From NCBI GenBank assembly GCA_947588845.1, contig CANQAR010000040.1:1-36306 (forward strand): DNA of 36,306 bases, in the 5' to 3' direction. The DNA is from an uncultured Lachnospiraceae bacterium (lineage in GTDB: Bacteria > Bacillota > Clostridia > Lachnospirales > Lachnospiraceae). A program made the translations under genes and the position numbers. Below the pieces are notes generated by a model. That model did not search any database and was not told the DNA's origin. It was given only the letters and a program-made list of their open reading frames with translations. Positions 1-36,306 of the stretch are shown here, in pieces; position 1 is the first letter of the stretch, and every line of letters starts with the position of its first letter.

Positions 1-72
1 ACCCAAGCCCCGGACAAGGAAATGTCAGGGGCAAAACAAGCAGGAATAAAACATGGTTTTATTTAAATTGGA

Positions 73-447
73 TTATAGTAGTTCAAAGTAGGACTGCGCG
101 GCGTTTCCGGCGATCAGATACTGACGGACCCGTGTCCGCTGTACAGCTTTGTAATAATGAGGATACCGGAAGTCGAGAAAAACCGTATCTCCGGCCAGAG
201 CGGTGAACTGGTTTCCGCGGTATTTAAATTCCATTTCCCCGTGGACGATATGAAAAAGACTCAGGGAATCCAGGAATTTTCTGTTCACATAATACGTAGT
301 ATCACAGAGATATTCATCTCCCCAGATCATATAAAACAGATTCTGAACGGCAAAGGGTTCCGGCATATGGAATCCTTTTCCCATCTTGCGGATAATTCCA
401 GGTTCGTTTTTGATAACGGCGTCATTCTGCAGTTCTTTTATCGACAT
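73..447 (-). CDS. AraC-type N-terminal cupin domain protein, no HTH
   Basis: The 124-residue product resembles the sugar-sensing cupin half of AraC-family regulators: a beta-rich core (FHIVHGEMEFKYRG, then ALAGDTVFLDFRYPHYY), ending at YFELL, about where the linker to the DNA-binding half normally begins. The usual C-terminal double helix-turn-helix (about 100 residues) is missing; a TAA stop ends the frame and the remaining 72 bases show no HTH coding. I chose the ATG at 447 because AGGAG lies about 10 bases upstream; an in-frame TTG at 465 overlaps that site. It is divergent from the sugar-binding protein gene, a common layout for a sugar regulator and its target. It may be a truncated regulator, a stand-alone sensor, or a pseudogene continuing outside the window. 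Confidence 0.6.
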   Translation of the reverse strand: MSIKELQNDAVIKNEPGIIRKMGKGFHMPEPFAVQNLFYMIWGDEYLCDTTYYVNRKFLDSLSLFHIVHGEMEFKYRGNQFTALAGDTVFLDFRYPHYYKAVQRTRVRQYLIAGNAAQSYFELL

Positions 448-528
448 ATCTATTAATCTCCTCAATTAGAGCACAAAATGTATATTCTCCGGCAAGAAAC
501 GGCATTTCTTTTTTCTCTTCTACTCTGT

Positions 529-558
529 ATTATAAGGGACAACAGCAAAGAAATTCAA
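529..558 (-). promoter_or_regulatory. Possible sigma-A promoter for the cupin gene
   Basis: On the minus strand TTGAAT (553-558) is followed after 18 bases by a perfect TATAAT (529-534). It lies about 80 bases upstream of the cupin start. The -10 match is good; the -35 and spacing are ordinary. Confidence 0.5.
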
Positions 559-696
559 CAATATTTTTTCCTGTTTTTACAAAAGAATCAATAATGATAA
601 GGAAATTATGGTTATGGCACAAAAAGGAAATTGAGTGCCTGCAAAATGGGTTGTAACAACAAAAACATAATGTATAAAAAAGAAAGGAGACAGGCA

Positions 697-1722
697 ATGA
701 AGAAACGTGTACTGACAATGTTACTGGCAGGAGCAATGGTGATGGGGATGTCCCTCGGCGGCAGCGGTGTGAAAGCAGCGGAGGAAGATGAAACTTCCGG
801 AACTGGCGGGGGATTTGAGGATCTCGGACGAGTCACCTGTATCATGGGGCATCGGGATGAATTCCGCTCCACGCTGGAATCCGGTATGCTGGAAGCGGCT
901 GAGGAGCTTGGAATTGATCTTGTGACGCAGGATGCGCAGGATGACACGGGAAAACAGATCCAGTTTGTCGAGATGGCGAGGAATGCCGGGCAGAAGGCAG
1001 TGATCGTAAACATGGTGGACACCGCGACCGCAGCGCAGATTATTGAGGCTGCCGGCGACATGAAGGTTGTATTTGTCAATGTGCCGCCAAACGATCTGTC
1101 GGTTCTGAATGAAAATGTAGTCTATGTGGGGTCGGATGAGAACCAGTCCGGCGCTTTCCAGGGAGAGTGGCTTGCGGAACATTTCAAGGCGGAAGGAAAG
1201 ACCGATATCAAATACATTTTCCTGAGCGGTACGCTCGGAGCGACTTATACGACACAGCGTACGGAGTCCGTGCTGAACGCGCTGAAAGATAACGGAATTA
1301 ACGCCGAGGAAGCGTCCGCACCTCTGGTAGCCGATTATGACCGCGCGACTGCGATGGACCTCATTAACCCGCTGATCGACACCGCCGAGTATGACTGTAT
1401 CATTGCAAACAATGACGCGATGGCTCTTGGCGCGATCGAGGCCCTGAATCAGGCTGGCAAAGACCCGGCGGATACGCCGGTTGTCGGAATCGACGCGACG
1501 GTGGATGGCTGCGCGGCAGTGCAGGACGGCACTCTGGCGATGACGGTATTCCAGGATGGAAAAGGTCAGGGGTACGGCGCTCTGATGGCTGCCTACAATC
1601 TGGTCGTGGGCAATGAGCTGAGCAGTGATACCGGTTACGAGACAGACGAGACAGGCTATATTATGTGGGTGCCTTTCGAGCCGGTTACAGCCGACAATGT
1701 AGAAGATTATATTAACAGATAA
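697..1722 (+). CDS. Secreted sugar-binding protein, periplasmic-binding-protein type I fold
   Basis: A 341-residue solute-binding protein of the ribose/galactose-binding family (Peripla_BP_4-like). After the signal peptide (residues 1-27, MKKR then a hydrophobic core, ending VKA) come fold-typical elements: a D-R/E-F-R-S ligand-lobe segment, QAVIVNMVDT-like strand, VVFVNVPPND, VYVGSDENQSG, and the distal lobe CIIANNDAMALGAIEAL with VVGIDATVDG. The ATG at 697 follows AAAGGAGA; 22 upstream in-frame codons lack a ribosome site. Family members from Gram-positives are normally lipoproteins, but no lipobox cysteine is visible, so it may be released or held otherwise. No ABC permease or ATPase gene lies nearby, so it could serve a distant transporter or act as a sensor. 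The substrate cannot be read from sequence; galactose/ribose-like sugars are a guess from the family. Confidence 0.85.
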   Translation: MKKRVLTMLLAGAMVMGMSLGGSGVKAAEEDETSGTGGGFEDLGRVTCIMGHRDEFRSTLESGMLEAAEELGIDLVTQDAQDDTGKQIQFVEMARNAGQKAVIVNMVDTATAAQIIEAAGDMKVVFVNVPPNDLSVLNENVVYVGSDENQSGAFQGEWLAEHFKAEGKTDIKYIFLSGTLGATYTTQRTESVLNALKDNGINAEEASAPLVADYDRATAMDLINPLIDTAEYDCIIANNDAMALGAIEALNQAGKDPADTPVVGIDATVDGCAAVQDGTLAMTVFQDGKGQGYGALMAAYNLVVGNELSSDTGYETDETGYIMWVPFEPVTADNVEDYINR

Positions 1723-1750
1723 GATGTCTGAGGATCAGTTTTTCTCAGGA

Positions 1751-1787
1751 TGGGCGGAACATGCTTTGCAGGTTCCGCTCATTTTTA
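1751..1787 (+). terminator. Rho-independent terminator after the sugar-binding protein
   Basis: A 10-bp stem (TGGGCGGAAC with GTTCCGCTCA, one G-U pair) carries an inner TGC/GCA pairing in its loop and is followed by ATTTTT. It sits 29 bases after the stop codon. Confidence 0.8.
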
Positions 1788-1790
1788 TCC

Positions 1791-1819
1791 TTGCCGCTGT
1801 CTGAAGAACATAGTATACT
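1791..1819 (+). promoter_or_regulatory. Sigma-A promoter of the acetyltransferase
   Basis: TTGCCG (1791-1796), a 17-base spacer and TATACT (1814-1819) lie just after the preceding terminator and about 30 bases before the acetyltransferase start. The FGGY kinase gene at 31 kb uses the same pair of hexamers. Confidence 0.65.
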
Positions 1820-1851
1820 ATCGTCAAATATATGAGAAGGGGGACAATTCT

Positions 1852-2457
1852 ATGACAGAACGGGAGCGCATGGATGCCGGACTGATCTATGATCCGGGTG
1901 ATTCTGCTATTATGGAAGAGCAGAGTTCTTATCTTGACCTGCTGTATGAATTTAATGCCACGCGGCCGTCGGAACCTGAGAAGCGTTCCGCACTGCTGAA
2001 AAAGATGTTCGGGAAAATCGGGGAGGGCTGCTATATTGAGCCTCCGCTGCGCGCAAACTGGGCCGGGAAACACGTTTTTCTGGGTGACAGCGTATACGCG
2101 AACTTCAATCTTACGCTTGTGGACGACGGGAACATCTTTATTGGAGACAAGGTTATGATCGGACCGAATGTGACGATCGCAACGGCGAATCATCCGATCC
2201 TTCCGGTTCTGAGAGAGCGGGCTCTTCAGTATAACAAAGATATTCATATCGGAAATAATGTGTGGATCGGCGCGGGAGTGATCATTGTCCCGGGAATCAC
2301 GATCGGGGATAATTCCGTAATTGGAGCGGGAAGCGTTGTGACGAAGGATGTGCCGGAGAATGTCGTTGCGGCGGGGAATCCCTGCAGAGTGCTCCGCGAG
2401 ATCGGGGAGCGTGACCGAGAGTATTTCTACAAAAATGAGAGGATAGATATTCAGTGA
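1852..2457 (+). CDS. Hexapeptide-repeat O-acetyltransferase (maltose/galactoside type)
   Basis: This 201-residue protein belongs to the LacA/Maa family, which transfers acetyl from acetyl-CoA to sugar hydroxyls. The N-terminal helical cap (residues 1-58, with an E-R-M-D-A-G-like start) is followed by a left-handed beta-helix of hexapeptides: VFLGDS, IFIGDKVMIGPNV, IHIGNNVWIGAGVIIVPGITIGDNSVIGAGSVV. The catalytic histidine is His114 in ATANHPI, matching LacA His115. The C-terminal signature AAGNPCRVLR is also present. Length matches the family (about 185-205). The ATG at 1852 follows an AGAAGGGGGA site; an upstream in-frame extension covers the terminator and promoter and is not real. It has its own promoter. 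The physiological acceptor is unknown; detoxifying acetylation of non-metabolised sugars is the classical suggestion. Confidence 0.9.
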   Translation: MTERERMDAGLIYDPGDSAIMEEQSSYLDLLYEFNATRPSEPEKRSALLKKMFGKIGEGCYIEPPLRANWAGKHVFLGDSVYANFNLTLVDDGNIFIGDKVMIGPNVTIATANHPILPVLRERALQYNKDIHIGNNVWIGAGVIIVPGITIGDNSVIGAGSVVTKDVPENVVAAGNPCRVLREIGERDREYFYKNERIDIQ

Positions 2458-2521
2458 ATCCTCATATCCTGCAGACAGGGAACTGCCATGAATAAAAACG
2501 GATGGGTTGTTTTGTGATGAT

Positions 2522-2550
2522 GTAAGTCTGAATTTGGCATCAGGACTTAC
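2522..2550. promoter_or_regulatory. Inverted repeat upstream of the FxLYD protein
   Basis: GTAAGTC-TGA pairs with TCA-g-GACTTAC (10 bp, one bulge, 8-base loop). No T-run follows, so it is not a standard terminator. It lies about 105 bases before the next gene and could be an operator or a leader hairpin. Confidence 0.3.
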
Positions 2551-2654
2551 AGATAAGCCTTGAATGTACGATCAGATGAAATTACAAGCCAAAATGAGGA
2601 AAAAAGAAAAGTAATTAATTGTTGGAAAACAGAAGGAAAGGGAGGTTGATATTA

Positions 2655-4001
2655 ATGAAAAAGAGGAACCTGGCTGCGGCTGGTCTGGCTGCGGTCATGC
2701 TGGCAGTCTGCGGAATAGCGATGCAGGCATCCGCAGCGAATATTGTTGTGAATGATAACCGTACGCAGCAAAATGACGAGAGCAGTACGGAAGTTCAGAC
2801 TGACGCTGAAAGCACTGCTGCTGAAAACACTGCTGCCGAAAGTACGGAAGCTGAAAGTACTGCGGCCGAAAATACTGTAGCCATAGAGGAAAATTTTGAC
2901 GTGAAAGGATGGCTCTATGAAAACTCCATTGGAGATACGCTGTATTTTGTAACAGTTAAGAACAATTCGCAGACCACGGTGTCGGTGAGCGGAAACGCGA
3001 CTGCCAAAGACTCAGCCGGAGCTGTTCTTGGAGCCGCCGATCTGTCGATTGATATAATTGGCCCTGGAGAAGAGACGATCGGTTATTTCTATTTTGATGA
3101 TGTTTCCGGAGCTGCTAAGGTTGATTATCAGCTTTCCTGCAATGAGGACATTTATTATGAGCCTGTTCTTGGAAATCTCGAGGTTGAGAAAAGCCTGAAT
3201 GAGACAAATGTTACGATCACTGTCACAAATAATGGTGATATTAACGCTGAATTTGTTGAAGCCTATGCGTTTTTTATGGACGCGAACGATAATATTATCA
3301 AGTATGATAACGAGTATGTGATAGACAATGACAGCCAGATCAAGCCGGGGGCTTCTCTGTCGACACAGCTGAACTGTTATGACACGTATGATCATGTGGA
3401 GATTTATCTTACCGGAAGGTCTGACGGGTCGTCGACGCCCGTGTCAGAGAGCATTCTGTCGGAAGATTTTTCCTCAGTCGGATATTTATATGAAACCAGC
3501 GTCGGAGATTCGCTGTACTTCCTTGTTGTGACCAACAATTCTTCTGAGGCCTGTTCGCTCAAAGGAAACGCTGTGGCCAGGGATGCTTCCGGGAAAGCGG
3601 TCGGGGCCGGTGATTTAACTCTGGATATACTTGGTCCGGGTGAGACTTCGATTGGTTATTTCTATTTTGACAAAGTTTTTGATATTGATACGGTTGATTA
3701 TCAGCTGTTTGGAAGTGATTCCTACTATGAGCCTGTTCTGAAGGATTTGTCGGCTGAGGTGACGATCAATGATGAGGATGTTGTTGTCGCGGTGACAAAC
3801 AATGGCGCCAACCCGGCACAGTTCCTTGAAGCTTATGTGTTGTTTTTTGATGCGGACAATAATCTGGTCTGGTATGAATCAGGATATCTCACAGATGATG
3901 ACAGTGAGCTTAAACCGGGAGCGACACTCTCTGAGCAGGCTGGTGTGAATAGTGAATTTGATCATGCGGAGGTTTACTTCCGCGGAAGATATTATGAATG
4001 A
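2655..4001 (+). CDS. Secreted protein with two tandem FxLYD-like repeats
   Basis: A 448-residue exported protein with signal peptide 1-28 (MKKR, hydrophobic core, ASA), a Thr/Glu/Ala-rich linker (about 40-82) with tandem AESTAAENT-type units, and two long repeats (about 83-265 and 275-448). Each repeat starts with a W/Y-LYE-S-GD-LYF-V-NNS block and later has IGYFYFD, VDYQL, YYEPVL, VTNNG, FVEAY and PGA-L. These immunoglobulin-like patterns (V-NNS, D-G, PGE, aromatic-LY) resemble the FxLYD family of Gram-positive surface proteins. The ATG at 2655 has AAGGGAGG upstream. No sortase motif or lipobox is convincing; the Cys in the signal core (LAVCG) is a poor lipobox. Function is unknown. An extracytoplasmic adhesion or sensing role is inference. 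Confidence 0.75.
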   Translation: MKKRNLAAAGLAAVMLAVCGIAMQASAANIVVNDNRTQQNDESSTEVQTDAESTAAENTAAESTEAESTAAENTVAIEENFDVKGWLYENSIGDTLYFVTVKNNSQTTVSVSGNATAKDSAGAVLGAADLSIDIIGPGEETIGYFYFDDVSGAAKVDYQLSCNEDIYYEPVLGNLEVEKSLNETNVTITVTNNGDINAEFVEAYAFFMDANDNIIKYDNEYVIDNDSQIKPGASLSTQLNCYDTYDHVEIYLTGRSDGSSTPVSESILSEDFSSVGYLYETSVGDSLYFLVVTNNSSEACSLKGNAVARDASGKAVGAGDLTLDILGPGETSIGYFYFDKVFDIDTVDYQLFGSDSYYEPVLKDLSAEVTINDEDVVVAVTNNGANPAQFLEAYVLFFDADNNLVWYESGYLTDDDSELKPGATLSEQAGVNSEFDHAEVYFRGRYYE

Positions 4002-4104
4002 GACTGGCAATGCAGTTTAGCGAAGCTGAATTTTACTGCTTTATGCGGGGCTGTCGGAAAAGTATCAAATGGGGGCTTGTCCCACCAGATATTTTCCGGC
4101 GGCC

Positions 4105-4200
4105 CTGTTTTCATGCGCAGGCCCAGGCATGGAAACCAGCTGCTGACGCAGTACCTGGGCCGCGCGGGCGAGCAGGAGGGAAAGCCGCCTCCTACTCGAT
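4105..4200 (+). repeat. Dispersed two-hairpin intergenic repeat, copy A
   Basis: This 96-bp unit is 89/96 identical to 23365-23460 and clearly related to the reverse complement of 33711-33791. It contains GGCCCAGG...CCTGGGCC (with an inner CTGC-TGAC-GCAG) followed by CGAG-C-AGGAGG...CCTCCT-A-CTCG. The flanks are unrelated, so the ends are sharp. Any open frame through it is an accident of the repeat. Confidence 0.85.
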
Positions 4201-4297
4201 TCACAGAAAATTTCGTCCTGTGACACAAAAAGCCTCTGGCTGGGTGCGCAGGTCTGCACAGGGAAATGGACTGTTGGAGCGGCTCTCTTTAAAAAAA

Positions 4298-4358
4298 GTT
4301 AATTTTGTTAACAAATAAATTGCAAGTTTTCTTTCTTTCGGGTGTATAAGTAATTGAA
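4298..4358 (+). promoter_or_regulatory. Promoter/operator module of the ECF sigma operon
   Basis: Palindrome GTTAATTTTGTTAAC (4298-4312), 8 bases, TGCAAG (4321-4326), 17 bases, GTATAAG (4344-4350), then TAATTGAA. The same arrangement with the same spacings precedes acpP at 5347-5407. TGCAAG...GTATAA is not a good sigma-A pair (TTGCAA to TATAAG would be 19 bp apart) but fits an ECF-type promoter. The palindrome is probably bound by a separate regulator. Confidence 0.65.
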
Positions 4359-4438
4359 AGCGTTTTAAAGGGCAGACATCCTGTGCCGCGGGCGGCAGGC
4401 GCTTCGTGCACAGAAAAATTACCGGCCAGAGAGGCCTG

Positions 4439-4460
4439 ATCTGGTGAAAACCGGATTTTT
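4439..4460 (+). promoter_or_regulatory. Terminator-like hairpin in the sigma-factor leader
   Basis: ATCTGGT-GAAA-ACCGGAT (7 bp, one G-U) is followed by TTTT and lies directly before the AAAGGAGG ribosome site of the sigma gene. Upstream in the leader are CTGTGC/GCACAG and GGCC-AGAGA-GGCC pairings. This could be an attenuator; the U-tract is short. Confidence 0.35.
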
Positions 4461-4482
4461 GCGGCAGAAAGGAGGCGGTCGT

Positions 4483-5043
4483 ATGGAACGTGAAATTGCG
4501 GAGCTTCTCGCGTCGCGCGACGAGCGGGGAATCGAGCTGGTCGCGCAGCAGTATGAGAAACTGATCCGCTACATAGCAGGCACGATTCTCGGGGACAGAG
4601 AGACATCTGTAGAGGAGTGCGTCAACGACGTGTATCTGAAACTGTGGGAACATGGCGCCGGATATGACTATGAGAAGGCTTCTTTTTCCACCTATCTCAA
4701 GGCGATCACGAGAAACACGGCGCTGAATTATCTGAGAAAACTCAAAAAACTTGAGGAAGTAGAAGAGACGGATGAGTCTGACACGCTCCGGGCAGAGTAC
4801 ATTGACTACAGTCAGAACCTGGAGCAGAGGGTTATAAACCGGGAAGAGGTTGAGGCGCTGAACAGGATTCTGGGGGACCTGAAAAAGAAAGACAAAGAGC
4901 TGGTGCTGCGCCGGTTTTATTACCTCCAGAGTACGAGACAGATCGCGGAGGCGATGGACATGTCGGAGAATGCGGTGGACAGCAAGCTCTCAAGACTCAG
5001 GAAAAAAATCAGGAAGGTTTATGAGAAGGAGGTGGCGGGATGA
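4483..5043 (+). CDS. ECF-type RNA polymerase sigma factor
   Basis: This 186-residue sigma-70 family protein has region 2 at about 25-90 (YEKLIRYIAGTILG, then EECVNDVYLKLWEH and FSTYLKAITRNTALNYLRK) and region 4 at about 130-180 (ELVLRRFYYLQSTRQIAEAMDMSENAVDSKLSRLRKKI). Length and the absence of regions 1 and 3 fit the extracytoplasmic-function group. The ATG at 4483 has AAAGGAGG 5-8 bases upstream. Its stop overlaps the next start (ATGA), so it is translationally coupled to the small membrane protein. The promoter block in front of it is duplicated in front of the fatty-acid operon, which suggests autoregulation and control of membrane lipid synthesis; that link is inference. Confidence 0.9.
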   Translation: MEREIAELLASRDERGIELVAQQYEKLIRYIAGTILGDRETSVEECVNDVYLKLWEHGAGYDYEKASFSTYLKAITRNTALNYLRKLKKLEEVEETDESDTLRAEYIDYSQNLEQRVINREEVEALNRILGDLKKKDKELVLRRFYYLQSTRQIAEAMDMSENAVDSKLSRLRKKIRKVYEKEVAG

Positions 5044-5276
5044 ACCGTTGGAATCAGTGTCGGCTGATCGATATTCTGAGTAATATTGATCTGTCTCTTC
5101 TGGAAGAGCATTTTCCGGAGGTGGATCTGGAGAATGTGAAGCGGATCGCAAAGAAAAAACACGGGAAAGCGGGAGTGTGGATTGCCGTGATTTCGGGGGT
5201 TGCCGCCGTCTCGGCGGCTCTGGCAGGAGTATTTGTATTTTTCCTGTCGCACGGGAAAATGCATTCTGTAAGATAA
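5040..5276 (+). CDS. Small single-pass membrane protein, putative anti-sigma partner
   Basis: The 78-residue protein has a charged cytoplasmic N-terminus (1-43, MNRWNQCRLIDILSNID..., ending in the basic stretch KRIAKKKHGKAG) and one transmembrane helix (about 44-69), leaving only a few residues outside. It overlaps the sigma gene by four bases. Position and topology match small anti-sigma factors that sequester a sigma at the membrane, but no zinc-binding HxxxCxxC motif is present and no family could be recognised. With almost no external domain, signal sensing would have to happen in the membrane or through another protein. A terminator follows, so the pair forms its own unit. Confidence 0.7.
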   Translation: MNRWNQCRLIDILSNIDLSLLEEHFPEVDLENVKRIAKKKHGKAGVWIAVISGVAAVSAALAGVFVFFLSHGKMHSVR

Positions 5277-5293
5277 ATGCGGCCGTTAGGATA

Positions 5294-5333
5294 AGCCTGG
5301 CAGTCTTGTGCTGTGGTATGAGGCTGTTTTTTT
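5294..5333 (+). terminator. Probable terminator of the sigma operon
   Basis: AGCCT (5294-5298) pairs with AGGCT (5321-5325), with an inner CAG/CTG pairing, and is followed by G and seven T residues. It separates the sigma unit from the fatty-acid operon promoter. Confidence 0.6.
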
Positions 5334-5346
5334 CGAATTGCAGAAA

Positions 5347-5407
5347 GTTAATTTTATTAACAAATAAACTGCAAGTTTTTTTCTTTGGACGTGTATAAGT
5401 AATTGAA
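5347..5407 (+). promoter_or_regulatory. Promoter/operator module of the fatty-acid operon
   Basis: Palindrome GTTAATTTTATTAAC (5347-5361), 8 bases, TGCAAG (5370-5375), 17 bases, GTATAAG (5393-5399), TAATTGAA. It repeats the module at 4298-4358 base for base in the key elements and spacings. It lies about 45 bases before acpP, so it should start the acpP transcript. Confidence 0.7.
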
Positions 5408-5442
5408 GACGATAAACTTAAGGTAAAGAAGGAGATTTCATC

Positions 5443-5676
5443 ATGCAGGAAAAATTAATTTCAATCATTGCGGAGCAGTTACATATTGATGAGAAGGATA
5501 TCAAACTTGAATCGGATTTCAAAGCCGACCTGAACGCGGATTCCCTTGACCTGTTTGAGCTGGTCATGGCTCTTGAGGAAGAGTATGACACGGAGATTCC
5601 GAATGAGGATCTGGAAAAGCTGACGACTGTGCAGTCTGTCGTGGATTATCTGAAAGAGAAAGGAATCGAAGAGTGA
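5443..5676 (+). CDS. acpP: Acyl carrier protein
   Basis: A 77-residue acidic protein of normal ACP length. The phosphopantetheine attachment site is Ser34 in [10 protein letters not shown], the canonical DSL motif. Helix I ([10 protein letters not shown]), helix II ([17 protein letters not shown]) and helix III/IV ([19 protein letters not shown]) are in order. AAGGAGA precedes the ATG. It is the first gene of the fatty-acid operon and carries all elongation intermediates in the cytoplasm. The stop overlaps the fabK start by one base (TGATG), indicating coupled translation. Confidence 0.97.
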
Positions 5677-6599
5677 TGAAGACGGCTTTGACAGAGCTTC
5701 TCGGCATTCGTTATCCCATTATGCAGGGAGGCATGGCCTGGGTGGCGGAACATTCTCTTGCGTCCGCTGTCTCAAACGCAGGCGGGCTGGGAATTATTGC
5801 GGCGGCGAATGCCCCATATGACTATGTAAAAGAAGAAATCCGAAAGACGCGGGAACTGACGGACCGGCCGTTCGGCGTAAATATCATGCTTCTGAGTCCT
5901 TACGCGGAGGATATCGCGCGTCTGGTCGTGGAGGAAAAGGTTCCGGTCGTCACGACGGGAGCCGGAAATCCGGGTCCTTATATGAAACAGTGGAAGGAGG
6001 CCGGGATAAAGGTTATTCCGGTTGTGGCTTCGGTTGCTCTTGCAAAGATGATGCAGCGGGGCGGCGCGGACGCGGTGATCGCGGAGGGCTGCGAGTCCGG
6101 CGGTCATATTGGTGAGGCAACAACGATGGTGCTTGTGCCTCAGGTTGCAGATGCAGTCAGCATCCCGGTGATCGCGGCAGGCGGAATCGGGGACGGCAGA
6201 GGTTTTGCGGCGGCGATGATGCTTGGTGCGTCCGGCGTGCAGATGGGAACGCGCTTCCTCGTGTCCGACGAGTGCGTGGTGCATCAGAACTACAAAGACC
6301 GGGTGCTGCGTGCGAAGGATATTGATACGGTTGTGACGGGACGTTCGACCGGCCATCCGGTCCGGACACTGCGCAACAGGACGACGAGAAAATATCTGGA
6401 ATATGAAAAAGAGGGAAAGAGCTTCGAAGAGCTGGAGGCGCTGACGATCGGCGGGCTGAGAAAAGCCGTGCAGGACGGCGATGTCGATTACGGTTCCGTG
6501 ATGTCGGGGCAGATTGCCGGTCTGGTGAAGAAACAGCAGAGCTGCCGCGAGATGATTGAGGAGATCATGCAGGAGGCGGAGGCACTTCTAAAGATATAA
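5676..6599 (+). CDS. fabK: Enoyl-ACP reductase II (FMN-dependent)
   Basis: FabK catalyses the last step of each elongation cycle, reducing trans-2-enoyl-ACP with NAD(P)H through FMN. The 307-residue TIM-barrel protein opens with LLGIRYPIMQGGMAWVAE and has NAGGLGIIAA, GVNIMLL, VVTTGAGNPG, the catalytic-histidine motif ESGGHIGE, VIAAGGIGDGRG and the phosphate-binding GASGVQMGTRF. These are hallmark FabK/nitronate-monooxygenase-fold motifs, and the operon context fixes the function. I prefer the ATG at 5676 (overlapping the acpP stop) over the preceding GTG. No fabI gene is seen here. This enzyme class is naturally insensitive to triclosan (family knowledge). Confidence 0.95.
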   Translation: MKTALTELLGIRYPIMQGGMAWVAEHSLASAVSNAGGLGIIAAANAPYDYVKEEIRKTRELTDRPFGVNIMLLSPYAEDIARLVVEEKVPVVTTGAGNPGPYMKQWKEAGIKVIPVVASVALAKMMQRGGADAVIAEGCESGGHIGEATTMVLVPQVADAVSIPVIAAGGIGDGRGFAAAMMLGASGVQMGTRFLVSDECVVHQNYKDRVLRAKDIDTVVTGRSTGHPVRTLRNRTTRKYLEYEKEGKSFEELEALTIGGLRKAVQDGDVDYGSVMSGQIAGLVKKQQSCREMIEEIMQEAEALLKI

Positions 6600-6788
6600 A
6601 AATGCAGATTTCAAGCCAGTTGTGTGCAGCGGAACGGATGACTAAAAGAAGGCTGTCTGCGTTCTGCCAGGATGTGCGGAAATTCAAGGTCAAAAATATT
6701 TGCGGAAGCTCGATTGATTCTTCTCCGAAGTCCGCGGACGGATTCTGGAAACAGACAGAAAATATAGATAAAAAGCAGGAGATCGCAG

Positions 6789-7709
6789 ATGAGCAGGATT
6801 GCATTTATATTTCCCGGGCAGGGAGCACAGTGTATCGGGATGGCGAAGGCGTTTTATGATTCGCATGAAGTGAGCAGGAACGTATTTTCAGAAGCTTCAA
6901 AGGCGGCAGGATTTTCCATCGAGGATATTTGTTTTGAGGAAAATGACAGGATTGATCAGACGAGGTATACGCAGCCGGCGCTGCTGACTGCGGAATGTGC
7001 CATTTTGAAAGCAGTTGAGGAATCGGGGATCCGCGCGGATATGACGGCGGGACTGAGCCTCGGCGAGTACAGCGCTCTGGCTGCCTGCGGGGTATTTTCT
7101 GTGCCGGAGGCAGTGAAAATTGTCTGCCAGAGAGGTATTTATATGGAAGAAGCGGTTCCGCCCGGAGAGGGAGGGATGACGGCGATTATCAGCCGGAAGC
7201 CTCTCGCGGCAGAGGAAATCTGTGCTTCGGTTGAAGGACAGGTGAGCGTCGCGAATTACAACTGCCCCGGGCAGCAGGTGATCACCGGGGAGACGGCAGC
7301 TGTGGCGGAAGCGGCAAAACGGCTGCTTGCGGCGGGAGCGATGCGCGCCGTGCCGCTGAATGTGAGCGGACCGTTTCATTCTCCGATGCTTGCGGAAGCG
7401 GGGAAAAAATTGAGAGCGCTGCTCGAAACGGCCGGGCTTCAGAGACCGTCCATTCCCTTTGTCTCAAATGTGACGGCGGGCAGCGTGGAGGAGCCGGAGG
7501 AGATCCGGGATCTGCTTGGCAGACAGGTGTGTTCTTCCGTGCTGTGGCAGCAGAGCGTGGAGTATATGCTCCGCGAAGGTATTGATACTTTTGTTGAGAT
7601 CGGACCGGGCCGGACCCTTGGAAATTTTGTGAGGAAGATTGACCGGTCAGCTCGTGTATTTCAGGTGGGAACTCCGGAGGAGCTTGCGAAGCTGAAGGAA
7701 GAACTGTGA
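6789..7709 (+). CDS. fabD: Malonyl-CoA:ACP transacylase
   Basis: FabD moves malonyl from CoA to ACP to supply elongation units. The 306-residue protein has the N-terminal FIFPGQGAQ motif, the nucleophile Ser90 in GLSLGEYSAL, the YTQPALLT segment, and the catalytic His197 in SGPFHSPML, followed by FVSNVTA and a terminal EIGPGRTLGNF motif. Length is standard. AGGAG lies 7 bases before the ATG. It is separated from fabK by 189 non-coding bases, an unusually long gap for this operon type, but no terminator or clear promoter is seen in it. Confidence 0.96.
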   Translation: MSRIAFIFPGQGAQCIGMAKAFYDSHEVSRNVFSEASKAAGFSIEDICFEENDRIDQTRYTQPALLTAECAILKAVEESGIRADMTAGLSLGEYSALAACGVFSVPEAVKIVCQRGIYMEEAVPPGEGGMTAIISRKPLAAEEICASVEGQVSVANYNCPGQQVITGETAAVAEAAKRLLAAGAMRAVPLNVSGPFHSPMLAEAGKKLRALLETAGLQRPSIPFVSNVTAGSVEEPEEIRDLLGRQVCSSVLWQQSVEYMLREGIDTFVEIGPGRTLGNFVRKIDRSARVFQVGTPEELAKLKEEL

Positions 7710-7743
7710 AGATATAAAAAATTCAGCGGCAGGAGGTTTGGTT

Positions 7744-8484
7744 ATGCTGGAAGGAAAAATCGCGCTGGTGACAGGCGGCGGAAGAGGGATCGGCAGAGAG
7801 ATCGCGCTGACCCTGGCCGGTTACGGGGCTGACGTCGCGGTCAACTACAGCGGTTCAAAAGAGAAGGCCGAGGAGACGGCGGAGCTGATCCGCGCGGCGG
7901 GAAGGCGTGCCGCCGTCATACAGGCCGATATATCACAGAGAGAAGACTGTGTGCGTCTGTTTAAAGAAGCTGCGGAAACGCTTGGCCCGATCGATATTCT
8001 TGTGAATAATGCGGGAATCACGAGGGACAATCTCGCGGTCCGCATGAGTGAGGCGGAGTTTGCGCAAGTCATTGACACGAATCTGAAGGGAGCTTTTTTC
8101 TGCATGCAGCTTGCGGGAAAAGTCATGATGAAAAAAAGATATGGCAGGATCGTCAGCCTGTCGTCGATCTCGGGAGTCCATGGAAACGCGGGGCAGATCA
8201 ACTACTGCGCCGCGAAGGCTGGGATCATCGGCATGACAAAATGCCTTGCGAAAGAGCTTGCGTCCCGAAACATCACGGTAAATGCGGTGGCTCCGGGCTA
8301 TATTGATACAGACATGACGGCGGTACTTCCGGAGAAGGTGAAAGAGGCGGCGCTCGCGCAGATACCGCTCGGCCGTATGGGTACGCCGAAGGATATCGCG
8401 GAGACTGTGGCGTTTCTGGCGTCTGACCGGACGGCCTATATTACAGGTCAGGTGATTTCGGTGGACGGAGGCATGGGGATCTGA
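7744..8484 (+). CDS. fabG: 3-oxoacyl-ACP reductase
   Basis: FabG reduces 3-ketoacyl-ACP with NADPH. The 246-residue short-chain dehydrogenase has the cofactor loop TGGGRGIG (10-17), NNAG (88-91), the catalytic Ser141, Tyr154 and Lys158 (INYCAAKAG) and the C-terminal ITGQVISVDGGMGI. The ATG at 7744 follows AGGAGG by 7 bases; the in-frame TTG two codons earlier abuts the ribosome site. It lies 34 bases after fabD. Confidence 0.96.
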   Translation: MLEGKIALVTGGGRGIGREIALTLAGYGADVAVNYSGSKEKAEETAELIRAAGRRAAVIQADISQREDCVRLFKEAAETLGPIDILVNNAGITRDNLAVRMSEAEFAQVIDTNLKGAFFCMQLAGKVMMKKRYGRIVSLSSISGVHGNAGQINYCAAKAGIIGMTKCLAKELASRNITVNAVAPGYIDTDMTAVLPEKVKEAALAQIPLGRMGTPKDIAETVAFLASDRTAYITGQVISVDGGMGI

Positions 8485-8540
8485 GAAAGCCGGATAATGG
8501 TTTATTTTATGGTGGAAAGGAAAAAGAACAGGAGGATCGG

Positions 8541-9776
8541 ATGAGAAGAGTTGTGGTGACAGGACTCGGGGTGATATCTCCGGTTGGAAATACAGTGGAA
8601 GAATTCTGGAACAGTCTGAGGGCCGGCAAGGTCGGCATCGGGGAGCTGGACCGGTTTGATACTTCCAATTATAAGGTAAAAGTGGCGGCTGAGGTCCATG
8701 ATTTTGATCCGGAAAGCTGCATGGATTTCAAGGAAGCAAAGAGGATGGAGCTGTTCAGCCAGTACGCGGTGGCCGCGTCGTCTGAGGCCATCGCGCATGC
8801 GGGGCTTGATCTTGAGAAGGAGGACCGCTGCCGAATCGGCGTGTCGGTGGGCTGTGGAATCGGCGGTCTGCAGCTGATGGAGCAGGCGCATACGAAGCTG
8901 ACGACGAAAGGGCCGGGCCGCGTGCCGCCGCTTCTGATCCCGATGATGATCACAAATATGGCGGCCGGCAATGTTGCGCTGCATTTTGGTCTGAAAGGCA
9001 AATGTACCAATGTTGTGACGGCGTGTGCGACAGGAACGCACGCAATCGGCGACGCGTACCGCTCGATTCAGTGCGGCGACGCGGATGTGATGGTTACAGG
9101 CGGTACGGAGGCGGCGATCACGCCGCTTGGAATCGCGGGATTTATGGGGCTGACCGCACTCTCCACAAGCACGGACCCGCTCCGCGCTTCACTTCCGTTT
9201 GACAAGAACCGCAGCGGTTTTGTCATGGGCGAGGGGGCCGGAATCGTTGTGCTTGAGTCGATGGAACATGCACAGGCAAGAGGAGCGCATATTCTGGCGG
9301 AGATCTCCGGATACGGAGCGACCTGTGACGCATACCATATCACTTCTCCGTGCGAGGACGGCGACGGAGCCGCGCGTGCGATGCTGCTTGCGATACAGGA
9401 AGCGGGCCTTACCGTGAACGACGTGCAGTATATCAACGCGCACGGGACAGGCACGCATCATAACGATCTGTTTGAAACGCGTGCGATCAAGCGGGCATTC
9501 GGGGATGCTGCGTACGGGCTGAATGTCAATTCGACAAAGTCCATGACCGGCCATATGCTCGGGGCCGCGGGAGCTGCAGAGTTTATCGTGTGCGTGAAGA
9601 GCGTGATGGAAGATTATATCCATCCGACTGCCGGGTTTGAGTCGGCGGAGGAAGAGATGGATCTGAATTACACAAAAGAGGGCGTTAGCCGGGAAGTGAC
9701 GGCAGCTATCAGCAATTCACTTGGATTCGGCGGCCATAACGGGAGCCTTCTGGTGAAAAAATTTGCGGGGGAATGA
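8541..9776 (+). CDS. fabF: Beta-ketoacyl-ACP synthase II
   Basis: FabF condenses malonyl-ACP with the growing acyl-ACP. The 411-residue thiolase-fold enzyme has the nucleophile Cys162 in VTACATGTHAIG, His301 in NAHGTGTHHND, Lys333 (STKSMTGH) and His338, plus the gate glycine-rich SNSLGFGGHNG near the end. Length matches FabF. AGGAGG precedes the ATG. The GTGTHHND wording differs from the common GTSTPLND but keeps the catalytic histidine. It is the only condensing enzyme in the cluster; the initiating synthase FabH is not here. Confidence 0.96.
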   Translation: MRRVVVTGLGVISPVGNTVEEFWNSLRAGKVGIGELDRFDTSNYKVKVAAEVHDFDPESCMDFKEAKRMELFSQYAVAASSEAIAHAGLDLEKEDRCRIGVSVGCGIGGLQLMEQAHTKLTTKGPGRVPPLLIPMMITNMAAGNVALHFGLKGKCTNVVTACATGTHAIGDAYRSIQCGDADVMVTGGTEAAITPLGIAGFMGLTALSTSTDPLRASLPFDKNRSGFVMGEGAGIVVLESMEHAQARGAHILAEISGYGATCDAYHITSPCEDGDGAARAMLLAIQEAGLTVNDVQYINAHGTGTHHNDLFETRAIKRAFGDAAYGLNVNSTKSMTGHMLGAAGAAEFIVCVKSVMEDYIHPTAGFESAEEEMDLNYTKEGVSREVTAAISNSLGFGGHNGSLLVKKFAGE

Positions 9777-9778
9777 AC

Positions 9779-9873
9779 GGATTTGAGGTGTTTCAGGATT
9801 TCGTGAGCACGAAGTGCGGAGAAATCCGTGGCATCATGGATTTGAGGCGTTTCAGAACTCTGTGAGCACGAAG
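9779..9873 (+). repeat. Direct repeat with hairpin between fabF and accB
   Basis: Two copies of a 36-bp unit starting GGATTTGAGG-Y-GTTTCAG and ending TGTGAGCACGAAG/CGTGAGCACGAAG lie 59 bases apart (9779 and 9838). Bases 9802-9837 match the reverse complement of 34125-34160 at 32/36 positions. The first copy also folds as GGATTTC...GAAATCC with an inner GCAC-GAA-GTGC. Confidence 0.75.
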
Positions 9874-9928
9874 AGAAACAGGGCTTCAAACAGGAAAAAC
9901 AAAAATAAAATGCAGGAGGCTGGCAGAT

Positions 9929-10477
9929 ATGAGACTTGGGCTGAATGAGATCATGTCTGTGATTGATAAAGTTAAAAACACCGGGCTGACGGCGTTTGAG
10001 TATCAGGATGCGGATATCCGGTTAAAAATAGGAAACAAAAATGCGGGAAACGCCGGAACTGCTTTCGGGACCGTTTGCGGTGCGGCGGATTCAGAAGCAT
10101 ATGGAATGGCGCCAGTCACGGAAAATGTTGGATCGTCGTACGGAGCGGAGCAAGGAATTCCATATGCGGCAGATTCCGCTCCCCTGCAGGAAACAGAGGA
10201 TGTACAGCAGGCGGGCAAGTACGTTTCTATAGAATCTCCGATGGTTGGAACTTTCTATGCGGCCGCATCGGAGAAAGAGGAGCCGTTTGTGAAAGTCGGT
10301 GATACGGTGAAAGCAGGGCAGACGGTCGGGATTGTGGAAGCAATGAAGCTGATGAATGAAATCGAAGCGGAATGCAGCGGAACTGTGGAGGAGATTCTGG
10401 TTGAGAACGGGCAGATGGTCGAGTATGGGCAGCCGCTGATGCGTGTGAGGACGGATGTGCAGACAGAAGGACGATGA
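9929..10477 (+). CDS. accB: Biotin carboxyl carrier protein of acetyl-CoA carboxylase
   Basis: This 182-residue BCCP carries the biotin of acetyl-CoA carboxylase, which makes malonyl-CoA. The N-terminal segment (1-36) is the family's alpha/beta cap. Residues about 40-95 form a low-complexity Gly/Ala/Glu/Ser linker. The biotinyl domain (97-175) has SPMVGTFY, the thumb [10 protein letters not shown] and biotin-accepting Lys140 in [13 protein letters not shown]. The ATG at 9929 follows GCAGGAGG. It is separated from fabF by about 150 bases containing a direct repeat. Confidence 0.95.
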
Positions 10478-10506
10478 ATGCTGCAAAACAGATCTGGAGG
10501 TAAAAA

Positions 10507-10929
10507 ATGCTGGATACAAAACAGATTATGGAAATACTGCCGCACAGGGCGCCGTTTCTTCTGGTAGACCGGGTGGATGAGCTGGAACCGGCGAAGCGTG
10601 CGGTCGGGCGGAAAGCGGTCACTTACAATGAGCCGTTTTTTGCGGGGCACTTTCCGGCGGAGCCGGTCATGCCAGGGGTACTGATCATCGAGGCGCTGGC
10701 GCAGGTGGGCGCGGTGGCTCTGCTGTCCCATGAGGACTACCGCGGGAAGCTTGCCTTTTTCGGGGGAATCAGCAAAGCGCGGTTCCGCCGCAAGGTGGTT
10801 CCGGGGGATGTGCTGCGCCTGGAGGTTGAGCTGATTAAACTGAAAGGGCCGGTGGGAGTCGGAAAAGCGACGGCCACGGTGGATGGCGAGGTATGCGCGG
10901 AGGGAGAGCTGACCTTCGCGGTGCAGTGA
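10507..10929 (+). CDS. fabZ: 3-hydroxyacyl-ACP dehydratase
   Basis: FabZ dehydrates 3-hydroxyacyl-ACP to trans-2-enoyl-ACP. The 140-residue hot-dog protein has [14 protein letters not shown], the catalytic His48 in [15 protein letters not shown] and Glu62 in IEALAQVGA. Length is normal. It is 29 bases after accB with GGAGG upstream. Since no FabA is present, unsaturated fatty acids would need another route, which cannot be judged from this window. Confidence 0.96.
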
Positions 10930-11131
10930 TTTGTTCCGAAGAGGCAGATAACCTGCGTCTGTTCGAAATTTTAAGGTTTTGAAGGCGCAGCAGGCAGATG
11001 GATTTGTTCCGGAACGTCCGGCAGAGCAGCAGGGAAACAGATTTTCAGCCGGAGGAAGGAAAAGAACGGTCTGCCGGGAAATGTGCTTTGGCAAAACAGA
11101 CTGAAAAAGAAGACCAGGCAGGAGGAATGAA

Positions 11132-12475
11132 ATGTATCGAAAGATTTTGATAGCGAACCGCGGAGAGATTGCCGTTCGCATCATACGCGCGTGCCGCGAG
11201 ATGGGGATCGCCTCGGTGGCCATCTGTTCCACGGCGGACCGCGACGCGCTTCACGCCCAGCTTGCGGACGAATGTGTCTGTGTCGGACCGGAGCGCGCAA
11301 AGGACAGTTATCTGAATATGGAAAGTATACTGAGCGCCGCGCTTGTGACCGGAGCAGAGGCGATACATCCCGGCTTTGGATTTCTGTCAGAAAATACAAA
11401 GTTTGCAAGAATGTGTATACAATGCGGGATTGATTTTATCGGTCCGTCGCCGGAGAGCATCGAGCGCATGGGAGATAAAGCCGAGGCGAGAAGGACGATG
11501 ATCGCGGCAGGCGTTCCCGTGATCCCCGGAACAAAAGAAACGTTTACGGATTCCGCTGCCGCGGCAAAAGCAGCCGGACAAATCGGCTATCCTGTGATGA
11601 TCAAGGCCTCTGCCGGCGGAGGCGGAAAAGGAATGCGTGTTGCAAAGGATCCGGAGGAGTTTGAGGAATTGTTTGCGACAGCGCAGCAGGAGACACTGCA
11701 GGCTTTTGGCGACGACCGGATGTATCTGGAGCGGTATCTGGGCGGCGCGCGCCATATTGAGTTTCAAATTCTTGCGGATAAATACGGGAATACCATTCAC
11801 CTCGGAGAGCGCGACTGCTCGATTCAGAGAAGACATCAGAAGCTGGTGGAAGAGACGCCGGCGGAATTTCTCGATGAGGAACTTCGTGCCCAAATGGGGG
11901 AAGCGGCCATCCGGGCGGCAAAGGCGACGGAATATTACAGCGCCGGAACGGTGGAATTTCTGGTGGATGACGACCGGAAATTTTATTTTATGGAGATGAA
12001 TACGAGGATTCAGGTGGAGCATCCGGTGACGGAGATGGCGACCGGAATCGATCTGATCCGTCAGATGATCCTGATATCGGCAGGGGAGCGGCTGAAATAC
12101 ACGCAGGAAGATATCCGGCTGCGCGGCCACGCGATCGAGTGCAGGATCACGGCGGAAGACCCTGCCCGCCATTTTCTTCCGTGTGCGGGAACAGTCACGG
12201 ATCTGTACCTGCCGGGAGGAAACGGGGTGCGCGTGGATTCTCTGCTCTACAACGGGTATCAGATACCGCCTTACTATGATTCCATGCTTGCGAAGGTGAT
12301 CGTTCACGCGGACAACCGAAGAGAAGCGATTTACAAGCTTAGAAGTGTGCTTGGAGAGCTGGTGATCGAGGGCGTCACGACGAATCTGGATTTTCAGTAT
12401 GAACTGACAGGCAGCGAGGCATTCGCGGTCGGGGACGCCGGGGCGGTCAACCGGATGCTGGAGCAGTATTGCTGA
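11132..12475 (+). CDS. accC: Biotin carboxylase subunit of acetyl-CoA carboxylase
   Basis: AccC carboxylates the biotin on AccB using ATP and bicarbonate. The 447-residue ATP-grasp enzyme has KILIANRGEIAVRIIRA, AIHPGFGFLSEN, the glycine-rich ATP loop KASAGGGGKGMR, ERDCSIQRRHQKLVEE, the metal/substrate segment EMNTRIQVEHPVTE and the C-terminal HAIECRITAEDP. GGAGG precedes the ATG. About 200 non-coding bases separate it from fabZ; these hold only degenerate ATTTGTTCCG-type duplications (10929, 11000) and no clear promoter. Confidence 0.97.
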   Translation: MYRKILIANRGEIAVRIIRACREMGIASVAICSTADRDALHAQLADECVCVGPERAKDSYLNMESILSAALVTGAEAIHPGFGFLSENTKFARMCIQCGIDFIGPSPESIERMGDKAEARRTMIAAGVPVIPGTKETFTDSAAAAKAAGQIGYPVMIKASAGGGGKGMRVAKDPEEFEELFATAQQETLQAFGDDRMYLERYLGGARHIEFQILADKYGNTIHLGERDCSIQRRHQKLVEETPAEFLDEELRAQMGEAAIRAAKATEYYSAGTVEFLVDDDRKFYFMEMNTRIQVEHPVTEMATGIDLIRQMILISAGERLKYTQEDIRLRGHAIECRITAEDPARHFLPCAGTVTDLYLPGGNGVRVDSLLYNGYQIPPYYDSMLAKVIVHADNRREAIYKLRSVLGELVIEGVTTNLDFQYELTGSEAFAVGDAGAVNRMLEQYC

Positions 12476-12589
12476 CGCCGCAGGGTATGAAAAAGCAGGC
12501 CGACAGACCAAATTTGAATACCTGCAGGAATGCATGCCAGACGGTTTTGTGCGTTTGCCATAGAACTGAATGAAATGAGGTGAATGGAA

Positions 12590-13498
12590 ATGCTGCGGGG
12601 AAAATTTAAAAAGACAGAGACGCTTCCGGCAGAAGAAGATTCGCTGGAAAATGTCCTTCCGTCAGTCGAAGCGTTGGATACGGCAAAAAAGACCGGAAAA
12701 AACAAAAGCAGGAAGGAAGTTCCGGATGGATTATTCCGAAAATGCGACGCCTGCAGAAAGATTTTGTATGAAGAAGATATCCGGGAAAACTGGTACTGCT
12801 GTCCAGAATGCGGAAAAAATTTTCGGATTGATCCGTGGACGAGGATCCGGATGCTGACAGATAAGGATTCCTTTGAAGAGTGGGACCGGGAATTGACGGG
12901 AGATGATCCGCTTTCGTTTCCTGGCTATGAGGATAAGCTGCGGGACATGAGGGAAAAAACCGGACTGACAGAGGCTGTCGTCACGGGGCAGGCGCTGATC
13001 CGCGGCAGCAGGACTGCGCTTGGCGTGATGTCGCCGGATTTTATCATGGGAAGCATGGGTACCGCGGTCGGGGAGAAGATTACAAGGATGGTGGAACGCG
13101 CCACGGCGGAGCGTCTGCCGGTGATTCTGTTCTGCTGTTCCGGCGGCGCGCGGATGCAGGAGGGAATCTTTTCTCTGATGCAGATGGCGAAGACCTCACA
13201 GGCATTGAAGCGTCATGATGAAGCGGGGCTGCTGTATGTCCCCGTTTTGACCGATCCCACGACAGGCGGCGTGACTGCGAGCTTTGCGATGCTTGGCGAT
13301 GTGATTCTTGCGGAGCCGGGCGCGCTGATCGGATTTGCCGGTGCCAGAGTGATTCGGCAGACGATCGGGCAGAAGCTCCCGGAGGGGTTTCAGAGTGCGG
13401 AGTTTCTGCAGAAACACGGGTTTGTGGATCGGATCGTCAGGCGGGAGCAGATGCGGACAACGCTGGGAGTGCTGCTGCAGAGCTGCGCGTGCCGATGA
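12590..13498 (+). CDS. accD: Acetyl-CoA carboxylase carboxyltransferase, beta subunit
   Basis: AccD and AccA together move the carboxyl group from biotin to acetyl-CoA. The 302-residue protein has a basic/acidic N-terminal extension (1-45), then a zinc ribbon with CDAC and CCPEC cysteines (about 49-72) and a crotonase-fold core (SPDFIMGSMGTAVGEKI, SGGARMQEGIFSLMQMAKT, PVLTDPTTGGVTASFAMLGDV, GFAGARVI). I chose the ATG at 12590: GAGGTG sits 7 bases before it, while the ATG at 12584 touches the ribosome site. Confidence 0.95.
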   Translation: MLRGKFKKTETLPAEEDSLENVLPSVEALDTAKKTGKNKSRKEVPDGLFRKCDACRKILYEEDIRENWYCCPECGKNFRIDPWTRIRMLTDKDSFEEWDRELTGDDPLSFPGYEDKLRDMREKTGLTEAVVTGQALIRGSRTALGVMSPDFIMGSMGTAVGEKITRMVERATAERLPVILFCCSGGARMQEGIFSLMQMAKTSQALKRHDEAGLLYVPVLTDPTTGGVTASFAMLGDVILAEPGALIGFAGARVIRQTIGQKLPEGFQSAEFLQKHGFVDRIVRREQMRTTLGVLLQSCACR

Positions 13499-13731
13499 TG
13501 GAGGAGATTTGCATTCCGGTGTCGATATCCTGGCGGAACGGAGCGGCCCGGTGAGAAATGTGAATCAGACAGGAGATAATGTGCGTTTTTGCTGACGGTG
13601 CCACACAGAGGAAAAACTGTGTGTATACAGAAAAATGTCAGAGAGAGAAAACCATGAACAGAGCTTTCGGATGAGAGCTGCCGACAGATGCAGAAGACAT
13701 CAGCGTATTGCAGGGAAAGCAGGAGAAATGT

Positions 13732-14547
13732 ATGGAACAGAAAATGGAACAGAACAGGACAGCCTGGGACCGCGTGCAGACAGCACGCGAAGAAAAACGT
13801 CCGCATGCTTCGGATTATATCGCAAAGATATTTGATGGTTTTATGGAACTGCGCGGCGACCGGCTTTTCGGCGACGACAGGGCGGTGATCGGAGGGATTG
13901 CCGGACTCGGAAAACGGTACGTGACCGTGATCGGACAGCAGAAAGGACGCAGCGCGAAAGAGAACAGACACCGGAATTTCGGAATGATGAAGCCGGAGGG
14001 ATACCGCAAGGCGCTCCGCCTGATGAAACAGGCGGATAAATTTGGCCGGCCGGTCATTCTTTTTATTGACACGCCCGGAGCGTTCTGCGGAGTCGACGCG
14101 GAGGAGCGCGGGCAGGGCGAGGCGATTGCCCGGAATTTGTTTGAGATGGCAGGACTGCGTGTTCCGGTTCTTGCGATTGTGATCGGAGAAGGCGGTTCCG
14201 GGGGAGCACTTGCGCTTGGCGTCGCGAACGAAGTCTGGATGCTGGAAAATTCGATTTACTCTGTACTCTCGCCGGAAGGCTTTGCCGCAATTCTCTGGAA
14301 GGACGGAAAGCGTGCGGCGGAGGCAGCCGAAGTCATGAAGATCACTGCGGATGAGCTTTGCGAGGCGGGGATCGTGGAGAAAGTGATACCGGAGCCGGAG
14401 GCGGCCGACCGGGAGCATATGGATGAGCTTGCAGGGTATATGAAGCAGGAAATCCTGAGTTTTCTGGGACGATATGACAGGATGACGTCAGAGGAAATTT
14501 TGAATCAGCGCTATGATCGTTTCCGCCGGATGGCAGTGCCGAGGTAA
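13732..14547 (+). CDS. accA: Acetyl-CoA carboxylase carboxyltransferase, alpha subunit
   Basis: The 271-residue partner of AccD. After an N-terminal helix (AWDRVQTAREEKRP) it shows DYIAKIFDGFMELRGDRLFGDD, VTVIGQQKGR, RNFGMMKPEGYRKALRLMKQA, FIDTPGAFCGVDAEERGQGEAIARN, the oxyanion-loop GEGGSGGALALGVAN and YSVLSPEGFAAILWKD. The ATG at 13732 has AGGAG 6 bases upstream; an earlier in-frame TTG does not. The 233-base gap after accD holds a CACACAG/CTGTGTG hairpin (13603-13625) but no T-run. Confidence 0.95.
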   Translation: MEQKMEQNRTAWDRVQTAREEKRPHASDYIAKIFDGFMELRGDRLFGDDRAVIGGIAGLGKRYVTVIGQQKGRSAKENRHRNFGMMKPEGYRKALRLMKQADKFGRPVILFIDTPGAFCGVDAEERGQGEAIARNLFEMAGLRVPVLAIVIGEGGSGGALALGVANEVWMLENSIYSVLSPEGFAAILWKDGKRAAEAAEVMKITADELCEAGIVEKVIPEPEAADREHMDELAGYMKQEILSFLGRYDRMTSEEILNQRYDRFRRMAVPR

Positions 14548-14552
14548 AAGGA

Positions 14553-15953
14553 ATGAAAAGAGATAATGATTTGAAGAACAAACGCTGCGCTGTATCCGGA
14601 AAGTTTGCGGAGATGTTTCCATGTTTGGAAATTCCTGTTTTTCAGGGCGGCATGGGTGTAGGAGTGAGCCTTGGGAGGCTTGCGGGCGCGGTTGCCGCCG
14701 AGGGAGGCGCGGGCACGATTTCCACGGCCCAGATCGGATTTGCGGAGCCGGATTTTGCCGGGAATCCGATGCGCGCGAATCTGCGGGCAATCGGGAAGGA
14801 GATTGCCAGGGCGAAGGAAATTGCCGGGGGGCGCGGGATGATCGGCGTCAATATCATGACGGTCACAAAAAATTACGGAGAATACGTGCGTGAGGCAGTA
14901 CGTCAGGGAGCGGACTTCATTGTGTCCGGCGCGGGCCTGCCGATGGATCTTCCGTTTTTTACGAAAGGAAGCGCCGTAAAAAAGATTCCGATTGTTTCTT
15001 CACTCAAAGCCGCGAGTGTGATCTGCCGACGCTGGCTGAAAAAGGAGAACGAGCTGCCGGACGCCGTGATCATTGAAGGTCCGCTTGCCGGCGGACATCT
15101 TGGATTTACGCAGGAGGAGGCGGAGCGGGCGCAGGAAGCCGTGAATTTCTCCGGGCTGCAGGAAGAGGAAGGGTTTTCCGGATCGCAGAGAACAGAAGAA
15201 TTTTCCGGACTGCAGGCAGGGGAAGAATTTTCCGGACTGCAGGCAGGGGAAGGGTTTTCCGGACTGCGGGAAGAGGAAAGTTTTTTCAAATTGCAGAGAG
15301 CAGAAGGTTTTTCCAGGTTGCGGGAAAACAGAGAGCTTCCGGGAGAAGAAGAGGAAACTTCCGGGAACTGTAGCGTTCAGTCTGACAAGGGCGGAACTTT
15401 GGGCTGGTATGAGGAAGAAGTGCGCAGGATTATCCGTTTTGTGCGGGAATTCGGGGAACAGCACGGAAAATATATTCCGGTCATCACGGCGGGCGGGTTC
15501 CGTACGCACGCGGATCTGATACATCAGCAGGAGCTGGGCGCTGATGGGATACAGGCGGCCACACGTTTTGTCGTGACGGAGGAATGTGACGCAGCCCGGC
15601 AGTTCAAGGAAGCCTACGTAAAGTGCCGGAAAGAGGATATTGCGATCATCAAAAGTCCGGTCGGGATGCCGGGGCGCGCGATCCGCAATGCCTTTATCCA
15701 TCGGGTGCAGGAGCACAAGATTTCACCGGCGCATTGTTATCAGTGCCTTTCTGTCTGCAGTCCCGCAAAGACGCCGTACTGCATCACACAGGCTCTGATC
15801 AATGCCGTCACAGGCGATACGGAGAACGGGCTTGTCTTCTGCGGCGCAAATGCCTGGAGAGAAGACAGGATTACGACGGTACGCGAGGTACTGAAAGAAT
15901 ATGTCGGAGATGAGATGCTTACAGAAAATTGTGTTATATTGGATTTCAAATAG
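14553..15953 (+). CDS. FabK-like / nitronate-monooxygenase-family flavoenzyme with repeat insertion
   Basis: A 466-residue TIM-barrel FMN enzyme related to FabK and nitronate monooxygenases: PVFQGGMGVGVSL, GVNIMTV, FIVSGAGLPMDLP, catalytic-region IEGPLAGGHLGF, VITAGGFRTHADL, GADGIQAATRFV, SPVGMPGRAIRN and a Cys-rich tail (CYQCLSVCSPAKTPYC) typical of a clostridial subgroup. That subgroup is usually about 360-390 residues (from memory). The extra length comes from residues about 199-270, with seven 9-residue repeats of the FSGLQAGEE type. It begins 5 bases after accA and ends the operon. A second enoyl reductase or a flavin-dependent lipid-repair enzyme are both possible; the reaction is not settled by sequence. 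Confidence 0.8.
   Translation: MKRDNDLKNKRCAVSGKFAEMFPCLEIPVFQGGMGVGVSLGRLAGAVAAEGGAGTISTAQIGFAEPDFAGNPMRANLRAIGKEIARAKEIAGGRGMIGVNIMTVTKNYGEYVREAVRQGADFIVSGAGLPMDLPFFTKGSAVKKIPIVSSLKAASVICRRWLKKENELPDAVIIEGPLAGGHLGFTQEEAERAQEAVNFSGLQEEEGFSGSQRTEEFSGLQAGEEFSGLQAGEGFSGLREEESFFKLQRAEGFSRLRENRELPGEEEETSGNCSVQSDKGGTLGWYEEEVRRIIRFVREFGEQHGKYIPVITAGGFRTHADLIHQQELGADGIQAATRFVVTEECDAARQFKEAYVKCRKEDIAIIKSPVGMPGRAIRNAFIHRVQEHKISPAHCYQCLSVCSPAKTPYCITQALINAVTGDTENGLVFCGANAWREDRITTVREVLKEYVGDEMLTENCVILDFK
15147..15335 (+). repeat. Seven in-frame 27-bp repeats inside the flavoenzyme gene
   Basis: Units begin TTTTCCGGACTGCAGG or close variants and encode FSGLQEEEG, FSGSQRTEE, FSGLQAGEE, FSGLQAGEG, FSGLREEES, FFKLQRAEG and FSRLRENRE. 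The third and fourth units are almost identical in DNA, which suggests recent duplication; the outer units have drifted. The frame is intact throughout. Confidence 0.9.
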
Positions 15954-15963
15954 TATTTTAGGA

Positions 15964-15988
15964 CTGGTGCTGCGGCATCAGTTTTTTT
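15964..15988 (+). terminator. Terminator of the fatty-acid operon
   Basis: CTGGTGC-TGCG-GCATCAG (7 bp, one G-U) is followed by seven T residues. It lies 10 bases after the stop of the last operon gene. Confidence 0.85.
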
Positions 15989-16022
15989 GCATTGAAACAG
16001 CTAATAAATATCAATTTACAGG

Positions 16023-16051
16023 TTGAAAAAGTACATCCAATATAATATGAT
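16023..16051 (+). promoter_or_regulatory. Sigma-A promoter of the toxin-antitoxin pair
   Basis: TTGAAA (16023-16028), 17 bases, TATGAT (16046-16051), in AT-rich DNA about 145 bases before the first gene of the pair. The leader holds a 15-codon ORF (16097-16144) of doubtful meaning. Confidence 0.6.
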
Positions 16052-16196
16052 GATAAATGTATAAATGGATTAACCGTTAGCTGAGAGGAAAGCAATATGG
16101 ATAATGAGTGGGTTAACAGAGGAAAAAGTACTATTGAGGAATAAATAATCATTTACATGCCGTAACACATACAAAATTTAGGAAGGAGATTATCCA

Positions 16197-16391
16197 ATGA
16201 CGATCTTGAATGAATTAGATTCCACCTGCGGACTTTCTGACGAGGAATTAACGCTAAGGTTCAGGGAGTCTATAAGGATTGACAATGAAGTAAGAAAAAT
16301 AAAGGGACTGCCTGTTGCAGGATATGACGATGAAACCCAAAAGGCGTATCTTGAATATCCTGATGGGAGGCGTGAGTATGTCGGAAAGTGA
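16197..16391 (+). CDS. Small protein, putative antitoxin of the zeta-like toxin
   Basis: This 64-residue acidic protein (NELDSTCGLSDEELTLRFRESIRIDNEVRKIKGLPVAGYDD..., ending YPDGRREYVGK) has a predicted helical first half and a short beta C-terminus. AGGAAGGAGA precedes the ATG. It overlaps the kinase-like toxin gene by 14 bases, the arrangement of type II toxin-antitoxin operons. It does not resemble the epsilon or PezA antitoxins I know, and no DNA-binding motif is visible. The antitoxin role comes from position only. Confidence 0.6.
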   Translation: MTILNELDSTCGLSDEELTLRFRESIRIDNEVRKIKGLPVAGYDDETQKAYLEYPDGRREYVGK

Positions 16392-16962
16392 TGTGATAAA
16401 ACTTCCGGAGATTATTGTATTTGCTGGTCCAAATGGGAGCGGTAAATCAACAATTACCCGAATGGCAAAGATCAGAGGCGAGTATATCAATGCAGACGAT
16501 ATAAAAAGGTCTACTTTATGTACTGATTTGGAAGCAGCAATAAAAGCAGAAGAATTAAGGGAGTGCATGATAGTAAACAGGAAAGATTTTACATTCGAAA
16601 CCGTATTGTCTACTGACAGGAATTTGCTTTTATTGCAAAGGGCAAAGGAAGCGGGGTATTTTATCAGGGGGATTTATGTTTTAACATGCAATGCAGATAT
16701 AAATGTCGCAAGAGTGAATGCAAGGGAAGCACTTGGAGGGCATGGCGTACCGGAAGAAAAAATCAGGTCAAGATATGACAGGGCGCTTGCTCTGCTTCCC
16801 AAGTTGGTTGGGATATGTGATATCCTGCATATATATGATAACACACAGGAGCCGTTCAGGATATTTAAGAAACGCAAAGATATATATTACCGTTGGAGCA
16901 ATCGATATTGGAGCAATGACGATATCGTAAAATTAAGCGGAATTGAAAAATTTGCAAATTAA
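16378..16962 (+). CDS. Zeta-toxin-family P-loop kinase
   Basis: The 194-residue protein has a Walker A loop (GPNGSGKST, about 17-25), NADDIKR after it, FTFETVLST, a central hydrophobic beta strand (IRGIYVLTC) and GGHGVPEEKIRSRYDRA, the arginine-rich segment typical of zeta/PezT toxins. Those enzymes phosphorylate UDP-N-acetylglucosamine and block wall synthesis; whether this protein shares the substrate is inference. The ATG at 16378 follows GGGAGG and overlaps its partner. Low G+C and rare-codon look relative to the flanking operons suggest horizontal acquisition. Confidence 0.8.
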   Translation: MSESDVIKLPEIIVFAGPNGSGKSTITRMAKIRGEYINADDIKRSTLCTDLEAAIKAEELRECMIVNRKDFTFETVLSTDRNLLLLQRAKEAGYFIRGIYVLTCNADINVARVNAREALGGHGVPEEKIRSRYDRALALLPKLVGICDILHIYDNTQEPFRIFKKRKDIYYRWSNRYWSNDDIVKLSGIEKFAN

Positions 16963-17033
16963 TCTGTAGCTATTCTCTCAATGGCGGCGAGAGAAAACAA
17001 GCGGGACAGCAAGACGGTATTGGAAGATGAAAA

Positions 17034-17070
17034 GTGCAGGACCCTGTTTGGCCCTGCACCTGATTTTTCA
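17034..17070. terminator. Bidirectional terminator between toxin and PurF-like gene
   Basis: GTGCAGG (17034-17040) pairs with CCTGCAC (17053-17059), with CC/GG inside. The plus strand continues CTGATTTTT, the minus strand TTTTC, so it can serve both converging genes. Confidence 0.75.
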
Positions 17071-17098
17071 TATGGTCGGTTGCGATATGGATAGTTCT

Positions 17099-18502
17099 CT
17101 ATTCTTTTCCATTCCAGCAGTAGGTGCACAGCTTACACGGCGAGATCCCGATCGACTGGATCATGTCGTCGAGCCGGTGATACCGCAGTGTTGTAAAATT
17201 CAGTTCTTTCCGGATATCCTCGATCATTTCCTGATAGTTCTGGCTGTCGGGATCCGCATAGTCTTCCAGCATTTCTTTCGTAGGTTCTCCCTCTCGCTTC
17301 AGGATCACGCGGCGCGCGATCAGGTCAAGGTCAGAGGAAGAGCGGGAGAAGTTCAGGTATTTGCATCCGAACATGATCGGCGGACAGGCCGGGCGGATGT
17401 GCACTTCTTTTGCGCCGCTCTGGTACAGAAATTCCGTCGTCTCGCGAAGCTGCGTTCCGCGTACAATGGAGTCGTCGATCAGAAGCAGGTGTTTGCCCTT
17501 GATCAGTTTGTGGACCGGGATCAGCTTCATGCGCGCGATCAGGTTTCTCTGCTCCTGATTGACCGGCATGAAGGAACGCGGCCAGGTCGGCGTGTATTTG
17601 ATGAACGGCCGCGCGAACGGGATCCGGGATTCGTTGGAGTAGCCGATCGCGTGCGCGGTGCCGGAATCCGGGACGCCGGCGACGCTGTCAGGATAGACGT
17701 TGTCGCGCGTGGCCAGCAGACGGCCGCACTCATAGCGCATGGCCTCGACGTTGACTCCTTCGTAGCAGGAAGTCGGGTATCCGTAGTAGACCCAGAGGAA
17801 AGAGCAGATTTTCATTTCTTTTCCTGGCTCGCCGACCGTCTCGACTCCTTCCGGGGTTATGAATACGATCTCCCCGGGTCCCAGTTCTTTATAATCCTCA
17901 TAACCAAGATTCAGGTAGGCAAAGCTCTCAAAAGAAGCGCAGAAAGCTCCTTCTTTGCGGCCGATGATGACGGGCGTTCTGCCAAGGCGGTCGCGGGCTG
18001 CGTAAATGCCCGTCGTGGTCAGCAGAAGGACGGTCAGAGAACCGTCAACGCGCTCCTGTACGTAGCGAAGTCCTTCAACGATTGAGGATTTCTGGTTGAT
18101 TAACGCGGCGGTGATCTCCGTCGGGTTGATCGTTCCTCCGCTCATTTCAAGAAAATGGGTATGTCCCAATTTAAAACACTCGTCTACCAGCTGTTCCGCG
18201 TTGTTGATCTTGCCGACTGTGGTGATCGCGAAGCTTCCCAGGTGGGAGTTGACGAGAAGCGGCTGCGGCTCGAAATCAGAGATACATCCGATGCCGAGAT
18301 TTCCCTCCAGATCTTCGGCATCCCGCTCGAATTTTGTTCGGAACGGAGAATTCTGGATGTTGTGAATGGCACGGTCAAATCCTTTTTTGCCGTAGACTGC
18401 CATGCCTGCGCGCCGTGTGCCGAGATGGGAGTGGTAATCAGTTCCAAAAAACAGGTCAAGTACGCAGGACTCCTTTGAAGCGACTGCGAAAAATCCACCC
18501 AT
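17099..18502 (-). CDS. PurF-like phosphoribosyltransferase with degenerate glutaminase domain
   Basis: A 467-residue homologue of glutamine PRPP amidotransferase (first step of purine synthesis). The C-terminal transferase half keeps the PRPP loop LLLIDDSIVRGTQ (339-351) and the likely iron-sulphur cysteines of the Bacillus type (Cys233, Cys380 and the CKLCTYC group 456-462). In the N-terminal half the nucleophile cysteine right after Met is replaced by glycine (MGGFFAV). The glutamine-site HRGQE and GHxRYST regions read TRRAGM and IGCISD. It should therefore not hydrolyse glutamine. I start at 18502, 8 bases after AAGGAGG; an upstream in-frame ATG covers that site. No other purine genes are nearby. 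It may be ammonia-dependent, act on another amine, or be regulatory. Confidence 0.85.
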   Translation of the reverse strand: MGGFFAVASKESCVLDLFFGTDYHSHLGTRRAGMAVYGKKGFDRAIHNIQNSPFRTKFERDAEDLEGNLGIGCISDFEPQPLLVNSHLGSFAITTVGKINNAEQLVDECFKLGHTHFLEMSGGTINPTEITAALINQKSSIVEGLRYVQERVDGSLTVLLLTTTGIYAARDRLGRTPVIIGRKEGAFCASFESFAYLNLGYEDYKELGPGEIVFITPEGVETVGEPGKEMKICSFLWVYYGYPTSCYEGVNVEAMRYECGRLLATRDNVYPDSVAGVPDSGTAHAIGYSNESRIPFARPFIKYTPTWPRSFMPVNQEQRNLIARMKLIPVHKLIKGKHLLLIDDSIVRGTQLRETTEFLYQSGAKEVHIRPACPPIMFGCKYLNFSRSSSDLDLIARRVILKREGEPTKEMLEDYADPDSQNYQEMIEDIRKELNFTTLRYHRLDDMIQSIGISPCKLCTYCWNGKE

Positions 18503-18538
18503 AAATGCTGCCTCCTTCATTCGTGATAACTGATAAAG

Positions 18539-18575
18539 CCGTATCCATCATAATAGATGGACACGGATTCGTCAA
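18539..18575 (-). promoter_or_regulatory. Promoter and dyad of the PurF-like gene
   Basis: On the minus strand TTGACG (18570-18575), 17 bases, TATGAT (18547-18552). An imperfect dyad, CCGT-A-TCCATC / GATGGA-C-ACGG (18539-18566), covers the -10 and spacer, so it may be an operator. Confidence 0.7.
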
Positions 18576-18593
18576 GAAGGGATGAACTTCCCC

Positions 18594-18622
18594 TTGAAAA
18601 ATGGAGCGTATCTATATATAAT
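18594..18622 (+). promoter_or_regulatory. Sigma-A promoter of trkA-trkH
   Basis: TTGAAA (18594-18599), 17 bases, perfect TATAAT (18617-18622). It is divergent from the PurF-like promoter and lies about 80 bases before trkA. Confidence 0.8.
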
Positions 18623-18703
18623 CATGGTGCAGTGCCATACTTTCGAATGAGGTGTCAGAAATGACAGTTTAAAGACACTGGATTATAAAAAGAGGGTGTA
18701 CAT

Positions 18704-20059
18704 ATGAAAATTATTGTTGTGGGGCTGGGCAAGGTAGGCCAGGCGCTTGCTGCGGAGCTGAGCAGCGAGAACAATGATATTACGGTGATTGATAATAAAG
18801 AAAAGATTGTGGAGGATTTTTCCAGCCAGTATGATATTATGGGGGTAATCGGAAACGGCGCAAATTATTCAACGCAGATGGACGCCGATGTGGAGCATGC
18901 GGATCTTCTGATCGCGGTGACCGGATCGGATGAGCTGAATCTTCTCTGCTGTCTGATCGCGAAGAAGGCAGGCAACTGTCACACGATCGCCAGAGTCCGC
19001 AATCCGGAATACAGTGCGGAGATTGATTATATTAAGGAAGAGCTTGGGCTTGCGATGGTGATCAACCCGGAGCAGATAGCGGCCAGAGAAATCTCGCGTA
19101 TTCTGAAGTATCCGTCCGCGATCGAGGTGGACGGCTTTGCGAAGAGCCGCGCGGAGCTTCTGAAATTCCGCGTGCCGGCGGATTCCGTCCTGGTAGATCA
19201 GCGCATTGTCGATATTCCGGTCAAGATGAGAAGGAATGTCCTGATCTGCGCGATTGAGCGCGGGGATGAGCTTATCATACCGGATGGCAATTCCAAACTG
19301 CAGGGAAAGGATCTTGTGTCAATTGTCGGGGTGTCCGCAGATGCCAATAATTTTTTTAAGCAGGTGGGTCTTGTTTCGAACCAGATCAAGAGCATCCTGA
19401 TCACGGGAGGCGGATCGATTACCTATTACCTGGCGCTTACTTTGCTGTCAAATGGAGTGAAAGTAAAGATTATTGAGAAGGATATCGACCGGTGCAACAG
19501 GCTCTGTGAACTGCTGCCGAAGGCGACGATCATCAACGGGGATGGCACGGACAAGGATCTGATCCTTGAGGTGGGACTGAAAAAAGCCGATGCGTTTGCC
19601 GCGCTGACGAATATCGACGAGGAGAATGTACTGCTTTCCCTGTACGCGAAAAAAATCGGTCCCAGAAAGATTATCACCAAGATCAACCGCATCGCGTTCG
19701 ACGAGGTGATCCGCGAGCTGGATCTGGATACAATTATTCATCCGAAAAATCTTACTTCCGAGTATATTATCCAGTATGTCCGGTCAATGAAGAACTCGCT
19801 GGGAAGCAACGTGGAGACGCTGCACCGCATTATTGACAACAAGGCGGAGGCGCTGGAGTTCTATATTCATGAGAAGTCCCGCGTGACAGATACGCCGCTT
19901 CAGGAACTGAAGATTCGGAAGGGAATTCTGGTTGCCAGCATCACCCGCAACGGGAAGATTATTGTGCCGCGGGGCAGCGATGTGCTTCAGAAGGGAGATA
20001 CGGTTATCATTATCACACAGATGACGGGCCTTAATGATATCAGCGATATTCTGCAGTAA
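18704..20059 (+). CDS. trkA: Trk potassium uptake regulatory subunit
   Basis: A 451-residue cytoplasmic NAD(H)-binding gating protein with the duplicated RCK architecture of full-length TrkA: RCK-N 1 (1-140) with GLGKVG (7-12) and acidic VIDN, RCK-C 1 (about 145-215), RCK-N 2 (about 228-360) with ITGGGSITYYLA, and RCK-C 2 (about 370-451, ending DTVIIIT). The second nucleotide loop is GGGSIT rather than strict GxGxxG. AGAGGG precedes the ATG. trkH begins 30 bases later, so the pair should make one potassium channel complex. Confidence 0.94.
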   Translation: MKIIVVGLGKVGQALAAELSSENNDITVIDNKEKIVEDFSSQYDIMGVIGNGANYSTQMDADVEHADLLIAVTGSDELNLLCCLIAKKAGNCHTIARVRNPEYSAEIDYIKEELGLAMVINPEQIAAREISRILKYPSAIEVDGFAKSRAELLKFRVPADSVLVDQRIVDIPVKMRRNVLICAIERGDELIIPDGNSKLQGKDLVSIVGVSADANNFFKQVGLVSNQIKSILITGGGSITYYLALTLLSNGVKVKIIEKDIDRCNRLCELLPKATIINGDGTDKDLILEVGLKKADAFAALTNIDEENVLLSLYAKKIGPRKIITKINRIAFDEVIRELDLDTIIHPKNLTSEYIIQYVRSMKNSLGSNVETLHRIIDNKAEALEFYIHEKSRVTDTPLQELKIRKGILVASITRNGKIIVPRGSDVLQKGDTVIIITQMTGLNDISDILQ

Positions 20060-20089
20060 GCAGTGCTGCTGTGGTTTTGGGGGGATACC

Positions 20090-21526
20090 ATGAATTACAG
20101 AATGATCTTATATGTGACGGGCTGGGTGATCAATTTTGAGGCGGTGTTTCTGTTTCCCGCCTGTCTGACCGGCATAATATACCGGGAGAAAGCAACGATT
20201 TCGCTGCTGCTGACCGCTTTGATCTGTCTTATTGTCGGATTTCCAATGACAAGGAAAAGGCCGAAAAATACATCGATTTACGCGAGAGAAGGTTTTGTGA
20301 CCGTTGCGCTCAGCTGGATTGTGCTGAGTGCGCTCGGAGCGCTTCCATTTGTGTTCACAGGGGCAATTCCTTCCTATATAGATGCGCTGTTTGAGACGGT
20401 GTCCGGGTTTACGACTACCGGATCGAGCATCCTGGCGGAGGTTGAGCCGCTCCCGAGGTGTGTGCTGTTCTGGCGCAGTTTTACGCACTGGGTCGGAGGA
20501 ATGGGCGTTCTGGTGTTTGTGATGGCGGTTCTGCCGCTCGCGGGCGGGACGAACATGTACATGATGAAGGCGGAGAGCCCCGGTCCGATTGTCGGAAAAC
20601 TGGTGCCGAAGGTGAAGAGCACGGCGCTTCTGCTTTACAAAATGTATCTGGTGCTGACGCTGCTGCAGCTCATCTTTCTGCTGCTTGGCCGCATGCCGCT
20701 GTTTGACGCTCTGACGACGACGTTCGGAACTGCCGGAACAGGAGGCTTTGGCGTCAAGAATGACAGCATTGGAGGATACTCGCCGTATATTCAGGTTGTG
20801 GTTACCGTGTTCATGATTCTGTTCGGCGTGAATTTCAATGTTTATTATCTGATTATAAAAAAGAAAGCGAAGCTTGCGGCCCAGTCTACCGAGGTGCGTC
20901 TGTATTTTCTGATTATTTTTGTGTCGATTGTGCTGATCACGGCAAATATAGCCGGAATGTTTGACTCTCTGGCTGAGGCTTTGCGCCACGCCGCGTTTCA
21001 GGTCGGCTCGATCATTACGACGACCGGTTTTGCGACGACCGATTTTGATATCTGGCCGTCCTTTTCGAAAACGATTCTTGTGATCCTGATGTTCATCGGA
21101 GCCTGCGCGGGCAGTACAGGCGGCGGAATCAAGGTATCGAGAATTCTGATTCTGTTAAAGGCTGTGAGAAGGGAACTGAATCTGATCGCCCATCCGCACA
21201 GAGTCAGGACGCTGAAGGTGGACGGGAAGATGGTGGAGACGGCAGTGATCCGTTCCGTCTGCGTGTTTCTCGCAACATACGTTCTGATCTTCGGGGTTTC
21301 ACTTTTGCTGATCTCGGTGGACAATTTTGATTTCACGACAAACTTTACCGCGGTCGCGGCGACGATGAACAACATTGGCCCGGGGCTTGAGCGGGTGGGG
21401 CCGACCTGCAATTTCAGCGGCTACTCTGCTTTTTCCACGCTGGTTCTGACGTTTGACATGCTGGCGGGAAGACTGGAACTGTTTCCGCTGCTGATTCTGT
21501 TTTCAAGGAATACGTGGAGGAAATAA
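20090..21526 (+). CDS. trkH: Trk-type potassium channel subunit
   Basis: The 478-residue membrane protein belongs to the TrkH/KtrB superfamily with four pore repeats. The selectivity loops are visible: SGFTTTGSS, FGTAGTGGFG, ITTTGFATTDF and MNNIGPGLE; GGMGVLVF and CAGSTGGGIK are typical connecting motifs. About ten hydrophobic helices are seen. I chose the ATG at 20090 with GGGGGG just upstream; the earlier ATG at 20063 has no ribosome site. It is in an operon with trkA. Confidence 0.94.
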   Translation: MNYRMILYVTGWVINFEAVFLFPACLTGIIYREKATISLLLTALICLIVGFPMTRKRPKNTSIYAREGFVTVALSWIVLSALGALPFVFTGAIPSYIDALFETVSGFTTTGSSILAEVEPLPRCVLFWRSFTHWVGGMGVLVFVMAVLPLAGGTNMYMMKAESPGPIVGKLVPKVKSTALLLYKMYLVLTLLQLIFLLLGRMPLFDALTTTFGTAGTGGFGVKNDSIGGYSPYIQVVVTVFMILFGVNFNVYYLIIKKKAKLAAQSTEVRLYFLIIFVSIVLITANIAGMFDSLAEALRHAAFQVGSIITTTGFATTDFDIWPSFSKTILVILMFIGACAGSTGGGIKVSRILILLKAVRRELNLIAHPHRVRTLKVDGKMVETAVIRSVCVFLATYVLIFGVSLLLISVDNFDFTTNFTAVAATMNNIGPGLERVGPTCNFSGYSAFSTLVLTFDMLAGRLELFPLLILFSRNTWRK

Positions 21527-21841
21527 CACAGCCGCGTTTTACAGTGCTGGCGGTACCTGACATGTTCCGGTTCTGCAGAAGCAGGAAACAATTACCATAA
21601 TAAAAATGTGTATATTTTGTTAATTATATAGACATTTTTTAAAAAACGTGGTACTGTAAAAAGGATTTTTAAAGAAAGATTTAAAGAAATCTTAAAAATC
21701 GGGAAAACTATGGATTCGCAAAAAGACAGGTTCAGATAAAGATTTGTGCGGAACTTTGGGCATGGCATGGCGCCTGCCCTGTGAGGCACGCGGGAGAACA
21801 GAAGAGAGGGTTAAGGGATCGGAAGATCAGAGGTGATTAAG
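21527..21841. other. Non-coding gap before the NlpC/P60 gene
   Basis: Mostly AT-rich. It has a possible promoter TAGACA (21632-21637) with a TACTGT -10 17 bases on, and an inverted repeat GATTTTTAA...TTAAAAATC around 21663-21699. No gene and no clear terminator for trkH are seen. Confidence 0.5.
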
Positions 21842-23305
21842 TTGCACAGGAAAAAATTTTTAACGGCTGCCTTATGCCTCATGATGGCAGCGTCGGCACA
21901 TTTGTGTGTCAGCGCTTCTGAGGTGGGAGCTCTCGATGAGGATATGCCTCCCATACCGGGAGAGGAAACGCAGATTGAGACCGTCGGGGAGGAGTCTGAG
22001 ATCAGTACGGAAGGCGAGACGGTTCCGGATGGGGAATCCCGGCCTGCAGAGGAAGAAGACATTATTCTGGATGAGTCCGGAGACGGAGAAGACATCATAG
22101 ATGAGGAGGAATCTGAGACGGATACGGAGGAAGAGTCCGAAGAAGAATCGGAAGAAGAATCCGAATCGGAGTCGGAGGAGGAAACAGGACTGATTCTGGA
22201 GGTTGTGGAAGTGACGCAGTACGCTCTGGATACGGATCTGGTGCCGATTCCCGAGTATGATATGAGCAAGGTATTTTTTGGAGATGAATACCGCTTTACT
22301 CAGGTGGAGAAACAGTGTGCGCTGGTCTGCTCGAAGGAAGGCTGCCAGGTATATGAGGGCAAGGGAGACACCTACCGGGTAGTGGGCGAGATGGATTACT
22401 ACGGGATCTGTTATGTGCTCAAAGATGCGGATAAGGAATGGGTGTACATAGAGTCAGGCAATGTCCGCGGCTTTGTCAATCGCGGAGATATCGTGACGGG
22501 AGATGTCGCCAGCCGTATTATCAGTGTCAGAGGAGATGAACTGACAGAGGCACGGCTTACGCTTGCCAAGACAGACAATGCGGCGTTTACCTATACGACG
22601 ACCACAGTCAATCAGGTTGTGGTTGACAAAGTGTATGCGCTTGCCGCGGGCAGCGTGAATATCTACGAGCAGAAGAAGACGAATTCCCGTGTGACCGGGC
22701 AGCTTCCGGAAGGCGGTTTGTGCTATATTCTGGAAGATACCGGGTCGGACTGGGTCTATGTAGAGTCGGGAGACGCGCGCGGCTTTGTACAGGCCGGTTC
22801 GCTGATCCGGGGAGACGAGGCTGCCGCGCGTGTGGCGCAGAGCGGTGAGGAATCGTTTGCGCGCGCGCAGGTGCTGATTTCGCCCCGTGACAACCGGGCC
22901 TGCTATTATACGCTGACTTCCGTACAGAAAGCGTCCACAAGCCAGACTCTTCGGCAAACGATTGTGAACTATGCACTTCAGTTTGTCGGGAATCCCTACG
23001 TATGGGGCGGGACAAGTCTGACGCACGGAGCGGACTGCTCCGGTTTCGTGCAGTCGATCTACGCGCAGTTCGGCTATTACATTCCGCGCGTCACCTGGGA
23101 TCAGGCGGCGTACTGTCAGCGGATACCGATCAGCGAGGCGCTGCCGGGCGATCTGATCTTCTATTTCGATGGAAGTACGATCTACCATGTGAGTATGTAT
23201 ATCGGAAATGGAGCGGTTGTGCAGGCCGCGAATTCCAGGGCCGGCATCATCACCAGCGGCATCGGCGGCAACGCGGTGTACGCAGGACGTGTGATTCAGA
23301 ATTAA
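21842..23305 (+). CDS. Secreted SH3b-NlpC/P60 cell-wall hydrolase
   Basis: This roughly 487-residue exported peptidoglycan hydrolase has a signal peptide (1-26, ending VSA), a strongly acidic Glu/Ser linker (about 27-115, with EEESEEESEEE), two bacterial SH3-like repeats (about 155-215 and 260-320, each with W-YVESG--RGFV), and an NlpC/P60 domain (about 375-487). The catalytic Cys399 is in GADCSGFVQ and His449 in YHVSMYIGNG, and the third polar residue follows in the VQAANS region. Such enzymes usually cut D-Glu-meso-DAP links. AGAGGTGAT favours a TTG start at 21842; a GTG at 21833 is the alternative. The acidic linker may keep the enzyme near the wall or bind calcium (inference). Confidence 0.9.
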   Translation: MHRKKFLTAALCLMMAASAHLCVSASEVGALDEDMPPIPGEETQIETVGEESEISTEGETVPDGESRPAEEEDIILDESGDGEDIIDEEESETDTEEESEEESEEESESESEEETGLILEVVEVTQYALDTDLVPIPEYDMSKVFFGDEYRFTQVEKQCALVCSKEGCQVYEGKGDTYRVVGEMDYYGICYVLKDADKEWVYIESGNVRGFVNRGDIVTGDVASRIISVRGDELTEARLTLAKTDNAAFTYTTTTVNQVVVDKVYALAAGSVNIYEQKKTNSRVTGQLPEGGLCYILEDTGSDWVYVESGDARGFVQAGSLIRGDEAAARVAQSGEESFARAQVLISPRDNRACYYTLTSVQKASTSQTLRQTIVNYALQFVGNPYVWGGTSLTHGADCSGFVQSIYAQFGYYIPRVTWDQAAYCQRIPISEALPGDLIFYFDGSTIYHVSMYIGNGAVVQAANSRAGIITSGIGGNAVYAGRVIQN

Positions 23306-23331
23306 AAATAGTGCAGTGAATAATACAATGG

Positions 23332-23369
23332 AAAACCCCGGAATCTTATCTGGATTCCGGGGCTCTGTT
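23332..23369. terminator. Terminator hairpin between NlpC/P60 gene and pyk
   Basis: CCCCGGAATC pairs perfectly with GATTCCGGGG (10 bp, 7-base loop). The plus strand continues CTCTGTTCTT; the minus strand continues TTTTCC, so it can end both converging transcripts. It directly abuts repeat copy B. Confidence 0.75.
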
Positions 23370-23460
23370 CTTATGCGCAGGCCCAGGCATGGAAACCAGC
23401 TGCTGACGCAGCACCTGGGCCGCGCAGACGAGCAGGAGGAAAAGACGCCTCCTACTCGAT
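23365..23460 (+). repeat. Dispersed two-hairpin intergenic repeat, copy B
   Basis: 89/96 identical to 4105-4200. It lies between the terminator hairpin and the pyk stop codon. The 8-bp GGCCCAGG/CCTGGGCC stem and the CGAG-AGGAGG/CCTCCT-CTCG stem are both kept. Confidence 0.85.
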
Positions 23461-23472
23461 CAGCCCGCACAT

Positions 23473-24909
23473 TTATTTCGCCTGGATTACGTGCATCATG
23501 TTGGTCATGGCGCCTTTGCCCTTGATCACATTGGTGGCCGGGTCGCCTGCCGTGAAGACCACGATATCGCCGGACTGTACATAGCCGTCACGTCTCACGA
23601 TATACATGGAGTGGGAGATGATGTTCTCTGTTGAGTCTTCCTGATATCCCTGCAGAGGAGTGATGCCCCAGTAGATCTGCATCCTGCGCTGTGCCCACTC
23701 GTTCGGGGATACCGCGTATACCGGGATCGAAGGACGGAAGTTCGACATCAGGCGTGCGGTGAGGCCGGACATGGTCGGCGTCACGATGCATTTCGCGTTG
23801 ACGTAGGTAGCTGTGTTGACCGCCGCGGCTCCTACCGCGTTGGATACGTTCGCGTCTCCGCGCAGAGAACGGTAGTCCACGTTGGACTCAAAGTTAAGAT
23901 TCTGCTCGGTGGACTCTGCGATCTGGACCATCATCCTCAGGGCTTCCACCGGATACTTGCCGGCTGCTGTCTCGCCGGAGAGCATGATCGCGTCGGTGCC
24001 TTCATTGATCGCGTTTGCGACGTCCGTGACTTCCGCTCTCGTAGGACGCGGGTTGCGGATCATGGAGTCGAGCATCTGCGTCGCGATGATAACCGGTTTG
24101 TACTTATGGTTGCACTTGCGGACGATCTCTTTCTGTACATGCGGGACTTCATAGGCCGGAATCTCAACGCCCATATCGCCGCGGGCTACCATGATGCCGT
24201 CAGCCGCGTTGATGATCTTGTCGATGTTGTCGATACCTTCCGCGTTCTCGATCTTTGCGATGACGCTGATGTGCTCCGCGTTGAAATCCTTCAGGATCTG
24301 CTTGATCTCCTTGACTGCCTCTGCGTTGCGCACGAAGGAAGCGGCAATAAAGTCGATGCCCTGTCCGATACCGAAGATGATATCCTCGCGGTCCTTGTCC
24401 GTGATCGCGGGGAGGTTAACCTTGACATTCGGCACATTGATGCCCTTGCGCTGTCCCAGCTCACCGCCGTTCATGATCTCGCAGATGATCTCGGTTCCCT
24501 CGATGGCTTTGACCTTGAGTTCGATCAGACCGTCGTCGATCAGAATCGTGTTGCCCGGCTTTACGTCGTTTGGAAGCTGATCATACGTCTGGTAGACGCG
24601 CTTTTCATTTCCCTTGATTTCCTCGGTCGTCAGGATAAATTCCTCGCCTGCCGTCAGCGTCACCTTGCCGTCATTCTCCAGAAGACCCGTGCGGATTTCC
24701 GGTCCCTTTGTATCCAGAAGGATGGCGATTGGTTTTTTCAGTTTTTTCCTCGCTTCCTTGAGCGCGTCCATGCGGACTTTCTGTTCCGGATGTGTGCCGT
24801 GGGAGAAATTGAATCTCGCGATATCCATGCCGTTTTTGATCAGGGCCTCCAGGACTTCCGGCTTGTCCGAGCTCGGACCCATTGTGCAGATGATTTTTGT
24901 TTTCTTCAT
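23473..24909 (-). CDS. pyk: Pyruvate kinase
   Basis: Pyruvate kinase converts phosphoenolpyruvate and ADP to pyruvate and ATP, the last step of glycolysis. The 478-residue protein has the start KTKIICTMGPSSD, ARFNFSHGTH, LDTKGPEIRTG, the metal-binding ADGIMVARGDMGVEIP and the signature ATQMLDSMIRNPRPTRAEVTDVANA, then the C-terminal allosteric domain (about 350-478). It lacks the extra phosphohistidine domain that lengthens Bacillus enzymes. GGAGAAGG precedes the ATG. The leader is long (about 170 bases). Confidence 0.96.
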   Translation of the reverse strand: MKKTKIICTMGPSSDKPEVLEALIKNGMDIARFNFSHGTHPEQKVRMDALKEARKKLKKPIAILLDTKGPEIRTGLLENDGKVTLTAGEEFILTTEEIKGNEKRVYQTYDQLPNDVKPGNTILIDDGLIELKVKAIEGTEIICEIMNGGELGQRKGINVPNVKVNLPAITDKDREDIIFGIGQGIDFIAASFVRNAEAVKEIKQILKDFNAEHISVIAKIENAEGIDNIDKIINAADGIMVARGDMGVEIPAYEVPHVQKEIVRKCNHKYKPVIIATQMLDSMIRNPRPTRAEVTDVANAINEGTDAIMLSGETAAGKYPVEALRMMVQIAESTEQNLNFESNVDYRSLRGDANVSNAVGAAAVNTATYVNAKCIVTPTMSGLTARLMSNFRPSIPVYAVSPNEWAQRRMQIYWGITPLQGYQEDSTENIISHSMYIVRRDGYVQSGDIVVFTAGDPATNVIKGKGAMTNMMHVIQAK

Positions 24910-25441
24910 AATCCTTCTCCTTTACCGCGCCGCTGCCGTTTCCGGACAAACCTTCCGGAGATGAGGAAGCGGCGTCCCCATGATAATAAGTTTCCTGCCG
25001 AAATTACGGTCCTCCTGCGGGGGTACAGAGCAGTCGGACAGGCCTTTCGGTCTGATGCTGCATTCCTGACGGAGCGCAGATTGCAACTATTGTATCATAT
25101 TTCCGGGGAGCATAAAACATTTTTTTACAAAAATTTACAGAATTTACAGACTTTTATCCAGGACGCGGCCCGAAATGCGGGCATGAAAGTTTATCTATAA
25201 TTTAACCCGCCGTCGGAAAGCGGCGCCTGTCTCCTTGATTTGGATCTTTTCCTGTGATAATCTTTAAATAAATGAATGATCTGACAGCGGAGCAGAAAAT
25301 TTTGAAATTTTTAATAAAATATTGCAGGCGTTTTAGAATGCGCCTGATATAATATATGCCGGTAAATCGACGTGTCGGTACAGGCGAAGGACAATCAGCC
25401 AAAAAGAGAGAGTCTGATGCAGAAGAAGGGGGACTGCGTTT
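24910..25441. other. Divergent non-coding region between pyk and the response regulator
   Basis: No gene is seen. On the pyk side an extended -10 (TG-A-TACAAT, minus strand, 25089-25097) implies a leader of about 170 bases with a hairpin CGCCGCT/AGCGGCG close to the ribosome site. On the other side, TATAAT (25348-25353) is preceded by the dyad CAGGCG-N10-CGCCTG and leads to the response regulator. Confidence 0.5.
25325..25353 (+). promoter_or_regulatory. Response-regulator promoter with operator-like dyad
   Basis: CAGGCG (25325-25330), 10 bases, CGCCTG (25341-25346), then TATAAT (25348-25353). The best -35 is TTGCAG (25323-25328) at 19 bp, so the dyad sits exactly in the -35/spacer region. 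Confidence 0.5.
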
Positions 25442-26137
25442 ATGTATAATATTCTGGTATGTGACGATGAGAGAGAGATTGTGGATGCGATTGAGATCTA
25501 TCTGACGCAGGAGGGATTTCATGTCCTGAAGGCATATAACGGGCTGGAGGCACTGCAGCTTCTGAAGGAGAATGAGGTGCATCTTCTGATTCTGGATCTG
25601 ATGATGCCGGAGCTGGACGGGATCCACGCGATCATGAAGATCCGGGAGGAGAGCAGCATTCCGATCATCATTCTGTCCGCGAAATCGCAGGATACGGACA
25701 AGGTGCTCGGCCTGAATCTGGGAGCGGACGATTATGTGGCAAAGCCGTTTAACCCGCTGGAGCTTCTGGCGCGCGTGAAATCGCAGATCCGCAGGTACAC
25801 GGACTTCGGTTCTCTGCGGCAGGAAACTTCGGAGAAGATCTACCGGACAGGCGGGCTGATGATCAATGATGACCGCAAAGAAGTCACGGTTGACGGGGAG
25901 CCGGTGAAGCTGACAAGGATTGAATACAATATCCTGCTGTTTCTTGTGAAGAATCAGGGCAAGGTATTTTCCATCGAGCAGATTTATGAGGAGATCTGGA
26001 AGGAGGAAGCGTACGGCGCGGACAACACCGTGACGGTGCATATCCGCCATATCCGGGAGAAAATAGAGATCGATCCGAAAAATCCCAAATATCTCAAAGT
26101 CATCTGGGGAATCGGATATAAAGTGGAGAAAATCTGA
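25442..26137 (+). CDS. OmpR/PhoB-family response regulator
   Basis: A 231-residue two-component transcription factor. The receiver (1-115) has acidic DDE at 8-10, phospho-acceptor Asp52 in LILDLMMPELDG, Ser79 in ILSAKS and Lys101 in AKPFNP. The winged-helix domain (about 135-231) has the typical LTRIEYNILLFLVKNQGKVFS, Y-E-IWKE, TVTVHIRHIREKIE and VIWGIGYKVEK. Its sensor kinase starts 29 bases downstream. Kin to VanR-like regulators; the target genes are unknown. A palindrome overlapping its own promoter may be an autoregulatory site. Confidence 0.94.
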   Translation: MYNILVCDDEREIVDAIEIYLTQEGFHVLKAYNGLEALQLLKENEVHLLILDLMMPELDGIHAIMKIREESSIPIIILSAKSQDTDKVLGLNLGADDYVAKPFNPLELLARVKSQIRRYTDFGSLRQETSEKIYRTGGLMINDDRKEVTVDGEPVKLTRIEYNILLFLVKNQGKVFSIEQIYEEIWKEEAYGADNTVTVHIRHIREKIEIDPKNPKYLKVIWGIGYKVEKI

Positions 26138-26166
26138 ATCCCATAAAAAATCAGAGAGGAGACAAC

Positions 26167-28524
26167 GTGGGAAAGCTGATTTACAGGCGGAGCGTAAAAG
26201 CGATACTGGTCATTTTTCAGGCTGCAGCTGCAGGGATATTTTGTTATTGCCTGCTTAATGCAGCCTTCTGGCTGGATGGTTCCGACAGTATCCGGGAGGC
26301 CGCCGGAGGCTTTGAAGAGTCGGATCTGTTTTTTGAACAGGTGGATACGATTGTCAGGAACAAGATCAAGGGCCAGCAGAACAGCGAGCTTTTTGAGACG
26401 GACAATGTCTTCGACGGGGAGAAGGAGATCGATATTCAGTCTTACGGGGAAGGAAACGTTTCCGTGAAGGATATGAATACGACGTATCTTCTGAAGGATC
26501 TTCTCCGGTTCGGAGGCGACGGAAGCCTGGAGCGGATGGAATCGGCGGTCAGCAAGGCAGTCAGCGAAGAAAGCAGCGGAGGTCTCGCGGCAGGGGAACG
26601 TCTGGATCTGCAGGCGGGTGCTCTGGAGACAATACTGCCGGTGACGGGGATTTCCCTGGCGGAATGTTCGCGGTGGTATTCCGATTCGGCGGGATTTGTA
26701 CTTGACATCTACCGCACGCTTGCGAGGGTCAGCAGGGATATCCGTGAGAAATATGCGGAATACCGGACCCTGCAGGAAGAGAGCTGGTCGCGGTACGCTC
26801 CGAGCAACATTCGTTACTGCATTGAAAATACGGTGACAGGAGAATTATACACCAACCTGGAAGCGGAGGACTATGAGTCTGCGGAGCTTTGCCTGAAGCA
26901 GGAAAAAGGGTTCGTTATTCTTTACGAGGGGGAGCGCAGCTTCAATATTATGGTTGCGAATCCGGATAATGTTCTGAATGAGAAAGCGGCGGACTGGTTT
27001 ATGATGAACCGTTTTGTGAACACGAATGAGAAAGTGCTGCTTGCCTTTCAGCCGGAGTGGCCGGTGAGCGACGAGCTCAAAATGTATGCCAGTTTCTATG
27101 TGCAGCGGGGCGATATTCTTCTGGCCTCTGCGGTTCTGGGGGCAGCCAGCGTGTTTGTCCTGACTGTCTGTTTCCTTCTTACAATGACGGGGGCGGGGCT
27201 GGACCGCAAAGGAGGGAAAGTACGCCTGTACAGGACGGACGCGGTGCCCGCCGAGCTGACAATCTGTATCTATATGTGTCTGTCCGTCGTTCTGGCAATC
27301 TGGACAACGTCCCTGATTCCGGAAAAAAATACGATTCTTGACGCTGACCGGAAGCTTGTGTCACTGACGGCGGCGGCAGGTTATCTGCTCCTGCTCCCGG
27401 GTTTTGCAAGCTTCGCGCGGCGGTATAAGAGCAGGACGCTCTGGTCTGGCAGCATCTGTCATATGCTCCTGCACAGCTGGAAACAGGTTACTTCGTCGAG
27501 AATCATGTCAGGACAGTTTCTGCTGCTTTATCTTGTGTTTTTTGCCCTGAATTTTCTGTTCCTTTTATTTTTCGGGAAAGCCGGGGTGTTTCTTGTGCTG
27601 GTTCTCGATATGCTTGTGCTTCTGTATCTGCTCCGTGATCTGGTTGGCAAACAGAGTGTCTGGGAGGGGATCCATCAGATTTCGACCGGGGATCTGACTT
27701 ACAAAATCGACACGTCCACGCTGCAGGGGGAGACGTACGAGATGGCGAAGGCAATCAACGAAATGGGGGACGGTCTGCAGGAGGCGGTGCAGGCGATCGT
27801 CAAGAATGAACGTCTGAAAGCCGAACTGATCACAAATGTATCGCATGACCTCAAAACGCCGCTGACCTCGATCGTGAATTATGTCGACCTGCTCAAACGG
27901 GAGAATCCGGAGGGAGAGAAGGTGCGCCATTATATCGAAGTTCTTGAACAGAAATCGCAGAGACTGAAACAGCTGACCGAGGATCTTGTGGAGGCAAGCA
28001 GGATCAGTTCGGGAAATATAGAGCTGGACATGATGCGCCTGCCGTTTTACGGCATTCTGGAGCAGGCTTATGGAGAATTTCAGGAGCGGTTTGAGGAACG
28101 TCATCTTGAGACGGTATGGGAGCTGGAAAAACAGCCGCTGTATATTATGGCGGACGGAGCCCGGCTCTGGCGCGTCCTGGAAAATCTGATGGGGAATATT
28201 TACAAATACGCGAAAGAAGGAACCATGCTTCATATTGTGCTGAAACAGGAAGAAGAGGAAGCGGTTTTGCTGATGCAGAACACATCGGCGCAGGAGATTC
28301 TGATAGAGGCGGACGAGCTGACCGGCAGATTTGTGCGCGGCGACCAGAGCCGCAGCACAGAGGGAAGCGGACTGGGACTTTCAATCGCGCAGAATCTGAC
28401 GCAGCTCATGGGAGGAAAATTCAGAGTACGGACCGACGGGACACTGTTTGAGGCATCGGTCTGTTTTCCGCTGGCAGGAGAAGACGTGGCGTTACAGTTC
28501 ACACCCTCACTGAGTTCGAGGTGA
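26167..28524 (+). CDS. Membrane sensor histidine kinase
   Basis: A 785-residue kinase paired with the upstream regulator. TM1 is at about 11-33, followed by a large extracytoplasmic region (34-317) of no recognised family, then about five further hydrophobic helices (318-495) instead of a simple second TM. A linker (about 500-550, HQISTGDLTYKI, HAMP-like) leads to the H-box with His560 in SHDLKTPLTS. The N-box (ENLMGNIYKYAKEG) and G-box (GSGLGLSIAQNL) are intact. A GTG start follows GAGGAGA. The last codons and the stop TGA lie in the terminal inverted repeat of a fold-back element, so the native C-terminus may once have been different. Confidence 0.93.
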   Translation: MGKLIYRRSVKAILVIFQAAAAGIFCYCLLNAAFWLDGSDSIREAAGGFEESDLFFEQVDTIVRNKIKGQQNSELFETDNVFDGEKEIDIQSYGEGNVSVKDMNTTYLLKDLLRFGGDGSLERMESAVSKAVSEESSGGLAAGERLDLQAGALETILPVTGISLAECSRWYSDSAGFVLDIYRTLARVSRDIREKYAEYRTLQEESWSRYAPSNIRYCIENTVTGELYTNLEAEDYESAELCLKQEKGFVILYEGERSFNIMVANPDNVLNEKAADWFMMNRFVNTNEKVLLAFQPEWPVSDELKMYASFYVQRGDILLASAVLGAASVFVLTVCFLLTMTGAGLDRKGGKVRLYRTDAVPAELTICIYMCLSVVLAIWTTSLIPEKNTILDADRKLVSLTAAAGYLLLLPGFASFARRYKSRTLWSGSICHMLLHSWKQVTSSRIMSGQFLLLYLVFFALNFLFLLFFGKAGVFLVLVLDMLVLLYLLRDLVGKQSVWEGIHQISTGDLTYKIDTSTLQGETYEMAKAINEMGDGLQEAVQAIVKNERLKAELITNVSHDLKTPLTSIVNYVDLLKRENPEGEKVRHYIEVLEQKSQRLKQLTEDLVEASRISSGNIELDMMRLPFYGILEQAYGEFQERFEERHLETVWELEKQPLYIMADGARLWRVLENLMGNIYKYAKEGTMLHIVLKQEEEEAVLLMQNTSAQEILIEADELTGRFVRGDQSRSTEGSGLGLSIAQNLTQLMGGKFRVRTDGTLFEASVCFPLAGEDVALQFTPSLSSR

Positions 28525-28755
28525 TTTCCGCACATTTTGTGCGGAAATCCCGAGGTCTGAGGCGCGAAATGCCACGGAAGTGGCATTTCTGTGCATCGCG
28601 AAGCGTTGTTACGTTCACGACCTGCAAGGGAGTGAACAGTAACGACGCGGCGGCAGAAGGCGGCTGAATGGGAAAAGGGCTTCCCCGCGCTGCACCCAAA
28701 TGCCGCTTTCGTGAAATTTCGCGCCGCAGATCCCGGAATGTCCGGAAATCACCTC
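28518..28755. mobile_element. Fold-back (MITE-like) element at the kinase 3' end
   Basis: The outer 19 bases, GAGGTGATTTCCG-C/G-ACATT, are inverted at 28518-28536 and 28737-28755 with one mismatch. The arms remain complementary for about 75 more bases (GGCGCGAAAT...GGCATTT...GTGCA-CGCG in both), and a further GTTAC-TTCAC / GTGAA-GTAAC hairpin lies in the middle. The left arm also forms two perfect local hairpins (GATTTCCGCAC-ATTTT-GTGCGGAAATC; GAAATGCCAC-GGAA-GTGGCATTTC). It has no coding capacity. No target-site duplication was established. Confidence 0.7.
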
Positions 28756-28820
28756 AGCTCGGCGGAGGAATGAATTGTCACCTGTATTTCTAAAATTTGT
28801 ATAAAGAATCGCGGTTTTCG

Positions 28821-28849
28821 TTGACATAAAAAGGTTCGGGCGGTAAGGT
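28821..28849 (+). promoter_or_regulatory. Possible promoter of the zinc-ribbon gene
   Basis: TTGACA (28821-28826) with TAAGGT 17 bases later (28844-28849), just after the fold-back element. The -35 is perfect, the -10 poor. Confidence 0.4.
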
Positions 28850-28886
28850 ACTAAAAAAGCTTATGATGAGAAAAGAGGCGTTGTAT

Positions 28887-29282
28887 ATGAAGGATCGTTT
28901 GAACAGATTCATGAGAGGAAGGTACGGAACGGACGAGCTCTCGCGGTTTCTCCTGGCGTTGTTTATTGTGTGCGTTATCATAAACGCGTTCACCAGGACA
29001 AACATATTTTATGCAGTTTCTCTGGCGCTGCTTGTCGTCTGCTATTATCGTATGTTTTCGAGAAATCATGCGGCGCGTTACGCGGAAAATCAGAAATATC
29101 TGTCGATGAAGAACCGTGTGCTTACAAAGCTCGGTCTTACCGCGCGGCAGAGGGATCAGAGGAAAAAGTATCATATCTATCACTGCCCGTCCTGTAAGCA
29201 GAAGATCCGGATTCCGCGGGGGAAAGGGAAAATCTGTATTACCTGTCCGAAATGCGGGCGTGAATTTACAAAGAAAAGCTGA
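28887..29282 (+). CDS. Membrane protein with C-terminal zinc ribbon
   Basis: A 131-residue protein with a basic N-terminus, two adjacent transmembrane helices (about 20-35 and 39-54), a basic cytoplasmic linker and a rubredoxin-like zinc ribbon at the end (CPSC...CPKC, with IRIPRGKGKI between). I favour the ATG at 28887, 8 bases after AGAGG; ATGs at 28863 and 28866 are alternatives. It heads a cluster with a DUF5685-like and a J-domain gene. Its exact role is unknown; metal-dependent binding of nucleic acid or protein at the membrane is possible. Confidence 0.75.
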   Translation: MKDRLNRFMRGRYGTDELSRFLLALFIVCVIINAFTRTNIFYAVSLALLVVCYYRMFSRNHAARYAENQKYLSMKNRVLTKLGLTARQRDQRKKYHIYHCPSCKQKIRIPRGKGKICITCPKCGREFTKKS

Positions 29283-29383
29283 CAGATGCGCGCGGATCAG
29301 AAGATGAGAAGGCGGGGACCTGGAACGGCGGAAGAGCCGGGCGGTCTGCGCGGGCAGGATCCGGAAAGAAGAGCTGAAGAGCC

Positions 29384-30247
29384 ATGTTTGGATATATTTA
29401 TGTGAATGAACAGGAACTGAAACTGAAAGAATATGCGGAATACCGGGGATTTTACTGCGGGTTATGCCATAATCTGCATATCAGGTATGGACGGATTGCC
29501 CAGTTAATGTTAAACTATGATCTGACATTTCTGGCAATTCTTCTGACAGGGCTGTATGAGCCCCGGGAGGAGATTTCGTACCGCCGCTGCATCTTCCATC
29601 CGGTAACGAAACATATGTACGTGGAGAACGAGGCAGTCCGGTATGCCGCCGACATGTGTGTGATGCTTTCGTGGCAGAAGCTTGCGGACGACTGGAGAGA
29701 TGAGCGCAAATACCCGCAGTTTGCGATGGCGGCAGTTCTGAAAAAGGATTATGCGCGGCTGCGGAAGGAGTATCCGAGGCAGGCGAAAGCCCTTGAACGG
29801 AATATCCGGCTGCTTTCTGAGGCGGAGAAATCCGGACGGAAAGATATCGACTATGTGGCGGGGCTGACGGGAAATTTTCTCGCGGAAATTTTTGCCTGGA
29901 AAGAGGATGAATGGCAGGATGATCTGCGGGCGATGGGATTTTATCTCGGGAAATTTATTTATCTGATGGACGCGCTTGAGGATATTGAGAAGGACAAAAA
30001 GAAGGGAAATTATAATCTGTTTTCTGATTTTGGAGATGTCTGGGAGGAAAGCGCGGAACAGAAGATGCGGGAGCTTCTGGCCGGGATGATGGCGGAGGCA
30101 TCGCGGGCATTTGAACGTCTTCCGGTTATTGAGCATGCCTCGATTATCAGAAATATCCTGTATTCCGGCGTGTGGTGCAGATATGCCGCGATGCGGGAAA
30201 AGGCCGGAGGACAGAGACGAAAAACGGAATGCGTCAGGGAAGGATGA
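29384..30247 (+). CDS. DUF5685-like conserved protein
   Basis: This 287-residue soluble, mostly helical protein has features I associate with DUF5685: an N-terminal GFYCGLCHNL cysteine pair (about 22-30) and a late LGKFIYLMDALEDIEKDKKKGNYN block (about 187-210) with spaced acidic residues, resembling metal-binding D-x3-D patterns of helical prenyl-type enzymes. No catalytic activity is known to me. The start at 29384 has only a weak purine-rich site. It lies between the zinc-ribbon and J-domain genes, and similar trios occur in Lachnospiraceae as far as I recall. Function unknown. Confidence 0.7.
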   Translation: MFGYIYVNEQELKLKEYAEYRGFYCGLCHNLHIRYGRIAQLMLNYDLTFLAILLTGLYEPREEISYRRCIFHPVTKHMYVENEAVRYAADMCVMLSWQKLADDWRDERKYPQFAMAAVLKKDYARLRKEYPRQAKALERNIRLLSEAEKSGRKDIDYVAGLTGNFLAEIFAWKEDEWQDDLRAMGFYLGKFIYLMDALEDIEKDKKKGNYNLFSDFGDVWEESAEQKMRELLAGMMAEASRAFERLPVIEHASIIRNILYSGVWCRYAAMREKAGGQRRKTECVREG

Positions 30248-30311
30248 GGCGGATCGGCTGGAGACGGCGTACTGACTGTGGACGGATTCCAGGGGGACAA
30301 AGAGGAGCAAA

Positions 30312-30983
30312 ATGAGAAATCCATATGAGATTCTGGGGGTATCGGAGAACGCGACGGAGGATGAGATCAAAAAAGCCTACCGTGCGCTCAGCAGGAAGTA
30401 TCATCCGGACGCAAACGTAAACAATCCGCACAAAGATCAGGCGGAGGAGAAATTTAAAGAGATTCAGCAGGCTTATCAGCAGATCATGTATGAGCGTGAG
30501 CACGGGAGGAGCCAGAATGCCGGTTACGGCGGGTTCGGGAGCAGTTATACCGGCTATGGCGGATTCGGCGGCTACGGGGGATTCGGGCAGAACAGCCAGA
30601 GCAGTTCCTGGTCGGATGAGGATGTGCGCATGCAGGCGGCGGCCAATTACATCCGCAGCAGGCACTTTAAGGAAGCGCTTCATGTTCTGTCGGAGCTTTC
30701 CGGCAGAAATGCCAGGTGGTATTATCTGAGTGCGATGGCGAATGCCGGGCAGGGAAACAATGTTCTCGCGAAAGAACACGCGCAGAAGGCAGCGGCGATG
30801 GAGCCGGACAACTTTGAGTATCAGCAGCTGGTGCGTCAGCTTGAGTCGGGCGGCCAGTGGTACCAGTCCATGGGGGAGATGTACGGCAGTCCCATGAATT
30901 CAGGAGGCGACTGGTGTATGCGGGTGTGTCTGCTGAATATGTTCTGCAACTGCTGCTGCGGCGGGAGATTTTTCTTCTGTTAG
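30312..30983 (+). CDS. J-domain protein with TPR-like region and Cys-rich tail
   Basis: A 223-residue co-chaperone-like protein. The J domain (1-62) carries HPD at 31-33, needed to stimulate DnaK. A Gly/Phe/Tyr linker (about 70-95, repeated GYGGFG) is followed by a helical tetratricopeptide-like segment (about 102-175, [17 protein letters not shown], then [14 protein letters not shown]) and a short Cys-rich hydrophobic end ([12 protein letters not shown]). The zinc-finger region of true DnaJ is missing, so it is a specialised J protein. GGAG is upstream. It probably works with the two preceding genes; the client is unknown. Confidence 0.88.
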
Positions 30984-30989
30984 AGTCTA

Positions 30990-31018
30990 TTGCCGTTTAT
31001 GGGAGAAAATGGTATACT
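30990..31018 (+). promoter_or_regulatory. Sigma-A promoter of the FGGY kinase
   Basis: TTGCCG (30990-30995), 17 bases, TATACT (31013-31018), just after the J-domain gene. It implies a leader of about 215 bases that contains the hairpin GGCC-ATGC-CT-GCAT-GGGCC near 31105. Confidence 0.65.
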
Positions 31019-31241
31019 ATGTGTCAGGAAAGTCCGGCTTCTGGGCAGAGACGAGGACAGACTTGTCTGCCGTTCTGTTTTGCGCAGAGACAAAGCGGGA
31101 GAGGCCATGCCTGCATGGGCCGACCAGATGTGTCCGCGGCAGCGGCTGAAATCCGCACAGCGTGTTTCGGCCCGTCCGTGTAAGAAGGCGCCGGACTTTG
31201 ACATGCGGGATAAAGTTTTTATATGGAGGAGGTTACTGTAA

Positions 31242-32849
31242 ATGGGCATTGACAAGAACAAGGCAAAAGAGACGATCGCGGCCGGGAAAGCAATCCTTGG
31301 CATAGAATTTGGTTCGACGAGGATTAAAGCCGTTCTGATCGGGGAGGACAACGCGCCGATCGCTTCGGGAGCGCATGACTGGGAGAATCAGCTGGTGGAC
31401 GGGATCTGGACGTACAGTCTGGACGCAATCTGGACAGGACTCCAGGACAGCTACGCGAAGATGGCGGAAGATGTGAAAGCGAATTATGGTGTGGACGTGG
31501 AGTCGCTGGCAGCGATTGGATTCAGCGCGATGATGCATGGATATATGCCGTTCAACGCTGCAGGGGATCTGCTGGTGCCGTTCCGTACCTGGAGGAATAC
31601 AATTACGGAGAAGGCATCCGCGGAGCTGACAGAGCTGTTCCGGTACCATATCCCGCAGAGATGGAGCATCGCTCATCTGTATCAGGCGATTCTGAACGGT
31701 GAGGAGCACGTGAAGGATATTGCTTTTATCACGACGCTTGAGGGATATATCCACTGGAAACTGACCGGCAGGAAAGTGATCGGCATCGGAGAGGCTTCCG
31801 GCATGTTCCCGATCGATATAGAGAAGAAGAACTACAATGAGAAGATGATCGCCCAGTTCGACGAACTGATTGCGCCGAGGGGATTTGCGTGGAAGCTTGA
31901 GGATATCCTTCCGAAGTCCCTGCTTGCGGGCGAGGATGCCGGCGCGCTGACAGAAGAGGGCGCGAAGCTGCTTGACGTATCCGGAAAACTGAAAGCGGGC
32001 GTTCCGCTCTGCCCGCCGGAAGGAGATGCCGGGACAGGCATGGCGGCGACGAACAGTGTCGCGAAACGGACAGGAAACGTGTCGGCCGGTACTTCCGTAT
32101 TTGCCCAGATTGTTCTTGAGAAGGAACTTTCCAGGGTATACGATGAGATCGACCTTGTGACGACGCCGACAGGCAACCTTGTAGGCATGGTGCACTGCAA
32201 CAACTGTACGTCTGACCTGAATGCGTGGGTAGGCATATTCCGGGAATTTGCGCAGGCGCTCGGCGTGGAAGTCAGCACGGACAAGCTGTTTGGAACGCTG
32301 TACAACAAAGCGCTTGAGGGCGATGCCGACTGCGGCGGACTGCTTGCCTACAATTATTTCTCAGGCGAGCATATCACAGGCTTTGAGGAAGGACGTCCGA
32401 TGATCGTGCGCACGCCGGACGCGGATTTCAGCCTTGCGAACTTCATGCGGGTCAACCTCTTTACTGCGCTTGGAGCGCTCAAGGTGGGTCTTGATATCAT
32501 CCTGAAAGAGGAAGGTGTGAAGGTGGAGAAGATTCTTGGCCACGGCGGTCTGTTTAAGACGAAAGATGTCGGACAGAAGATCATGGCCGCAGCCATGAAC
32601 GCCCCGATCTCTGTCATGGAGACGGCCGGAGAGGGCGGCGCGTGGGGAATGGCTCTGCTCGCTTCCTATATGGTCAACCGGGAAGAGGGAGAGACTCTGG
32701 AATCCTATCTTGAAAACAAAGTATTTGCTGGAGATACCGGTTCCGAGATGCTTCCGGATCCGAAGGACGTAAAAGGATTTGACGATTTTATTTTGAAATA
32801 CAAGGCAGGTCTTCCGATTGAGCGCGCGGCTGTGGAGGCGCTCAGATAG
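31242..32849 (+). CDS. FGGY-family carbohydrate kinase
   Basis: The 535-residue protein has the two-lobe actin-like fold of sugar kinases: phosphate-1 loop [16 protein letters not shown] (18-33), [19 protein letters not shown], the central GEASGMFPI, a second ATP-site region (AGTSVFAQI) and C-terminal [20 protein letters not shown] kinases phosphorylate pentuloses, hexuloses, glycerol or related polyols; it reads like the longer clostridial type found with pentose genes (from memory), but no isomerase or epimerase is beside it, so the substrate is open. GGAGG precedes the ATG. It may form an operon with the membrane protein 49 bases downstream. Confidence 0.88.
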
Positions 32850-32898
32850 TTTCCGGCACTTTTGTGTAAGAGTGGTATAACATTAATGAGGATTTTAT

Positions 32899-33624
32899 AT
32901 GGATCAACTTGATAAACAGAAAGAATTAAGCATGGCGATGAACGGCAGAATGGCTCTGCTGATCGTCGGCGTTATGAATGTTGTGACTGCGGTCACCTCA
33001 TCGGCCCTGTACTCCGCGAACATGTTCGTGGCGGTGAACGGCGTCATTCATGGCAATAAGGAGTTCATGGATATTTTTTCCGAGGCAGGGATGAATGTTG
33101 GTCTGGCGGCCGGGATTGGTCTGGCATTTGCGCTGGAAGCGCTGCTTGAAATTTTTTCCGGCGTTTGCGCTGTACGGTTTTCCAACCGCCTGGATAAATC
33201 GAACTTTACGGTCTGTGTAGCCAGGATACTGCTGATCGTGGAGATTCTGATACAGATCTTCCTGGTCTTTGTAGGTATGATGAGTATTGCGCAGCTGTTT
33301 TCGGCTGTCATACTCCCGCTGATCATGCTGTGGGGAGCGACGAGACTGCGCAAACTTGCAAAGAAATATCCGGATCGTGTCTATGCGGTGGAGTCGAGAG
33401 GTGTGCAGGAGCAGAGACAGAGAGCTGCTTCAGGTGCCAAAAGCCTGCATGAGCGGGCCACCATGAAGGCACATACCTGGGACGAAGGAGCTGCGCTTGC
33501 GACAGGCGGGAATGCGGCCGCGGATATTCCGGAGGACGATAGAGATGAAGCTGTCGTTTTGTCAGACGAAAAAGAGGCCGACACAGTTTTGGCAGAGGAA
33601 AGTTCTGCCGGTACAGGTCAGTAG
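32899..33624 (+). CDS. Four-helix membrane protein with acidic tail
   Basis: The 241-residue protein has four hydrophobic helices (about 17-46, 67-92, 103-127, 130-150) then a basic turn (RLRKLAKKYP) and an acidic, low-complexity cytoplasmic tail (about 165-241, rich in Glu/Asp/Ala). I do not recognise a family. The ATG at 32899 has a weak site (TGAGGA, about 10 bases upstream). Context gives little beyond the FGGY kinase; a strong terminator follows. Confidence 0.7.
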   Translation: MDQLDKQKELSMAMNGRMALLIVGVMNVVTAVTSSALYSANMFVAVNGVIHGNKEFMDIFSEAGMNVGLAAGIGLAFALEALLEIFSGVCAVRFSNRLDKSNFTVCVARILLIVEILIQIFLVFVGMMSIAQLFSAVILPLIMLWGATRLRKLAKKYPDRVYAVESRGVQEQRQRAASGAKSLHERATMKAHTWDEGAALATGGNAAADIPEDDRDEAVVLSDEKEADTVLAEESSAGTGQ

Positions 33625-33655
33625 AAAGAGCAGGATGCTGTTTTAAATGAAACGG

Positions 33656-33697
33656 AAAATGCCGATCCCTCTGGTATAGAAGAGGATCGGCATTTTC
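33656..33697 (+). terminator. Terminator of the membrane-protein gene
   Basis: AAAATGCCGATCC (33656-33668) pairs with GGATCGGCATTTT (33684-33696), extended inside by TCT/AGA, followed by C-TATT. It lies 32 bases after the stop codon. Confidence 0.85.
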
Positions 33698-33710
33698 TAT
33701 TCTGCCTGCG

Positions 33711-33791
33711 ATCGAGTAGGAGGCGGCTTTTTCTCCTGCTCGTCCGCGCGGCCCGGGTGCTGCGCCAGCAGCACCCGGGCCTGTGCATGAA
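33711..33791 (-). repeat. Dispersed two-hairpin intergenic repeat, copy C
   Basis: The reverse complement matches copies A and B at the ends (CATGCRCAGGCCC and CGAGCAGGAG...CCTCCTACTCGATC). The central part differs: here it is a perfect 14-bp hairpin GGCCCGGGTGCTGC/GCAGCACCCGGGCC. Its start merges with the T-run of the tRNA terminator. Confidence 0.8.
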
Positions 33792-33821
33792 AAAACCGGA
33801 AATACATAAGTGTATTTCCGG
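33790..33821 (-). terminator. Terminator of the tRNA unit
   Basis: CCGGAAATACA-TAAG-TGTATTTCCGG (11 bp, perfect). On the minus strand six T residues follow; on the plus strand TTTTC follows. Confidence 0.85.
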
Positions 33822-33831
33822 TTTTCAGAAG

Positions 33832-33905
33832 TAGCGGAAGGGAGATTTGAACTCTCGACACCACGGGTATGAACCGTGTGCTCTAGCCAACTGAGCTATT
33901 CCGCC
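33832..33905 (-). tRNA. tRNA-Met (CAT)
   Basis: The minus strand folds as a tRNA: acceptor GGCGGAA/TTCCGCT (first pair G-U), D-stem GCTC/GAGC, anticodon stem CACGG/CCGTG with loop TTCATAC (anticodon CAT), and T-loop TTCAAAT. The anticodon stem lacks the three G-C pairs of initiators, so it is elongator Met or a lysidine-modified Ile tRNA. CCA is not encoded. The T stem has one A-C mismatch. Confidence 0.9.
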
Positions 33906-33921
33906 ATATAATTTTATAATA

Positions 33922-33994
33922 TGGGACCTACAGGGCTCGAACCTGTGACCCTCTGCTTGTAAGGCAGATGCTCTCCCAGCTGAGCTAAGATCCC
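33922..33994 (-). tRNA. tRNA-Val (TAC)
   Basis: Acceptor GGGATCT/AGGTCCC (one G-U), D-stem GCTC/GAGC, anticodon stem TCTGC/GCAGA with loop CTTACAA (anticodon TAC), T arm ACAGG-TTCGAGC-CCTGT. It is 16 bases upstream of tRNA-Met on the same strand, so both come from one transcript. Confidence 0.95.
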
Positions 33995-34029
33995 GTCTTA
34001 TTTATTAGCTCTCTCAAGCCTGCTTCGCT

Positions 34030-34059
34030 ATTATACTATCATACTCACAGGAAAGTCAA
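34030..34059 (-). promoter_or_regulatory. Promoter of the tRNA-Val/tRNA-Met unit
   Basis: Minus strand TTGACT (34054-34059), 18 bases, TATAAT (34030-34035), about 35 bases before tRNA-Val. Confidence 0.75.
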
Positions 34060-34091
34060 GCATTTTTTTGAAAAAATTTAAATTTCTATTT

Positions 34092-34280
34092 TATGATGTT
34101 GGGGTCAAAAGGAATTTTGCCCCTATGATGCCATGGATTTCTCCATACTTTGTGCTCACGATCAGGGTCTTTGCTCCGCTTCGGTCGGTTTTAAACGAGC
34201 GCCAATGGCGCTCAGAACCGGTGCTGAGCGAACGGCGCTGCGTGCCGGTGGCATGCGTCCGGCGCGGACCGGGCCGTCTT
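34092..34280. repeat. GC-rich structured intergenic repeat
   Basis: Starts with hairpin GGGGTCAAAA-GGAA-TTTTGCCCC, then the 36-bp motif (34125-34160) shared with 9802-9837, then nested hairpins GAGCGCC-AAT-GGCGCTC (34198-34214) and ACCGG...AGCG-AACG-GCGCT...CCGGT. It stands out as a GC-rich block within AT-rich DNA between the tRNA promoter and the riboswitch promoter. Confidence 0.6.
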
Positions 34281-34381
34281 AAAAAATCAGAAAATTCACA
34301 AAAACACGATATATTATATAAATATTATAAAAAGATACTAAATTAATAAAAACAAAAAAAGAATATTTCAGAGAAAAAAGC

Positions 34382-34410
34382 TTGACAAAAGAAAGCAGAA
34401 AGCGTATGAT
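34382..34410 (+). promoter_or_regulatory. Sigma-A promoter of the riboswitch gene
   Basis: TTGACA (34382-34387), 17 bases, TATGAT (34405-34410), about 35 bases upstream of the c-di-GMP aptamer. Confidence 0.85.
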
Positions 34411-34439
34411 TGCAGACAACAAAACATGAATAGGAAGTA

Positions 34440-34604
34440 GTTCTGATGAGGGGCAAACCTGCTGAAAGGCAGGGACGCAAAGCCAGGGGTCTAAGGTCTT
34501 TTAAGAGAAAGACTATGACAGCCGGTTGCCATATTTCTTATGAGTGTCGGAGCATAAGAGATGACTTGGGCGGCCGCTGATAGAAATATCAGGGGCTGTT
34601 TTTA
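34440..34604 (+). promoter_or_regulatory. Class I cyclic-di-GMP riboswitch with terminator
   Basis: The aptamer (about 34447-34531) has the GEMM hallmark GGGCAAACCTGC-TGAAAG-GCAGGGACGCAAAGCC, the CTAAGG receptor part and the closing CAGCCGGTTGCC. A terminator follows: GGCCGCTGATA-GAAA-TATCAGGGGCT (one mismatch, one G-U) plus TTTTT (34572-34603). The 8 bases ATATTTCT just after the aptamer (34531-34538) are complementary to AGAAATAT in the terminator (34582-34589), giving a candidate anti-terminator. Whether ligand turns the gene on or off cannot be read with certainty. Confidence 0.92.
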
Positions 34605-34645
34605 CATTAATAGGAAATTTTGCTGAATTTCCTATGATGTAAAAA
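34599..34645 (+). other. Long imperfect palindrome in the leader
   Basis: TTTTTACAT-TA-ATAGGAAATT, loop TTGCTG, AATTTCCTAT-G-ATGTAAAAA: 19 paired bases with a small internal asymmetry. It starts at the T-run of the riboswitch terminator. A further 140-base leader with weaker hairpins (TTCGGC/GCCGAA, CCAGG/CCTGG) precedes the gene. Confidence 0.7.
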
Positions 34646-34786
34646 TGTTTCGGCTCGTTTGAAAATGTCTGCCGAAGTAGACACGAATCTCACGCCAGGA
34701 CTTGCGGACGGATTTTGAACCTGGGGAGAAAGGTATGGTTCCTACTGCAGAAAACATATTTCAGGACCAGAAGGGGGTTATTATTT

Positions 34787-36306
34787 ATGAAGAAAAAGAG
34801 ATGGATGAAAGGAATCGCGTTGATGCTGCTGGTAGTGCTGGCAGTCAACATGGGAGTAATCTGTACATCCGCGAAGAGTGGAGGACTTAAGAAAGGAAGT
34901 ACATTTAAAAAAGATGGGCTGGTTTACGAGGTTACTTCACTGAAAGGAAAAAAAGGAACGGTGCGGGTAATTGGCGCCGTGAAGAAAAATGTAAAGAATG
35001 TAAATGTACCAAAGAGTGTAAAATCCGGAAAGATTGCACTTACGGTAGAGGAAATTGGAAACAATGCATTTAAGAACTGCAAGAAACTGCAGAAGGTAAC
35101 GACTGGTAAGTCGCTTAAGAAAATTGGAAACAGTGCGTTTTCCGGGTGCACAAAGTTAAAAACACTGAATATCAGCGCAAGCACGAAGCTGAAGAATGTA
35201 GGAAAGAATGCGCTGAAGGGAGTGTCCGGGGTAAAGGTGGAAGTGCCGAAGACGAAGGATGCGTCCTACTATGAGGAGAAGCTTGGAATTAAAAATATAA
35301 AGGCTGTAGAAGAAGAAAAAGAGGAAGCTCCGGTTCAGACGGAAGCAGATACGGCAGAGGGAGATACGGAGAAAACAGAGAAAGAAGAAACAGCTCAGAT
35401 TCCGTCAGAAGAAAAGCCGTCAGAAACGGAAGCGAAGGCGGAGATAGAGGAACAGTCTGAGACGAAAGCAGAGGAAACAGAGAAGCAGGCGGCAGAGGTA
35501 GAAGAGCAGAAGAAAGCGGCGGAAGCGGAAGCACAGAGAAAAGCCGCAGAGGAAGCGGAAGCGCAGAAGAAAGCTGCGGCGGAAGCGGAAGCGCAGAAGC
35601 AGGCAGCAGAAGCGGAAGCACAGAGGAAAGCCGCAGAGGAAGCGGAAGCGCAGAAGAAAGCGGCGGAAGCAGAAGCGGAAGCGCAGAGAAAAGCCGCGGA
35701 AGCAGAAGAGCAGAAGAAAGCGGCAGAAGTGGAAGCACAGAAGAAAGCGGCAGAGGCGGAAGCCCAGAAAAAAGCCGCCGAGGAAGCGGAAGCGCAGAGG
35801 AAAGCTGCAGAAGTGGAAGCACAGAAAAAAGCGGCAGAGGAAGCGGAAGCGCAGAGGAAGGCAGCCGAGGAAGCAGAAGCGCAGAAGAAAGCGGCAGAGG
35901 AAGCGGAAGCGCAGAGAAAAGCCGCGGAAGCAGAAGCCCAGAAGAAAGCGGCAGAAGCGGAAGCCCAGAAAAAAGCCGCGGAAGCAGAAGCCCAAAAGAA
36001 AGCCGTAGAGGAAGCGGAAGTGCAGAAGAAAGCGGCCGCGGAAGCAGAAGCCCAGAAGAAAGCCATAGAGGAAGCAGAAGAGCAGAAGAAAGCGGCGGAA
36101 GCGGAAGCGCAGAGGAAGGCCGCCGAGGAAGCAGAAGCGCAGAGGAAGGCTGCCGAGGAAGCGGAAGCGCAGAGGAAAGCGGAAGAAGCAGAGGCCCAGA
36201 AGAAAGCAGAAGCGGAGAAGAAAGCGGCAGAAGCGGAAGCGCAAAAGAAAGCAGCAGAGGCAGAAGCGCAGAGGAAAGCGGCGGAAGCGGAAGCAGAAGC
36301 CCAGAA
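34787..36306 (+). CDS. Secreted leucine-rich-repeat protein with giant EAQKKAAE stalk (partial)
   Basis: The frame opens at ATG 34787 (AAGGGGG upstream) and continues without a stop to the end of the window: at least 506 residues, C-terminus missing. A signal peptide (1-29, MKKKRWMKG then a hydrophobic core, ending TSA) is followed by a Lys-rich BspA-like LRR_5 region (about 80-150: VEEIGNNAFKNCKKLQKV and LKKIGNSAFSGCTKLKTL units), an acidic Glu/Thr linker (about 180-230), and from about 232 onward an uninterrupted Ala/Glu/Gln/Lys repeat (EAEAQKKAAE, EAEAQRKAAE types), expected to form a long charged single helix or coiled coil. The riboswitch makes it a probable c-di-GMP-controlled surface protein; adhesion is inference. 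The coding strand is almost pure purine in the stalk. Confidence 0.9.
   Translation, partial: MKKKRWMKGIALMLLVVLAVNMGVICTSAKSGGLKKGSTFKKDGLVYEVTSLKGKKGTVRVIGAVKKNVKNVNVPKSVKSGKIALTVEEIGNNAFKNCKKLQKVTTGKSLKKIGNSAFSGCTKLKTLNISASTKLKNVGKNALKGVSGVKVEVPKTKDASYYEEKLGIKNIKAVEEEKEEAPVQTEADTAEGDTEKTEKEETAQIPSEEKPSETEAKAEIEEQSETKAEETEKQAAEVEEQKKAAEAEAQRKAAEEAEAQKKAAAEAEAQKQAAEAEAQRKAAEEAEAQKKAAEAEAEAQRKAAEAEEQKKAAEVEAQKKAAEAEAQKKAAEEAEAQRKAAEVEAQKKAAEEAEAQRKAAEEAEAQKKAAEEAEAQRKAAEAEAQKKAAEAEAQKKAAEAEAQKKAVEEAEVQKKAAAEAEAQKKAIEEAEEQKKAAEAEAQRKAAEEAEAQRKAAEEAEAQRKAEEAEAQKKAEAEKKAAEAEAQKKAAEAEAQRKAAEAEAEAQ

Follow-up and report, generated by a model that had tools for sequence, protein, structure and literature searches.

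The window analysed here is a stretch of 36,306 nucleotides from an uncultured Lachnospiraceae bacterium, and it carries on its + strand a long run of genes for fatty-acid elongation and acetyl-CoA carboxylase headed by a gene for an ECF sigma factor of 186 aa (4483-5043). The sigma gene is followed by a gene for a one-helix membrane protein of 78 aa (5040-5276), a putative anti-sigma partner, which overlaps the stop codon of the sigma gene by four bases. The fatty-acid run begins with acpP for acyl carrier protein (5443-5676; TIGR00517, 1.8e-27) and continues with fabK for enoyl-ACP reductase II (5676-6599; TIGR03151, 4.9e-154), fabD (6789-7709; Pfam Acyl_transf_1), fabG (7744-8484; Pfam adh_short_C2), fabF (8541-9776; Pfam ketoacyl-synt N and C), accB for biotin carboxyl carrier protein (9929-10477), fabZ (10507-10929; Pfam FabA-like), accC for biotin carboxylase (11132-12475), accD (12584-13498; Pfam Carboxyl_trans and Zn_ribbon_ACC) and accA (13708-14547; TIGR00513, 3.7e-113), accB and accC being named from sequence and gene order only. 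The last gene of the run (14553-15953) encodes a FabK-like protein with inserted repeats whose TIGR03151 match (2.6e-30) is below the cut-off, and self-BLAST of the window also detected these internal repeats.

Two copies of a composite block lie on the same strand, the first before the sigma gene and the second directly before acpP, 1,049 bp apart. Copy A consists of the palindrome GTTAATTTTGTTAAC (4298-4312), an 8-nt gap, a -35-like TGCAAG (4321-4326), a -10-like GTATAAG 17 nt past it (4344-4350) and TAATTGAA (4351-4358), the probable transcription start region. Copy B has the palindrome GTTAATTTTATTAAC (5347-5361), TGCAAG (5370-5375), GTATAAG at the same 17-nt spacing (5393-5399) and again TAATTGAA (5400-5407). 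A sequence-only reading of this DNA had described such a block in two copies about 1.05 kb apart, one ahead of the sigma/small membrane protein pair and the other ahead of acpP. Both observations were confirmed, the block at its coordinates by direct reading and by self-BLAST (4295-4358 against 5344-5407, 90.8% identity, E 1.6e-17) and its placement by the gene positions and the Pfam and TIGR matches. The copies agree in 22 of 24 positions of the palindrome region and throughout TGCAAG (6/6), GTATAAG (7/7) and TAATTGAA (8/8), but in only 10 positions of the 17-nt spacer and 4 of the next 14, and the block is therefore not a plain recent duplicate. The genomes with two blocks display the same pattern, since within each of them the -35, -10 and start region do not differ from one copy to the other and the spacer agrees in 10-11 of 17 positions. 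No Rfam match to an RNA element was found in 3900-5700.

The sigma protein matched Sigma70_r2 (PF04542; residues 22-88, 1.3e-14) and r4_2 (PF08281; residues 125-176, 5.5e-9), both over the cut-off, as well as TIGR02937 (1.3e-26). It is made up of regions sigma2 and sigma4 only, without sigma3, as is characteristic of group 4 sigma-70 (ECF) factors. In canonical ECF pairs the sigma gene comes first and that of the membrane partner second, with a promoter of their own, and ECF anti-sigma factors, encoded directly after the sigma gene, usually have a cytoplasmic part that leads into a single membrane helix. An adjacent gene with this predicted topology was found in all 29 related loci examined: in each the N-terminal part of the partner contains a stretch resembling LIDxxxxIDxSLxExxxPExDLE, and its single membrane helix is C-terminal, leaving a tail of 7-27 residues. 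Small residues abound in the helix of the genus proteins, whose linkers differ widely in length, and a low-confidence AlphaFold2 model of the partner (pLDDT 66) contains helices at residues 3-14, 33-39 and 44-76 only.

It could be argued that the partner is instead a positive cofactor, or a membrane protein of the lipid pathway, and that sigma activity simply follows its own level. Positive two-subunit sigma systems are found in B. subtilis, and the partner is a very short protein which matched no Pfam family and a sole NCBIfam model at E 0.42, such that neither a zinc-binding anti-sigma domain nor one of another family model could be recognised, and no zinc-binding motif was seen by eye. We nevertheless regard this alternative as unlikely, although it deserves to be kept in mind, given that the gene stands after that of the sigma factor with overlapping frames in 21 of the 29 loci and that a cytoplasmic stretch with a single membrane helix is the usual ECF anti-sigma layout. 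Judged from this arrangement, the partner likely acts as an anti-sigma factor. Since almost nothing of it lies beyond the helix, any sensing would presumably take place within or at the membrane; membrane sensing by the pair is put forward here as plausible only.

The association between element and sigma factor was followed in 47 genomes of the genus, with the sigma protein searched genome-wide in 36 and its presence in the other 11 judged only beside fabK; G060, G066 and G069 lacked a fabK match at 1e-60 as well as a sigma test. An ortholog with 67-98% identity was detected in 25 of the 47. It shares a contig with acpP in 23 of these; the two genes of G033 both sit at contig ends, and those of G029 are separated on two contigs. 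Upstream of the sigma gene, 24 of the 25 genomes carry TGCAAG-N17-GTATAAG or a near match. In the remaining one, G020, the core is next to mutS2 at the edge of a different contig and the sigma gene close to the edge of its own, and as these ends do not overlap we can only infer that the two are linked. No more than 3-18 nt separate the core from the start codon in G009, G014, G026, G030, G032, G035, G061, G063, G064 and G065 (ten genomes), which narrowly confines the position of the putative promoter.

With at most one mismatch, the pattern TGCAAGNTTT-N13-GTATAAGTA gave 28 sites in exactly the 25 sigma-bearing genomes, 24 of them directly before the sigma gene, one at the G020 contig end and three before acpP. 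Allowing two mismatches added six sites, including a second copy in G063, and at this tolerance the 34 matches compare with 16 for the reversed-pattern control. A sequence profile, run in Infernal with stricter filters (up to 130 candidates scored per genome and matches listed to E 0.77), placed 29 sites over 40 bits, all in the 25 sigma-bearing genomes, and the next-best among the matches listed for the 47 genomes was a partial one of 21.1 bits. The genomes in which the motif was counted are also those that supplied it, and 28 of the 29 profile sites are training sites or identical to these, so that the informative part is the absence elsewhere: the 22 genomes in which no sigma was detected had no full-length profile match among those listed. 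Similarly, TGCAAG is present in all 28 genus promoters compared, which were picked by a pattern containing it. Except for the copy in G063, these searches recognise no regulon beyond the sigma-fab locus.

Searches for the sigma protein were extended to 200 and to 397 genomes of the family, and the larger set yielded orthologs (E up to 1e-45) in 11 genomes representing 10 of 334 genera, the own genus included. The orthologs from other genera are 42-50% identical to the sigma factor of the window, and each of the 10 other-genus loci in the family has a one-helix partner and fab genes, with acpP and/or fabK, fabD, or fabF first; the fab genes follow directly in all nine other family genera found. 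Where longer stretches were available, four of these loci (G414, G311, G197 and G242) run on through accA, and the matches in G120 were limited to fabF and a FabK-like gene. Outside the family, G480 from another family of the order has the sigma gene, a partner match, fabK and fabD, and in G500, of the same genus as G480, the contig ends inside the sigma gene. Leaving G500 aside, sigma factor, one-helix partner and fab genes occur on one strand in 11 genera of two families. The orthologs score at least 235 bits (147 for the partial G500) against at most 134 for the next matches, beside which other partners or neighbours are found and no fab gene was matched.

The element is conserved along with the module. 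After inspection of the upstream regions from the other genera, TGNAAG-N17-GTAT was counted within 200 nt upstream of the sigma gene in 12 of 12 other-genus loci, with a spacing of 17 in all, whereas shuffled controls gave a mean of 0.02 and a maximum of 1 in 500 trials and none of 17 other ECF loci (L214-L216, L235-L239 and L023-L031) had it. Eight of these, L214-L216 and L235-L239, had been considered as members of the module and were rejected, having other partners or neighbours and no fab genes in the stretches fetched. The -35 varies to TGAAAG in L209 and to TGTAAG in L211. The genus profile recovered 6 of the 10 other-genus promoters on which it was tried, one of them by its -10 half alone, and it further gave scores to an unrelated position in L209 and to the promoter of one control ECF gene (L215, 13.9 bits). 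A bipartite promoter of its own is common, if not universal, among ECF sigma genes, and one can be recognised by sequence before 24 of the 25 genus genes and all 12 from other genera. The proposed role of the block as an ECF promoter used by the neighbouring sigma factor is well supported by these comparisons.

Relatives without the sigma factor offer a second line of comparison. In 14 genomes of the genus acpP and fabK are present and no sigma gene is adjacent. The occurrence of the block before fatty-acid genes in strains lacking the sigma had been named beforehand as an argument against the proposed circuit; pattern and profile searches found it before acpP or fabK in none of the 14, an absence that is partly trivial because element and sigma gene could vanish in one deletion. 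Four of these genomes (G007, G012, G013 and G062) have TTGACA-N16-TATAAT before acpP, a site equalled by none of 200 shuffles, and one clade thus has a consensus housekeeping promoter where the sigma is missing. In the other ten, our home-made scan found no sigma-A site before acpP better than shuffles. On a fabK tree the presence or absence of the sigma needs four changes, and the starred branches force four, which is most simply explained by one gain or old presence followed by three losses, in a clade of five, in a clade of four and in G001, the sister of sigma-bearing G032. The gene mutS2 (named by eye, as were the sugar and restriction genes of the relatives) is divergent upstream of acpP in G007 and G012 and stands beside the sigma promoter in G061 and G020. 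None of the 47 genus genomes had a FapR match over the curated cut-off, with weak partial matches in seven (E 7e-6 to 8e-4) and one of 14 control genomes over the cut-off, and this fits the earlier proposal of a circuit other than FapR.

How far the influence of the sigma factor extends along the fab genes depends on the gap between partner and acpP. The usual layout is a single block heading the sigma-partner-fab cluster, and a second one before acpP is found only in the present genome (G000), G067 and G029. The gap was scanned in 23 sigma-bearing genomes, with G029 and G033 left out since sigma and acpP are on different contigs; subtraction of the two-block genomes G000 and G067 and of G014, G030 and G064, in which the partner was miscalled, leaves 18 usable one-block genomes. 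In these the gap measures 32-211 nt and no terminator-like hairpin was found (0/18), and no sigma-A site better than shuffles was present in 15 of the 16 gaps of sufficient length for scanning with the home-made score. The single exception is G027, with TTGATT-N18-TATTAT equalled by 3 of 200 shuffles. Since the same scan also fails in ten of the 14 sigma-less genomes, a missing housekeeping promoter in the sigma-bearing gaps is weak evidence. In the window a hairpin with a T run (5299-5328), resembling a terminator, is situated between partner and copy B, as also in G067; such hairpins are near chance, with two in the region against a shuffled mean of 1.4.

These data bear on the possibility that the sigma factor drives only itself and its partner, besides the genes behind copy B, and that the link to fab genes is positional in most relatives. 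The acpP gene has no block of its own in most relatives, G027 has a fair sigma-A-like site, the scan may have missed other promoters as it seems to have done in the sigma-less genomes, and the element GCCGTTTACTATA, which G026, G061, G063, G032 and sigma-less G001 share just before acpP, could be another promoter in that one subclade. Against this, adjacency on one strand has been kept in 11 genera and two families, the gap is free of terminators in every usable genome, and the second copy stands before acpP in all three genomes that have one. We therefore judge a purely positional link to be improbable, if worth serious consideration.

G029 is the most instructive of the three. Its sigma-partner pair is followed to the contig end by genes for a ROK regulator, a dehydrogenase and sugar uptake, and its acpP contig carries, from the other contig end, genes for a permease, two ATPases and a sugar kinase upstream of acpP, all named by eye. 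The simplest explanation is a sugar operon placed between the two halves, and the block is kept at both the sigma pair and acpP. Judged by gene arrangement, this genome provides the best evidence that acpP requires the element. An element before fab genes and apart from the sigma gene is confined to these three closely related genomes, and the case that the sigma controls the fab operon is strong for them; such control is probable in the other relatives, where read-through from the single promoter would be needed.

The palindrome has a more restricted distribution. GTTAA-N5-TTAAC is found at both copies in G000, G067 and G029 and before the sigma gene only in G006, and is accordingly a clade-specific AT-rich upstream element; the other 21 of the 25 sigma-bearing genomes have different A/T-rich stretches in its place. 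Common to all is AAA with A/T bases just before TGCAAG, a stretch that may be likened to an UP element. In six pairs compared among the four genomes, the palindrome with its A/T stretch is equal in 22-24 of 24 positions, and this strong conservation makes an extra, clade-specific regulator possible. As a distributed operator it is ruled out, since the palindrome alone occurs at 4 sites in this genome and at 5 in the reversed control.

One may consequently ask whether the block is a sigma-A promoter with the palindrome as operator for a separate repressor or activator, the ECF sigma being incidental. The palindrome is nearly invariant, as if bound by a protein, and TTGCAA and TATAAG are similar to sigma-A hexamers. 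Their spacing of 19 nt is nevertheless poor for sigma-A, and the consensus scan detected no + strand promoter in 3950-5500. Moreover, most sigma-bearing genomes lack the palindrome and keep TGCAAG-N17-GTATAAG or a near match, the matches listed for sigma-less genomes include no full-length one, and in 11 genera the element is found together with the sigma. We consider this explanation very improbable. There is next to no credibility in regarding the copies as a small mobile or REP-like dispersed repeat with no regulatory role: repeats do occur nearby (4094-4200 recurs at 23355-23460), but the genome count rules such a repeat out, GTTAAN5TTAACN8TGCAAG having exactly two matches in 5,060,965 bases (5.06 Mb), both before operon starts, against none for the reversed-pattern control, and conserved elements around a drifting spacer hold the same position in many genera.

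The reading that in our opinion best accommodates these observations, and which we hold with considerable confidence, is that the blocks are promoters of the neighbouring ECF sigma, through which it would drive itself, its partner and the fab and acc genes, with the partner likely an anti-sigma factor. RNA polymerase carrying the sigma factor (4483-5043) would use both blocks, and the general element would comprise an A/T-rich upstream part, a -35 of TGCAAG, purine or T, TTT, and, 17 nt from TGCAAG, a -10 of GTATAAG(TA). From these promoters the sigma would transcribe its own gene and that of the membrane partner and, further on, the genes for fatty-acid elongation and acetyl-CoA carboxylase. 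In most relatives a single promoter ahead of sigma-partner-acpP-fabK would serve the entire cluster, co-transcription of the whole run being presumed; in this genome and its two close relatives the second copy may drive acpP onward separately, which would split the operon into two units under the same sigma. The partner would most likely keep the sigma at the membrane and free it when signalled by the membrane or the lipid supply, and its release would then set off a self-amplifying switch for lipid synthesis. A point against this reading is that the home-made score gave no sign, in this genome, of a basal housekeeping promoter before the sigma gene from which such a loop could start. A bolder version, in which the essential fab/acc pathway is handed over to the sigma of its own operon with little or no housekeeping transcription, and in which the tail-anchored partner reads the bilayer directly, so that the state of the membrane would determine sigma release and lipid synthesis within a self-amplifying loop, is tentative and on balance doubtful.

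Compared with the circuit first outlined by the sequence-only reading, several parts have gained support from the genus and from other genera: the promoter-like element tied to this ECF sigma, autoregulation through the block before the sigma gene, and the linkage to fab genes, with the pair heading fatty-acid genes in 11 genera. What does not generalise is the palindrome, found in four genomes, and the two-block layout, since the block before the sigma gene is general and the copy before acpP is not.

ECF sigma factors are mostly stress switches. Here, the fab genes of some gut Lachnospiraceae appear to be switched on by a self-activating factor at the head of their own cluster, which the tiny membrane protein next to it probably restrains. 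A conserved ECF module with the core lipid operon as its sole recognisable target would give Firmicutes a third mode of controlling fatty-acid synthesis in addition to FapR and FabT, the latter of the MarR family, in gut bacteria in which FapR was not found. The module is a candidate for matching lipid synthesis to membrane demand, with a very small membrane protein as its possible sensor. Literature searches on ECF sigma factors in clostridial fab operons, which did not extend to subscription papers and preprints, found no description of this module.

One of the closest parallels is sigma-W of B. subtilis, likewise an ECF sigma that influences fatty-acid genes and the properties of the membrane. 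According to PMC3498285, which cites Kingston et al. 2011, its promoter lies inside fabHa and affects two genes, with no effect without stress, and the fabHA-fabF operon is listed as regulated by FapR as well and sigW has a large regulon. Unlike sigma-W, the sigma described here is dedicated, heads the whole fab/acc cluster and has no other recognisable site. In P. aeruginosa, overexpression of SigX leads to induction of the enzymes of fatty-acid synthesis and to a change in membrane fluidity (PMC3875570); this is again an ECF sigma inducing fatty-acid synthesis, but in a Gram-negative and acting on many genes. The same paper predicts another ECF gene, with a putative anti-sigma, in a fabH3 operon, and according to a figure legend this ECF does not activate FAS genes (PMC3875570). 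FapR is the malonyl-CoA-sensing repressor exerting classical global control of fatty-acid synthesis in Gram-positives, and FabT is also named a repressor (both PMC5052256); the fab locus of Streptococcus pneumoniae is under the control of the latter (PMC8265628). Both share with the present system the control of fatty-acid genes, FapR in Gram-positives and FabT at a fab locus, but they are repressors, FapR was not found in this genus and no FabT-type gene lies within the fab run of the window. With canonical autoregulated ECF/anti-sigma pairs the module shares the gene order and a promoter of its own. It departs from them in its partner, which has no recognisable anti-sigma domain and almost nothing past the membrane helix, and in its apparent target, a biosynthetic operon usually deemed housekeeping.

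Upstream of the sigma gene, five relatives (G009, G014, G026, G035 and G064) carry TTGCCT-N17-TATACT, 66-120 nt ahead of the ECF promoter inferred from sequence, and on our home-made sigma-A score an equally good site was found in 5-14% of shuffles for these five genomes. A sixth, G065, has TTGACA-N16-TAGAAT upstream of the gene, a site equalled in 0.5% of shuffles on the same score. It is possible that the sites in these six genomes represent a basal sigma-A promoter.

An extra copy of the sigma promoter is present in G063 (locus L170, G063:C68:11600-20500, at position about 7700), ahead of genes that by eye appear to encode a type I restriction-modification system and that separate this copy from the sigma gene. 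Capture of the cassette by the sigma promoter is one possibility, and its insertion with duplication of the promoter is another. In the window itself, an intergenic dispersed repeat of about 60-107 bp occurs at 4094-4200, 23355-23460 and 33710-33772 with 90-92% identity, and one copy sits immediately upstream of the duplicated promoter-like block at the sigma and fatty-acid genes. Long tandem-like Ala/Glu/Gln/Lys repeats (35467-36306) form the end of an open frame running off the contig.

Ahead of acpP, an inverted repeat, AACGGC..GCCGTTTACTATA, was found in G001, G026, G032, G061 and G063; it is common to one subclade whose members include genomes both with and without the sigma factor, and is possibly another promoter or a repeat. 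In the sigma-less G002, G019, G025 and G070, fabH lies immediately ahead of acpP. Matches of any strength to FabH (TIGR00747) were obtained in 26 of the 47 genus genomes, 20 of them over the cut-off. A genome search gave no match in the genome under study, one of 12 among the 25 sigma-bearing genomes in this position. Fatty-acid synthesis may be initiated by another or a diverged enzyme in these genomes without a match.

Among the more distant ECF genes that served as controls, L214-L216 are accompanied by membrane partners some 480-500 aa long, and upstream of them, L215 included, are CGTGTATAAT-like -10 sequences, a similarity hinting that these ECF factors could be related in -10 recognition.
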